Virus record (IMG/VR): IMGVR_UViG_3300028615_000092
Coordinates: 1-44,437 of that record
DNA length: 44,437 bases
Strand: one strand, 5' to 3'
DNA from: a virus
The notes under the pieces are model-generated. The model saw nothing but the letters and a program-made list of their open reading frames with translations. It ran no database searches and was not told the origin of the DNA. Below are positions 1 to 44,437 of this stretch, in pieces. The position numbers were made by a program, and so were the translations under genes. Position 1 is the first letter of the stretch. Each line of letters opens with the position of its first letter.

Positions 1-22
1 TCGAGTCCCTCTGCCCCAACCA
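1..22 (+). tRNA. 3' end of a tRNA (truncated by window edge)
   Basis: Only the T-loop remainder, the 3' T-stem strand (7-11), an acceptor strand TGCCCCA (12-18), a discriminator A and an encoded CCA (20-22) lie inside the window. The anticodon is outside, so identity is unknown. It is the first visible member of the + strand tRNA array. Confidence 0.7.
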
Positions 23-66
23 ACTTCGTACTTGACAACGTGTCCGGTTCCTCTCACCGTAGGCGG

Positions 67-152
67 TGCGGGGATAGAGCAACGGCCGCTCGTAGGGCTC
101 ATAACCCTATGCCTCAACGGTTAGGCTGGTTCGACTCCAGCTCCCGCAACCA
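67..152 (+). tRNA. tRNA with CAT anticodon (Met or Ile2)
   Basis: The acceptor TGCGGGG (67-73) pairs with TCCCGCA (142-148), followed by an encoded ACCA. The D-stem is GAGC/GCTC. The anticodon stem TAGGG/CCCTA closes the loop CTCATAA, giving anticodon CAT. The T-arm GCTGG-TTCGACT-CCAGC is canonical. The region between anticodon stem and T-stem is 15 nt (110-124), long for a Met or Ile tRNA, and three rather than two bases separate acceptor and D-stem. Met, fMet and lysidine-modified Ile2 cannot be told apart here. Confidence 0.75.
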
Positions 153-192
153 AAGCCAGTCAGATGTTCTGCTTCATCCCGACGCCAACCAA

Positions 193-226
193 GCCCGCAC
201 GTGCTGCTTCCAGCGCGCGTGCGGGC
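193..226 (+). other. Strong hairpin between two tRNAs
   Basis: GCCCGCACG (193-201) pairs perfectly with CGTGCGGGC (218-226). Inside it, GCTG (203-206) pairs with CAGC (211-214) around a CTTC tetraloop. No T-tract follows, so a classical intrinsic terminator is not indicated. A processing or insulating structure in the tRNA transcript is possible. Confidence 0.5.
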
Positions 227-239
227 GTGCGTGGTCTCT

Positions 240-311
240 CGGGGTGTAAGTCAGCGGCAGACGGCTCCGTTCGGGGCGGAGAGGTCGTGGGTTCGAGTCC
301 CACCACCCCGA
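240..311 (+). tRNA. tRNA-Pro (CGG)
   Basis: The acceptor CGGGGTG (240-246) pairs perfectly with CACCCCG (304-310), and A311 is the discriminator. The anticodon stem CTCCG/CGGAG encloses TTCGGGG, giving anticodon CGG, which reads CCG. The variable loop is AGGTC and the T-arm GTGGG-TTCGAGT-CCCAC. The CGGGGTG start is typical of bacterial tRNA-Pro. CCA is not encoded; the sequence continues CTAC. Confidence 0.9.
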
Positions 312-363
312 CTACTTCCCATCGTTCCTCGCTCCTCCTGTTGATCTAGCGCTACGCACCGTA

Positions 364-446
364 GTGCCGGTGTGTCTGAACGCGAATGGTGAGCGGCGCG
401 GTTGTGGTCCGCGTGGAAGCGGGGTCAGTACCCGTCAGGCACCCCA
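364..446 (+). tRNA. Probable tRNA-His (GTG), divergent
   Basis: The acceptor GTGCCGG pairs with CAGGCAC (436-442) with one G-A mismatch. C443 as discriminator and an encoded CCA (444-446) are tRNA-His hallmarks. The anticodon stem CGCGG/CCGCG encloses TTGTGGT, giving anticodon GTG. The T-loop is GTCAGTA rather than TTCRANT, and the D-stem pairs poorly. The gene may be decaying or may fold atypically. Confidence 0.6.
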
Positions 447-447
447 A

Positions 448-524
448 GGTTGCGTATCCCAACGGCAGAGGACGCCGGCCCAGAACCGGTGCGTTGGGGG
501 TTCGACTCCCCCCCGCAACCACCA
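448..524 (+). tRNA. tRNA-like with CAG anticodon (Leu?), irregular
   Basis: GGTTGCG (448-454) pairs with CGCAACC (514-520), then A521 and CCA. The anticodon stem GCCGG/CCGGT encloses CCCAGAA, giving CAG, but position 33 is C rather than the near-universal T. One extra C lies in or beside the T-arm. The variable loop is only 5 nt (GCGTT), which is wrong for a leucine tRNA. Amino-acid identity is therefore uncertain. Confidence 0.6.
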
Positions 525-525
525 T

Positions 526-602
526 GGTCGTGTGGCCCAACTGGCAGAGGCGCCAGACTAAGGATCTGGAGGTTGAGGGTTCGAATCCCTCCACGACTAC
601 CA
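526..602 (+). tRNA. tRNA with AAG anticodon (Leu codon CUU), class I body
   Basis: The acceptor GGTCGTG pairs with CACGACT (592-598, one G-T), then A73 and encoded CCA. The stem CCAGA/TCTGG encloses CTAAGGA, giving anticodon AAG. The T-arm GAGGG-TTCGAAT-CCCTC is perfect. The variable loop is 5 nt (AGGTT), whereas bacterial tRNA-Leu has a long variable arm. The fold is otherwise fully canonical. Confidence 0.85.
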
Positions 603-643
603 TGTAGCCCAATAGGTTGACTTTGTAGCAAATAGGTAGATAC

Positions 644-721
644 GCTCCTGTGGCCCAACGAGGCAGAGGCGTTCGGTTCAAAACCGAAATGTTGAAGGTT
701 CGAATCCTTCCGGGAGCACCA
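644..721 (+). tRNA. tRNA with CAA anticodon (Leu codon UUG), class I body
   Basis: The acceptor GCTCCTG pairs with CGGGAGC (711-717), then A718 and CCA. The stem TTCGG/CCGAA encloses TTCAAAA, giving anticodon CAA. The T-arm is GAAGG-TTCGAAT-CCTTC. The variable loop is 5 nt (ATGTT), again lacking the long arm expected for leucine. Confidence 0.87.
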
Positions 722-723
722 AC

Positions 724-1223
724 ATGGCTGGGTCGCGGGAATATACCACAGGAGGTACTACAAGAAGCGCCGCAAGAAGATCATCGAGTATCTCGGGGGC
801 GCGTGCGCTGTATGCGGGAGCACAAAAGAACTGCAAGTCGATCACGTAGACCCGGCGGAAAAGAACTTCAACATTAGCCAGCGCCTCACACTGGACAACA
901 TCTTGGAGGAGCTGGCCAAGTGCCAGCTGCTATGCCGGAAACATCATCAGGAGAAGACGGCACGCGAAAATGAGGGCTTCACGCACGGTACTTCGTACGC
1001 ATGGATGAAGAAGGGCTGTACGTGCTTGGTCTGTACGGAGGCGAAACACGCGCACTATGACGAGCGCAACGCGAAGAGGCGGGAAGGAGAAGGCTACAGC
1101 AAACAGCGTGGTGTTGATCCGCAGCGTCACGGTACGCGCTACCGCTACAAGCTGGGTTGCAGGTGCCCCGCTTGCCGGGCGGCGCAGGCTGCTTGGATGC
1201 GCGAGTATCGGAAGCGCTGTTGA
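724..1223 (+). CDS. HNH endonuclease-like ORF in the tRNA array, N-terminus in another frame
   Basis: The frame ending at the TGA at 1223 encodes an HNH-type core: a CAVCG zinc knuckle, then VDHVDP, then CQLLCRKHHQEK. Two C-terminal repeats of the form HGT-x-Y-...GC-x-C-x-x-C follow. That frame has no ATG, GTG or TTG before 903, inside the HNH core. The ATG at 724 lies in another frame and reads MAGSREY, a plausible N-terminus for this family, and then the HNH frame continues HRRYYKKRRKKI. A 1-nt deletion or 2-nt insertion near 740-745 would explain this. The ORF may be a decayed homing-type endonuclease, an assembly error or a frameshifted gene. An AGGAGG at about 749 is not followed by a normal start codon. 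Confidence 0.6.
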
Positions 1224-1227
1224 CCAT

Positions 1228-1313
1228 GGAGGGTGTCCGGCTGGACGAGGAGCCCGTTTCGAACACGGGTGCGCGGTGAAAGCCCGTTGGGGGTTCGAGT
1301 CCCTCACCCTCCG
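1228..1313 (+). tRNA. tRNA-Ser (CGA)
   Basis: The acceptor GGAGGGT pairs with ACCCTCC (1306-1312), with G73. The anticodon stem CCCGT/ACGGG encloses TTCGAAC, giving CGA, which reads UCG. A long class II variable arm is present, as required for serine. CCA is not encoded (GCCG follows the acceptor). Confidence 0.9.
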
Positions 1314-1317
1314 CCGA

Positions 1318-1406
1318 GGAAGCGATCCGGCTAGATGAGGAGCCCGGCTTGAACCCGGGTAGCACGTTGCAGCGTGTTGGGGGTGCGAGTCCCTCCGCTT
1401 CCGCCA
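1318..1406 (+). tRNA. tRNA-Ser (TGA)
   Basis: The acceptor GGAAGCG pairs with CGCTTCC (1396-1402), then G73 and CCA. The stem CCCGG/CCGGG encloses CTTGAAC, giving TGA, which reads UCA. The long variable arm is present. The T-loop reads TGCGAGT, so the normally invariant T55 is replaced by G. Confidence 0.87.
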
Positions 1407-1407
1407 A

Positions 1408-1499
1408 GGTAGGGCCGTCCGAGGGCCGGCGTCGGAGCCCCGTTGGATGCGGGTGCGTCCCCGAGAGGGGGCTTGCAGGTTCGATCCCTGTCCCTACCG
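1408..1499 (+). tRNA. tRNA-Ser (GGA)
   Basis: The acceptor GGTAGGG pairs with CCCTACC (1492-1498), with G73 and no encoded CCA. The anticodon loop TTGGATG gives GGA, which reads UCC. The outermost anticodon-stem pair is mismatched and base 37 is T. The long variable arm folds as CCCC-GAGA-GGGG. Its 3' end abuts the stop codon of the convergent - strand gene at 1500. Confidence 0.86.
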
Positions 1500-1697
1500 C
1501 TACGTGACCTTCACCTGGTAGGTGATCTTCAGCTTTTCCCACAAGTAGGTCTTGTGCAGGTCGGCCCAGTCAGGTTCGGGAGGTCCTAACAGCCGGCGGG
1601 CAGCGTCGCGGATCGCACGCTCGCGTTCCTTCTTGCGTTCCTTCTTGCGTTTGAGCGCGCGCCGCCGCCTGCGCTTCATGGTGCGCTTGCCGCTCAC
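1500..1697 (-). CDS. Small highly basic protein
   Basis: This 65-residue protein has an N-terminal half almost entirely Arg, Lys, Glu and Ala (about residues 5-35, predicted charged helix), then a short LLGPPEPDW segment and a polar tail. No family is recognised; nucleic-acid binding is only an inference from the charge. The start overlaps the upstream stop as ATGA (1694-1697). It is the last gene of the leftward block and stops directly against the tRNA-Ser(GGA) gene, leaving no room for a terminator. Confidence 0.7.
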   Translation of the reverse strand: MSGKRTMKRRRRRALKRKKERKKERERAIRDAARRLLGPPEPDWADLHKTYLWEKLKITYQVKVT

Positions 1698-1969
1698 GCC
1701 CAGCTCGCCGCTTCTTCAGCCGTGGCCCAGTACCAGCTGTTGTAGTGGCACTCCGGGAAGTCGTAGGCCATCTCCGGGCACTTGTAGCGCACCACGCGGC
1801 CGTCCTCCCACAGCCGCTGCAGGTCCGCACGGACGTGTGCAGCCCCGTCCAGCTCCAACACGTAGTCCGTGGTCTGCAGGCAGGGAGCCCGGCACACGGC
1901 CGCGTAGACCTGCTCCATGCGGTCGCGCACACGCTGGGGCCTCCGGGCAAGTTCCGTGTGCGGCTGCAT
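1694..1969 (-). CDS. Hypothetical protein, winged-helix-like core
   Basis: This 91-residue protein starts at an ATG that overlaps the upstream TGA as TGATG (1967-1971). The N-terminal two-thirds, from RVRDRMEQVYAAV through HVRADLQRLWEDGRVVRYK, looks like a compact winged helix ending in a basic wing (low-confidence fold guess). The C-terminus is rich in aromatic residues (CHYNSWYWA). It could be a small regulator, but nothing in the sequence proves DNA binding. Confidence 0.7.
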   Translation of the reverse strand: MQPHTELARRPQRVRDRMEQVYAAVCRAPCLQTTDYVLELDGAAHVRADLQRLWEDGRVVRYKCPEMAYDFPECHYNSWYWATAEEAASWA

Positions 1970-2268
1970 CAGCCACCGCTTTGCTGTGCCACCCGGGCAC
2001 GCAAGCGCTCCCACTTGGCGGCCTTGATCGCGTCCACGTCGTGGTCACCTACATGATCGCCCACAAGCAGCCGCATGGACGTGCACACCATCTCGACGTC
2101 TGCGATCTCCTCCGCCAGCTCTGCCGCAGCCCCTTGGCGTCCTCGCATGAGGTGGCTGATCGCCACTGCCATCTCAGCTAGCTCCTCCATGGCGATCACC
2201 ATCTGCATCTGCGTGCCGATCGTTTGGAACGCCTCCAGACACAGCTGCTTTTCCTCCTCTTCGGTCAT
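1969..2268 (-). CDS. MazG-like nucleotide pyrophosphohydrolase
   Basis: This 99-residue all-helical protein matches the MazG/all-alpha NTP pyrophosphatase pattern. A first helix carries MEELAEM (Glu pair of the EExxE-type metal site), and a second carries ELAEEIADVEM (E-x-x-D metal ligands). A tail with KWERLRARV follows. The family hydrolyses nucleoside triphosphates to monophosphates and PPi; phage versions are thought to cleanse or tune nucleotide pools, including (p)ppGpp. The start is taken at the ATG overlapping the upstream stop (ATGA, 2265-2268). Substrate is not predictable from sequence. Confidence 0.82.
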   Translation of the reverse strand: MTEEEEKQLCLEAFQTIGTQMQMVIAMEELAEMAVAISHLMRGRQGAAAELAEEIADVEMVCTSMRLLVGDHVGDHDVDAIKAAKWERLRARVAQQSGG

Positions 2269-2540
2269 GCGCGCACGATCTCCTTGGCCGGGTCCCCGTT
2301 CTCGCGCCGCCGTCCGGTGAAGGGGTTGCGATGCCAGCCGTCCAGCGGGTCGCCTTCCCCGTCCCACACCTTGGCCGCTTCGATGGCGCGCGCCGGGTCC
2401 TGGTAGCAGAACCCGTTGGTGATGAACCCGTCTTCGCTGTAGCAGAGTCGGGCCTTGCCGAAGGTCATGGGGTAGACGACGATCTCCACGCCGTCCCCCA
2501 GATCCCTCCAGTAGAGCGATCCTTCGCGCGCTTCAGTCAT
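2265..2540 (-). CDS. Hypothetical phage protein
   Basis: This 91-residue protein has an N-terminal beta-rich part (SLYWRDLGDGVEIVVYPM) and a C-terminal half containing QDPARAIEAAKVW and DGWHRNPFTGRRR. The last segment looks like a motif shared by small phage proteins. There is no catalytic signature. It overlaps the MazG-like gene as ATGA and the dehydrogenase gene upstream by 8 bp, so it is probably co-translated with both. Confidence 0.7.
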   Translation of the reverse strand: MTEAREGSLYWRDLGDGVEIVVYPMTFGKARLCYSEDGFITNGFCYQDPARAIEAAKVWDGEGDPLDGWHRNPFTGRRRENGDPAKEIVRA

Positions 2541-3393
2541 AGTAGGTCATGCAGCGGCTGCAGCGCTCACCCGCCAGCGGCACGCCACAGCACTTCGATC
2601 GCCGGCCGTCGTTCTTGGCCTCCGGCGCCTTGCCCAGCAGATCGTCGTTGTAGGACTCCGCGGCCTCCAGCAGCGTGACCGGCACGCCCATGTAGCGAGC
2701 CAGCGAAGTGAAGGCGCGGGCGTCCTTGGGCAGGCACTTGCCGCCGTAGCCCCGGTAGCCGCCGTGCATCACGTCCGTGTGCTGCGCCCCGGTCCAGGGA
2801 TCCAGTCCCACAGCGTGCCGCACCTGCTCCCAGTCCACCGCCAGCTCGTTGCACATGTCGAAGAGCTGGTTGAAGTAGGACACCTTCACTGCGTAGAAGG
2901 TGTTGGCTGCGTACTTGGCCATCTCTGCCGCCCGTGCCTCGGTCACCACCAACGGCACGCCCGCGCACCCCAGCAAGGACTTCACACGGTCCAGACCCGT
3001 CGAGAGGCTGCTCGCAGGCACGCCCACGATCGTGCGCGTGGGGTGGATGGCGTCCTGCTCTGCCGTCGCCTCGGACAGGAACTCCGGCACGAAGTAGATG
3101 TGGAGCCGGCACCACTCCTGCTGCAGGCGCTCCGTAGTGCCGGGTAGGATCGTGGAGCGGATGATCGCGATCGCGCCTTCCGGCAGCTTGGACAAGCACT
3201 CCTCGATGGTCCGGGTGTCCACCTTGCCGCTCGGCAGCGTGGGCGCCGGCACGCAGATGAACGCGACCTCCGTGCCCGCCAGGTCAGGCTCTGCCCCCTT
3301 CGGCGGGTCGTAGACCACCGGCTCCGCTCCTTTGTGCCGCAGCATGGCACACACAGCGCTCCCTACAACGCCTTCCCCCATCACGACGATCAT
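2533..3393 (-). CDS. UDP-glucose/GDP-mannose dehydrogenase family protein, short form
   Basis: This 286-residue protein opens with a Rossmann glycine motif (GEGVVG). It carries the family's conserved segments in order: VPAPTLPSGKVDT, RSTILPGTTE, VPEFLSEATAEQDA (catalytic-region Glu), AEMAKYAANTFYAVKVSYFN (central Lys/Asn), and GYGGKCLPKD with the catalytic Cys. Family members oxidise a nucleotide-sugar C6 hydroxyl to a carboxylate with two NAD+. Full-length enzymes are about 400-450 residues. Here the C-terminal nucleotide-sugar-binding domain is missing and replaced by a short tail with two CxxC-like pairs (KCCGVPL...CSRC). The substrate may therefore differ, or the protein may need a partner. 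Confidence 0.85.
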   Translation of the reverse strand: MIVVMGEGVVGSAVCAMLRHKGAEPVVYDPPKGAEPDLAGTEVAFICVPAPTLPSGKVDTRTIEECLSKLPEGAIAIIRSTILPGTTERLQQEWCRLHIYFVPEFLSEATAEQDAIHPTRTIVGVPASSLSTGLDRVKSLLGCAGVPLVVTEARAAEMAKYAANTFYAVKVSYFNQLFDMCNELAVDWEQVRHAVGLDPWTGAQHTDVMHGGYRGYGGKCLPKDARAFTSLARYMGVPVTLLEAAESYNDDLLGKAPEAKNDGRRSKCCGVPLAGERCSRCMTYYD

Positions 3394-3581
3394 GCGGTTC
3401 TCTCCTTCTCGACGGTCAGCTTGTCCACGCGCCGCCGGGCACGCTTGCGGTACTTCGCTTCCTTCTGGTGGGCCTTGCGGGCCTCGTCCGTCAGGTGGTC
3501 TCCGTGCCCGCCCTTGTGGTACCAGGCGCCGCCGTGCCGGTGCGCAGCCGCAGACTCCGCCTTGTCGAGTTGCTTGGTCAC
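3390..3581 (-). CDS. Small basic His-rich protein
   Basis: This 63-residue protein starts at a GTG overlapping the upstream TGA as GTGA (3578-3581). It has a His/Gly-rich centre (HRHGGAWYHKGGHGDH) and a C-terminal Lys/Arg helix (KAHQKEAKYRKRARRRVDKL). Metal or nucleic-acid binding is conceivable. No family is recognised. Its stop overlaps the start of the dehydrogenase gene. Confidence 0.65.
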   Translation of the reverse strand: MTKQLDKAESAAAHRHGGAWYHKGGHGDHLTDEARKAHQKEAKYRKRARRRVDKLTVEKERTA

Positions 3582-3904
3582 CAGGAGTCTCCCTGCTTGC
3601 CCATGGGCTCGAATGTGGGGTCCTGCTCCAGCTGGCGCAGGCGGCGCTTCCTGCCCTTCTTGCCGGGCCGGCGCCGCGGCGGCGCGGGCGGATCGGGGTC
3701 CCGCGGGCACCCCGCAGGGTAGCCCGTCTCCGTGGCCCAGATGCTCTTGGAGAACACCTTGCCGGTGGGCCCCTCCGGGTTCAGGCAGGCCCCCAGCAGC
3801 GGGGGCGTGTGCTCCCGGTAGTCAGGACAGTTCGCGCACTTCGACTCTCGTAGCTCCATTCGACTACCTTGCCCTCCGCTTGCGTCTTCGGCAAGCGGTG
3901 TCAT
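3578..3904 (-). CDS. Small protein with Cys pair and basic Pro-rich tail
   Basis: This 108-residue protein is assigned to the ATG that overlaps the upstream stop (ATGA, 3901-3904). A later ATG at 3859 (MELRESKC) has a GGAGG-like site upstream and is an alternative. The middle carries CANCPDYREHTPPLLGAC, a possible zinc or iron-sulfur knuckle. The second half is proline- and arginine-rich. Function unknown. Confidence 0.65.
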   Translation of the reverse strand: MTPLAEDASGGQGSRMELRESKCANCPDYREHTPPLLGACLNPEGPTGKVFSKSIWATETGYPAGCPRDPDPPAPPRRRPGKKGRKRRLRQLEQDPTFEPMGKQGDSW

Positions 3905-5034
3905 TCCTGCCTCAGCGGCTTCACCTTGCCTGCGCGGTTCACCTCGATCACCCAGTTGTCCCGCGGCGTGTACTTGCGGAACTCCTGGATGGACGACGGG
4001 TGCAGTGTCCAGCGATCTTCCGTGTTGCTGAACACGACCTCGTAGGCAACGTCCTGCTCCACGCGCTGCAGCGCGCCCGCTTCGAGGGCGGGGCATTTCA
4101 TGTTGTGGTCACCGCCCTGCGCGTGCGCCGTCCTCACTGCAGGCCAGGTATAGTAGTCGTAGGTGCACCACTGGCCGTACACCGGGCAGGTGTCGTAGCA
4201 GGTGTCGTACTCCGTACGCTTGCACGTGTCGTAGCAGGTGCTGCATTGGTTGGAGCACTTGGAGTAGCCGTTCTTCTGGTCCACGCAAACCTTGGTGCAG
4301 TTGCACTTCTTGGGGTTGCACTTGTACTCCACCGGGTGCGGGTTGCACTGATGCGGGTTGCAGTTCTCCGTGCCCTTCTTCCTGCGCTCGCAGCTGCTGT
4401 TGAACGCCCCGGCGCGCGTACCCCAGCCCTCGCCGTGGTTGGTCTTGCGCTGCAGCAGTTGCGCGTCGCAGGCCCACTGGATGCTGGAGACCATCACGGA
4501 TTCCTCCCAGGACGCGAACAGCCACTTCCCCACGACGATCACCAAAGCCAGGCCGATGATGGCGAACGTCACGGTGGCCAGGCGCTTGGACATGGCCGGG
4601 CGCACGGTCTGGTACTCGACGTCCAGGTCCACCCCGGTCTGGGCCTTCACGTCCCGCGCAGCCACGGTGGCACGCGCCATCATGCGGACGGCACGCGGCG
4701 AGGGTGTTGGGCCGGTCAGCCCCGCCTCTTTGTAGCCGGCCTCGAACGCCGCCTTCTCGTTGCGCGGCGCACCGCAGTAGGTGCACTCCTTGACTTCCAG
4801 ATCCCGCACCTGGTTGTTGCAGTAGACGCACTCCCAGTGCTCGTCTCCCCGGGCCTGCGCCAGCATCACCGCGTCGGTGACGCGGGGTGCGTCTGCGCTG
4901 GGCATGGTGTACTTCTCGTGCGCCTCCTTGGGGCTTCCGCAGCCCTCGCACTTCATGAAGCGGCCGCGGTTGTCCGCCTTGCCGCAGGATGAGCAGGTCC
5001 AGGTGTTCTCCTCGAACCAGGAGTCGTCAGACAT
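3901..5034 (-). CDS. Membrane protein with RanBP2-type zinc fingers and Cys-rich outer domain
   Basis: This 377-residue protein has three parts. Residues about 8-35 form a RanBP2-like zinc finger (WTCSSCGKADNRGRFMKCEGCG), and about 68-92 a second four-Cys finger (CVYC...CTYCG). A single transmembrane helix lies at about 152-175 (TVTFAIIGLALVIVVGKWLF). The distal domain is unusually cysteine-rich, with about twenty Cys in repeats such as CNPHQCNP, CNPKKCNC and CYDTCKRTEYDTCYDTCP, followed by a Tyr/Trp-rich patch. Topology is inferred: fingers in the cytoplasm, Cys-rich part outside, probably disulfide-bonded. No phage function is known to me. The architecture resembles cellular multi-domain membrane proteins more than typical phage genes, so acquisition from a host is possible. 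Confidence 0.75.
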   Translation of the reverse strand: MSDDSWFEENTWTCSSCGKADNRGRFMKCEGCGSPKEAHEKYTMPSADAPRVTDAVMLAQARGDEHWECVYCNNQVRDLEVKECTYCGAPRNEKAAFEAGYKEAGLTGPTPSPRAVRMMARATVAARDVKAQTGVDLDVEYQTVRPAMSKRLATVTFAIIGLALVIVVGKWLFASWEESVMVSSIQWACDAQLLQRKTNHGEGWGTRAGAFNSSCERRKKGTENCNPHQCNPHPVEYKCNPKKCNCTKVCVDQKNGYSKCSNQCSTCYDTCKRTEYDTCYDTCPVYGQWCTYDYYTWPAVRTAHAQGGDHNMKCPALEAGALQRVEQDVAYEVVFSNTEDRWTLHPSSIQEFRKYTPRDNWVIEVNRAGKVKPLRQE

Positions 5035-5326
5035 CGGGGAACCTCCACGCTACGTAGAGGCCGCAGTTGTCGCAGCCCTTGGCCAGGCGGTCCGCACACT
5101 CCTCCGCAGGGTACTCCTGGCCGCATTGCCCGCAGTAGAACGGCGGCTCCGGGATGAGCACGCCGCCCTCCGGCTCCACGTCGTCCACCAGTCCGTGGTT
5201 GATCAGCGGCCGTACCAGGCCCTCGAAGACGGATTCGAACGCCTCACGGGCCTCACGCTGCTCCCGTTCGAAGTCCTCGCGCCACTCCCGTAGGACGTCT
5301 TCCCCTTTGCGCTTGGGCTTGGGCAT
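5027..5326 (-). CDS. Zinc-ribbon protein with charged N-terminal helix
   Basis: This 99-residue protein has an N-terminal Glu/Arg-rich helix (REWREDFEREQREAREA, probably coiled coil) and a C-terminal zinc ribbon (CGQCGQEYPAEEC...CDNCG). I chose the ATG at 5326; a TTG further upstream (5365) would add 13 residues but lacks support. It overlaps the membrane-protein gene by 8 bp. Confidence 0.65.
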   Translation of the reverse strand: MPKPKRKGEDVLREWREDFEREQREAREAFESVFEGLVRPLINHGLVDDVEPEGGVLIPEPPFYCGQCGQEYPAEECADRLAKGCDNCGLYVAWRFPDV

Positions 5327-5416
5327 GCCTTTGTATTGCCCAGGCGCAGCCCCCCGTTGGATCAAAAGAGCCGCCCTCAGACACCGCGCGGGGGAAGCTG
5401 CGCAGCACCATCAGAC

Positions 5417-5433
5417 GGCTCGGTTGCCGAGCC
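5417..5433. other. Perfect hairpin between genes
   Basis: GGCTCGG (5417-5423), a 3-nt loop and CCGAGCC (5427-5433) form a 7-bp perfect stem just after the stop of the 88-residue gene, within a 109-bp gap without coding sequence. No T-run follows in either direction. It could be a Rho-independent-like pause, an mRNA end stabiliser or a protein site. Confidence 0.5.
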
Positions 5434-5435
5434 TA

Positions 5436-5702
5436 TCAGCCCTTGACGGCGTCGGCGACCGTCTCGGCCACGCCGCCCGCCAGCGCGGCCGCAGATGCTT
5501 CGTCCATGATCAGCTCTTGGCCTCCCATGGCTTCCATCCACATCGCCCGCACTTCTTCGGGTGGGTTGCGCACGTCGAAGGACTCTCCGTTCTGCAGCGT
5601 GATCTTGGTGCCGTCCTGGTGACGGGAGGACTCGTCGAAGTAGGCCAGCTGCCAGGGGTTCAGCCAACGCGGGTGGTCGTGGTCCAGTTTCAGTTCCATC
5701 AT
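5436..5702 (-). CDS. Hypothetical protein, phage accessory
   Basis: This 88-residue protein has an N-terminal mixed region (WLNPWQLAYFDE..., then KITLQNGESFDVRNPPEEV) that looks like a small beta fold. An alanine-rich C-terminal helix (EASAAALAGGVAETVADAV) follows. Two adjacent ATGs (5702 and 5699) could each start it. Function unknown. Confidence 0.65.
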   Translation of the reverse strand: MMELKLDHDHPRWLNPWQLAYFDESSRHQDGTKITLQNGESFDVRNPPEEVRAMWMEAMGGQELIMDEASAAALAGGVAETVADAVKG

Positions 5703-5705
5703 GCG

Positions 5706-5873
5706 TCATTCTCCGGTGCTGCTGCTGGGCTTGAAGATGCCCACGATCAGCTTGACGAACAAGGCGAGCACGGCGAGCGAGAGTAGGAAGAAGACGGCAC
5801 CCAGGCAGAAGCCGAGAACCCAGGCGAACGCCAGGGCGCCGTTCCACACGGCGGCGAGGACGGCTTCCACCAT
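5706..5873 (-). CDS. Small membrane protein (one or two TM helices)
   Basis: This 55-residue protein starts at an ATG overlapping the upstream stop as TGATG (5871-5875). Residues about 3-44 are almost continuously hydrophobic (WNGALAFAWVLGFCLGAVFF then LLSLAVLALFVKLIVGIF), enough for a helical hairpin, with a short polar tail. Size and shape would fit a holin-like protein. It lies among DNA-metabolism genes rather than a lysis cassette, so I leave the function open. Confidence 0.65.
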   Translation of the reverse strand: MVEAVLAAVWNGALAFAWVLGFCLGAVFFLLSLAVLALFVKLIVGIFKPSSSTGE

Positions 5874-6280
5874 CAGTTTGCCTTCGGGTCCGGGCCGGCG
5901 GGTCCGTGCCCCTCTCCGCCCCACTTCTTGTGCTCCACGACGCCGCCGTGCTTTCCGATCTCCTGGCGTACCACCTTGAAGATCTGCCCGAAGACGCGGC
6001 TGAAGTCGCCCGCCATGTCACGCATGGCGCCCAGGAACGAGACCGTCAGGTTCATCTCCTCCTGGCGCTTGGATGAGAGATGCACGCCCAGCTTGTTCCC
6101 CTCGAAGCTGATGCCCACCCAGTCCGGTAGGTGGATCAGCCACTCCGAGGATTCCTCGGAGCAGAGCGCGATGGTGCCGCCCAGCCGCTCGCGCGTGAGG
6201 ATGGCCTTGATCTCCTCGGCCGCCGCGCGCATGCGGAGCTGATCGGGTGTTGAAGGGTCCAGCGTCTCGTCTTCACTCAT
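5873..6280 (-). CDS. Hypothetical protein
   Basis: This 135-residue protein starts at an ATG (6280) just upstream of the preceding gene's TGA at 6273-6275. It begins with an acidic tail and a helix (LRMRAAAEEIKAILTRERL), then a beta-rich centre (GTIALCSEESSEWLIHLPDW...) and an amphipathic C-terminal helix (MRDMAGDFSRVFGQIFKVVRQEIG). No known family. Confidence 0.65.
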   Translation of the reverse strand: MSEDETLDPSTPDQLRMRAAAEEIKAILTRERLGGTIALCSEESSEWLIHLPDWVGISFEGNKLGVHLSSKRQEEMNLTVSFLGAMRDMAGDFSRVFGQIFKVVRQEIGKHGGVVEHKKWGGEGHGPAGPDPKAN

Positions 6281-6635
6281 CGGCTTCCTCCGGGATAGCT
6301 GCCTGCAGCGCAGCCAGCACATTCATGTCGATCTTCATGGCCGGCGTTCTGGCCAAGCCGCGGGCGTCGAACTTATTGGCGCGGTCCACGTGGTGGCTTT
6401 GCCGCGCCAGTCCCGAGGGCCGGGTGCCCAGTACAGAGCGGCAGGGCTGGCCGGCGGGCGCATCACAGACCGGGCATTCGCAGAATACCACGCACGTTGA
6501 CACCTTTAGCCATCGCCCCACTTGGTCAGGATCCGGCACGAACGCGACGGTGTAGTTGTTGGGGAGGCGCAGGACGTAGCAGTCCTTGGGCAACGTTCGC
6601 TTGCCGCGGCGCATCCCTACGCGTGCTTCTTCCAT
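6273..6635 (-). CDS. Protein with phage-type zinc-finger (CxxC...C...H) motif
   Basis: This 120-residue protein carries CPVCDAPAGQPCRS followed by GLARQSHHVDR. This pattern (C-x2-C-x-A-x2-G-x-PC ... H) matches the small DNA-binding-type zinc finger common in phage and actinobacterial proteins. The ATG at 6635 has no strong Shine-Dalgarno site, so the exact start is uncertain. Probably nucleic-acid binding, by family analogy only. Confidence 0.68.
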   Translation of the reverse strand: MEEARVGMRRGKRTLPKDCYVLRLPNNYTVAFVPDPDQVGRWLKVSTCVVFCECPVCDAPAGQPCRSVLGTRPSGLARQSHHVDRANKFDARGLARTPAMKIDMNVLAALQAAIPEEADE

Positions 6636-6648
6636 GCCCACCCCAAGC

Positions 6649-6756
6649 TCACTTCCTCTTGAGCGTTCCGTCCACCCAGCGGTTGAAGAGCGTGCCCGCC
6701 CAGGCCACGAAAAAGCCCCACCAGAACCCCTGCCACCACGGATCGATCTCAATCAT
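6649..6756 (-). CDS. 35-residue Trp-rich membrane peptide
   Basis: This very short ORF starts at an ATG that overlaps the stop of the nuclease gene (ATGA, 6753-6756). It encodes WWQGFWWGFFVAWAGTLF, a single aromatic-rich transmembrane segment, then a basic tail ending KRK. The exact overlap, the clear TM segment and a plausible stop at 6649 suggest it is real. Function unknown. Confidence 0.6.
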   Translation of the reverse strand: MIEIDPWWQGFWWGFFVAWAGTLFNRWVDGTLKRK

Positions 6757-7328
6757 GTGAACCACTCCACGATCTTCTTCAGCAGGTCGCGCCACCCGTT
6801 CTCCTGGTCCTCGTCCGGATAGCAGCCCTCACAGCGTGGCACCGGTGTGTAGTCCAGCAGCAGTACGGTCTGGCACACCTGGCAGACCTGCATGGCGGTG
6901 GCGAACTCCCGGAGCAGCTCCAGCTCCCGGAGCAGGTCATCGAAGTTGTCCAGGGGCATCACCACCATGTCCGGTGTTCCCTTGTCGCCCACCTTCCAGC
7001 CTGGAGGCTTCTTGTCGTCCCGACCTATGATCAGGATGGGCCGCGTGTCTCCCTTCTCTTCACGCTTCTGAAGCGCCTGGCGGTAGGCCGACCTCCAGTT
7101 GAACTGCTGCTCGTGCTTGCACTCCGTCCAGAACTCGGTGCCCGCTACGTCACAGTCCTCGCCCGGCGCCGCCCCGCCCTTGATGCCCTGCTGCCCGCGG
7201 TACAGCTCCCGGTCCGCGAAGATCGCCCGCCAGCGGTGGATGATCTCCCACTCGAACTTCCGTCCCTTGCGCCGGGCGCGCTTGCCGGCGCGGACGTTCT
7301 TAGGATTCTTCGGGCTCTTCGCCGTCAT
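6753..7328 (-). CDS. PD-(D/E)XK nuclease (Holliday-junction-resolvase-like) with C-terminal zinc finger
   Basis: This 191-residue protein has a basic N-terminus and then a restriction-fold nuclease core. The pieces are KGRKFEWEI (N-terminal Glu), a RGQQGIKGG loop, DCDVAGTEFWTECKH containing D...ExK, and RPILIIGRDDKKP on the last core strand. The order fits Hjc/VRR-type nucleases that cut branched DNA. A C-terminal four-Cys knuckle (CQVCQTV...CEGC) is added. A role in resolving recombination intermediates is likely given RecA and SbcCD homologues in the same block. A defence or restriction-type nuclease is an alternative. Confidence 0.75.
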   Translation of the reverse strand: MTAKSPKNPKNVRAGKRARRKGRKFEWEIIHRWRAIFADRELYRGQQGIKGGAAPGEDCDVAGTEFWTECKHEQQFNWRSAYRQALQKREEKGDTRPILIIGRDDKKPPGWKVGDKGTPDMVVMPLDNFDDLLRELELLREFATAMQVCQVCQTVLLLDYTPVPRCEGCYPDEDQENGWRDLLKKIVEWFT

Positions 7329-7506
7329 GCTGATGGCCCCCGTTGATCAGGCGGAACATCGGGGCCTGCGGCGCGACAGATCGGCGCACGTGCACCAGCC
7401 TGGCGCGCCCGGGATTCTTCTGCGTCCGCTTGCGGTGCGCGTACTCTCCCAGCGTCACCTGCTCGCGGTCTCCGCCGGGCTTGGTCAGGATCACTTCGTA
7501 GGGCAT
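7300..7506 (-). CDS. Hypothetical small protein
   Basis: This 68-residue protein has an N-terminal beta-like segment (YEVILTKPGGDREQVTLGEYAHRKR) and a polar acidic tail. It overlaps the start of the nuclease gene by 29 bp, an unusually long overlap here, suggesting that the tail is under little constraint. Function unknown. Confidence 0.6.
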   Translation of the reverse strand: MPYEVILTKPGGDREQVTLGEYAHRKRTQKNPGRARLVHVRRSVAPQAPMFRLINGGHQHDGEEPEES

Positions 7507-7507
7507 G

Positions 7508-7780
7508 TCACGCTTCTCCCAGGGGCTTGAGGTCAGACGTCTCGACGTCGAAGGGGATCCAGCCTTCTCCCTGCAGAATCACAGAGGCGTGGCAACCAGA
7601 CTCACACACGTCCATGACGGTGACCGGGGCGTAGCCGATTCGGCGCCCCTCCTCGATGCTCTCCGTGCGAAACCCCTGCGGGGTGATCTGGCCCCTGCGC
7701 AGGCCCAGTAGGACCCGGCACTTCATTCCAGGGCGCAGGAACAGTCCGAGAGCGCTCATTTCCGCGTGCACAGCTTCCAA
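7508..7780 (-). CDS. Hypothetical protein, TTG start
   Basis: This 90-residue protein is mostly beta (GMKCRVLLGLRRGQITPQGF, PVTVMDVCESG, SVILQGEGW), perhaps a small SH3- or PilZ-like barrel. A strong GGAGGAGG lies about 8 nt before the TTG at 7780, which supports that start; an ATG at 7759 is the alternative. The same GGAGGAGG is overlapped by an ATG opening a 13-codon ORF that ends at the internal ATG, which may be chance. Confidence 0.6.
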   Translation of the reverse strand: MEAVHAEMSALGLFLRPGMKCRVLLGLRRGQITPQGFRTESIEEGRRIGYAPVTVMDVCESGCHASVILQGEGWIPFDVETSDLKPLGEA

Positions 7781-7840
7781 AAGGCAACCTCCTCCATGAT
7801 GTATTACGCATCCGGAGAGGTTGGTGGCCGAAAAACTGTA

Positions 7841-8260
7841 CTACGCGGGCTCGGGGAGCGCTTTCCTGTAGGACAGGGAAGGCGTGAAGTCCGCGATCTC
7901 GATGTCTTCCGCCTGGAAGACGGTGTGGGCAATCACGGCCACCTGCGCGGGGTCGTAGTCCCGGCAGGAGTACACATCCACCACCGCGTACTGGTACTCC
8001 GGCCAGGTGTGGATGGCCGCGTGGGACGTGGAAAGCACGACAACGCCGGTGACCCCACCCTCGTCCTCTTCCGGTTCCGCGCCCTGCTGCCGTACGGCCA
8101 CCTCCACCTCGTAGAGGTGTGCGGGCCCCAACGGGCGCATCTGGATGGTCTCCACGAGCGTGTCCAGGAATTCCTGGACGCTGGCAGCGCTGCCCAGTTC
8201 GGCGCGCCGGCCCATGAACTTGAACTTGCAGTGTCTGCCGCGCGTAGGATTCACGTTCAC
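7841..8260 (-). CDS. speD: SpeD-like (S-adenosylmethionine decarboxylase fold) pyruvoyl enzyme
   Basis: This 139-residue protein resembles prokaryotic AdoMet decarboxylase proenzymes. The key segment [24 protein letters not shown] aligns with the SpeD self-cleavage region, where Ser before His becomes the pyruvoyl group, and also carries the conserved HTxPE and D-x-x-C elements. Length fits single-chain bacterial SpeD (about 120-140). In cells SpeD makes decarboxylated AdoMet for spermidine. Here it is separated by only 4 bp from queC and heads no polyamine operon. A role on a 7-deazaguanine intermediate (for example decarboxylating 7-carboxy-7-deazaguanine) is possible but is pure inference. 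Confidence 0.75.
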
Positions 8261-8264
8261 CCTC

Positions 8265-8984
8265 CTACCTCGGCGCGAACGCTGCCACAGCCGGGTCAGC
8301 GAGGCCAGCCTCTTCGAACCCTTTGGCGCGCAGCTCGCAGGCCGGGCAGGTGCCGCACCCGGGCTTCTGGCCCTGGTAGCAGGTGACCGTGTGCTTCAGG
8401 GCCTCCCAGGTGATCGGGTCCTCGTGCGCCATCCGCACGGTCTCCGCCTTGGTCAGGTGCATGAGCGGGGTCCAGATGTTGAAGGGCCCACAGCTGGACG
8501 GCATCGCCAGCCCCAGGGTTTGCTCCATCGACTCGATGAACTCCGTGCGGCAGTCCGGGTAGCCGCTGTAGTCCGTCTGGCACACACCGGTGACGATGTG
8601 CCGGGCGCCCACCTTCACCGCGGCGGCGCCGGCGATGGCGAGGAACAGCAGGTTGCGGCCCGGCACGAAGCTGGTGGGGAGGCCGTCCGGCGCCGCCTGG
8701 TCCGCGTAGCCGCCGGTGGCTTTGATCTCCCCCGGCTGCACCAGTGCCGAGTCCCCCAGCGCGGACAGCACCGGAAGGCTGATGACCTCGTGGTCGACGC
8801 CAAAGACCTCCGCGACCTGCGCGGCGGATTCCAGCTCTGCGGCGTGCCGCTGCCCGTAGGCCACGGAGAACGTGAAGACGCCCTCGAACTTGCGCTGGGC
8901 CCAGCCCAGGCACGTGGTGGAGTCCTGCCCGCCGCTCAGCAGAACGACCGCGTGCTCACCGTCCAACTTGGCTTCTTTCGACAT
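8265..8984 (-). CDS. queC: QueC, 7-cyano-7-deazaguanine (preQ0) synthase
   Basis: This 239-residue protein has the full-length QueC pattern. It has an N-type ATP-pyrophosphatase loop ([10 protein letters not shown], residues 15-24), VPGRNLLFL in the middle and [15 protein letters not shown]-terminal zinc site of four Cys (TCYQGQ...CGTCPAC) follows. QueC converts 7-carboxy-7-deazaguanine to preQ0 using ATP and ammonia. No glutamine amidotransferase domain is fused, so this is not the Gat-QueC form. The start codon follows GGAGACTGGACATGTC, a leader identical to that of the gene at 43700. It lies 10 bp from folE. Confidence 0.93.
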
Positions 8985-8994
8985 GTCCAGTCTC

Positions 8995-9522
8995 CTATCG
9001 CAACAGCTCCATCACCTCAGCCTTGGCCGAGCCGTGCTCTCGGAACACTCCTCGAACCTCGCTGGTGATCATCTCTCCCGGGGACTCTACCCCGCGCATG
9101 CTCATACAGGTGTGGTGGGCGCGCACCACGACGGCCACGCCCCTAGCTTCCACGGGCTCGAACGCGTCCGCGATCTGCTTGGTGACGCGTTCCTGCACCT
9201 GCAGCCGACGCGTTACCGCGCGCACTACGCGGGCCACCTTGGACAGGCCCACGATCTTCTTTTTGGGATCGGGCAGGTAGGCCACCGCCACCGTGCCGCT
9301 GAAAGGCAACACGTGGTGCTCGCAGAGGGACACGAAGGGGATGCCCGTGACCGTGATGATCTGATCGTAGCCCTCTGCGTCGAAGAGCTTGAGCAGCTTG
9401 GAGGGGTCCTCCACCGCGTAGCCCTCGGTCAACTCACGGAGCGCCTTCACCATGCGGGTGTGCGTCTCCGCCATGCTCTCCGTTTCGAGCTGCTTCGGAG
9501 GCACCAGCGTCTGCAGCAGCAT
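8995..9522 (-). CDS. folE: GTP cyclohydrolase I (FolE)
   Basis: The protein has the hallmark zinc and active-site segments: [38 protein letters not shown] and [11 protein letters not shown]. FolE converts GTP to dihydroneopterin triphosphate, the first step toward preQ0. I chose the ATG at 9522 (175 residues), 11 nt after the queE stop. A GTG at 9579 would overlap queE by 46 bp, and an ATG at 9474 also exists. The N-terminal helical region is short compared with E. coli FolE. Confidence 0.92.
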
Positions 9523-9533
9523 GGCTGCGCCGG

Positions 9534-10208
9534 CTACCGCAGACCGATCAGCTTGTGTTGTTGGGTGCTCAGCCGCCACTGGGGGTGCTCCATCACGAAG
9601 TTGGCCGCAAGGGTCATGTTGTCGGCCACCAGCTCAGATTTCGGGCCCATGGTGGCGCAGGGAGAGACTAGCCGATGGATGAAGCCGGGTGCAATAGTTG
9701 CGTACGCGAGTGGATCGTAGTTGGGATAGACGATCTTCAGCTCCCCGCCCTGGCGGATGACGATGTCCGGCTCCGCGACCTTGGGGCTGACACACACCCA
9801 GTCCAGAAGCTCCTCAACCCCGTCACGGTACTTGGTGGCGCCGTTGGTCTCGATGGCAAAGATCGAGCGCTTGTAGTGCTTGCGCAGCTTCTTCAGTAGG
9901 GAGGCGCGCAGCTGCAGTAGCGGCTCGCCGCCCGTGAACACGATCAGCGGGTAGTCCTTGGGCGCACAGCCCGCGACCACGTCCACCAGCACATCCTCCT
10001 CGAAGGAGTCTCCGCCCCTGAAGTCCGTGTCGCAGAACAGCGGGCACTTGGCGTTGTGGCGCTTGGAGTCCCGTCCCCGGTCCTCGTTCAGACCGCTCCA
10101 CAGGTTGCAGCCGCCGAAGCGCACGAAGACGGCGGGCATGCCTGCGTAGTGCCCCTCGCCTTGCAGCGTGCGGAAGATCTCCTTGACTCGGTACACGGGG
10201 CCGCTCAC
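9534..10208 (-). CDS. queE: QueE, 7-carboxy-7-deazaguanine synthase (radical SAM)
   Basis: This 224-residue protein starts [18 protein letters not shown], typical of QueE, and contains [13 protein letters not shown], then CPLFCDTDF, then VFTGGEP. The three cluster cysteines are C34, C55 and C59, i.e. C-x20-C-x3-C; most radical SAM enzymes have a shorter first spacing. QueE rearranges 6-carboxytetrahydropterin to CDG using AdoMet. The GTG start overlaps the upstream stop as GTGA (10205-10208). Near its end, [16 protein letters not shown] resembles the QueE tail. Confidence 0.92.
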
Positions 10209-10393
10209 GAACGTGCCTTCTCTTCTTCCGTGGCCAGCCGCCGGACTTCTGCTTCACTGATCAGCCCCAACTCGACCTTGAGCCAGTGGAAGAAGGAGCG
10301 CGCGATGTTCCTGTGTGTTTCTGGCGTTTTACCCACCATGTGGTCTACCGCCTTTTCCAGCTCCGCAGAGCACGTGGGGCAGAGCTTACTCAC
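10205..10393 (-). CDS. Small CxxC protein between queD and queE
   Basis: This 62-residue protein starts with GTG overlapping the queD-HNH stop as GTGA (10390-10393). It has CPTC near the N-terminus and then a helical body (RNIARSFFHWLKVELGLISEAEVRRLATEEE). A single CxxC may bind metal as a dimer. It is co-translated with the preQ0 genes; function unknown. Confidence 0.65.
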   Translation of the reverse strand: MSKLCPTCSAELEKAVDHMVGKTPETHRNIARSFFHWLKVELGLISEAEVRRLATEEEKARS

Positions 10394-11271
10394 GCCGGCC
10401 TCGCAAACTTGGTGACGTGCCGCCATGCGCGGCCCTGCATGATCGCGTTCACCAGCGACGTGCTTACCCCATACTGTTCTGCGATCAACCTACGTGATTG
10501 CCCCTGCTGCACAGCAGCTACAATAGCTCGAACGGACAGCTCGGTCAGCTTCGCCGCGCCGTGCGCTTCCCCCACCGGACGCCTCTTCTTGGCGTCTTTG
10601 TCGGCCTCATTCGTAGTGTGGTCTGCAGTGTACAGGTGCGTTGGGTTCACGCAGGGGGGGTTGTCACACAGGTGCAGCACCGCACGCCCTTCGATGTCGT
10701 CGCCGGCCAGCCATGCAGCTACGCGGTGCGCTTTCCTGGTGCCAGCAGCCTTGGCCGCACACCAGCCGTAACCGTCTTGGTCTTGACTGCGCGTGAACTC
10801 CCAGCAGGCATCCGGATCGGACGTGTCGATACCTTCGTAGAGGCGGTCACGGATTTCAGCCATGATTGCTTTTCCGGCTTCACGTGCACGGCGGTCTTGC
10901 TTGCGCTGCGGGCGGTACGACGCGAACGTCTTGGCGGTCTCACGGAACCGCACTTCAACAAGATTGGGCAGGCGCGCCTTTGCCCACTCCCACACGTACC
11001 TGGACAACTCCTCCGCCGTGGTGGTGTCGCTGTCGAGAACCTCGTTCAGGTCGAGGTGGTCCAGGCGGCCTTCGATCCAACGTCCCACCTCGGACAGCGT
11101 GCTGTAGTCTGCCACCATGCCTGCTTTGGGACCTTCCAGTAGCACGTCGTGGCGCTCCACGATGATTTCGAACTCGTATGAGTGCCCGTGCGGGCGTGAG
11201 CACTTACCGTCGTGATGCTTCAAGCAGTGCGCCGCCTCGAAGCGGAAGGTTTTGCCAATCTCGAAGCTCAC
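10390..11271 (-). CDS. queD: QueD (6-carboxytetrahydropterin synthase) fused to HNH endonuclease and HTH
   Basis: This is one 293-residue frame. Residues 1-~120 are a QueD domain: FRFEAAHC (zinc His15), C24 in GKCSRPHGHSYE with zinc His28/His30, DHLDLNE (71-77), and RETAKT (Glu111). QueD turns dihydroneopterin triphosphate into CPH4. After a basic linker (about 120-136), residues ~142-225 form an HNH_3-type nuclease (CWEFTRSQDQDGYG, AHRVAAW, LHLCDNPPCVNPTHL). The last ~55 residues form a helix-turn-helix (SRRLIAEQYGVSTSLVNAI). The GTG start overlaps the upstream stop (GTGA). An internal ATG at 10863 (residue 137) with a weak GGAAA could also express the nuclease alone. HNH invasion at the 3' end of queD is the likely origin. 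Confidence 0.9.
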   Translation of the reverse strand: MSFEIGKTFRFEAAHCLKHHDGKCSRPHGHSYEFEIIVERHDVLLEGPKAGMVADYSTLSEVGRWIEGRLDHLDLNEVLDSDTTTAEELSRYVWEWAKARLPNLVEVRFRETAKTFASYRPQRKQDRRAREAGKAIMAEIRDRLYEGIDTSDPDACWEFTRSQDQDGYGWCAAKAAGTRKAHRVAAWLAGDDIEGRAVLHLCDNPPCVNPTHLYTADHTTNEADKDAKKRRPVGEAHGAAKLTELSVRAIVAAVQQGQSRRLIAEQYGVSTSLVNAIMQGRAWRHVTKFARPA

Positions 11272-11771
11272 GTCGTCCTCCGCCTCGAAGAGCCTGTCTG
11301 CTCGGGGTCGCATTCACTGCAGGTGCACACGTCATCTGCAACGAGGCCGTGGTTGATGCCCCGGCTGCTGTTGCACGGGCAGCCGTCCGCCATCGTGCAG
11401 TTGTCCGGCTCCAGGTACGCGTCGCAGCCCCGGCACTTGGGGTACAGCAGGGCATCCGTGATGTTGGAGATGTCGATGATCTTCAGGCCGTCGATGGGGG
11501 AGTAGTTGGCCTGGATGTAGGTGAACTCGTCCTTCTCCCCGGGCGGGGCAAGCGGGCCGAGCTTCACCCGGCCCCTGCCCTCCAGCAGCTTGGCGATCTG
11601 ATCCGCGTGCCGGCACAGGTCCTGGCTGGGGTAGAGCTGGACCACCACGTAGCCCACCTCGCGGTCACACTCGAAGTCGTGGGTTTCGCCGTCTCCGCTG
11701 TCCACGGTCCTGTACCCGGCCATGTTCAGGTACTGCACCGTCATCCGGATGCCTGGGTTGATCTCGCTCAC
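11268..11771 (-). CDS. Hypothetical protein with Cys-rich tail
   Basis: This 167-residue protein has an N-terminal part with alternating helix and strand (IRMTVQYLNMAGYRTVDSGDGE, VGYVVVQLYP, HADQIAKLLEGRG). The C-terminal part has eight cysteines (CRGCDAYLEPDNCTMADGC..., VCTCSEC). It starts at GTG overlapping the upstream stop. It sits between the second QueD-like gene and queD, so a link to the modification pathway is possible but unproven. Confidence 0.65.
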   Translation of the reverse strand: MSEINPGIRMTVQYLNMAGYRTVDSGDGETHDFECDREVGYVVVQLYPSQDLCRHADQIAKLLEGRGRVKLGPLAPPGEKDEFTYIQANYSPIDGLKIIDISNITDALLYPKCRGCDAYLEPDNCTMADGCPCNSSRGINHGLVADDVCTCSECDPEQTGSSRRRTT

Positions 11772-11938
11772 GATGCCTTCTTTCGACGCGCCTGCTCTGC
11801 TTCTAGCATGCGGATGAAGCCCTCACGCTTCTCCTCGCTGCGCCAGCGGCCAACTTCCGCCCTGACGTTGTCCAGCATGATCTGGAGCTTCTCGTCCGAC
11901 AAGCTCCGCACGCGCTCCGGGATGTGGGGTTCGCTCAC
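11768..11938 (-). CDS. Small helical protein
   Basis: This 56-residue protein is predicted to be almost all helical and charged (SLSDEKLQIMLDNVRAEVGRW, then KREGFIRMLEAEQARRKK). The GTG start overlaps the upstream TGA as GTGA (11935-11938). No family is recognised. Confidence 0.65.
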   Translation of the reverse strand: MSEPHIPERVRSLSDEKLQIMLDNVRAEVGRWRSEEKREGFIRMLEAEQARRKKAS

Positions 11939-12381
11939 ATGGACCTCCCGGACTGGGCGCAGATGTCGTCGTTCTCGAACACCCGCACGCAGAACTCCCT
12001 GCCCTGGAAGGCGTCCAGCAGCTTCTCCCGCAGCAGCGCTGCCATCCATTCCGTGGTGGCGCGCTTCCCCTCGAAGTCCGGGTGCGTGGACAGGTTGGTG
12101 TTGTCCCACTGCAGCACGAGGGCCTCCATCTCCATGTCGGATACCAGCCAGTCTTGGCCATGGTGCCCGAACTGCCCACCCACCTCGATCTCGATCAGGA
12201 AGTTGTGGCCGTGCGTGTCCTTGGCGCAGCTGAGGGCTTGCTGCAGTGCCATCCGCAGCTCCACCTTGCTGACCTGCTCGACGTCTTCGACGAGGCGCGC
12301 CGTCGCCATCTCGTAGCTGTCGTACGTGCTCTGATCGTTGAAGTGGCAGGACTGGAGCCTGTAGCGCCGGATGTACTTCAC
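11935..12381 (-). CDS. Second QueD/PTPS-like protein, divergent
   Basis: This 148-residue protein carries PTPS-fold landmarks. They are SCHFND near the start (His13), CAKDTHGHNFLIEIEV (C52, zinc-type His57/His59), DWLVSDMEMEAL (the G-x-V-x-D-F region), WDNTNL (D93, in place of the usual D-H pair), TTEW (E111) and RVFENDD (E136). About 35 extra residues separate the first His from the Cys. It therefore looks like a 6-pyruvoyl- or 6-carboxy-tetrahydropterin synthase relative with an altered active site, distinct from the queD domain next door. The GTG start overlaps the ArcS-like stop (GTGA). It could act on another pterin or on a 7-deazaguanine precursor. Confidence 0.7.
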   Translation of the reverse strand: MKYIRRYRLQSCHFNDQSTYDSYEMATARLVEDVEQVSKVELRMALQQALSCAKDTHGHNFLIEIEVGGQFGHHGQDWLVSDMEMEALVLQWDNTNLSTHPDFEGKRATTEWMAALLREKLLDAFQGREFCVRVFENDDICAQSGRSM

Positions 12382-13334
12382 CGGGGGCTCTCCATGGCGG
12401 AGTCGTCTCCGTTCAGCACGTCCATGGTGTACTGGTGGGCTTCGCGTAGGCGGGTCTCCAGGTTGTCCAGGTTGGTGAGGCTGCGCAGGTTCTCGTACGT
12501 GTCCCGCGGGTGGAAGCCGAACATGTAAGCGACGTTGAGGTGGCGGCGTTCCCACAGCCCCTCGTGCACGGCCTCCGCGTAGAAGTCGGAGTAGACCGTG
12601 ATGGTCTGGTACACGTGGCTGTGCCTGGTGAAGTACCAGGCCACGGTGTCCCGCACGCGCCCCTTGTTGGGCAGCCCGCTGTCGTACTCCGGCGCCTCTC
12701 CTGCGAAGTCGAGGGGGACCAGGCCCAGCACTCCGGTGGTGATGATCAGGTGGCAGTCCTGCCACTCAGGGAACCGCGCCATGACATCGGTGTGCAGCGG
12801 CGCCGGGTAGGGCTTCTGGGCAGCGCAAGGCACCAGCACGGCGTGCTTCACGCCGGAGGGCGGCTTGTAGTCCCGCAGCTTCTGCATGTAGTCGAGCACT
12901 TCCGGTCGGAAGAAGCTGTTGTTGGTGGTGACGGGGAAGGCGCGCAGCTTGTCGGGCGCGGCGCTGACCCCGCGGCCCCACTTGGTGTCGAACATGTAGA
13001 GGGCGTCCACCAGCTCCGGGCGGCAAGCGGCTGCGACTTCCACGGCCAGGCGCTTGTCCTTGGCCTGCTGGTAGAACATCTCCCAGGACAGGGTTTCGCC
13101 GTCCCAGTCCTGCGGGGAAACGCTGGCCACGTGGTGGCCCATGTAGGCGATGAAGGGGGCCCAGCACCGCGGCACGTTCACGCACTCGTGCGGCATGGTG
13201 GTGCGCGCAAGCTGCTCGAAGATCACCAGGTAGTTGGTGTACTCGTGCTCGTAGTCCTGCGCGTCACGCGCCTCTGAGAGCATCCGGCCCACGTCACACG
13301 TGGGCAGCTTCTGCTCCTCCTGCAGTTCCGTCAT
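12378..13334 (-). CDS. ArcS-like (archaeosine synthase, DUF5591-type) protein
   Basis: This 318-residue protein has a C-terminal half resembling the catalytic domain of archaeal ArcS/TgtA2. It contains SFFRPEVLDYM, LVPCAAQKPYPAPLH (the PC-x3-KPY motif with its reactive Lys), LIITTGVLGLVPLDF and APEYDSG. In archaeal tRNA, ArcS attaches an amino acid to the nitrile of preQ0 on the way to archaeosine. The Ser of the canonical KPY-x2-S motif is Pro here. It lacks the TGT-like and PUA domains of archaeal ArcS. Placed next to dpdA and que genes, it is a good candidate for modifying preQ0 after insertion into DNA. The ATG start (13334) follows GGGGAAG; the 5' end overlaps dpdA by 41 bp. Confidence 0.75.
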   Translation of the reverse strand: MTELQEEQKLPTCDVGRMLSEARDAQDYEHEYTNYLVIFEQLARTTMPHECVNVPRCWAPFIAYMGHHVASVSPQDWDGETLSWEMFYQQAKDKRLAVEVAAACRPELVDALYMFDTKWGRGVSAAPDKLRAFPVTTNNSFFRPEVLDYMQKLRDYKPPSGVKHAVLVPCAAQKPYPAPLHTDVMARFPEWQDCHLIITTGVLGLVPLDFAGEAPEYDSGLPNKGRVRDTVAWYFTRHSHVYQTITVYSDFYAEAVHEGLWERRHLNVAYMFGFHPRDTYENLRSLTNLDNLETRLREAHQYTMDVLNGDDSAMESPR

Positions 13335-14307
13335 CGTCTTCCCCACTTTCAAAAACCGGACCGGTGCGCTCACTGCTCGCGGCTTCCATCTCTTTCAGTT
13401 GCTTGCGCCAGCGCGCGCGGGCAGCACGCTCCTCGCGCAGGTACCAATCCACCTCGTCTCGCAGGTGGTGTTCGCTCCCACGGATGGAGACCTTCTTGTT
13501 CTTGCCGGTTCCCTTCTTCGTGCGCCACGCCGCCCACTTGGTGACCTGGCTTTCCCAGGTGGAGCTGTCCACGCTGTGGAAGGGCAGCTCCCGGATCAGG
13601 TTCACGTCCACGGCGGCGAAGCCGTGCACCTTGCACGGCCAGATGCGTGCGAAGCACTCCTTGTAGAACTTGATCAGCGTGCTCTTGTGCCACTTCTTGC
13701 CGCCGGTGCCCGAGATGGCGATCTTGGGGTAGGTCTTGGCGATCTCCAGCAGCAGTTCTTCCGGCTCGCCCGCGTGGTAGGTGGGGATCGCCGGCACGCC
13801 CTGCCGCCACATCTCTTCTACATTGCGCATTCCGGCTTCCCAGTCGTTGATGACGTCCAAGCCGAAGACCTCCACCAGCTGGTCGTCCTCCTCCAGGAGC
13901 TTCAAGCTGGTGTCGATGAACTGCTGCAGGTCGATCTCCTTCCCGCTGTGGAACGCAGAGAAGGCGCCGGAATCCATGGCCCAATCGTGGATATCGTAGT
14001 CGTGGCGGTTCTTCTGCCACTGGTCCAGGTACGGGTAAGCCACGAGCACGCTGGGCTTGTCGATCGTGGCCAGGCCGGGCCGCGGGCCCAGCCCGGTGCG
14101 AAGCGCGTAGGCGGGGCCGGAGTACGCAAGGCGCACCTGCGTCACGGGCCGCCCCAGAGCCAGATGTAGTCCGTCCACCAACCGGTGAGAGGCAGAACGG
14201 TCCACCACGTCGCCCGTCTCGATGCAGATGGCCAGCTCAAGACGCACGCAGAACCACTGGAGCAGGACGAAGTTGAGGGTGCCCAACCAGGAACGGAACG
14301 GGTTCAC
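13294..14307 (-). CDS. dpdA: DpdA-like DNA guanine transglycosylase (TGT family)
   Basis: This 337-residue protein has a core (about 85-300) that follows the phage DpdA/TGT barrel: SVLVAYPYL, HDWAMDSGAFSAF (the D-S-G element equivalent to TGT's substrate Asp), FGLDVINDW, VPAIPTYHAGE, IAISGTGG, KVHGFAAVD, and FHSVDSSTW (the second, nucleophile-type Asp). DpdA exchanges G for preQ0 in DNA. The first ~60 residues (from VNPFRSWLGTLNFVLLQWFCVRLELA) are hydrophobic and resemble an unrelated small phage protein, apparently fused in frame. Internal GTGs at 14145 and 14136 could start the enzyme proper. The chosen GTG (14307) overlaps the upstream stop. Confidence 0.85.
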   Translation of the reverse strand: MNPFRSWLGTLNFVLLQWFCVRLELAICIETGDVVDRSASHRLVDGLHLALGRPVTQVRLAYSGPAYALRTGLGPRPGLATIDKPSVLVAYPYLDQWQKNRHDYDIHDWAMDSGAFSAFHSGKEIDLQQFIDTSLKLLEEDDQLVEVFGLDVINDWEAGMRNVEEMWRQGVPAIPTYHAGEPEELLLEIAKTYPKIAISGTGGKKWHKSTLIKFYKECFARIWPCKVHGFAAVDVNLIRELPFHSVDSSTWESQVTKWAAWRTKKGTGKNKKVSIRGSEHHLRDEVDWYLREERAARARWRKQLKEMEAASSERTGPVFESGEDDDGTAGGAEAAHV

Positions 14308-14480
14308 TTGCGCCTCTTCTTCGGCATCAGCCGCTCGAACAGAAGGGTGCGCACGACGTCGGACTTGTTGACGTTGGCTCCCGGGTTGGCCTTCTGCTGA
14401 CGGACCACCTCCCTGTCCAGGAGCTTTGCCAGCACCCTTGGGATGCGGACATACAGCACGCTGTCGTTGGAGCCGGTCAT
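14304..14480 (-). CDS. Small ribbon-helix-helix-like protein
   Basis: This 58-residue protein starts at an ATG overlapping the ParB-like stop (ATGA, 14477-14480) and ends overlapping the dpdA start (GTGA). The sequence VLYVRIPRVLAKLLDREV followed by NKSDVVRTLLFERL has the strand-helix-helix pattern of CopG/Arc-type DNA-binding proteins, with a basic PKKRRK tail. A regulator or DNA-tethering factor for the modification genes is plausible. Confidence 0.65.
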   Translation of the reverse strand: MTGSNDSVLYVRIPRVLAKLLDREVVRQQKANPGANVNKSDVVRTLLFERLMPKKRRK

Positions 14481-15136
14481 GGGTTCCTGTTCTGCCAGTA
14501 TTCGGCCAGCGTCGCCACGCCCAGTCCGTCCGAGTCCTCGGGGTGCAGCGCATTCTTGGCGCGCATCGAGGACAGGACGCGCTGCAGAATCTCGTGCTCC
14601 GAGTCGGACATGGTGATGGTGTGCTTGCGCGACACGTCATCTCCGCTGGGGAGCCCGCCGCTGTCCCCGGCGGTAGGCGGAGACCAGTCCGCCTTCATCA
14701 TGTTGTCGATCTCTTCCTGGCTCCAGCCCAGGGACTCGATGTCGAAGCCGGGCTCCTGCTGCAGCGTGTCGATCTGGTCCACGAGCTGCTCGAAGTTCCA
14801 CTCCGACAGCTCACCGGTGCGGTTGTCTGCCAGGGCGTAGCCGTTGGCCTCAGTGGGCGCTTCGTCCACCACCACGGCAGCCACGTGAGTCCACCCCAAG
14901 CGCTTGGCCGCTTCGACGGTGCCGTTGCCGGCCTTCACCGTCATGGTGTCCTCGTGGACCACGATGGGCTTGCGCTGCTTGTAGCGCTGGAGCGACTTCT
15001 CGATGCCGGCCAGGCTGCGCTCGTCATGCATCCGCGCGTTCTCCGGGTCCAGCACGATCGCATCGATCGGGATGGCCAGCGGCTGCAGCTGCGGGACGAT
15101 GTGGCTCAGGTCTGGCGCGGGCGCGGGATCGGTCAC
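14477..15136 (-). CDS. ParB-like nuclease-domain protein of the modification cluster
   Basis: This 219-residue protein has a ParB/sulfiredoxin-type fold at about residues 20-110. It has IDAIVLDPENARMHDERSLAGIEKSL, then KPIVVHEDTMTVKAGNGTVEAAKRLGW, where GNGT-x-x-AAK matches the ParB GxGxxRxxA site, then ALADNRTGELSEWN. Such proteins accompany phage DNA methylases. A ParB-like protein (DpdB) also accompanies DpdA in bacterial 7-deazaguanine islands. The GTG start at 15136 is 6 nt after AAGGGGG. Its C-terminal third is polar and unassigned. Target-site selection or ATP-driven assistance to DpdA is an inference from context. Confidence 0.78.
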   Translation of the reverse strand: MTDPAPAPDLSHIVPQLQPLAIPIDAIVLDPENARMHDERSLAGIEKSLQRYKQRKPIVVHEDTMTVKAGNGTVEAAKRLGWTHVAAVVVDEAPTEANGYALADNRTGELSEWNFEQLVDQIDTLQQEPGFDIESLGWSQEEIDNMMKADWSPPTAGDSGGLPSGDDVSRKHTITMSDSEHEILQRVLSSMRAKNALHPEDSDGLGVATLAEYWQNRNP

Positions 15137-15185
15137 GGGCTTCCCCCTTGGTGAAGCGCAGTGTCGTTGGTAGGGGGCACCTTTT

Positions 15186-16064
15186 TCAAGACCTGTTTCG
15201 TGGTTTGCCCGCTGCAACACTGGCTGGGATGGCGGCTGGCTCTTCTTCTTCCAGCTCGCAGCCGTTGCCCGGCTTGGCCCAGAAGCCGTTCAACTCCCCG
15301 AAACCCGGCACTTCGCAGAGACCGCGGGCCAGTGCGCGCTTGGGATCCGTGCACCACGGCCGCTTTTCGTCCTTCCTGCAGCCCCAAGCGATCGGCTTGC
15401 CCGGCGCTAGCTCGATCTCGTGCCGCACCCAAGCCTTGACCATGGCGTCCCGGTACTTCTCCCAGAACGGCGCGGCGATCTCCCACTCCCCAGTCCACGG
15501 GTCCTCGTCCCACCCGTCCGGCTTCTCCGCACCGCGGCAAGGCAGGGTGCTGGTCCACCGCTGTCGGGGGCGCGTCAGCTCCTTCTGGCGTCCGACATGG
15601 GGGCTGAGGCGGTACATCACCGCCAGCCAGTTGGGGCCCAGCTTGGCGTTGTTCAGGACGACGTTGGCGATGCCGTGGTGGTCCTGGGTGATCGCGCCTT
15701 CCGTGCCGCCGCCGGCCTCGAAGCGGAGTGGCCGCGAGTCCTCGCTGATCCCCATGCGTGCCAGCTGGCAACCCTGGCGCAGGGTGCGCCGCCGGGAGGA
15801 CTCCGCCAGCTCCCTCGCCGCGCGCTCCCGCTGGCCGAGCTGGTAGGCGCTCAGGCCCGTCATCTTCTCGTGCGTGCTCATTCGGGAAGCGGCGATGTCG
15901 GCCAGCACCACCGGGTCGTCCGCGGGCGGCAGCTCCGGCACCTCCGCGCGCACCACCTCATCTTGGGGGTCCGGGGTCGCGTCCACAGCCACACCAGCGT
16001 CCGGCACGGAACGGTCGATCTGGCAGCCGGTTACGAGAAGTAGGATATAAGCGTACTTTTTCAT
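15186..16064 (-). CDS. Predicted lipoprotein, possible cell-wall hydrolase
   Basis: This 292-residue protein has a short lipoprotein signal peptide (MKKYAYILLLVTGC, lipobox LVTGC). An acidic/proline linker follows, then a domain beginning RFEAGGGTEGAI and HHGIANVVLNNA. This pattern (EAxG ... ANVVLN) recalls SleB/CwlJ-type hydrolases, but the match is weak. The C-terminal third has scattered Cys/Trp (PCRGAEKPDGW, WGCRKDEKRPWC). If exported and lipidated it would sit in the periplasm or outer membrane, which suggests a Gram-negative host. Possible jobs are lysis, superinfection exclusion or envelope modification. GGAGACTGT precedes the ATG. Confidence 0.65.
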   Translation of the reverse strand: MKKYAYILLLVTGCQIDRSVPDAGVAVDATPDPQDEVVRAEVPELPPADDPVVLADIAASRMSTHEKMTGLSAYQLGQRERAARELAESSRRRTLRQGCQLARMGISEDSRPLRFEAGGGTEGAITQDHHGIANVVLNNAKLGPNWLAVMYRLSPHVGRQKELTRPRQRWTSTLPCRGAEKPDGWDEDPWTGEWEIAAPFWEKYRDAMVKAWVRHEIELAPGKPIAWGCRKDEKRPWCTDPKRALARGLCEVPGFGELNGFWAKPGNGCELEEEEPAAIPASVAAGKPRNRS

Positions 16065-16077
16065 ACAGACAGTCTCC

Positions 16078-16596
16078 TCACCCGGTCGTTACCCTGCCGC
16101 CCTTCACGTGCAGACGCAACGTAGGCTGAAGGGTCTCCACCAATGTGGAAGAGTGCGAAATGACGACCACGCACCGGGTCTGCGCCAGCTCCGCCAGCGC
16201 CGCGCACACGGCCCCCGCGCCCTCCCCGTCGAGCGCGTCGAAAACCTCGTCGAAGAAGAGCGTGCCCTGCCCGTCCCGGCCGCTGGCGGCCTGTGAGACC
16301 TCCGCCAGCGCCAGGAGGAGGGCGATGTCGATGCGGCGCCGCTCACCGCCGCTGGCGGCCTTGTAGCCGAACCCGCCGCCTGCGCCGGCCACCTTGAGCG
16401 CGATGGCGTCAGAGACGCCGCCAGACGCCTTCTCGGAGTAGGGGTCCAGGGTCAGCTCCAGGCCCTCGCCCGCCACCTTGGCCAGCCAGTAGTTCGCAAC
16501 CGCTTCGATCCCCCGCAGCGCCTCGCCCAACACGTGGGCCCGGACGCCCCGGACGCCCAGCACCTGCTCGACGGCCTCCAGCGTGTGGACTTCCAC
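16078..16596 (-). CDS. sbcC: SbcC/Rad50-like ATPase, C-terminal fragment after frameshift
   Basis: This frame holds the C-terminal ATPase half. It has the ABC signature ASGGERRRIDIALLLALAEVS, Walker B GTLFFDEVFDALDGEG and the H-loop VVISHSS. The frame stays open upstream without any start codon to about 16790, encoding the returning coiled coil (TQQIQAIEAAAKAAQKTQ...). A GTG at 16596 is therefore only a formal start. The N-terminal half lies in the frame of 16649-17740, and the two must be joined by a +1 shift near 16770-16795. Together they make a complete SMC-like nuclease ATPase partner for the SbcD-like protein. Confidence 0.8.
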   Translation of the reverse strand: MEVHTLEAVEQVLGVRGVRAHVLGEALRGIEAVANYWLAKVAGEGLELTLDPYSEKASGGVSDAIALKVAGAGGGFGYKAASGGERRRIDIALLLALAEVSQAASGRDGQGTLFFDEVFDALDGEGAGAVCAALAELAQTRCVVVISHSSTLVETLQPTLRLHVKGGRVTTG

Positions 16597-16648
16597 CTGG
16601 GCGGCCAGCAGCAGCTGCTTGGTGTTGACGATGTCCCCATTTAGGGTC

Positions 16649-17740
16649 TCAGCGTCCTGCTCCGCCTCTTCCTGGGTTTGGCGTGCCTGCGCGCGGGCAG
16701 CCTGGGTCTTCTGGGCCGCCTTCGCCGCCGCCTCGATCGCCTGGATCTGCTGCGTGAGGGCCCGGGCGCGCTCCGGCGTAGAGGTCCTGCTTGGCGGCGG
16801 CCCGCCGCTCCCGCGCCGCCTCTGCCTCTGCCTTCTGGGCCCGGGTGCTCTCCCGTGTCTGCTGCAGGTCTGCCTGCAGTGCCTCCTTCAACTCCGGGGG
16901 GATGTCCTGCGCGCAGACCGGGCACGTGTCCGCCGCCAGGCGCTGCACCCGGGCCTCGGCCTCGGCCAGCCGTGCGTCCAGGGCGGCCAGCTCGTCCCTG
17001 GCCTCCCCGTCCTTGGTGGCCAGCGCGCAGATGTCCTGATCCACCTCCGCTACGAAGGCGTGCAGCTCCTTGATCTCCTTCCGCAGCGCCCCGGTCTCCC
17101 CCGCCTCCTCGTGCTCTTCCGGCAGGGTCTTCAGCAGGGTGCGCGCCTCTTCCGCGCGCTGCATGGCCGCCTCCTTGCGCAGCTGCTTCTGCGCGAGCAG
17201 CCGGTCCAGGCGATCCGCTTCCTTGCGCGCCGCCTTCAAGTCGTTGCGGCACGCAGCCAGGCCGGCGTCGAAGCGGTTGCTGCCGAACAGCACGGACTCG
17301 ACCAGCTTCTTCCGTTCTGCGTCTGTGGCGAGGGTGAAGTGGCTGGCGTCCTGCGTGCTGAACGCATGCGTGCGCCGCCACACGTCCCAGGGGCCCACGT
17401 GGGTCTCCAGCTCCGCCTGCGCCTCCTTGGTCCGCTCGAACTTCTTGGGCTTCTCCCCGGCCACGGTGAACTGCAACCGCGTGGTGCTGCCCTTGGCGGT
17501 TCTCGATCGCTTGGCCGTCACGCCGGCGGCGGCGACAGCTACGCTGCAGCTCTTGCCGTCCTGCCACGGGTTGGTGCGCCGCAGCGTCTTGCCCCAGAAG
17601 GCGAAGCTGACGGCCTCCGGGAAGCTGCTCTTGCCCGCGCCGTTCTCACCGGTGATCAGGACAACGCCGGTGTCCGGGAAGTCGACGGAGGTGGCGTCGT
17701 GCGACATGTAGTGCCGCATGGTGATGTCAAGCACCTGCAC
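16649..17740 (-). CDS. sbcC: SbcC/Rad50-like ATPase, N-terminal part
   Basis: This frame begins at GTG 17740 (about 9 nt after GGAGG). It encodes Walker A LITGENGAGKSS within a RecF/SbcC-like head, then AFWGKTLRRTNPW, then a QDASHFTLATDAERKKLVESVLF segment typical of SbcC. A long coiled coil follows, with a zinc hook TCPVCAQDI. After AAAKQDLY the sequence turns into a Gly/Pro/Arg-rich stretch (GDRGGGEGGPEDPG), a clear sign of reading out of frame. The true continuation is in the +1 frame that ends at 16078. SbcC with SbcD processes DNA ends and hairpins. This may be an indel in the assembly, a real mutation or, less likely, programmed frameshifting. Confidence 0.82.
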   Translation of the reverse strand: MQVLDITMRHYMSHDATSVDFPDTGVVLITGENGAGKSSFPEAVSFAFWGKTLRRTNPWQDGKSCSVAVAAAGVTAKRSRTAKGSTTRLQFTVAGEKPKKFERTKEAQAELETHVGPWDVWRRTHAFSTQDASHFTLATDAERKKLVESVLFGSNRFDAGLAACRNDLKAARKEADRLDRLLAQKQLRKEAAMQRAEEARTLLKTLPEEHEEAGETGALRKEIKELHAFVAEVDQDICALATKDGEARDELAALDARLAEAEARVQRLAADTCPVCAQDIPPELKEALQADLQQTRESTRAQKAEAEAARERRAAAKQDLYAGARPGPHAADPGDRGGGEGGPEDPGCPRAGTPNPGRGGAGR

Positions 17741-17927
17741 GTTTGCGTGCCTCCCTCCGTGCCTCGATCCTCTCGTTGGCCCCCACCGCCTTCTGGTACA
17801 GGCGGCGGAAGGCATCTGTTTTGGCGATCGCTTCGTTACGACGAGTGGTCTCCCGTATGAGCTGCAGGAGAACCTTCACCTCGTCGCCGCGCAGCGTAGT
17901 TGGCGCAGCGTCCGGTGCTAGGGTCAT
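17727..17927 (-). CDS. Small helical protein upstream of sbcC
   Basis: This 66-residue protein is mostly charged helix (LLQLIRETTRRNEAIAKTDAFRRL, then AVGANERIEARREARKR). It overlaps the sbcC-like start by 14 bp and the next upstream gene as ATGA (17924-17927). No family is recognised. Confidence 0.65.
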   Translation of the reverse strand: MTLAPDAAPTTLRGDEVKVLLQLIRETTRRNEAIAKTDAFRRLYQKAVGANERIEARREARKRAGA

Positions 17928-18160
17928 CGGCTCTTCAGCGCCCTCGTGGTGCTCTCCAGAGCGCGGACCAGCTTGGCATCGGCCTGCTCCCTGGCGCGCA
18001 GGAGCTTGTTGGTCTCCTGCAGCTCGCGCGCGATCGTCTCCAGCGCTTGGAGCTTCCGCACCTCAGCGGACGACTGGCTCTCTGCCGCTGGCGCGTCCAT
18101 GCCGCAAAGGCAAATCACGATGACAGCCAGCACGGTGCTGATCTTCTTGTAGTCGGTCAT
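17924..18160 (-). CDS. Small exported coiled-coil protein
   Basis: This 78-residue protein has an N-terminal hydrophobic signal (ISTVLAVIVICLCGMDAPAA, with an A-x-A cleavage-like site). A heptad-rich helix follows (EVRKLQALETIARELQETNKLL...). Export to the periplasm and coiled-coil association are likely. The layout recalls phage spanin subunits, but no second lysis partner is adjacent, so I do not assign it. Confidence 0.65.
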   Translation of the reverse strand: MTDYKKISTVLAVIVICLCGMDAPAAESQSSAEVRKLQALETIARELQETNKLLRAREQADAKLVRALESTTRALKSR

Positions 18161-18166
18161 GGCTTC

Positions 18167-18496
18167 CTACTCCATCAAGCGGATGGCGGTCTGCACGTAC
18201 TCGATCTCGACCGCGATCTCATTGAACAGCCGCAGCTGCTCTGGGCTCTCTCCGTAGAGCTTACTCAGTGCGCGCACACGCACCAAGCGCAGCATCCCTT
18301 CGCGAAGCTCGCGCTTGTTCTCTGCAAATTGCAGGCTGTGTATGGCTTGGTGTAGTTGGTCCAGTAGCACCCATTCGTCGCTGGACCGCCTGCGCAGCTT
18401 GGCTTCCAGATCGACCAACCGGGACAGAGTCTCTGGCGGGAGCAACCACGGAGACTCCTCGTGCTCAATCTTCAGTGCTGCCGCTGAGCCGGACAC
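18167..18496 (-). CDS. Hypothetical helical protein
   Basis: This 109-residue, nearly all-helical protein contains ETLSRLVDLEAKLRRRSSDEWVLLDQLHQAIHSLQF and LREGMLRLVRVRALSKLY. A GTG start (18496) lies inside the end of the preceding gene, a 32-bp overlap. No conserved motif is seen. Confidence 0.6.
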   Translation of the reverse strand: MSGSAAALKIEHEESPWLLPPETLSRLVDLEAKLRRRSSDEWVLLDQLHQAIHSLQFAENKRELREGMLRLVRVRALSKLYGESPEQLRLFNEIAVEIEYVQTAIRLME

Positions 18497-18713
18497 CGGC
18501 CGCCAGTCCCTTCTGGAAGAACTCCGTGAGAGAAGCCTCCATCAGCGCCCGTTGCTGCTCCCACCACAGCTTGTCGATCGGCGGAGGCGGCTTCTTGCCC
18601 CAGACGCGATCTACTTCCTCAGCGACGTTTTGGCGGATGGCGGCAACGGCTTGGGCAGCGGGGCTGCCTTCCGTTCCCGGGATCCGTGTTTGGCGTGGGT
18701 CTTCGTTGGCCAT
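18465..18713 (-). CDS. Hypothetical protein
   Basis: This 82-residue protein starts at an ATG 3 nt after the upstream TGA. A polar N-terminus is followed by a helical segment (AAQAVAAIRQNVAEEVDRVW), a proline stretch (KKPPPPID) and WWEQQRALMEASLTEFF. Function unknown. Confidence 0.63.
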   Translation of the reverse strand: MANEDPRQTRIPGTEGSPAAQAVAAIRQNVAEEVDRVWGKKPPPPIDKLWWEQQRALMEASLTEFFQKGLAAGVRLSGSTED

Positions 18714-18716
18714 GGT

Positions 18717-19100
18717 TCAGTGTGCGTAGACGATGACTTCCTTGCTGTTGCGTGGCTGGATGCGCAGGTCATCCATTCCGAGGTGCTCAACGTGCACACC
18801 CTCACCTTGTGAGAGGCGCACGGCGATCACGCGCACCCCGTCCCCCGCGTCATAGCGGAAGCGGACGAGATCTTTCTTGTCCATGATGGTGATCTCTCTG
18901 TAGCCGGGGCGGCGGGCGGTGACGGCGTAGGGGTCCACCCCATCATCCGGTGGTCCGGAGCAGTCGTGCCGCGGCATGTGGTCCGGGCAGAACCGCATCA
19001 GGCACACGTTGCACCGACACGGCGGGTCTTCTGCGGCCAGCCCCAGCAACTGGCCGCACATCTCGCACTCGCACACGTTCTCCACGCCGTCGTCGGTCAC
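18717..19100 (-). CDS. AN1-like zinc-finger protein
   Basis: This 127-residue protein is assigned to a GTG at 19100. Its N-terminal 50 residues carry a dense Cys/His array (CECEMCGQLLG..., CRCNVCLMRFCPDHMPRHDC). The order is CxC..C ... CxC..C....C..H...H.C, similar to AN1 or B-box type zinc fingers. The C-terminal half is a beta-rich domain (DLVRFRYDAGDGVRVIAVRL..., VHVEHLGMDDLRI). Nucleic-acid or protein binding is possible. Confidence 0.65.
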   Translation of the reverse strand: MTDDGVENVCECEMCGQLLGLAAEDPPCRCNVCLMRFCPDHMPRHDCSGPPDDGVDPYAVTARRPGYREITIMDKKDLVRFRYDAGDGVRVIAVRLSQGEGVHVEHLGMDDLRIQPRNSKEVIVYAH

Positions 19101-19111
19101 TTCTTCTTGTA

Positions 19112-19510
19112 TCAGAACGCCTGGGTGCTGCCGACCTTGTCCTCGGCCATCTTCGAGTAGGCAGCGTTGGCCCTGTAGAAGCCGTCCGCCCAGTCCCAGC
19201 GGTCCATCATGAAGCAGCGCACCTGGTCGGTGTCCAGCGTGATGGTCTCCTGGGTGTGCATCTCCAGCATCTCGATCGCCACGTCGTAGGCGTCGGTGTG
19301 GTCCTGCGGCGGCTTGAGCGCGACCTGCACGGAGATCACGTTGCGCTCGCGGATCTGAGCCAGCTTCTTCTCCAGCGCCTTCTCCACCTTCTGAAGGTAG
19401 CCCTCCTTGGCCTCCTTCACGATGGCGGTGTGTTCCGCCCGGTTCTCCTTGAGCTTCGCCAGCACCTTGGCCGTGTCCGCTTCGATTTCCATTCCACTCA
19501 GGTATCTCAT
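19112..19510 (-). CDS. Hypothetical phage protein
   Basis: This 132-residue protein starts at the ATG at 19510, after AGGGGAG. The N-terminus is a long charged helix (KVLAKLKENRAEHTAIVKEAKEGYLQKVEKAL). The C-terminal part has ETITLDTDQVRCFMMDRWDWADGFY, which resembles a recurrent small phage protein of unknown function. It follows the SbcD-like gene by 12 bp. Confidence 0.68.
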   Translation of the reverse strand: MRYLSGMEIEADTAKVLAKLKENRAEHTAIVKEAKEGYLQKVEKALEKKLAQIRERNVISVQVALKPPQDHTDAYDVAIEMLEMHTQETITLDTDQVRCFMMDRWDWADGFYRANAAYSKMAEDKVGSTQAF

Positions 19511-19522
19511 GGGTCTTCTCCC

Positions 19523-20686
19523 CTACTTGTTTAGATACTTGTGCGATCGCGCCGTTACGTCGGCACGATCCACGCCATCTGCCACTTCCAGCTTCTGCAC
19601 GTAGCCCGCGATCGCCGCGCTCAGTGTGTCCGCGCTGGCCGCTGTTCGAGCGGCGGAGCGCGCCGTGCGGGAGGCTTCCTTGCCGTCCGGCATGATGCGC
19701 GCGCCGGCCAACCAGTCGATGTCCTCCAGCCGCTTGGCCCACGCCTCTCTGCCTTCACGGTCTGCGGTGACTTCCAGGAACACGTGGTGGCCGCCCTGCG
19801 CCGCCAGCTTGCAGTGCTCCAGCAGGGTGTCTGGGTCCGGCGTGTCCGGCTTGATCTGCACGAAGCGCGGGGAGGGCACAGGCACCTCCTCGAAGGAGCC
19901 GCCCGCCGACGTGTCCAGGAAAGCCACGCGCCCGTAGCCGTCCAGGCCGGAGTTGTCGAAGCCGGTGGGGGCCAGCGCGCCGATCTGCAGGATGCGCGCT
20001 GCCGTGTGCCAGCTCCGGCGGTCGTGCCAGTTGCCGGCCAGCACGTACTCGATGCTGTGCTTGACGCAGATCTCCGTCAGGGCTTCCACCTGAATGGAGT
20101 CGTTGGCTCCACGCAGCCAGGGTGCCGTCCGGGAATCTGAGATGCCGAGGTGTAGAGCCAGGACACGAGGCTGCCGCAGACGGTGGGGAGACTGGACGGT
20201 CCGTGACCCACCACCCAACGTGCTCGTGCCCTGGCTCAACGCCTCGGCCACCGAGGCATCCAACCAACTGCGCGCCGGCCCGGCTTGGTGGGGAACCAGC
20301 ACCAGCTCCCCTCCGGTGTCCGTCGACAGCGTGCAGGGATTCTCGACGATGTCTGCCACCAACTGCAAGGGCCCAAGGGCGTGATCGCCCTCCGTGTGGC
20401 TCACGACTTCGTGATTTCCCTTCAAAAGCACCACGCGCAGGCCACCTTTCTTGGCTGTGTTGAAGAGGCGCTGGACCTGCGCGTAGATCTGAGGCGCCAT
20501 GTGCGTGCTGTCCGCGAGGTCTCCGCAGACCAGGAACACTTCGGCTTTCCGGTTGATGGCCTCCGTGAGCGCGTATGCCAAGGTCTCCAGGACCAGCTTG
20601 CAGCGTCGGTTGACCCCCGCGTACGTGGGCTTGCCGAAGACCTTGTGGTTGCCCACGTGCACGTCTGCTACGGCGGCGATCTTCAT
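19523..20686 (-). CDS. sbcD: SbcD/Mre11-like DNA nuclease
   Basis: This 387-residue protein starts at an ATG overlapping the upstream stop (ATGA, 20683-20686). It carries calcineurin-like metallophosphoesterase motifs in order: ADVHVGNH (D8, H10), CGDLADS, LKGNHE, LALHLGIS and LAGNWHD. This is the Mre11/SbcD set that coordinates two Mn2+. SbcD cuts DNA ends and hairpins with SbcC. The SbcC-like frames follow downstream with five small genes in between. In phages such pairs (compare T4 gp46/gp47) drive recombination-dependent replication. Confidence 0.88.
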   Translation of the reverse strand: MKIAAVADVHVGNHKVFGKPTYAGVNRRCKLVLETLAYALTEAINRKAEVFLVCGDLADSTHMAPQIYAQVQRLFNTAKKGGLRVVLLKGNHEVVSHTEGDHALGPLQLVADIVENPCTLSTDTGGELVLVPHQAGPARSWLDASVAEALSQGTSTLGGGSRTVQSPHRLRQPRVLALHLGISDSRTAPWLRGANDSIQVEALTEICVKHSIEYVLAGNWHDRRSWHTAARILQIGALAPTGFDNSGLDGYGRVAFLDTSAGGSFEEVPVPSPRFVQIKPDTPDPDTLLEHCKLAAQGGHHVFLEVTADREGREAWAKRLEDIDWLAGARIMPDGKEASRTARSAARTAASADTLSAAIAGYVQKLEVADGVDRADVTARSHKYLNK

Positions 20687-21024
20687 GTCCAGCTCCAAGT
20701 CCAGCCGTGCCCGGGCCGGATGTTGTCCCCGCGCCGCGCGCCCCAAAGGAACGCTGCGAGGTAGTGGCGGTAGCGGGGCAGCTTGCTGACAGTAAACGCA
20801 TCGCGGAGCACGGGCATCAGGGGGCCCACCTCTGCCATGCGGTACAGCGCCGCCACCTCGACTTCTACGATGCGTGCGCACGCGCACAGCATGCAGGCGC
20901 CGATCGCGTGCCCGCAGTGGTCCGGGTTGTCCCAGTGCTCCGCGGCGTTCTTGGGGTAGCCGCTGTTGACTGGAGACGGGCAGCGCGGGCACCACGTGTA
21001 GCCTTCTGGCGGGTCGGGCATCAT
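20683..21024 (-). CDS. Zinc-knuckle protein
   Basis: This 113-residue protein has CPRCPSPVNSGYPKNAAEHWDNPDHCGH at its N-terminus and CMLCAC further on, enough ligands for one or two zinc sites. A helical C-terminal half ends in Trp-rich GHGWTWSWT. It overlaps the sbcD-like gene as ATGA and the upstream gene by 4 bp. Function unknown. Confidence 0.63.
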   Translation of the reverse strand: MMPDPPEGYTWCPRCPSPVNSGYPKNAAEHWDNPDHCGHAIGACMLCACARIVEVEVAALYRMAEVGPLMPVLRDAFTVSKLPRYRHYLAAFLWGARRGDNIRPGHGWTWSWT

Positions 21025-21248
21025 GCGCGTTCCAGCGCCTTCCGCAGCTCGTCCAGCGAGATGACTTGGGGCTCTCCGGGGTGGCCGTACTCTGTGCCGG
21101 CGGCGGCGCGCGCGATGTGCATGATCTCGTCGATGGTGAACCCGCGCTGCGCCGGCGTGACCGACCCGTAGAGGATCTGGCCGTGCTTGCCGCAGTCCCC
21201 GGTGGTGCTGTTGCGGCAGTCCGGGCAGCCGATGTCGCGGTACTGCAC
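21021..21248 (-). CDS. Small zinc-ribbon protein
   Basis: This 75-residue protein is read from a GTG at 21248, preceded by GGGAGG. It starts with a Cys/His cluster (CPDCRNSTTGDCGKHG) followed by a helix (RGFTIDEIMHIARAA) and a second helix at the C-terminus (ISLDELRKALE). Unknown function; probably metal binding. Confidence 0.63.
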   Translation of the reverse strand: MQYRDIGCPDCRNSTTGDCGKHGQILYGSVTPAQRGFTIDEIMHIARAAAGTEYGHPGEPQVISLDELRKALERA

Positions 21249-21249
21249 C

Positions 21250-21645
21250 TTAGCCTCCCAGCAGCTTAGGCATCTCGCCGTGCGCGTAGACGTCCGGCAG
21301 TTGGGGCAGCAACTTCTCGGACACGGTCTGGCCACCGGGGAGCATGATGTCCCCCAGGAACTCGCGCTCCACCGTGGTGTCCTCGTCCATGATCCGCTCC
21401 AACTTGCCCTTCAGGATCATCAGCTCCAGCCGCCACTTACGCTTCAGCTCCTGTTCATCGGAGTCATGCGCGACGTAGATCTTGATGCGGTAGCCCCGCA
21501 TGGTGAAGATGATGGCGGAGCCTTCCCGGGACTCGCCCGTCACGTACTCTTCTGCTCCGTGCTTCTTGAGCAGCTTGATCATCTCCGCCTGCGAGGACTG
21601 GACGGAGACCTTGGTTCGGGCGGCAAAGCGCTTGGGTTCAGGCAC
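21250..21645 (-). CDS. Conserved-looking phage protein
   Basis: This 131-residue protein begins at GTG 21645, 7 nt after GAGGAGG. It has a compact alpha/beta region (IIFTMRGYRIKIYVAHDSDEQELKR, LELMILKGKLERI, then EREFLGDIMLPGGQTVSEKLLPQL). I recall this pattern in small phage proteins of unknown function. No catalytic motif is visible. Confidence 0.68.
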   Translation of the reverse strand: MPEPKRFAARTKVSVQSSQAEMIKLLKKHGAEEYVTGESREGSAIIFTMRGYRIKIYVAHDSDEQELKRKWRLELMILKGKLERIMDEDTTVEREFLGDIMLPGGQTVSEKLLPQLPDVYAHGEMPKLLGG

Positions 21646-21976
21646 GTTGCTTCCTCCTCGACATGAACGCGTCCGCCAGCTCGAAGGCAACTTCCGCGGC
21701 GTTGTCTGTGCCATTCACGGTGAGGTGGGTGTCGCCGAAGAGCTGGTAGCTGACCGGCGCCGTGCTGCCGTGCTGCCCCTCCGGTGTGCCCCCGCGCACC
21801 AGGATCTCCAGCATGTGCAGCGCCACTTGCTCCCGGGCGTCGAGCCGCAGGTTGGGGTCCAGCTGGAACGCTCCCATGGCGGCCTGCGCCTGTTCCTGTA
21901 GGTCGCGCAGCTGTCCGGTCAGCTTGGGGATGTCCAGCAGCACAACCTGTGCCGGCGGGTCTTCTTCGGCACCCAC
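21638..21976 (-). CDS. Hypothetical protein
   Basis: This 112-residue protein starts with GTG (21976) directly after the 55-residue gene. It has a central helix (LTGQLRDLQEQAQAAMGAF) and a C-terminal segment NAAEVAFELADAFMSRRK. It overlaps the next gene by 8 bp. Function unknown. Confidence 0.62.
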   Translation of the reverse strand: MGAEEDPPAQVVLLDIPKLTGQLRDLQEQAQAAMGAFQLDPNLRLDAREQVALHMLEILVRGGTPEGQHGSTAPVSYQLFGDTHLTVNGTDNAAEVAFELADAFMSRRKQRA

Positions 21977-21977
21977 C

Positions 21978-22145
21978 TCACGCCTCCTGCGTCGCCAGGA
22001 AGGCCAGGAACTGCTCGTACCAGTCCCCCTCCATCTCGTACTCCAGCGGCCACTTCTCCGGTTCCGCCTCGTAGCCCTTCCGGTAGTGGGTCTCGAAGTC
22101 GTCTACGGCTTCACGTAGCTCCGTCAGAAACTCCTGCAGCGTCAT
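21978..22145 (-). CDS. Small acidic protein overlapping recA end
   Basis: This 55-residue acidic protein (LQEFLTELREAVDDFETHY, EKWPLEYEMEGDWYEQFLAFLA) starts at ATG 22145. It is preceded by GGAGACTGGACAAG, a version of the leader found before queC. Its first 35 bp overlap the 3' end of recA in another frame. The leader makes translation believable despite the size. Confidence 0.62.
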   Translation of the reverse strand: MTLQEFLTELREAVDDFETHYRKGYEAEPEKWPLEYEMEGDWYEQFLAFLATQEA

Positions 22146-23139
22146 CTTGTCCAGTCTCCTCGCTGTCCACGTCTTCCGCCGTGGTGTCGATCACGGGCAA
22201 CTTCCAGCCCAACGCCTTGGCCGCGGTCATGTGGCCGTTGGCGTCGTAGCGCGTCCCCTTGGGGATCACCTCCCGGTCCTTCGCGTGGCTCACCGTGGAC
22301 CACTGGTTGTCCCATCCGCGCTCGTCGTACCAGAGCCGCACGCGGCACTTCCGCCACGGGGGCGCCAGCTTGTTCTTCACGGCGACGAGGGTGATGTCCT
22401 TCCCCTCGTGCTCCCCCGTCTTGTTCTTGATGGCCTTGCCCCCGAAGATCTGGAGGCGCACGCTGGCGGCGAACTTCACGGCGTGCCCGCCCGGCGTGGT
22501 GTAGGCGGCACCGAACATGACGCCGATGTTGTCGCGCACCTGGTTGATGCAGACCAGCACGCAGCGGGCCTTCTTCACCCGACCCGCCAGCGTGCGCATG
22601 GCTTCGCTGAGCGCCTTGGCCCGCTCACCCGGCTTGCTGCCGGCGCCAAAGCCTTCCGCCCACTCTGACTTGGTGGGCGTCTGCGCGATGGAGTCCCAGA
22701 CGATGACGGCGGGCCAGCCGCGCTCTTCTCTGATGGCGTCCAGCACGCCTTCGATCTGCTCCACCACCACTTCCAGGTACTCACCGTTGAGGATGATCAG
22801 CGTGTTGAGGTCGACGCCCAGCGCCGCTGCACGGGAAGGGTCGAAGACTTGCTCCGTCTCCGCCAACACAGCCGTCCCGCCGGCTCGCTGCGCCGCAGCC
22901 AAGAACGTGTGACCAAACGTGGTCTTGCCCCCCGACTCCTCGCTGAACAGCTCGATGATCCTACCTTCCGGCAAACCACCAACGCCGATGATGTAGTTGT
23001 CGATGACGTCGATGCCCGTGGGGATGAGGTTGCCCTGGTACTGCGCGATCGCACCGAGATCGGCGCCCATGATCGTCGCGGAGTCTTTGCCCAGGGTTTT
23101 GCGGGTGCGCGCGAGGATGGCCTTGGATTTGTCAGTCAT
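22111..23139 (-). CDS. recA: RecA recombinase
   Basis: This 342-residue protein matches RecA throughout. It has the N-terminal strand-exchange region (IPTGIDVIDNYIIGVGGLPEGRIIELF) and P-loop SEESGGKTT (the first Gly of the usual GPESSGKT is Ser). Walker B VIVWDSIAQ, INQVRDNIGVMFG and TPGGHAVKFAASVRLQI (the L2/MAW region) follow. It forms ATP-dependent filaments on ssDNA for strand exchange. Its neighbours, an SSB and SbcCD homologues, suggest phage-directed recombination. Length is close to cellular RecA; the C-terminal tail is acidic, as usual. Confidence 0.95.
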   Translation of the reverse strand: MTDKSKAILARTRKTLGKDSATIMGADLGAIAQYQGNLIPTGIDVIDNYIIGVGGLPEGRIIELFSEESGGKTTFGHTFLAAAQRAGGTAVLAETEQVFDPSRAAALGVDLNTLIILNGEYLEVVVEQIEGVLDAIREERGWPAVIVWDSIAQTPTKSEWAEGFGAGSKPGERAKALSEAMRTLAGRVKKARCVLVCINQVRDNIGVMFGAAYTTPGGHAVKFAASVRLQIFGGKAIKNKTGEHEGKDITLVAVKNKLAPPWRKCRVRLWYDERGWDNQWSTVSHAKDREVIPKGTRYDANGHMTAAKALGWKLPVIDTTAEDVDSEETGQDDAAGVSDGAT

Positions 23140-23148
23140 AGGAACCTG

Positions 23149-23562
23149 TCACAGCAGCTTCTCCGGGTTGTAGAGCCGGTGCTTGCCCGCTTCCGTGAGG
23201 TAGGTAGTGTCCGCGTCCTGCCGGAGGTAGCCGTAGCCCACGAGGCGCTTGGCGTGCGCCTGCTGGTTCTTGTCCAAGTTGGACGTGGCCACCTGAGTCA
23301 GCTCCGCAACGTGCACCAGGACGCGCAGCTGTGCTGCGGTCAGGCGCTTGATCACACGGGGCTTCTCTGCAGGTCGGCCAGCCACGGGCTCCTCCTGGGA
23401 ATCGACAACTTGGTGCCGCACGATGGTGTAGCCCACGGCTTCCAGCTCCTGGATGATTCGGTCACCCGGGTGCTGGAAGCCGTAAGCCCGCTCCTGCAGC
23501 GCCCACCTCACGGCGTCCGTGATGCGTGCGTGATCAGAGCGATCTAGCCGTGCTTCCCCCAC
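23149..23562 (-). CDS. Hypothetical protein with winged-helix C-terminus
   Basis: This 137-residue protein has helices at the N-terminus (ITDAVRWALQERAYGF) and a C-terminal winged-helix-like block: LTAAQLRVLVHVAEL, then HAKRLVGYGYL, then YLTEAGKHRL. It lies between the ssb-like and recA genes, so it may assist recombination or regulate them. The start is GTG at 23562. Confidence 0.68.
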   Translation of the reverse strand: MGEARLDRSDHARITDAVRWALQERAYGFQHPGDRIIQELEAVGYTIVRHQVVDSQEEPVAGRPAEKPRVIKRLTAAQLRVLVHVAELTQVATSNLDKNQQAHAKRLVGYGYLRQDADTTYLTEAGKHRLYNPEKLL

Positions 23563-23570
23563 GGCCTAGC

Positions 23571-24362
23571 TCAGAACGGGAACTCGTCTTCTTCTTCTTC
23601 CTCGACGATCTCGCCCTCGACCACGTCGTCCTGGACGTTGCGGCCGCTGCCGCCGCCACTGGACTCCCCGGCGTTGGACGGGAGGCGGCCGGCGGAAGCG
23701 GGGACGTCCTCCCCCTTCATCTTGGCCTCCAGCTCCTCGTCCGAGTAGATCTTGGCGAACTGATCGAGGTCGATCATGCCCTCCAGGATCTCCTCCATCT
23801 TCTCGACCGTCTCCGAGAGCTGGGTGTTGTCCCGGGACGGCGTGACCTTGTACCGGGTGTCGTTCTTCCCGGTGCCGGTGCGCGTGATGGTGATGTCGAA
23901 GCCTTCCAGCGGGTGCGTGAAGTCCCCGTTGTTCTCCCGGATCTCGATCAGCTCCTCGTGCACCATCTTACCGAAGCCGAGGACCTGCGCGCCCGCATCC
24001 TCATCCTTGCGGTTGAGGACGTTGGCCATGATGCGCCGGCTCGGGAAGTAGTCCCTCGCCATGTCCCGGTCCGCCTTATTGGCGCTGCCCTGGAGGCGCT
24101 GGCCCTTCTCGCACGCCTTGCAGCGCTCCTTCGCCTCCATCCGGGGGCAGGTGAAGACGACGGGCTGCTGCTGGCCCGGGACCCGGATGTAGTGCTGGTA
24201 CACCGTCCGGAACGGGCTGCGGCGCCCGGGCGCCGGGGGAAGGAAGCGGACCACGTTCTTGCCCACTTCGAGCTTCATGAAGTTGCCGCCGCCCTGAAGA
24301 GACTCCTTCTCCTTGGCGGCTGCGTCTTCGGAGTACGAACCGTACTTGGCGAGATTGCTCAT
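23571..24362 (-). CDS. Single-stranded DNA-binding protein, gp32-like
   Basis: This 263-residue protein has an N-terminal core with KLEVGKNVVRFLPP, then QHYIRVPGQQQPVVFTCPR and CKACEKG, the phage SSB OB-fold with a small metal-binding Cys/His insertion like T4 gp32. The C-terminus is strongly acidic and ends EEEEEDEFPF, the classic SSB protein-recruiting tip. It should coat ssDNA during replication and recombination. It opens with MSNLA, its first codons containing CAATCTCGC, an over-represented 9-mer. Confidence 0.88.
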   Translation of the reverse strand: MSNLAKYGSYSEDAAAKEKESLQGGGNFMKLEVGKNVVRFLPPAPGRRSPFRTVYQHYIRVPGQQQPVVFTCPRMEAKERCKACEKGQRLQGSANKADRDMARDYFPSRRIMANVLNRKDEDAGAQVLGFGKMVHEELIEIRENNGDFTHPLEGFDITITRTGTGKNDTRYKVTPSRDNTQLSETVEKMEEILEGMIDLDQFAKIYSDEELEAKMKGEDVPASAGRLPSNAGESSGGGSGRNVQDDVVEGEIVEEEEEDEFPF

Positions 24363-24446
24363 GCTTGCTGTTCCTGTTTGTGTGTGGCCTACGGCCTGTT
24401 GGCTTGCTGTCTGCTTGACCCGGTCTAGCGACCGGAGCGGATCAAC
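24363..24446 (-). promoter_or_regulatory. Intergenic region with palindrome upstream of ssb
   Basis: This 84-bp gap lies between the winged-helix gene and the ssb start. It contains a perfect hairpin, CCGGTC-TAGC-GACCGG (24420-24435), and a second small repeat GGCC-GTA-GGCC nearer the start. There is no T-run and no convincing -10/-35 pair on the coding strand. It could be an operator, a weak terminator or an mRNA stem. AGGAAC precedes the ssb ATG. Confidence 0.45.
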
Positions 24447-25436
24447 TTAGCGCGCCGGGGGCAGGTTGTAAACGTAGGATCCACGGCTGCCAGTACGTCC
24501 CAGCCGGCCCTGCTTGTGCATCTGCGAGAGGGCGCGGTGGATCGCCTGTGAATCCATGCGGATGTCCTTCTCCCGCACACGGTCCACGATGTGGCGGCTC
24601 TTGAGGCCGGCCGCGGTACCCGCCAGCACGGAGAGGACCAGCTCCTCCACCTCGTCCTGGGAGTAGGGGATCTTGGCCTTGGGGGCCACCTCGGATTCGC
24701 TGGCCTCCTGGACACCCAGGACACGTAGCGCGAAGTCGATCTTCTGCAGCTGCGCCCGGCGTTCCGCGATCTCTTCGTGGATCTGCTCACGCTTGGCGAG
24801 CAGGTCATCCTTCATGTCCGCGCCCAGCTCGGTCCAGACGCTGAGCGCTTCCAGTGCGTCGTCGACCAGGTCACCGCCGTCACCGGCGATGGGGCGCAGG
24901 TCTGGGTTTTTCTTCTCCGGGGTTGGCATGGCTGGCGGCCTCTCTGTTGGTGGCTTGCTGGGCTTGTCCTCCGGAACGGGCGCTGCCCGGCCGGATGTGA
25001 TCGGCGACTTCTGTGGGGTGAACCTCTTCTTGCGCCTGCGCAAGGACTCGCGCTTGTTGCGCTCTATTTCTTCCTGCTCTGCCGCCGCCTTGGCAGCAGC
25101 GGCGCGTTCCTCCCTGGCGCGCACCAGGTCAGGCCCCTCCACGGTGATGACGTCCGGCTTGGCGTTGGCATGGAACACCTGGGCCTGGTAGGGCGAGACC
25201 TGGCTGACGGTCACGCGGCGCGGCTTGCGCTCCCCCTCGAAGTGCACGCGGAGGGTGCGCGGCTCCACCTTCTTCACCTCACCGTACTTGCACTTGACCA
25301 ACATGTCCCCGCTGTCTTCGTGGACAGCGATAGGGGTGAACTCCACCACGGTGTCACCGCGTTGGTAGCCCCCATCCGGCCGAGTTGTCTTCAGCCGGTC
25401 GAGGTCGTCCTTGGACATGGTGGCCTTCTGGGGCAC
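24447..25436 (-). CDS. Coiled-coil protein with C-terminal winged helix
   Basis: This 329-residue protein is modular. An N-terminal beta-barrel-like part (GDTVVEFTPIAVHE, VKCKYGEVKKVEPRTLRVHF) is followed by a charged linker (KAAAEQEEIERNKRESLRRRKKR), a proline-rich stretch and a coiled coil (DDLLAKREQIHEEIAERRAQLQKID). It ends in a winged helix (LKSRHIVDRVREKDIRMDSQAIHRALSQMHKQGRLGR). DNA binding is likely from that last domain. The position between the polymerase and ssb genes suggests a replication or transcription accessory factor. Confidence 0.72.
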   Translation of the reverse strand: MPQKATMSKDDLDRLKTTRPDGGYQRGDTVVEFTPIAVHEDSGDMLVKCKYGEVKKVEPRTLRVHFEGERKPRRVTVSQVSPYQAQVFHANAKPDVITVEGPDLVRAREERAAAAKAAAEQEEIERNKRESLRRRKKRFTPQKSPITSGRAAPVPEDKPSKPPTERPPAMPTPEKKNPDLRPIAGDGGDLVDDALEALSVWTELGADMKDDLLAKREQIHEEIAERRAQLQKIDFALRVLGVQEASESEVAPKAKIPYSQDEVEELVLSVLAGTAAGLKSRHIVDRVREKDIRMDSQAIHRALSQMHKQGRLGRTGSRGSYVYNLPPAR

Positions 25437-25439
25437 GGC

Positions 25440-25922
25440 TTACCAGCCACCGTCCTTCCCCAGACGGCCGGCGGCCACCTGCTCGCGGACCACCGGGTCC
25501 GCCATCATCTGCACCCGGATCTTGGCACCCAGGCTCTGCAGCATGTCGCGCTTGGCGTTGACGGCGTCCACGCGGCTGCGCATGCGCTGCTTCTCCGCCT
25601 CTGCGGTCACCAGGCGCGCCGCGGCGTCCACGTACGCCGGATCGGCGTGGACCCGCGCGTCCAGATCTCCCACGGTCATCTTGCTGCCGGACGCCAGCGC
25701 GTCCTCCTTGATCTCCAGGTGGAGCTTGGCCTTGATGACGTCCAGGTCCAGCTTGGCGCGGAGCGCGAACTCCACGGCGTTGCTGTACCGCTCACCCCAG
25801 TACGCAACGTCTCCGGGAAGCCGCTGGAACTCCGTGTCGAGATCCTCCGGGTGGATCTCAACGCAGTCCAGCAGGTAGCGCTCCACCTCCAGCTCCCGCA
25901 GCTCTCCCATTTCCTCAGACAT
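25440..25922 (-). CDS. Helical protein, possible UvsY-like recombination mediator
   Basis: This 160-residue, largely helical protein starts at ATG 25922, 5 nt after GGAGG. It contains ALRAKLDLDVIKAKLHLEIKE, MTVGDLDARVHADPAYVDA, AEKQRMRSRVDAVNAKRDMLQSLGAKIRVQ. The pattern resembles phage UvsY-type proteins that load the recombinase on SSB-coated DNA. Neighbouring SSB and RecA genes fit that. The resemblance is only at the level of pattern. Confidence 0.6.
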   Translation of the reverse strand: MSEEMGELRELEVERYLLDCVEIHPEDLDTEFQRLPGDVAYWGERYSNAVEFALRAKLDLDVIKAKLHLEIKEDALASGSKMTVGDLDARVHADPAYVDAAARLVTAEAEKQRMRSRVDAVNAKRDMLQSLGAKIRVQMMADPVVREQVAAGRLGKDGGW

Positions 25923-25970
25923 GCCGGCCTCCTGTTGCCTCACACATGAATAGCCCAAGTCCCCCAGTTG

Positions 25971-28526
25971 TTAGGCAACCTTCTGCAGGCTGCCCCACGC
26001 CGGACCCACCTTCAGGTCCGCCACCAGGGGGACTTCACCACCGGGCCCCTTCGAGTCCCAGCTGGTCATGATCTCCGGCACACGCTGCGTCACCAGGTCG
26101 ACGTGGCTGTTCTTCACCTCGAACATCAGGGAGTCGTGCACCGTCAGCACCAGCTTGGCCGGCACGTTGTCGGCCAGTAGCCAGCGCACACACTCGATGA
26201 GGCTGGCGATGCAGTATTCGCTCGCCGTGCCCTGCACCGGGGTGTTCACGGCCGCGTTCTCTGCGTTGTTCCGGGCCATGTCGTCCTGGCTGACGATGTC
26301 CCAGAGCGGGCGGCGCCGGGCCTTCTCCCCCTCCCACCAGGTCCATACGTATCCTGTGCGCCGGGCCTCCGCCAATTGCGACTGGCACCACTGGGCGAAG
26401 ATGCCGAACTTGCCCTTCACCGCCGCCATGACGCTCTCTGCCACCTGCAGTGGGATGCCCAGGCGCTGCGCCAGGGTGCGTTCCTTCATGCCGTAGAGGA
26501 TGGCGAAGTTCACGGTCTTGGCCTGGCTGCGCTCAGCCTCCCCCACCTCCTCGGGCTTGATCTTCCACGCGAGTGGCGCGATCAGCTGCGCCGTCTTGAG
26601 GTGGTAGTCCACGCCCGACTCCCAGATGCTCATCATGGTGGGGTCACCAGACAGCATGGTGGCGATGCGCAGCTCCAGCTGGCTGTAGTCCACCTCGACC
26701 AGCTGGTAGCCGTCCGGGGCAACGAAGACGTCCCGGCACATCTTGCTCTCCGGATCCTCCGGCCGGCGGATGTTCTGCAGGTTGGGGTCTTCGCAGCTCA
26801 GCCGTCCACTGCGCGTGCCGTCGATCTTCAGTGAGGGGTGCACACGCCCATCGCTGCGGATGTAGTCCTGGATCCCCACGGCGTACTGGCCGCGCAGCTT
26901 GCCCACGCGGCGCCACTCCTGGATGTCGTTGACAATGGGGTGGTGGGCGGCCAGCTCCTTCAGCGCCTCCTTGTCCGTGCTCGGCGCCCCCTTCTGCGTG
27001 TAGCTGTTCACCGGCAGAGACAGGGTCTCGTAGAGCAGCTTGCTGATGGACTGTTGGCTGTTGGGGTCGAAGTCTGGGTACTGGTCGAAGCGCCTGCGGA
27101 TGATGTCCTGCCGGCCCTGCAGATAGCGGTCGAAGGTGGTGGCGTTTTTGAGGGAGGCTGCGATGCCCCAGGCTTCCACCTGCTCGATGGACTCGCTCGC
27201 GTGCTTGACGATCTTGTGCCAGATGCTGTGCAGCTGCGGCTGCTGGCCCAGCTGAGATTCAAATCGCTCTCCCAGCTTTGTCGTGGTCAAGGAGTCCCGG
27301 CCGTTGTACCGATGCAGGAGATCGCGATCGATCAGCCCGTAGGCGTAGCGCTTGGGGCTTTCCTGGGGCCGGGCGCACGCCGCTTCCAGGATGGGGTCGA
27401 TGCCGAACAGCATCATGGCCTTCTGGCTGCGCGCCCGCTCCTTCGTGATCAGCATGCAGGCGTCCTTGACCGCCTTCTGCGCCTCCGCCTTCATGCCGCC
27501 CAGCCCGACCAGCTCCGAGCACACGTCCAGCGTGCCGTCCACATCCGCGGCCAGCAGCTTGCGCCACAGGCGCGTGTCTCCGTAGTGGTTGCGCACCACC
27601 GTGTCCAAGCCGCAGCGGACAGCGTGCGCGTCGTACTTCAGGTTGTGGCCCACCTTGCCTACCGCCGGGTCTCCCAGCAACTCACGCAGCGGCTCGTTGA
27701 CGCCCGGGTCCTCCAGGGCGCTCTGGTCCCACACAAAGATCTCGTGGTCGTACGCAGGCACAGCCGCCAGAGACACCAGGGTGAAGTCCTCCTCGAACAT
27801 CACGCCCGCGGTCTCGCAGTCGAAGCTGAACCAGGGTGCGTCCCGCAGCGCATCGCAGGCGTACAGCGCGTCCCTGCGGTCCACGATCACGTTGACCTCG
27901 GCATCCCACTCCGGCTTGTCCGGGATGTCCGAGGTGAGCGCCCACCGCATGTCCGCTTCGAGCCACTTCTTGATGAAGCGGTTGCGGAGGGCAGCCAGCG
28001 GGCTGTTGAGCATGAAGACGGGCACGGGAACACCGTCATCCGTGATGTCGGCGTTGTAGATCCAGCCGTGCCCCCTGCGCACGGACATGATGGGCACGCT
28101 GCGCCCGAGCAAGCTCATGACGGCGCGGTTGCCCAGAGCAATGATGCGCTGCGGCTTGGCCTCCCGCAGGGTGCGTGCGAGATAGGAACGGCAGGCGTCT
28201 ACCTGGGTAGCCCCCACCACGGCGCGGCCCGGGGAGCAGCGCACGGCGTTGTCGAACGCCACGGGGCCGTCCCAGAAGCGGTCCACGGCGCGGCGGACAA
28301 TCCGTCCGGTCTCCCCAATGAACGGGCGCCCCTCTCGGTCTTCGGAGCGGCCCGGGAATTCACCGACGATCAGCACGCCGCCGGGTTCTCCCTCTGCGCT
28401 CATGCAGATCGTCTTCTCCGCTGCTGCGTGGAGATCGCAGCGCCTGCACGCCTTGGTCACGCCGGTGTGCGGGCTGGTCTCGACGGCGGCCAGCGGGGGT
28501 TCCGGGTACAGCGGGAGCTGCTTCAA
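25971..28526 (-). CDS. polA: Fused uracil-DNA glycosylase (family 4) and family A DNA polymerase
   Basis: The protein has 851 residues. Residues ~20-200 are a family 4 UDG: four Fe-S cysteines (C27, C30, C97, C112), GEFPGRSEDREGRPFIGETG as the catalytic loop, and IIALGNRAVMSLLG. Residues ~225-420 are a 3'-5' exonuclease (FDCETAG, VGHNLKYDAHAV, YNGRDSLTT). The rest is polymerase: DPNLQNI, VEVDYSQLELRIA (motif A), RSQAKTVNFAILYGM (motif B, Phe at the ribose-selection site) and LTVHDSLMFEV (motif C). The fusion could remove uracil ahead of synthesis or guard against host deamination. It starts at TTG overlapping the upstream stop (TTGA), with GGAGGA upstream. Confidence 0.92.
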   Translation of the reverse strand: MKQLPLYPEPPLAAVETSPHTGVTKACRRCDLHAAAEKTICMSAEGEPGGVLIVGEFPGRSEDREGRPFIGETGRIVRRAVDRFWDGPVAFDNAVRCSPGRAVVGATQVDACRSYLARTLREAKPQRIIALGNRAVMSLLGRSVPIMSVRRGHGWIYNADITDDGVPVPVFMLNSPLAALRNRFIKKWLEADMRWALTSDIPDKPEWDAEVNVIVDRRDALYACDALRDAPWFSFDCETAGVMFEEDFTLVSLAAVPAYDHEIFVWDQSALEDPGVNEPLRELLGDPAVGKVGHNLKYDAHAVRCGLDTVVRNHYGDTRLWRKLLAADVDGTLDVCSELVGLGGMKAEAQKAVKDACMLITKERARSQKAMMLFGIDPILEAACARPQESPKRYAYGLIDRDLLHRYNGRDSLTTTKLGERFESQLGQQPQLHSIWHKIVKHASESIEQVEAWGIAASLKNATTFDRYLQGRQDIIRRRFDQYPDFDPNSQQSISKLLYETLSLPVNSYTQKGAPSTDKEALKELAAHHPIVNDIQEWRRVGKLRGQYAVGIQDYIRSDGRVHPSLKIDGTRSGRLSCEDPNLQNIRRPEDPESKMCRDVFVAPDGYQLVEVDYSQLELRIATMLSGDPTMMSIWESGVDYHLKTAQLIAPLAWKIKPEEVGEAERSQAKTVNFAILYGMKERTLAQRLGIPLQVAESVMAAVKGKFGIFAQWCQSQLAEARRTGYVWTWWEGEKARRRPLWDIVSQDDMARNNAENAAVNTPVQGTASEYCIASLIECVRWLLADNVPAKLVLTVHDSLMFEVKNSHVDLVTQRVPEIMTSWDSKGPGGEVPLVADLKVGPAWGSLQKVA

Positions 28527-28969
28527 CGTTTCCTCCGTCTGGGGGGCATGATCAGGTCGATGGCTTCCTTGGGGGACGCAAGGCGGCGGGCACCCATGTA
28601 CGCCTCGCGCAGCTCCGGACTGATGCGGAGCTTGATCAGCATATGCTTCCGCTTGTCACCTGCAAGACGTCTGCCAGCGGCGCCTGAAGATGAAGTGTCC
28701 TCCAGAGCCCAGATAGCCCAGGCTGGCGCGATCTTGGAGTCGTGGATTTGCGGCCGCAGGTGGTTGCCGCCGACGTAGCCCAGGCCGTCTCGGATCTCGA
28801 TCCCCGCATCTACTAGGAGATGGTAGCGGCCCATGTGACACGGCAACCAGCCTTCCCGCTCCTGCGCTTCGAACTTCTGCCGCGCCTTGCAGTAGGTCTG
28901 GTGGCGGAGCTTGTTCTCCGCGAGCATGCGAGTGCTGCAGACCTCGCAGGTGTAGTAGCCGCGCCCCAT
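28523..28969 (-). CDS. C2H2-like zinc-finger protein
   Basis: This 148-residue protein begins with YYTCEVCSTRMLAENKLRHQTYC, a classical C-x2-C...H...C finger. A central domain containing WLPCHMGRYHLLVDAG and a basic C-terminus (PPRRRKR) follow. ATG overlaps the upstream TAA as TAATG. DNA binding is likely by motif only. Confidence 0.66.
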   Translation of the reverse strand: MGRGYYTCEVCSTRMLAENKLRHQTYCKARQKFEAQEREGWLPCHMGRYHLLVDAGIEIRDGLGYVGGNHLRPQIHDSKIAPAWAIWALEDTSSSGAAGRRLAGDKRKHMLIKLRISPELREAYMGARRLASPKEAIDLIMPPRRRKR

Positions 28970-29295
28970 TACGTGTCCTCCCGCGCCCTCTCCAGGAGCA
29001 TGCGCCGGGCTGTGTCATGTCCCCCAACGCGGTAAGCCCCCAGAACCTCGTTCCGGAACTTCACGTTGGTGCGCATCATGTAGGCAACGCAGGCCACGTC
29101 TTCGTCATCCATCTCGTAGCTGCCGCTGTAGTTCAGGTTGCCGATCCGGTTCAGGCACAGCTCCAGTACAACGGTCGCCCACTGTGTGCCCAGAAGCGCG
29201 AGGTTGGCAATGTGTGTGAGGTCCGAATCTGCGCCGTACTGGTCCGCGATCGCAGTGCAGAGGTTGTAGAGCTGGTCCTGGTCAAGCACTCCCAC
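28969..29295 (-). CDS. Hypothetical helical protein
   Basis: This 108-residue, mostly helical protein contains LYNLCTAIADQYGADSDLTHIANLALL, and EVLGAYRVGGHDTARRML near the C-terminus. The last segment is one of the recurring A-[YFW]-[RNQ]-[LV]-x-G patterns seen in many small proteins here. GTG start; 14-bp overlap with the upstream gene. Confidence 0.63.
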   Translation of the reverse strand: MGVLDQDQLYNLCTAIADQYGADSDLTHIANLALLGTQWATVVLELCLNRIGNLNYSGSYEMDDEDVACVAYMMRTNVKFRNEVLGAYRVGGHDTARRMLLERAREDT

Positions 29296-29686
29296 GGCGG
29301 CTCTCCTCGACGCGGTTGATCAGGTACCGGTCCACGAAGCGGATGACCAGGTCGCACTCCTCCTCGGACATCTGCCCGATGTGGGCCTCTTGCTTACCCA
29401 TCTCCTTCGCGAGCCACGCGTAGGCTTCGCCGCGCGACATCAGCCCGTGCTTCCAGAGCACGTCGAAGGCGGCGTGCGCCTTGATCCGCGCGTTCCGCCC
29501 CGCTCCGTTGGTGGGCGTGCCAAGCGGCGCCCCGTTGGGGTGGCAGCCCAGTGTGGCCGGGCAGCCGTCCTTCCAGTTCTCGCACCGGTACTCCCAGCCC
29601 CCGTAGTGCCCGGGCTCCCGGTACATCGTGCCCCCACACCCCGCTTCTGGGCAGGGCGTGGGAGCTTCCGGCACGAGATCCTCCAC
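29282..29686 (-). CDS. Zinc-finger-containing protein (DUF3268-like)
   Basis: This 134-residue protein has CPEAGCGG, then WEYRCENWKDGCPATLGCHPNGAPLGTP, then ARIKAHAAFDVLWKHGLMSRGEAYAWLAKEM. A Cys pair, a second Cys site, the PLGTP turn and the AHxxFDxLW helix are the signature I associate with DUF3268-type phage/bacterial proteins. Function unknown. It is read from GTG 29686 after GGAGGTGA. Confidence 0.7.
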   Translation of the reverse strand: MEDLVPEAPTPCPEAGCGGTMYREPGHYGGWEYRCENWKDGCPATLGCHPNGAPLGTPTNGAGRNARIKAHAAFDVLWKHGLMSRGEAYAWLAKEMGKQEAHIGQMSEEECDLVIRFVDRYLINRVEESRRGSA

Positions 29687-29688
29687 CG

Positions 29689-30297
29689 CTAGCCCATCAC
29701 CTCCAGCCCCCGCTCCACGCGGGCCTTCAGGTCGTCGCCCGCCCGTTTGATGAGGGGCACGTCCTCCTGGTAGAGCTTGCACTGCGCCACCAGCGCCTCG
29801 ACGTCCGCGTGGCCCTGGTCCTTGAAGATCTGCAGGATGTGCGTGAACCGCTTGCACGCCTGCAGCTCCGCCAGCAACGTGCCCTCCGCGGCTTTTCCCG
29901 CGTCGGCGCCGTCTTCCTTGGCGTCCTCCTCCGGGTCCGCGGCCGCCGGCTTGGGCTCCGGCGCGGGCTCTTCCTTGGCCTTCTCCGGCTCCGGATCCTT
30001 CTTGGCGTCGGTCTTCTTCTTGCTGCGACGCTTGCCTGTCGTGTCCCCCGCGCCTGGGGCAGGCGTGGGCGGCGGCTTGGCGGCCGGCTCTTCTCCGGCC
30101 TTGAAGACGAACGAGATTTCCTGGCCCATGGGCGTTGCAGCCTGCACCGCACCCGTCGCCAGTGCCGCGATCACCTGGTTGGCTTCCGGCAGCGTGAGGC
30201 CCTTGATCGTCAGCCCCTCCTCGTTGAACTCCACGCGCCGGGACGCACCCAGCACCTCTGCTTCTCCGTCCCATCCGTACAACTTCAAGATCGCCAT
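29689..30297 (-). CDS. Two-domain protein with Lys/Pro/Ala-rich linker
   Basis: This 202-residue protein has an N-terminal domain (LKLYGWDGEAEVLGASRRVEF..., LTIKGLTLPEANQVIAAL), then about 60 residues of low-complexity Pro/Ala/Lys/Glu linker. A C-terminal helical domain (FTHILQIFKDQGHADVEALVAQC) completes it. The ATG is just after the upstream TGA. Function unknown; the linker suggests flexible tethering. Confidence 0.66.
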   Translation of the reverse strand: MAILKLYGWDGEAEVLGASRRVEFNEEGLTIKGLTLPEANQVIAALATGAVQAATPMGQEISFVFKAGEEPAAKPPPTPAPGAGDTTGKRRSKKKTDAKKDPEPEKAKEEPAPEPKPAAADPEEDAKEDGADAGKAAEGTLLAELQACKRFTHILQIFKDQGHADVEALVAQCKLYQEDVPLIKRAGDDLKARVERGLEVMG

Positions 30298-30299
30298 CG

Positions 30300-30635
30300 T
30301 CAGTTCCCTTCCCCTCTGGTCCACACCGCTACGGGGCGTCCATGAGATCCAATGGGCTCGAACCCGATGCGGTTCCAGCCGTTGCCTTTGCGGAACACCG
30401 CGCCCATGAAACGCGGGTCGACTTGATCGAGCTTGGGGCCGTGCCCCTGCACACGCAGCTCGTCGAAGACCTCGGTGCTGGTCACCTGGCCGTTCTGCGC
30501 GCAGAGCCGCCGGGCCACAGTGTCTGCAGCCGCAATCAGGTCAGCGCGGGTTTGCTGTAGCGCGTCCAACACGCGGTCGCGCTTGGCGTGCTCTCGGCGC
30601 TTTCTGGCGCCGGGTGGTGGTGCGAGATTGCTCAC
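30300..30635 (-). CDS. Phage replication-region protein, unknown
   Basis: This 111-residue protein has DLIAAADTVARRLCAQNGQVTSTEVFDELRVQ, DPRFMGAVFRKGNGWNRIGF and HGRPVAVWTR. The pattern (TSxxV...DPRxMGAVFR...W) recurs in small phage proteins near helicases and primases. GTG overlaps the primase stop as TAGTG. It opens with MSNLA, containing the same CAATCTCGC 9-mer as ssb. Confidence 0.68.
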   Translation of the reverse strand: MSNLAPPPGARKRREHAKRDRVLDALQQTRADLIAAADTVARRLCAQNGQVTSTEVFDELRVQGHGPKLDQVDPRFMGAVFRKGNGWNRIGFEPIGSHGRPVAVWTRGEGN

Positions 30636-31519
30636 TAGTTTCTCCTGGCCCGGTCACTCTGCATGGTGAACTCCGCCAACCGGTCGAGATCTGCGGGCGG
30701 CAGATTGCCGGGGTCGGTGGCCGCCGGCAGCTTGATGAAGTACGAGTCCTTGCCCTTCCGCTTGAGCCACCACGCCAGCGCGCGGCCTTCAAGCCAGGCG
30801 TCCCCGTCTAGCACAACCACGATCGGTCGTGCAGCGTGCAGCAGCATCTCCTTCTGCGGCGCGGTGGGCTTGCCGAGACACGCAACGGCGTTGGGCCAGT
30901 GCGGGAGCGCGTCGAACACGCCTTCCACCACGTAGACCGGCTTGCGAGATACCAGGCGCAGCGCGTTGCTGTTGAACAGCAGATCCCCGCGCTTCATGCC
31001 TTCCGGGTAGCGGTAGCGCAGGGGCACCTTGCGATCGTGCCAGTAGCGCCCGACCCACCCCTGCCAGATTTCATCATCATCGATCAGCGGAACTATGATC
31101 CTGCCGGCGAACTCACCGTCGAGGCAGCAGCCGACGCGAGCTTGGCGGATGGTCTCCTGCGGGACGCCGCGTGCGTAGAGGTACTGCCGCGGGTCTTCGG
31201 TGACCATGGCCGTGTCGCCGGGGTCCTCTCCCAGCCACATGAAGTGTTCCGGCGCCACGATCTTCACCGGCGTTTCATCCACCTCGTCGATGGTGATGCC
31301 GGCAGCGCCGGAGGGCGGGCCCTTGAGCTTGCCTACCGTGCCGCAGCGGAAGCAGTGGTACACCCACTCGCCCACCAGGATGCTGAAACTCCAGCGCCGG
31401 TCGGTCTTGCCGAGCTTGATCGGACAGAAGGGGCAGTTGGCGCGCCACCAGTTGCTCTTGCCTTTGGTGGCGTTGGCGAACGCGGCCTCTGCTAGCTGGT
31501 CATCTGATGCGCTTCCCAT
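30635..31519 (-). CDS. DNA primase (CHC2 zinc finger plus TOPRIM)
   Basis: This 294-residue protein has an N-terminal zinc-binding domain with CPFC ... YHCFRCG, then RGVPQETIRQARVGCC. A TOPRIM catalytic domain follows: VYVVEGVFDAL (Glu) and IVVVLDGDAW (DxD), the metal ligands for RNA primer synthesis. I take ATG 31519, preceded by GGGGGAAGAG; a TTG at 31558 would add 13 residues. The 15-bp repeat CGATCGACTCGCGAA lies just upstream (31537-31551). It functions with the DnaB-like helicase and polymerase of this block. Confidence 0.88.
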   Translation of the reverse strand: MGSASDDQLAEAAFANATKGKSNWWRANCPFCPIKLGKTDRRWSFSILVGEWVYHCFRCGTVGKLKGPPSGAAGITIDEVDETPVKIVAPEHFMWLGEDPGDTAMVTEDPRQYLYARGVPQETIRQARVGCCLDGEFAGRIIVPLIDDDEIWQGWVGRYWHDRKVPLRYRYPEGMKRGDLLFNSNALRLVSRKPVYVVEGVFDALPHWPNAVACLGKPTAPQKEMLLHAARPIVVVLDGDAWLEGRALAWWLKRKGKDSYFIKLPAATDPGNLPPADLDRLAEFTMQSDRARRN

Positions 31520-31567
31520 CTCTTCCCCCGCAAGTCCGATCGACTCGCGAAAATCCAAGTCGCTGAT
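31520..31567 (-). promoter_or_regulatory. Primase leader with dispersed 15-bp repeat
   Basis: This 48-bp gap contains CGATCGACTCGCGAA at 31537-31551 (+ strand), identical to the tandem repeat at 39917-39946. It ends with the primase Shine-Dalgarno site. A regulatory-site reading comes from the repeat's second occurrence in a control region. Confidence 0.45.
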
Positions 31568-31780
31568 CTAGAACGTTGGCCGCACCGCGCGCGGCCGCAC
31601 CTCGTAGAGTACCCAGTTTCGTAGCGCGCCGGAGTTCTTCAGCGCGCGCATGTACTCGGTCGCGGCCTCCTGCTCGCTCGGTGGCCAAATCTTCGCCTCG
31701 CTGAGCAGCTGCGTGGCACCGATCATGTCCTGCGCGAGCAGTGTTCCGGCGGCGTCCATGATGACGTAGCCCAACAGCAT
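31568..31780 (-). CDS. Hypothetical small protein
   Basis: This 70-residue protein starts at an ATG overlapping the upstream stop as TGATG. It contains IMDAAGTLLAQDMIGATQLLSEAKIWPPSE and a basic C-terminus (LYEVRPRAVRPTF). No family is recognised. Confidence 0.63.
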   Translation of the reverse strand: MLLGYVIMDAAGTLLAQDMIGATQLLSEAKIWPPSEQEAATEYMRALKNSGALRNWVLYEVRPRAVRPTF

Positions 31781-32085
31781 CAAAGCACCTCGTCGTAGGG
31801 GAACTGCCGCAGATGCTGCTGCCACCAGCCTACCAGCCCTTCGTCTCCGCCCAATCGATACGCCGCAGCCATCTCTGAGGGGACGACGCACATCGTCACG
31901 CCCTCCGGTGTCTCCACGCCGCAGTGGTACATGCGTTCGCCGATGCTGCACTGACCCTCCATCTCGGGCGGGTTCATGTAGCTCTGCGTCACGTGGAAGC
32001 CCTGACCGCCGCATTCGAAGCAGGGTTCCCACCCCTCCGGCAGGGCCTCGATGGAGGCCAGGATCTCTTTGAGTGTGTCGGACAT
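31780..32085 (-). CDS. Zinc-knuckle protein, paralogue A
   Basis: This 101-residue protein has EPCFECGGQGFHVTQ, then CSIGERMYHCGV, then MAAAYRLGGDEGLVGWW. The next upstream gene encodes a clear relative with PCVECGGYGFHVEQ and LAGAYQLDGWNGV, so the two are a tandem duplication. Start at ATG overlapping that gene's stop (TGATG). Probable small metal-binding protein of unknown function. Confidence 0.68.
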   Translation of the reverse strand: MSDTLKEILASIEALPEGWEPCFECGGQGFHVTQSYMNPPEMEGQCSIGERMYHCGVETPEGVTMCVVPSEMAAAYRLGGDEGLVGWWQQHLRQFPYDEVL

Positions 32086-32444
32086 CAGAAAGGTAGGTCC
32101 ATGTCTGTCTCCGGCATGTCGCAGAGCGGACCGTCCAACTCCTCGACGTACGGCTCCGGACGCCCGGGCACCGGGTTGCTGCGCATCCACATCGTCACGC
32201 CGTTCCAACCGTCCAGTTGGTAGGCGCCGGCGAGTTCTGCCGGTACTAAGCATTGCCCGTGCGGGCTCCAGCGTTGGCCGTACTTGTGCAGGATCCACTT
32301 TCGCACGTAGTCGCCCAGGTCACATGGTGACGACGGCGTCGGATCGCCCCGTTCATCCTGCTCAACGTGGAAGCCGTAGCCACCACACTCGACGCACGGC
32401 ACCATCTCCACGTCGATGTCCTGCTGTTGGCCGCGCGTCACCAT
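32085..32444 (-). CDS. Zinc-knuckle protein, paralogue B
   Basis: This 119-residue protein is a relative of the downstream 101-residue protein. It shares a PC-x-ECGG-x-GFHV-x-Q knuckle, a downstream Cys (SPCDLGDYV) and C-terminal CLVPAELAGAYQLDGW. It is longer at the end (PEPYVEELDGPLCDMPETD). Two starts, ATG 32444 and GTG 32441, overlap the upstream stop. Confidence 0.68.
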   Translation of the reverse strand: MVTRGQQQDIDVEMVPCVECGGYGFHVEQDERGDPTPSSPCDLGDYVRKWILHKYGQRWSPHGQCLVPAELAGAYQLDGWNGVTMWMRSNPVPGRPEPYVEELDGPLCDMPETDMDLPF

Positions 32445-32650
32445 TTCTTCTTGCCATAGGGCGTGTGTACGATCACGCGCACGTTGTGGTGCGCCAGTCG
32501 TGTGAGTACGCTGGTCTCGATCCACTCCTTGAGCTTGGGCAGATCCCCCTCGAACACCTTGGTGGCGTCCACGATCACAGGGCTGCAGCTGTAGCGGGCA
32601 CCCAGGGTGGGTTGGAAGGCTTGCAGTAGTGGCGCGAGTTCCAGCCTCAT
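32438..32650 (-). CDS. Hypothetical small protein ending in YGKKKW
   Basis: This 70-residue alpha/beta protein (YSCSPVIVDATKVFEG, LPKLKEWIETSVLTRLAHHNVRVIVHT) ends PYGKKKW. A fragment with a near-identical ending (RVIVQTKWGKKKW) lies at 33071-33109, so the gene seems to have been partly duplicated. ATG overlaps the upstream stop (ATGA). Confidence 0.64.
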   Translation of the reverse strand: MRLELAPLLQAFQPTLGARYSCSPVIVDATKVFEGDLPKLKEWIETSVLTRLAHHNVRVIVHTPYGKKKW

Positions 32651-33069
32651 GCAGCACCCGAGATCGTGACCACCTGCCCTGGTTCGTCCCCGTGCTCCAC
32701 GCTGATGCGTTCACCACAGGAAGGGCACGTGCACATGGCTATCGGTGCACCCGGCTCCGGCTCGGACGCACCAGGAGGAGCTTCTTCAGGGAACGCAGAC
32801 AGCAGCGCGCGCGAGACCAGGCGCCAGACGTTGTAGGAAAGACGCGGGTAGTTCAGGACCTCGCCCGTGCGCGTGACCTTGGCGGTCTTCCACTGCCCCA
32901 TCACCTTGGGGTCGGTGGGGCCCAGGACCTGCTTGCGGCGCCGAAGCACCTTCACGGCGTAGTCCCCTCGCTTCCCGTAGCTGCTGCTGACGTTGCCGAT
33001 GAGCATGCGGCCGATTTCGGACACGCGCCCGGACACAGCCCCGTGGATCTCGATCTTCACAACCAGCAT
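32647..33069 (-). CDS. Conserved-looking phage protein with C-terminal zinc ribbon
   Basis: This 140-residue protein has VKIEIHGAVSGRVSEIGRMLIGNVSSSYGKRGDYAVKVLRRR, then VLNYPRLSYNVWRLVSRALLSAFPE, a pattern I recognise from actinobacterial phages (unknown function). An added C-terminal CTCPSCGERI ribbon follows. It ends overlapping the next gene. Confidence 0.7.
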   Translation of the reverse strand: MLVVKIEIHGAVSGRVSEIGRMLIGNVSSSYGKRGDYAVKVLRRRKQVLGPTDPKVMGQWKTAKVTRTGEVLNYPRLSYNVWRLVSRALLSAFPEEAPPGASEPEPGAPIAMCTCPSCGERISVEHGDEPGQVVTISGAA

Positions 33070-33070
33070 G

Positions 33071-33112
33071 TCACCACTTCTTCTTTCCCCACTTGGTCTG
33101 CACGATGACTCG
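33071..33112 (-). pseudogene. Remnant of a YGKKKW-type gene
   Basis: Between the helicase stop and the 140-residue gene, the - strand reads RDCRVIVQTKWGKKKW followed by TGA (33071-33073). This resembles the last residues of the 70-residue protein at 32438-32650 (RVIVHTPYGKKKW). The frame has no usable start before the helicase gene. It is most simply a 3' relic of a duplicated gene. Confidence 0.5.
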
Positions 33113-33126
33113 GCAGTCCCGCGTGG

Positions 33127-34467
33127 CTAAAAGGGACTGTCGTCTACGAACTCCGCGTCATCTCCGCCGACGTAGCCGCGCACCGTGTCGGCCGTGCGCC
33201 CGTGCATCCAGTCTTGCGGCAGCGGGCCGATCTCCTGGCGCGCCGGTCCGTAACGGTTCTTGGCGATGTAGTACATCAGGCTCTCCCCCTCATCGCGGAG
33301 GTTCAGCGTGATGACCAGGTCAGCCACGCGTACCTTGTGCATCGAATCCGCGGTGTGGTGGATGTCCAGGCGCTTGCCACTGTCCTTGCCCTTGCGGGTG
33401 GACTGCGAGGCGGTCCAGCACCACGTCTTCCGCTCGTCCGCCCAGATGCGCAGACCCTCGTAGACCACGCGGCCCGCAGTGTAGCTGCTCTCGTCCGTCT
33501 TCTTGCCCGCACTCATCTTGTCGGCGTAGTCCACCACCAGCAGGTGGATGGGTTCACCCTCCGCCTGCTCGATCGCGTCCACCCAGTTGGTGACGTGCTC
33601 CAACTCCGTGGCGTGGGGTGTGAACGAGTTCACGTAGGTGGGCCCCAGCCGGCCCGCGAGCTTCTCGATCTGCGCCTTGGCCGTGTCCATGCCGCTGTTG
33701 GCGATGGCGTTGACGGGGATGCCCGTGATGTTCGCCTTGATCCGCGCCAGCACCATCGGCTCAGGAAGCTCCAGGGTGGCGTAGGCGACGCGCATGCCCT
33801 TGTAGCAACTGACCCCGGCCATGTGGCTCAGGAACATCGACTTGCCGCCGCCGGAGTCTGCGATGGCAACGCCCAGGCATCCGCGCGGCAGGCCACCGTC
33901 TGTGGCTTGGTCGATCTCTGGAACGTCGAAGGGCAGCCGGTCCAGGTGGCGGATGGCCTCCATGGCGTCGAAGGAGCCTTCACCGATCTTCACACCCAGG
34001 CTGCTGTCCTGCTTGCCGAGGTGCTCCGCGCTGAGGATGCGCTTGGCAAAGCCGGTGAGATCCTGACGCTTGCCCTGCGCGTCCAGCATGTCGAGCACGG
34101 CGTCATCTTGCATGCGCTGTTGCAGGACGGGCACCAACTCCTGCAGCAAGCTCTCATCGCCGGGCAACCCCGCGTCGATGGCCTCGTCGAAGTAGTCGTT
34201 CACCTCCTCGATCTCTTCCTGCGTGACGCGGCCCTCCTCATGCCGCCGACGCAACCGTTGCAGCACCACGATCAAGCTATCAGGTCCCTTGTGCGCTTCC
34301 GCCGCGTAACTCTTGACGGTCTCCAGCGCGAGCTTCCCGGGCTTGGCCTTGATCGCTTCCGGATCGATCTCCGCCCCTACAAGTCCGAACAGCTTTGGCC
34401 GCTGGCACAACGCGGTCACCACTGCACGCTCGAAGTCAGGGTCGAGGCCGTAGCTCTCCACCTTCAC
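33127..34467 (-). CDS. DnaB-like replicative helicase
   Basis: This 446-residue protein has a helical N-terminal domain (FERAVVTALCQRPKLFGLV...) and a RecA-like motor. The motor has VAIADSGGGKSMFLSH (Walker A), RVAYATLELPEPMVLARI and LLVVDYADKM (Walker B). WTASQSTRKGKDSGK and HHTADSMHKVRVADLVITL follow, with the DnaB-type Q and sensor segments. It unwinds DNA at the fork as a hexamer and would be loaded at the origin inside the gene upstream. The GTG start overlaps that gene's stop (GTGA, 34464-34467). Confidence 0.88.
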   Translation of the reverse strand: MKVESYGLDPDFERAVVTALCQRPKLFGLVGAEIDPEAIKAKPGKLALETVKSYAAEAHKGPDSLIVVLQRLRRRHEEGRVTQEEIEEVNDYFDEAIDAGLPGDESLLQELVPVLQQRMQDDAVLDMLDAQGKRQDLTGFAKRILSAEHLGKQDSSLGVKIGEGSFDAMEAIRHLDRLPFDVPEIDQATDGGLPRGCLGVAIADSGGGKSMFLSHMAGVSCYKGMRVAYATLELPEPMVLARIKANITGIPVNAIANSGMDTAKAQIEKLAGRLGPTYVNSFTPHATELEHVTNWVDAIEQAEGEPIHLLVVDYADKMSAGKKTDESSYTAGRVVYEGLRIWADERKTWCWTASQSTRKGKDSGKRLDIHHTADSMHKVRVADLVITLNLRDEGESLMYYIAKNRYGPARQEIGPLPQDWMHGRTADTVRGYVGGDDAEFVDDSPF

Positions 34468-36077
34468 TCCCACAACCACTCTCCCTTCCGTGCTCTCCTG
34501 CGCATCTCTCGTTGAAGCTCAGCTACTTCTTGTTCAGCCTGCACCATCAGTCGGTCGTACAACCCGTCTGGGAAGGCGAGATTCACGATGGCGTCCACCT
34601 GCTCCTGCGTGGTGGGCCGGCGTTCCATCAGGGTAGCTCGCATCCGCGCGTGCCGGTGCACGATCTCCTTCACGGCCGGCGTGATGATCTGGCGTGCCCC
34701 GCTGACTCGCGCTGCGGCGTCCGAGTGTCGTGACCATCCCTGGCGCTTGGCGATCCGCGGCACGGCGTAGAGCCAGCCCGGCGCGGGCCAGTTGATCTTC
34801 CTGCGGCGGCCCTGGCCGGCGGCCCCCTGGTCGTGGTCCCACACGTCGAGGCTGAACGAGACCCAGACGGCTGGCGGCACGTTGTGCTCGCGGAGCTTCT
34901 CCGCGGCCTCCAGCAGGTTCATGAACGCCTCGTCCCCCGGCTGCGGCCGGCGCTTGCCGCGGAACACCCAGCACTGCTTGGCCTTGCCCCTGCCCGTGCG
35001 GCCGTATCGGTGCTCGACGCCGGAGGTGTAGGTGGCGGCGAGGAGGTCCACCATCTCGCTGGGGTCCATGTCCTCCCGGAGCGCGGGTGGCGCCGGTACG
35101 CGAGCCGGCTGGATGTGGGGCCAGGGTGGGACATTTGGGTACATCCACGTGGCCGGCGCCAGGGCGGCGCCCGCGATCGCAGGTGCATGCCCGCTCGAAG
35201 TGGTGGTGGGGGTGATCACTTCCGCCGGGCCTTCCGGGGGCTCCGACGAAGAGGGGAGAGGGGAAGGCGCCGCATCCGGCGCCGTTCTTCCTCCGAAGGA
35301 GGAAGGACAAACGGCTGATCTGTTAATTATAATTGGGGGAAAATGGGCTACTTGAATTTTTTCCGGAATGATTTCCGGCACTTCCGCTGAAATAGGCGAC
35401 TTGATTCCATCACCCAAAATAGGCGACTTGATTTCCGCCGGACCCGAAATAGGCGACTTGATTTCAGAATGGGCTACTTGAATTTTTTCCGGAATGATTT
35501 CCGGCACTTCCGCTGAAATAGGCGACTTGATTGTTTGGTGTGGTGGCTTACACGTTTTACCGGCCGGTCGGCCAGCGTTGGTGCGCTTGCCGCCCCACCC
35601 TGCGGACGCCTTGATCGCGCGCCAGGCGTCGGGCGGCACCACGTACACATCGTCCCCGTTTGGTGAGGTTCCGAAGGACCCGAAGACGGTGCAGTTCCGC
35701 AGAGACTTCCGCTTCGTGAGCAGGTGCAGCTTTCGAAGGCGCCTCAGCCCGCGCCGGAATTCGTCGTAGTCGAGCCCTCCGGCGGCAGCGAGCCCGCGGC
35801 CGGTGGCGCGCACTTTGCCGTCTGTGCGCCGGTACTTGCGGAGCAGCGACCAGACCAGCATGCCGTTGCGTCCCAAGGCCCTTTCGAAGTCGCGCTCCGG
35901 GACCGTCAGCTTTCCGGCGACGGTGGGAGGGACGGCATCGAGGGCGTGGGCCTGCTGCAAGGGGACTCCGGTGGAGGCAGGCGAGGTAGGGCGTTCAAGG
36001 TGCGCGCCGGAACGGGCTGGTGGCCCGGCGACTGGCAGGTAGCCAAGCCCCAAGCTCCCAGCACGCACCTTCAACAC
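34464..36077 (-). CDS. Replication initiator with internal origin (lambda O-like organisation)
   Basis: The protein has 537 residues. Residues ~55-135 form a winged-helix-like domain (LTVPERDFERALGRNGMLVWSLLRKYRR ... RRLRKLHLLTKRK). A low-complexity stretch (~180-250) follows, in which IKSPISAEVPEIIPEKIQVAH is nearly repeated; this is the translation of DNA iterons at 35342-35532. A proline-rich linker comes next, then a C-terminal domain with YGRTGRGKAKQCWVFRGKRR and NWPAPGWLYAVPRIAKRQGW. The layout (DNA-binding N-terminus, origin repeats inside the gene, helicase gene next) matches phage initiators such as lambda O. The start (GTG 36077) is moderately certain. The repeat segment is much more AT-rich than its surroundings. 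Confidence 0.8.
   Translation of the reverse strand: MLKVRAGSLGLGYLPVAGPPARSGAHLERPTSPASTGVPLQQAHALDAVPPTVAGKLTVPERDFERALGRNGMLVWSLLRKYRRTDGKVRATGRGLAAAGGLDYDEFRRGLRRLRKLHLLTKRKSLRNCTVFGSFGTSPNGDDVYVVPPDAWRAIKASAGWGGKRTNAGRPAGKTCKPPHQTIKSPISAEVPEIIPEKIQVAHSEIKSPISGPAEIKSPILGDGIKSPISAEVPEIIPEKIQVAHFPPIIINRSAVCPSSFGGRTAPDAAPSPLPSSSEPPEGPAEVITPTTTSSGHAPAIAGAALAPATWMYPNVPPWPHIQPARVPAPPALREDMDPSEMVDLLAATYTSGVEHRYGRTGRGKAKQCWVFRGKRRPQPGDEAFMNLLEAAEKLREHNVPPAVWVSFSLDVWDHDQGAAGQGRRRKINWPAPGWLYAVPRIAKRQGWSRHSDAAARVSGARQIITPAVKEIVHRHARMRATLMERRPTTQEQVDAIVNLAFPDGLYDRLMVQAEQEVAELQREMRRRARKGEWLWE
35321..35344. other. AT-rich tract beside iterons (candidate unwinding element)
   Basis: The segment TGTTAATTATAATT and the following GGGGGAAAAT directly flank the iterons and are strikingly AT-rich for this genome. 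By analogy with iteron origins it would be where strands first open. Confidence 0.55.
35342..35532 (+). repeat. Iteron array, probable replication origin
   Basis: Four copies of AAATAGGCGACTTGATT (35390-35406, 35417-35433, 35447-35463, 35516-35532) and two of the variant AATGGGCTACTTGAATT (35342-35358, 35468-35484) all point the same way. A 65-bp block (35342-35406) is repeated exactly at 35468-35532, and each block also contains the inverted repeat CCGGAA-TGAT-TTCCGG. All lie within the initiator gene. Evenly oriented short repeats beside an AT-rich tract are typical iteron origins. Confidence 0.82.
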
Positions 36078-36159
36078 CCCACGTGCGGTCTGCCAGTCAA
36101 CGGTGGCACCCTGGAAGATCCAGAGCGTCCGGCCAACCTACGGAGGCGCGCGGTGGCCG

Positions 36160-36441
36160 TCAAGCTCTTTGCTGGCGCTGCGCTTGCTCCGCTGCCATTT
36201 TGTCGCGCAGCTCGATGGCGACCTTGAGCCCGTGCAACCTGAACGCACCAAGAACTTCGGCGGGCAACTCCTCGGGATCAGGTGTGACTAGGTAGTTGAT
36301 GCTGTCGTGGATGGCGTGCTGTGACTGCACGTGTACGTGGCCCCCGCACAGTTCGCACTCGTCGTCGACCAGCACCGTCCTGCCGGACTTGAGTTGGCCG
36401 TGGACGATCTCCACGCACGCGGTGCACCTGACTAGATCCAT
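36160..36441 (-). CDS. Small zinc-knuckle protein
   Basis: This 93-residue protein has VRCTACVEIVHGQ, then CELCGGHVHV (four Cys plus His), then PAEVLGAFRLHGLKVAIEL, the recurrent A-F-R-L-x-G element. The 82 bp to the initiator gene carry no recognisable feature. ATG at 36441 is 8 bp inside the preceding gene's end. Function unknown. Confidence 0.66.
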   Translation of the reverse strand: MDLVRCTACVEIVHGQLKSGRTVLVDDECELCGGHVHVQSQHAIHDSINYLVTPDPEELPAEVLGAFRLHGLKVAIELRDKMAAEQAQRQQRA

Positions 36442-36740
36442 TGGCGTGCCTCCACAGGCGTGGCTCCGAGACGGACGGCGGCTTGTTGCGCCGCCTTACG
36501 CTCCTCCTCCAGACGACGCAACCGTTCGTTTGTGAACTCTGCAACCGCGGGCAGCCATAGCTGTCCGTTGTGCCCGAGCGTGTGATAGCCGGGGCCGTGG
36601 CACTTCTTCACGCAGTCCTCTGGGTCCAGCCCTTGCACGTACTCGCCACAGTCATCGCAGTACGGCCATTCGCGGATCGTTGCCGGCCTTCGGGGCCACT
36701 CCTCCCCGGCGTCCACGTAGTCGGCGTAGGTCCACGGCAC
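36432..36740 (-). CDS. Small protein with Cys pairs
   Basis: This 102-residue protein has YCDDCGEYVQGLDPEDCVKKCHGPGYHTLGH, a probable zinc site. A charged helix follows (NERLRRLEEERKAAQQAAVRLG). The GTG start overlaps the upstream TAG as TAGTG. Function unknown. Confidence 0.65.
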   Translation of the reverse strand: MPWTYADYVDAGEEWPRRPATIREWPYCDDCGEYVQGLDPEDCVKKCHGPGYHTLGHNGQLWLPAVAEFTNERLRRLEEERKAAQQAAVRLGATPVEARQWI

Positions 36741-37303
36741 TAGCGGCGCCGAGCCTTGTGCATGTACATGCGGAGCTTCACTCCGTCAGGCACGTCGGCA
36801 GCGCGGATGTGGTGCACCGCGTCCACCACGATCAGGTCTGCGCCCACACCGTGGATCTGCGCTGCCTGCGCGCGTGCGTTGCCCTGCACCACATGTTGTT
36901 GTGCTGTGACGATGGGCACCTTCCACTGGTTCGCCGACTTCTTTAGCTCCTGCAGTTGTTGGCGCAGGTGCTCGAAGCCCTGTTGCTTGCGCGCGCGGGC
37001 GTTCATGCGCTGATGGTGGATCCACATCTGCATGTTGCGGTCGTCCCGCTTGCTCTTGCGCGCGTGCTTCCTCACCGACTTGGGGAGGCGGGGTGCGTGC
37101 TTGCGCGCGGCCTTGGCAGCGTCGATGCCGGCCGGGCCGCCTTCTGCGAGATTGAACGCGGAGGCCACGGTGGGGTGGACGACGTGCGCGCCTTTGCAGA
37201 GCAGGCAGAAGCTGCCCATGTGCGTCACGTGCCCCCGCTCGTTCGTGAACGCCTCCACGTGGTAGGCGATCACCCCGCGGCAGACCGGACACCCTACTGT
37301 CAT
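36740..37303 (-). CDS. Zinc-ribbon protein with basic helical middle
   Basis: This 187-residue protein has CPVCRGVIAYHVEAF and FCLLCKGAHVV (zinc ribbon), ASAFNLAEGG, a long Lys/Arg/His-rich helix (KHAPRLPKSVRKHARKSKRDDRN), and a C-terminal alpha/beta part. That last part (VPIVTAQQHVVQGN..., ADLIVVDAVHHI) faintly recalls a RecA/DnaB strand set. No Walker A motif, so ATPase activity is unlikely. ATG overlaps the upstream stop (ATGA). Confidence 0.65.
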   Translation of the reverse strand: MTVGCPVCRGVIAYHVEAFTNERGHVTHMGSFCLLCKGAHVVHPTVASAFNLAEGGPAGIDAAKAARKHAPRLPKSVRKHARKSKRDDRNMQMWIHHQRMNARARKQQGFEHLRQQLQELKKSANQWKVPIVTAQQHVVQGNARAQAAQIHGVGADLIVVDAVHHIRAADVPDGVKLRMYMHKARRR

Positions 37304-37530
37304 GTCTCGCTCCGCATGTAGTCTTTCACTGCGTCCAGGCCGCCCAGGCGGTAGGCCGTAGCCACGGTCTCGTTGATCGTGCCCGTGCCCAAGCACAGCC
37401 CGCAGTCGCGCTTGGCGAGATTGTGGAGCTTCGTCCGACACCGCGGGCAGCGTACCGGCTTGCCTTGCTTGGCGGGCTTCCAGTTGACGAGGTTGGACTC
37501 TTCATCTTCCACGGGTGGCTCCGCAGTCAC
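37300..37530 (-). CDS. Small zinc-ribbon protein
   Basis: This 76-residue protein has CPRCRTKLHNLAKRDCGLCLGTG (a four-Cys ribbon of DnaJ-like type) and then TVATAYRLGGLDAVKDYM. It is the clearest example here of the ribbon plus A-Y-R-L-G-G layout. The GTG start lies 29 bp inside the preceding gene. Confidence 0.67.
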   Translation of the reverse strand: MTAEPPVEDEESNLVNWKPAKQGKPVRCPRCRTKLHNLAKRDCGLCLGTGTINETVATAYRLGGLDAVKDYMRSET

Positions 37531-37906
37531 ACTCTGAATCGCTGCGCCGGTAGCGCGCCAGGCAGCTCATCTTGTGGATGTTTGGATCGAACTCCCTGGT
37601 CAGCCGCGACGCAGCCTCGGTGGCGTCGATCAGCTCCTGCAGTTCATGGGCGGTGGAGAAGATCCTCCGGCGTTGTCCGCGCCGCGGGGGCCTGGGCACG
37701 ATCTCCAAGGCAGTGCGCACGATGTCCTTCGCGATATCCAGCACGAAGGAGGCGTCCACGTCGTACGTCTTGTGGTCCCGCCACGCGGCGAGGTGCTCCT
37801 CCATCGTGATGCACAGTGCCGGGTTCGTGGCCCGTATGTTGTTCGCCAGCGACAGGAGGGTTAGGCGAGATACCAGGATTTCAAACTCCTGGCGCTCCGA
37901 CGTCAT
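37502..37906 (-). CDS. Hypothetical helical protein with Cys tail
   Basis: This 134-residue, mostly helical protein (ILVSRLTLLSLANNIRA, SFVLDIAKDIVRTALEIV, AHELQELIDATEAASRL) has three cysteines near its C-terminus (MSCLAR..., CDCG). ATG overlaps the helicase stop (ATGA, 37903-37906). Function unknown. Confidence 0.64.
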   Translation of the reverse strand: MTSERQEFEILVSRLTLLSLANNIRATNPALCITMEEHLAAWRDHKTYDVDASFVLDIAKDIVRTALEIVPRPPRRGQRRRIFSTAHELQELIDATEAASRLTREFDPNIHKMSCLARYRRSDSECDCGATRGR

Positions 37907-39462
37907 CCACCCAACCACTGCGCGAGGAAGGAGCCAATGAGTAGTGCGATGCCTACGGCGGGCGCGGCCTTCTGCAACGTGCTCAGGAGGTCCACGTCTG
38001 GGGCTCCGATGCGGTAGCCCTCCTTCTCGTAGGCCCTGCGCCGCTGCTTGGAGTGGTTCTCCAGCATGCGGACGCCGATGTCTTCGAAGTCCCACACCTC
38101 GAAGGTGTCTCCCTTGCCTTCAGCCTTGCGCATGCCGCGTCCGATGCGCTGGAGGGTGGCGATGACGCTCTTGCCACCGCTCGCGATTACCACGGACTCC
38201 AGCTCCGGGATGTCCGTGCCCTCCTGGAAGATGACGCTGCAGATCAGGACTTCGATCTCTCCCCGGACCAGACGCTCGATGGCAGACTTCCGGCGCGGGG
38301 TGTCCGTGTTGCCGAAGACGAACTCCACGGGGATGCCGGCCTTCCGCATCCGCTCTTCCAGGATCTTGCCGTGCTTGATCTCTTTCACGAACACCAGCGC
38401 AGGCTTCTTCGCGAGTTTGCAGGCTTCCACCACGGCGCGGTTGCGCGTGGCGCTGCGCACGATGAACTTGCCGTAGACGCCCTGGAAGGTGGCGGGGATC
38501 TGGCCGATGTTGTTGAGGCCGATGTGGTGGACGGGCTCCATGCGGATGATGGGCTTCGCGAGCAACCCACGCTCGATCAGGTCCACGGCCTTCAGCTCGT
38601 AGATGATGTCACCCAGCACGCCCACCGTGACGAAGCTCCGCTTGTCGGTGCGCGCCAGAGGAGTGCCGCTGAGGCCGACGCGGTAGTAGGCGTTGCGCGT
38701 AGCCATGGCCACGCTCATGAAGCTGTCCGCCGGCAGCGTGTGCGCCTCGTCCACCATCACGCCGCCCACGGAGGCCAGCAGATTCAGCGCGGCTTGGTGG
38801 TTGCGAGATTGCTTGTTCTTGAGCGCCCTGGCCAGCGTCTGGAAGGTGGCGACGGTGAAGCGCTCCCCCTCGAACCACTCACCGTCACCGATGCGGCCCA
38901 CACCCAGCATCTCCGCATCGCCGTGCTTGGTGAGTCGGCGAGCTGAGTCCAGCTCCTCCGGATCGAGATCCGTCATGCCGCTCACGCGCTTCACGTAGCG
39001 CTCGACGGTCTGGTGCAGCAGGTCCTTCTTGTGCACCAGGAACAGCCACTTCGTCGGAATCTTCAGCGCCAGGCCAATCGCGATTTCCGTCTTGCCTGCA
39101 CCGGTGGGCAGCTTCAGCAGCCCGCGCGTGCGCTTGACCACCGCGTCGATGGCTTCCAGCTGGTAGTCACGCAGCCAGTCCAGCGCGATGTCCGGGTCGG
39201 GCGAGCACGGAGGGGTTCGGGCGTCCGAGATTTGGACGCTGATGCCCTCCGCCTTGGCCGCCTTCATGACCCGGCGCGTGAAGCCCGCGGGGAAGAGGTC
39301 GTTCAGAGAATCGTAGAGGTGGATCCGCTGCTTGGTCCCGAAATTCCCAGTCGCGAATTTGGCCCGCTCATCCGGAATGCTCAGGTACTCCCGCAGGAAT
39401 CGAGATTCCCGTCCGCTGGGGTTGTGCACCTGGGTGCGGATGTTGTGGACGGTCAGTTGCAC
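37903..39462 (-). CDS. SF2 DNA helicase (UvsW/XPB-like)
   Basis: The protein has about 519 residues. An N-terminal damage-recognition-like region is followed by LRDYQLEAIDAVVKRTRGLLKLPTGAGKTE (Q motif and Walker A). VMVDEAH (motif II), VGLSGTP (III), EGTDIPELESVVIA (V) and LQRIGRGMRK (VI) complete the helicase set. UvsW-type enzymes remodel replication forks and R-loops. The C-terminus ends in a hydrophobic helix (PAVGIALLIGSFLAQWL), unusual for a helicase and possibly a membrane anchor. The start is uncertain: GTG 39462 has an AAGG 6 nt upstream; TTG 39504 is the only other start codon in frame. Confidence 0.85.
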   Translation of the reverse strand: MQLTVHNIRTQVHNPSGRESRFLREYLSIPDERAKFATGNFGTKQRIHLYDSLNDLFPAGFTRRVMKAAKAEGISVQISDARTPPCSPDPDIALDWLRDYQLEAIDAVVKRTRGLLKLPTGAGKTEIAIGLALKIPTKWLFLVHKKDLLHQTVERYVKRVSGMTDLDPEELDSARRLTKHGDAEMLGVGRIGDGEWFEGERFTVATFQTLARALKNKQSRNHQAALNLLASVGGVMVDEAHTLPADSFMSVAMATRNAYYRVGLSGTPLARTDKRSFVTVGVLGDIIYELKAVDLIERGLLAKPIIRMEPVHHIGLNNIGQIPATFQGVYGKFIVRSATRNRAVVEACKLAKKPALVFVKEIKHGKILEERMRKAGIPVEFVFGNTDTPRRKSAIERLVRGEIEVLICSVIFQEGTDIPELESVVIASGGKSVIATLQRIGRGMRKAEGKGDTFEVWDFEDIGVRMLENHSKQRRRAYEKEGYRIGAPDVDLLSTLQKAAPAVGIALLIGSFLAQWLGG

Positions 39463-39544
39463 GATGGCCTTCGCGAGATTGGGGTGGACGAACGGCGAGC
39501 GCAAACGGCGATGCCGCCGGCGAGATTGGGCGGCGAGATTGGAG
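39463..39544 (-). promoter_or_regulatory. Helicase leader with three CAATCTCGC repeats
   Basis: Three copies of GCGAGATTGG (+ strand: 39473-39482, 39520-39529, 39533-39542) lie between the HTH gene and the helicase, the first overlapping the alternative N-terminus. No Shine-Dalgarno site precedes the TTG alternative, so most of this stretch may be an untranslated leader with a repeated site. Confidence 0.4.
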
Positions 39545-39826
39545 CTAGTCCAGCTCCACGCCTTCCGGCACCCCGTTCATGATGCGCTTGTAGATCGGCG
39601 GCGCCTCCTGGTAGTGGTCCGCCAAGCTCTGCAGCTCGATGTAGATCTTCTGCCCGCTGCGCGCCGTGACGACCTTCTTGGTGGAGATCATCCGGTAGAT
39701 GGTGGCGGGGTTCACGCAGGCGAGGTACGCGGCTTCCTTGACGCTGAGGTAGCCCTCGCTGCGCATCACCTCGTTCTGTGACGGGCCCAACAGTTCTTCG
39801 CTGGCTGCCTCGGTGGTCTCGGTCAT
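39545..39826 (-). CDS. Excisionase/MerR-type HTH protein
   Basis: This 93-residue protein has a helix-turn-helix: YLSVKEAAYLACVNPATIYRMISTKKVVTARSG, followed by QKIYIELQSLADHYQEAPP. This is the HTH_17/excisionase layout (SVKEAA...V...TIYR). It starts at ATG 39826, preceded by AAGGAGG. It is the first gene after the main control region, so it may be an early regulator or an autorepressor acting on that region. Confidence 0.74.
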   Translation of the reverse strand: MTETTEAASEELLGPSQNEVMRSEGYLSVKEAAYLACVNPATIYRMISTKKVVTARSGQKIYIELQSLADHYQEAPPIYKRIMNGVPEGVELD

Positions 39827-39846
39827 GGTTCTTCTGCCTCCTTCTA

Positions 39847-39880
39847 CAACTGTAATGACTCTCGGAGTCTGTTGCAAGCA
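39847..39880 (-). promoter_or_regulatory. Candidate sigma70 promoter with operator-like inverted repeat
   Basis: On the - strand TTGCAA (-35, 39877-39872) is followed after exactly 17 nt by TACAGT (-10, 39854-39849). The spacer contains a perfect inverted repeat GACTC-N3-GAGTC (39857-39869), a natural operator position. The predicted start site is close to the Shine-Dalgarno site (39837-39843), giving a very short leader, which lowers confidence. Confidence 0.45.
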
Positions 39881-39916
39881 TCAAATTGTTCTGCGTGGAT
39901 CCAGTTCTGCGACATC

Positions 39917-39946
39917 CGATCGACTCGCGAACGATCGACTCGCGAA
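39917..39946 (+). repeat. Tandem 15-bp repeat in control region
   Basis: CGATCGACTCGCGAA occurs twice head to tail without spacer (39917-39931, 39932-39946). A third exact copy lies upstream of the primase (31537-31551), and a 12-bp match (CGATCGACTCGC) is at 40038-40049. A perfect palindrome CCTGATCAGG (39956-39965) follows. These look like binding sites for a phage regulator. Confidence 0.6.
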
Positions 39947-40015
39947 ATTGGGAAGCCTGATCAGGACTGGGCTGTTCGTGCCCCAAGTCTGAGGCGGCTT
40001 CGTAGGTCGTTGGAA

Positions 40016-40435
40016 TCATTGCGAATTGTTCGCTTGTCGATCGACTCGCTCTGGTGCGCGCGCCGACATGCTCTCCGCCCACTCCCGGATGACGCCGACC
40101 TGCTGAATCCAGTCGCCGGCCATGCGGCAGGCGGCATCGAACGCTTCGCGCGCTTGCGCATCCTCGTTCAACAGCCGCAGCAGTGCGACTCGCTTCTCGC
40201 GCTTCACAGTCCGCAGCGGCTTGGCCCCGTCGAGGCTCCGCTGGCGGGGTTTCACCCCCTTGGTCGCGTTGATCACGGCCACGGCCCAGCGGGGGGCGTA
40301 GGGCGAGGACTGGCGGTGGTTGGGCCAGGCCCGAGGTGGGATGCGCACGGACACGCCGGCCTGGTGCAGCAGCTTCGCGTACCGGCTGTCCACCTTGCGG
40401 AAGCCCTCACGGACGAGCTGCGAGCGGGTGTTCAC
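40016..40435 (-). CDS. Hypothetical basic protein, paralogue of the gene at 40656
   Basis: This 139-residue protein contains RYAKLLHQAGVSVRI, YAPRWAVAVINATKG and KREKRVALLRLLNEDAQAREAF. The 207-residue protein at 40656-41279 has the same order (YAGILKLAGV, WAPRWANQVIYVSAGRK, RQDRVRVLRAFHEDQSLVEGL). The two are likely paralogues. GTG overlaps the upstream stop. The 3' end holds the inverted repeat GCGAA-TTG-TTCGC (40021-40033). Function unknown. Confidence 0.66.
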   Translation of the reverse strand: MNTRSQLVREGFRKVDSRYAKLLHQAGVSVRIPPRAWPNHRQSSPYAPRWAVAVINATKGVKPRQRSLDGAKPLRTVKREKRVALLRLLNEDAQAREAFDAACRMAGDWIQQVGVIREWAESMSARAPERVDRQANNSQ

Positions 40436-40659
40436 GCCGGCACCTCGCCGGTGAGCCGCCACGCTGCCGCGCGCGCCGGGTGGACTCGCGGCCGCTCCCG
40501 GCCCCACTTGTGGTTCGCGAAGCTGAAGTGCAGGCGGATGCGCCGGCCGGCCACGATGCGGATCTTCACCGGGTGCGCGCACAGCCCGCACACGTCGTAG
40601 CTGTTGTTGAACGTGGCGCAGCGCGGACACTCGACGTAGGTGACGTGGGCGGCGCTCAC
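40432..40659 (-). CDS. Small zinc-ribbon protein
   Basis: This 75-residue protein has CPRCATFNNSYDVCGLCAHP, a typical rubredoxin-like ribbon. A basic middle (KIRIVAGRRIRLHF) and RAAAWRLTGE at the C-terminus follow. Start and stop overlap both neighbours (GTGA type). Function unknown. Confidence 0.66.
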   Translation of the reverse strand: MSAAHVTYVECPRCATFNNSYDVCGLCAHPVKIRIVAGRRIRLHFSFANHKWGRERPRVHPARAAAWRLTGEVPA

Positions 40660-41279
40660 GAGTTCTGCTCCCGCTTCTTCCGCGCCCGCTCCTCGGCGCG
40701 CAGCGTGTGGGCCAGCCCGAAGACGAAGTCCCGCATGGCCAGCTCCTGTCGTGTGCGCGCGTTGTTCACGTACGGCGTGTCGTCCGGCTCTGTGCCCAGG
40801 CGTGCCGCAGCGATCAGACCCTCGACCAAGCTCTGGTCCTCGTGGAATGCCCGCAGCACGCGCACGCGGTCTTGCCGAGACATGGCGGCGAGCTTCACGT
40901 GGTAGTGCTCCTTGCCGGTCTTGGGGTTGCGAACCACGCTGCTGGTCTGGACCTTACGGCCGGCCGAGACATAGATGACCTGGTTGGCCCAGCGTGGCGC
41001 CCAAAGCTGCAGCTTGCGGGGGCTACGGCGCGTTTTGCGGGCCTCCCACACTGCATAGGTGGGGACCCCTGCCAGCTTGAGGATCCCGGCATAGGTGCGG
41101 CTACAGTGACCGTACCCGGCCGCTCGCACACGGTTGCGCTCCTCGCTGGCCAGCTGCTCCTGCAGCTTGAACTGCTCCTCGGCGTGGATGTCCGCGAGCG
41201 TCTTGGGACGTCCCCTGGGCCACGAGTAGCTCGGGCCACCAAGCCGGCGACGGGGTCCGTTTAGCCGACGTCTGCGCAT
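40656..41279 (-). CDS. Hypothetical basic protein, paralogue of the gene at 40016
   Basis: This 207-residue protein has an Arg-rich N-terminus (MRRRRLNGPRRRL) and GRPKTLADIHAEEQFKLQEQL. It then has the block shared with the 139-residue protein, and a C-terminal helix with basic tail (HTLRAEERARKKREQ). Nucleic-acid binding is plausible from the charge. No family is recognised. Confidence 0.67.
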   Translation of the reverse strand: MRRRRLNGPRRRLGGPSYSWPRGRPKTLADIHAEEQFKLQEQLASEERNRVRAAGYGHCSRTYAGILKLAGVPTYAVWEARKTRRSPRKLQLWAPRWANQVIYVSAGRKVQTSSVVRNPKTGKEHYHVKLAAMSRQDRVRVLRAFHEDQSLVEGLIAAARLGTEPDDTPYVNNARTRQELAMRDFVFGLAHTLRAEERARKKREQNS

Positions 41280-41656
41280 GGTTCCTCCTGCAGATCGATG
41301 AGCTGGCGGCCCAGTCCTTGCGGCTCACCTCGTGGCGGGCCGCCGGGGCCGTTCCCCTTTCGGACTTCCTCCTCACCGTCGAAGCCGAGGAGGTCCCACC
41401 ACACGCGGTGCGCTAGCTTCACGTCGCCGGACAAGCGCCACACGGCCACGGCGATCTCGGGCACCGGTATGGTGACCAGGATCTCGTTCTCATACAGCAC
41501 GTAGGTGTCATTGGTGTTCGGCACCGGGCGCTCGCCGCGGACCTTCTGGAACCTGCCCTTGCCGCCGCACAGCTCGCAGTGCCACATGTCAAACGGATCC
41601 GCGTTCGGATCCTTCACCAGCTGCTCACACCGGGGGCAGGCGACGAAGACGATCAC
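41261..41656 (-). CDS. Zinc-ribbon protein
   Basis: This 131-residue protein has CPRCEQLVKDPNADPFDMWHCELCGGKG (ribbon). A beta segment (DTYVLYENEILVTIPV) is followed by EIAVAVWRLSGDVKLAHRVWW, a variant of the recurring A-[YFW]-R-L element. The C-terminal tail is Gly/Pro-rich. GTG overlaps the upstream stop. Confidence 0.66.
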   Translation of the reverse strand: MIVFVACPRCEQLVKDPNADPFDMWHCELCGGKGRFQKVRGERPVPNTNDTYVLYENEILVTIPVPEIAVAVWRLSGDVKLAHRVWWDLLGFDGEEEVRKGNGPGGPPRGEPQGLGRQLIDLQEEPCADVG

Positions 41657-42252
41657 TTCTGCTGCTCCCGTTGCACGCGCAGCGCGATGTCGGACATGCC
41701 CGGCAGCAGCAGGTCGTTGACCTTGATGTGCTGGGTGGCGAAGCTCTTGGGCTTCCATAGCTTGCGTGTGAACGTGGGCCGCTCGTCCTCCGCTTCGGTG
41801 AGCCGGAACGCACCCGCCACGTGTGCGGGCACACGCCGAAGCCAGCCGCACAGAAGGCAGGATGCGGGGGTGCCGATGTCCGGTTGGCAGTTGGGGCACG
41901 CCGCCCAGTCCTCGCCCTGCACCCGCGCAACGATCCCCACCAGCACCTCGTGTACCCAGATCGCGGCGGCCTCGAAGGGCAGGTCCCACGTTTCTATGAG
42001 TAGGTCGCTGTTGGTCTTCGATCGCCGCAGCATCAGATGCAGATAGCTGTCTTCGTTCACAGAACGGAGACCCGCCCCGGCCCCGAACACCAGCTGCAGC
42101 TCGTTAGCACCTACAGGCAGTAGTTCGGGACCGAGGCGGATTATGGAGCGGACACGTTGCAAAGAAATCTCGGACACGGTGATCTTGTTGGCCTTCCAGC
42201 GAATGGAACCCTTGTCAGCGTAGGCCGTCGCCAAGTCGGTATCGGTGAGCAT
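41653..42252 (-). CDS. Hypothetical protein with central zinc knuckle
   Basis: This 199-residue protein has an N-terminal domain (WKANKITVSEISLQRVRSII..., ELQLVFGAGAGLRSV, LHLMLRRSKTNSDLLIETWDLPF). CPNCQPDIGTPASCLLCGWL then HVAGAFRLTEAEDE follow, and a polar C-terminal part closes it. Function unknown. ATG 42252 directly follows the sigma-like gene's stop. Confidence 0.66.
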   Translation of the reverse strand: MLTDTDLATAYADKGSIRWKANKITVSEISLQRVRSIIRLGPELLPVGANELQLVFGAGAGLRSVNEDSYLHLMLRRSKTNSDLLIETWDLPFEAAAIWVHEVLVGIVARVQGEDWAACPNCQPDIGTPASCLLCGWLRRVPAHVAGAFRLTEAEDERPTFTRKLWKPKSFATQHIKVNDLLLPGMSDIALRVQREQQK

Positions 42253-42906
42253 TCATGCACCAAGCTGCTGGAGCAGTGGGTCGGCGCGCAGCGCAGCGTT
42301 GGCGTTGCGCGTGGCCCGGTAGATTCGCCACTTGTTGACCCCGGCGTCCCGGGCGACGTCTTCCGCACGCTCGTTGTTCAGCAGCACGCGCGCGGCTAGG
42401 GTCCCGTCTGGCTGCAGCTCGAACACCCGGCGCATGCGTTCTGCGACTTGCTTCTTGGTCACCTGGACTTCGGTGTGGTGCAGCTCCGTGGATCCCTCCG
42501 GAGCGTGATCGAGGTCTACGCTCCAGGTCTGGAGTAGCTTCCCCGTCGCGTGCTTGCTCCCTTTGACTGGCGAGCGCATGCGCACGGCGGAGACGAGGCA
42601 CGTCCGCCAGACTGCCGTTGCTGCGTACGCCTGAAACGGCCCTAGCGGGGCCTGCCAGCTGCGTTGTGACTCCAGGATCGCGATCCAGGCATCCTGGTAA
42701 AGGTCCGCGATCGCAACCCCGTAGCGGGACGCATAGCGGCCAGCAATGCCCCGCGCCATTTTGTCCAGTGCGGGGAAGTCCATCACTGGTGCCGCGCGCT
42801 CGGGCCGCTGGCGCACGGGTGGTGCGGCCGCTGGTGCGGGAGGCACGCTTCGGCGTCCCCGGCGCTTCCGGTACGCGCGCAGGTTCTCGTATGCCCGGGC
42901 GTCCAT
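42253..42906 (-). CDS. Sigma-70-like protein (regions 2 and 4)
   Basis: This 217-residue protein has a middle part with LDKMARGIAGRYASRYGVAIADLYQDAWIAI, then GPFQAYAATAVWRTCLVSAVR. This follows sigma region 2 (core-binding DLxQxAxI, then the -10-recognising helix). The C-terminal part (ERMRRVFELQPDG..., AARVLLNNERAEDVARDAGVNKWRIYRATRN) is a region 4-like helix-turn-helix. It may direct host polymerase to phage promoters. The N-terminus is a Pro/Arg-rich extension. TGATG overlaps the upstream gene. Confidence 0.7.
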   Translation of the reverse strand: MDARAYENLRAYRKRRGRRSVPPAPAAAPPVRQRPERAAPVMDFPALDKMARGIAGRYASRYGVAIADLYQDAWIAILESQRSWQAPLGPFQAYAATAVWRTCLVSAVRMRSPVKGSKHATGKLLQTWSVDLDHAPEGSTELHHTEVQVTKKQVAERMRRVFELQPDGTLAARVLLNNERAEDVARDAGVNKWRIYRATRNANAALRADPLLQQLGA

Positions 42907-43700
42907 CAGTACGAGCGCTGGAAGCGGATCTGCGGGTCGCTCTTCTGGCGCAGCGCGTTGACGCCGGCCCGAACCATCTCCAGCACAGCGCGGTGGTGGC
43001 GGTTCGACCTGGTGTGGGAGCGCGGTGCCGTGAACGTGCTCTCGCACACGTAGCACTTGCCGTCTCGACCGGGCTTGATGAAGTTGCCCTCCGAGATGCT
43101 CTTGATGTCGTCCCGGAACAGCGTCCAGACGCGATCGGTGTCGCGCTGGGCGAGGACGGCGCCGTTGAACGTCAGCTGCAGGCAGCCGTGTACCGGGCCG
43201 TCGTCCGCCTGCACCCGGCGGATCTGGAAGTCGCTGTACCCCTCCGCCTCCCTGTCGATGGAGATGGCGTTGCGGAACCGGGTCGTGAACCGGCGGCGCA
43301 GCCGAGCATCCAGGGACTTGTCCGCGGCCGCGGGGCGACGGCGGCGGTCATCCCCGCCCTTTCGATTCTCGTTGCGCCGGCTCTGCGCCGCGTCGTAGAG
43401 GAAGGTGCCCAGCCCTGCAAAGGGCGGCTTCGCGAAGATGTCCGGCAGGCTGTACCGGTTGTGCTCGCCGCGCAGCAGCTCCCGGATGGTCTCGACGTCC
43501 ACGTGGCAGGTGTGGCCCTGCTCCGCGTCCATGCGGTGGGCGCCGTCCACGATGTCCCGGTGCGTGTTCTGGCATCCGTACGAGATGTGGATGACCCGCC
43601 CGTCCCGGGCGGTGACGAGCTTGATGGGGTGTGCCCCGTCCTCGGCCAGCGCGCAATCCACGCTGGCCACGAGGGTGTGGGTGTGATCCTTGTCCGACAT
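42906..43700 (-). CDS. Hypothetical protein with C2H2-like zinc finger
   Basis: This 264-residue protein has an N-terminal His/Cys-containing part (TLVASVDCALAEDGAHPIKLV, HISYGCQNTHRDIVDGAHRMD). A basic linker and a central domain (DFQIRRVQADDGPVHGCLQLTF) follow, then CYVCESTFTAPRSHTRSNRHHRAVLEMV, a C2H2-like finger. The ATG is preceded by AAGGAGACTGGAC, the leader shared with queC. Function unknown. Confidence 0.68.
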   Translation of the reverse strand: MSDKDHTHTLVASVDCALAEDGAHPIKLVTARDGRVIHISYGCQNTHRDIVDGAHRMDAEQGHTCHVDVETIRELLRGEHNRYSLPDIFAKPPFAGLGTFLYDAAQSRRNENRKGGDDRRRRPAAADKSLDARLRRRFTTRFRNAISIDREAEGYSDFQIRRVQADDGPVHGCLQLTFNGAVLAQRDTDRVWTLFRDDIKSISEGNFIKPGRDGKCYVCESTFTAPRSHTRSNRHHRAVLEMVRAGVNALRQKSDPQIRFQRSY

Positions 43701-43803
43701 GTCCAGTCTCCTTCTGGCGCGGGGTCTCCGAGGTCCCGCTTCCGACGCCTCAGCCCCGGACCGCACGAGGCAGGCCGGGGCAGGGGCGTGGGTTGCCCGA
43801 GGG
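43701..43803 (-). other. Intergenic region with long-loop inverted repeat
   Basis: These 103 bp lie between the AAA+ ATPase stop and the zinc-finger gene. CCCCGG and CCGGGG pair around a 15-nt loop on the - strand; no T-run follows. No clear promoter is seen. This is one of the few non-overlapping junctions of the block, so a transcription signal is possible here. Confidence 0.35.
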
Positions 43804-44437
43804 TCAGCCGGTGACGCCGGCCGCCTCCAGGACCTTGTTGAGCTTCGCCAGCACCGGGCGGAACTCCGGGAGCCGAATGAAGCCGCTCTTGGCCATGGTT
43901 CGGGCGGGGCCGAAGGCCACGTCCTTCACCCCGTTGTTGACCAGCTCGGTCAGCACGCCCAGCAGCCGCTTGGCACGCTCGTCCCGCTTCTTCACGAGGA
44001 TGGCGGCGCAGCCGCTGAGCACGGCGATGCTGCGGTCCAGACGGTGCGGATCGTGCTCGAACTTCTCCTTGCCGTCCAGGATGGCGATGGGGTCCGGCAT
44101 GTCCTGTTCCTCGATGAAGGCGAAGAACTCATTGGCCACGCCCGCGCCGATGTAGGCGGCCACCAGCTCATTGCGATCCGCCTCGTCCAGCCCGTGAACC
44201 TGGGCAGACGCCAGGGAGCGCATGACGAACTCCCAGGTGCGGCGGGACGGCCAGGCGCGCGAGGCCGCGGGGTCCATGGCGTCCGGCTCCATGTGGAGCT
44301 TCGTGGGGAAGCGCTGAATGAAGGCGGTGACGAGGCCCTTGGCCTGACCGAACGCCTCCGGCCACGCGGCCAGCACGCGAGCCTCTTCCTTGGCGGGGTC
44401 CAGCACCTGCTGGGACTCGCTCTCCCGCAGTCCGGCC
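43804..44437 (-). CDS. AAA+ ATPase (MoxR-like), C-terminal part, cut by window edge
   Basis: The frame is open to the right edge, so the N-terminal Walker motifs are outside. What remains (about 210 residues) is the post-ATPase helical region: FIQRFPTKLHMEP, then SRAWPSRRTWEFVMRSLASA (the typical AWPSRRTWE segment of phage/bacterial MoxR-type ATPases), VAAYIGAGVANEFFAFIEEQDMPDP, and RSIAVLSGCAAILVKKRDERAKRLLGVL. Such ATPases remodel proteins, often with a VWA partner encoded nearby. Confidence 0.72.
   Translation of the reverse strand, partial: AGLRESESQQVLDPAKEEARVLAAWPEAFGQAKGLVTAFIQRFPTKLHMEPDAMDPAASRAWPSRRTWEFVMRSLASAQVHGLDEADRNELVAAYIGAGVANEFFAFIEEQDMPDPIAILDGKEKFEHDPHRLDRSIAVLSGCAAILVKKRDERAKRLLGVLTELVNNGVKDVAFGPARTMAKSGFIRLPEFRPVLAKLNKVLEAAGVTG

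Follow-up and report, generated by a model that had tools for sequence, protein, structure and literature searches.

A probable lambda-like replication origin within the linker codons of a phage initiator gene

In phage P22, an initiator gene (gene 18) is followed by a gene for a DnaB-like helicase (gene 12), and the likeness of P22 to the locus described below is one of gene order. Iteron plasmids carry their iterons outside the rep gene. The repeats of these plasmids (P1, F, RK2, and R6K) are mostly direct, are phased with the DNA helix, and lie beside an AT-rich region, and the iterons of lambda are inverted repeats (PMC5043065). In lambda and in the Stx phages, the origin occupies the middle of the initiator gene (O in lambda) (PMC7466680). 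We found that the lambda iterons have spacings of 20, 24, and 23 and fall in three reading frames. An AT-rich tract comes next, and a hairpin (ATTCGTCAGA-GAAT-TCTGGCGAAT) lies 39 bp past the last iteron. The early promoters of phage N4 contain an extruded hairpin on the template strand, with a three-base loop and a sheared G:A pair (PMC4496689), and a pRN1-type plasmid needs a stem-loop beside its replication gene in order to replicate (PMC4234260).

We analyzed a stretch of 44,437 nucleotides of viral DNA (IMG/VR record IMGVR_UViG_3300028615_000092, positions 1 to 44,437), here called the window. Because the records of related phages reach 92-113 kb, this window probably covers only part of a larger phage genome. 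Positions 35266-35533 very probably represent the replication origin of the phage, located among the codons that specify the linker of its initiator (Table 1). The sequence is best read as an origin of lambda-like layout, placed inside the gene for an initiator whose family is undescribed. The initial annotation had taken one open reading frame for the initiator coding sequence and had placed a DnaB-like helicase gene immediately downstream; both frames are present, the former open on the minus strand, and they overlap. Lambda O is followed by the gene for the helicase loader P, whereas the window initiator is followed by the DnaB-like helicase and, later, by a primase. Genes for UvsX and for SbcCD-like proteins are also encoded in the window.

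Table 1. Coordinates of the predicted origin, the initiator gene, and neighboring replication genes in the window
Feature	Position	Strand	Remarks
Family A DNA polymerase (PolA) gene	25971..28526	-	Same replication block
DnaG-like primase gene	30635..31558	-	36-44% identical to genes downstream of the relatives' helicase
DnaB-like replicative helicase gene	33127..34479	-	Overlaps the initiator gene by 16 bp
Initiator gene	34464..36077	-	537 aa, GTG start; open ORF
C-terminal helical domain codons	34467..35135	-	Residues 315-537; AlphaFold, mostly high confidence
Linker codons	35148..35582	-	Residues 166-310; AlphaFold, pLDDT mostly <50
Second hairpin	35266..35283	+	GGCGCCG-CATC-CGGCGCC; adjoins the first hairpin
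Perfect hairpin	35287..35305	+	8-bp stem; loop GAA on plus (non-coding) strand, TTC on coding strand
AT-rich spacer	35306..35341		36 bp, 61% AT (whole record 35%); putative site of melting
Iteron 1	35342..35358	+	Type A; closest to the AT-rich spacer
Iteron 2	35391..35407	+	Type B
Iteron 3	35418..35434	+	Type B
Iteron 4	35448..35464	+	Type B
Iteron 5	35468..35484	+	Type A
Iteron 6	35517..35533	+	Type B
Exact 65-bp duplication	35342..35406 and 35468..35532	+	Copies 100% identical
Winged-helix DNA-binding domain codons	35598..35939	-	Residues 47-160; AlphaFold, pLDDT mostly 80-95
DEAD-box helicase gene	37903..39504	-	Upstream of the initiator gene; syntenic in relatives

The window initiator protein had no sequence match in Pfam, PHROGs, the PDB, about 50,000 phage records, or plasmids. 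In an alignment of 19 initiators, two members matched the generic helix-turn-helix family HTH_36 of Pfam, and none belonged to a known plasmid Rep family. Generic helix-turn-helix matches aside, the analysis identifies a phage initiator family beyond Pfam, PHROGs, the PDB, and those phage records, and it shows where in this family the origin probably lies. When the 19-member alignment of relatives was compared with lambda O by hhalign, the probability was 0.9% and the E value 0.058. Thus, by analogy the locus may work like the lambda origin, while membership in the lambda O family is without detectable sequence support.

An AlphaFold model of the initiator was built with the same alignment, a single-sequence model being uninformative. 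It divides the protein into a winged-helix domain, a linker, and a C-terminal helical domain (Table 1). The winged helix, originally a guess, is now supported by this model and by Foldseek, whose top PDB matches to the N-terminal domain were MarR-type winged-helix proteins, all of them weak (E of at least 0.086). By the domain limits of the model, the linker codons contain the iterons, the spacer, and both hairpins, that is, the whole predicted origin. In one relative (L063), the C-terminal domain is encoded as a separate gene; across the relatives, alignment of this domain proved too diverse for a scan.

The iteron core, GGC[GT]ACTTGA, is present in six same-direction copies at 35342-35533 inside the initiator frame. 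Six exact copies of GGCKACTTGAWT are present in the window, always on the plus strand and between 35346 and 35532. With up to one mismatch allowed, a single further site appeared, at 40106; dinucleotide shuffles of the window gave 0.39 on average. All six iterons lie within 190 bp of the 44-kb record. They are of two types, A (AATGGGCTACTTGAATT) and B (AATAGGCGACTTGATT core). Aligned in the same orientation, the types agree at 14 of 17 positions, a similarity reached in 0.8% of shuffles. Their start-to-start spacings are 49, 27, 30, 20, and 49. The six same-direction iterons and the exact duplication holding two of them are therefore as initially annotated. The iteron AATRGGCKACTTGAWTT is not palindromic, and iterons of the window family are asymmetric, unlike the inverted repeats of lambda (PMC5043065).

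These repeats could in principle be a property of the protein, namely, a repetitive linker of low complexity that slippage or unequal recombination has lengthened, without any function as DNA, and the exact 65-bp duplication does indicate recent recombination in the array. The initial annotation had described a near-perfect peptide repeat. The spacings, however, shift the frame: four copies are read as ATC AAG TCG CCT ATT, giving IKSPI, and the other two as ATT CAA GTA GCC CAT, giving IQVAH. The peptide-repeat reading was rejected because of these frame shifts between copies, and the presence of two reading frames implies that the DNA, not the peptide, is what is conserved. Tolerance of origin DNA by the linker had also been proposed, and here the predicted disorder would explain both the tolerance and the coexistence of coding and origin functions.

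The sequence adjoining the iterons had been annotated as an AT-rich tract, and AT content is in fact 55% over 35300-35540 versus 31% in the rest of the initiator gene. Beyond the spacer, starting 37 bp past the last iteron, is a perfect hairpin, a third component of the putative origin that was absent from the initial annotation. Lambda has its iterons, AT-rich tract, and hairpin in the same order as the window. The lambda parallel is therefore closer than originally claimed, since lambda also has a hairpin at about 39 bp and iterons in several frames, although its O gene contains no perfect GNA triloop hairpin. Iteron plasmids differ from the window as follows: iterons of the window lie inside the initiator gene, the plasmid Rep proteins are of other families, and DnaA sites are usual in the plasmids, whereas no DnaA box (TTWTNCACA) was found in the window.

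Initiators often autoregulate, and the winged helix is structurally closest to MarR-type regulators by Foldseek, so the array might be an operator through which the protein regulates transcription of its own gene, with the true origin elsewhere. However, the sites are found 545-735 bp inside the gene rather than at a promoter, the spacer and the hairpin come after them just as the corresponding parts do in the lambda origin, and the initiator gene is flanked by replication helicase genes. We consider an operator very improbable on these grounds and retain the reading of the array as part of an origin.

Similarity of the helicases, together with synteny, led to about 27 relatives of the locus in uncultivated phages. 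The initiator alone or the helicase alone, used as a protein query, revealed no close relative in viral contigs. Queries with the DEAD helicase and UvsX yielded two large relatives in which an initiator homologue lies upstream of a DnaB-like helicase, and helicase alignments then yielded about 25 more. The gene order of initiator, DnaB-like helicase, and downstream primase is also seen in relatives. Because the median identity of helicases among members is 36% (the highest pairs share 70% and 54%), the members can be treated as largely independent. When genome contigs from 84,980 bacterial and archaeal species were scanned, a single weak match resulted, which indicates a viral lineage that does not seem to be integrated. 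Beside the initiator cassette, L060 contains a sliding-clamp-like gene (2526-3623) and L059 a Dam-like methylase gene (2595-3317), both named from sequence only.

The initial annotation had proposed looking for conserved iterons in relatives, and member-specific iterons, generally in several frames, were indeed found at the same place. Fifteen members, the window included, contain a repeat starting with [TCG]CAA[AG] just past the GGxRxGAGRP motif that ends the winged helix, in the linker before the C-terminal domain. Each member has its own repeat; among these are GAAATCAAANGCACCCCC in L061 (three copies), GTCAAACTGTCCCAAT in G005 (two), ATCAAACGGGACC in L063 (three), GCTTTCAAGTCACACCCC in L141 (two), AATATTCAAAGGGGGTCCAAC in L142 (three), CATTCAAGCGACC in L151 (four), TCAAGTGTGGGG in L163, TCAAAMCCGATCC in L164, TCAAGMGGGACCGC in L170, TCAAAGGGGTCCC in L172, and TCAAACGAGG in L173. 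The copies are mostly 21-25 bp apart, with less regular spacing in the window; set against iteron plasmids, in which same-direction repeats would lie near two helical turns apart, the window agrees in direction but is irregular in spacing. Exact repeats of 16-21 bp are present in L141, L142, L151, G005, and L063, where local shuffles never exceeded 12 bp. In relative records of 97 kb and 94 kb, the iteron word is confined to the initiator gene.

The relatives also bear on the peptide-level explanation of the repeats. Linker repeats are all in one frame in L064, L169, L174, and L162, and copy number differs between L174 and L177, as a growing low-complexity linker might predict. On the other hand, 14 of the 15 TCAA-type members (all except L162) read the same DNA word in two or three frames and hence as different peptides. 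The word keeps one orientation throughout, apart from a single inverted copy each in L151 and L170, and its core recurs across relatives while the encoded peptides do not. Repeats without a function as DNA are therefore extremely improbable. The locus instead offers a clear natural case of DNA that would act as an origin while also encoding a disordered linker, and in which the word is kept as the reading frame changes.

Not every member follows this pattern. The repeats of L064, L169, L174, and L176 belong to a different type, and no clear iterons were found in G001, L149, L167, and L171, some of which also have no clear hairpin; in these four, the origin must be elsewhere or degenerate. The initiator linker of L149 (3166-4960) includes an HNH-like stretch and no visible iterons, and one member of the initiator alignment matches endonuclease VII (phrog_1035); the L149 linker is possibly a homing endonuclease at the origin position. 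In the near-identical phages L174 and L177, it is a 24-bp linker repeat that differs in copy number, which suggests that such repeats change quickly. The L162 initiator contains a very AT-rich tract (3970-4090) read in frame as a long peptide rich in N, I, K, and F.

Two further observations concern the iteron word itself. Lambda iterons (J02459, 39034-39118; L196) contain TCAAA, as is seen on comparing TCAAAACGAGG of lambda with TCAAACGAGG of L173, and this common start could be due to chance or to deep homology. A search of viral contigs for a pair of TCAAGTMGCC iterons gave 19 matches, about the number expected by chance and mostly in repetitive or unrelated genes. In an unrelated viral contig (L014, 4802-4860), a small gene is preceded by what looks like another iteron array, with three TCAAGTAGCCC-like repeats at intervals of 23 bp.

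In ten members, a spacer that is AT-rich for its gene is followed by a perfect hairpin 31-40 bp past the last iteron. Besides the window, these are L141, L148, and L164 (31 bp), L061 (32 bp), L142, G005, and L176 (34 bp), and L172 and L173 (40 bp). The loop in these ten hairpins is a GNA triloop on the non-coding strand (GNNA in one), so that the three bases read TNC on the coding strand; GNNA loops occur in L063, L151, and L164. In L163, the hairpin has a TTTA loop at 26 bp, and in most other members the distance is 58-83 bp. By eye, the AT-rich spacers appear to share a TCAG[AT]CTCT-like box.

To count these hairpins, GNA triloops with stems of at least 7 bp were scored in the initiator genes and flanking DNA of 27 loci. 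Fourteen were found in 40,469 bp of initiator genes versus one in 272,643 bp of flanks (P of ~5e-12). As the pattern had first been noticed in some of the counted loci, a prediction was fixed before the last scan, which added 12 new distinct members. The prediction held in part. Six of the 12 had TCAA or GCAA iterons; five had GNA hairpins and one a GNNA hairpin, four of these lying 31-40 bp from the last repeat. By our own arithmetic, five GNA hairpins in ~19.4 kb against one in 273 kb corresponds to a probability of ~7e-6, which is well removed from chance. The loop prediction failed in the other six (L163, with its TTTA loop, L162, L167, L170, L171, and L179).

TTCG-like hairpin tips are common in bacterial terminators, and the hairpin might accordingly act in the mRNA, as a terminator or attenuator, and not in the origin. 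A terminator was rejected since the hairpin has no T run after it and its loop register fits a triloop. Stems in L141, L142, G005, L064, and L060 likewise register on a triloop rather than on a UUCG tetraloop. In addition, all 14 initiator-gene cases have GNA on the non-coding strand and none has it on the coding strand, while the ten members above keep their hairpin 31-40 bp from the iterons. An mRNA element thus seems improbable, and the hairpin is very likely to be part of the origin. Many distant relatives appear to keep a three-part layout of iterons, readily melted DNA, and a hairpin despite differences in sequence and repeats that often lie in different reading frames.

These features suggest the following mechanism. 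The winged-helix domain of the initiator would bind the six iterons as an array, and bending together with supercoiling would open the adjoining 36-bp AT-rich spacer. The C-terminal domain would then recruit the phage DnaB-like helicase, encoded by the next gene, followed by the DnaG-like primase. On the far side of the melted region, the hairpin with the GNA loop would fold out of the non-coding (plus) strand, where it may mark or hold the opened end and may be the site of the first primer. The approximately 15 divergent members each have their own iteron and a presumably homologous winged helix, so that co-variation of protein and DNA could provide a recognition code.

Loops of the d(C-GNA-G) type form unusually stable DNA minihairpins. 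We propose, tentatively and as something short of probable, that the GNA hairpin serves for strand-specific priming and that, after the spacer has melted, the phage primase or helicase recognizes it. If so, where the leading strand starts and which way it runs would be set by a DNA minihairpin whose distance from the iterons is fixed, and an entire lineage of uncultivated phages would share an origin class made of three parts. The near-constant distance of 31-40 bp between iterons and hairpin, of which lambda has a looser form, makes it possible to test what the hairpin does. The early promoters used by the N4 virion RNA polymerase similarly place a hairpin with such a loop on the template strand (PMC4496689), but that hairpin is a promoter and not a replication origin. 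A search for T7-type RNA polymerase (PF00940) gave no match in six relatives, and no control genome gave a match either. The pRN1-type origin differs in that its 100-nt stem-loop lies outside the gene and works with different proteins (PMC4234260).

Several other genes of the window were recorded. A QueD-like domain is fused to an HNH endonuclease (10390-11313, minus strand), and a queuine tRNA-ribosyltransferase-like gene is present at 13294-14640 (minus strand); from these two genes, 7-deazaguanine modification of the phage DNA is possible. The frame at 42253-43056 (minus strand) has a match to sigma-70 region 2. Six tRNA genes are clustered at 67-1315 on the plus strand, the last of them overlapping a 90-bp tandem repeat.
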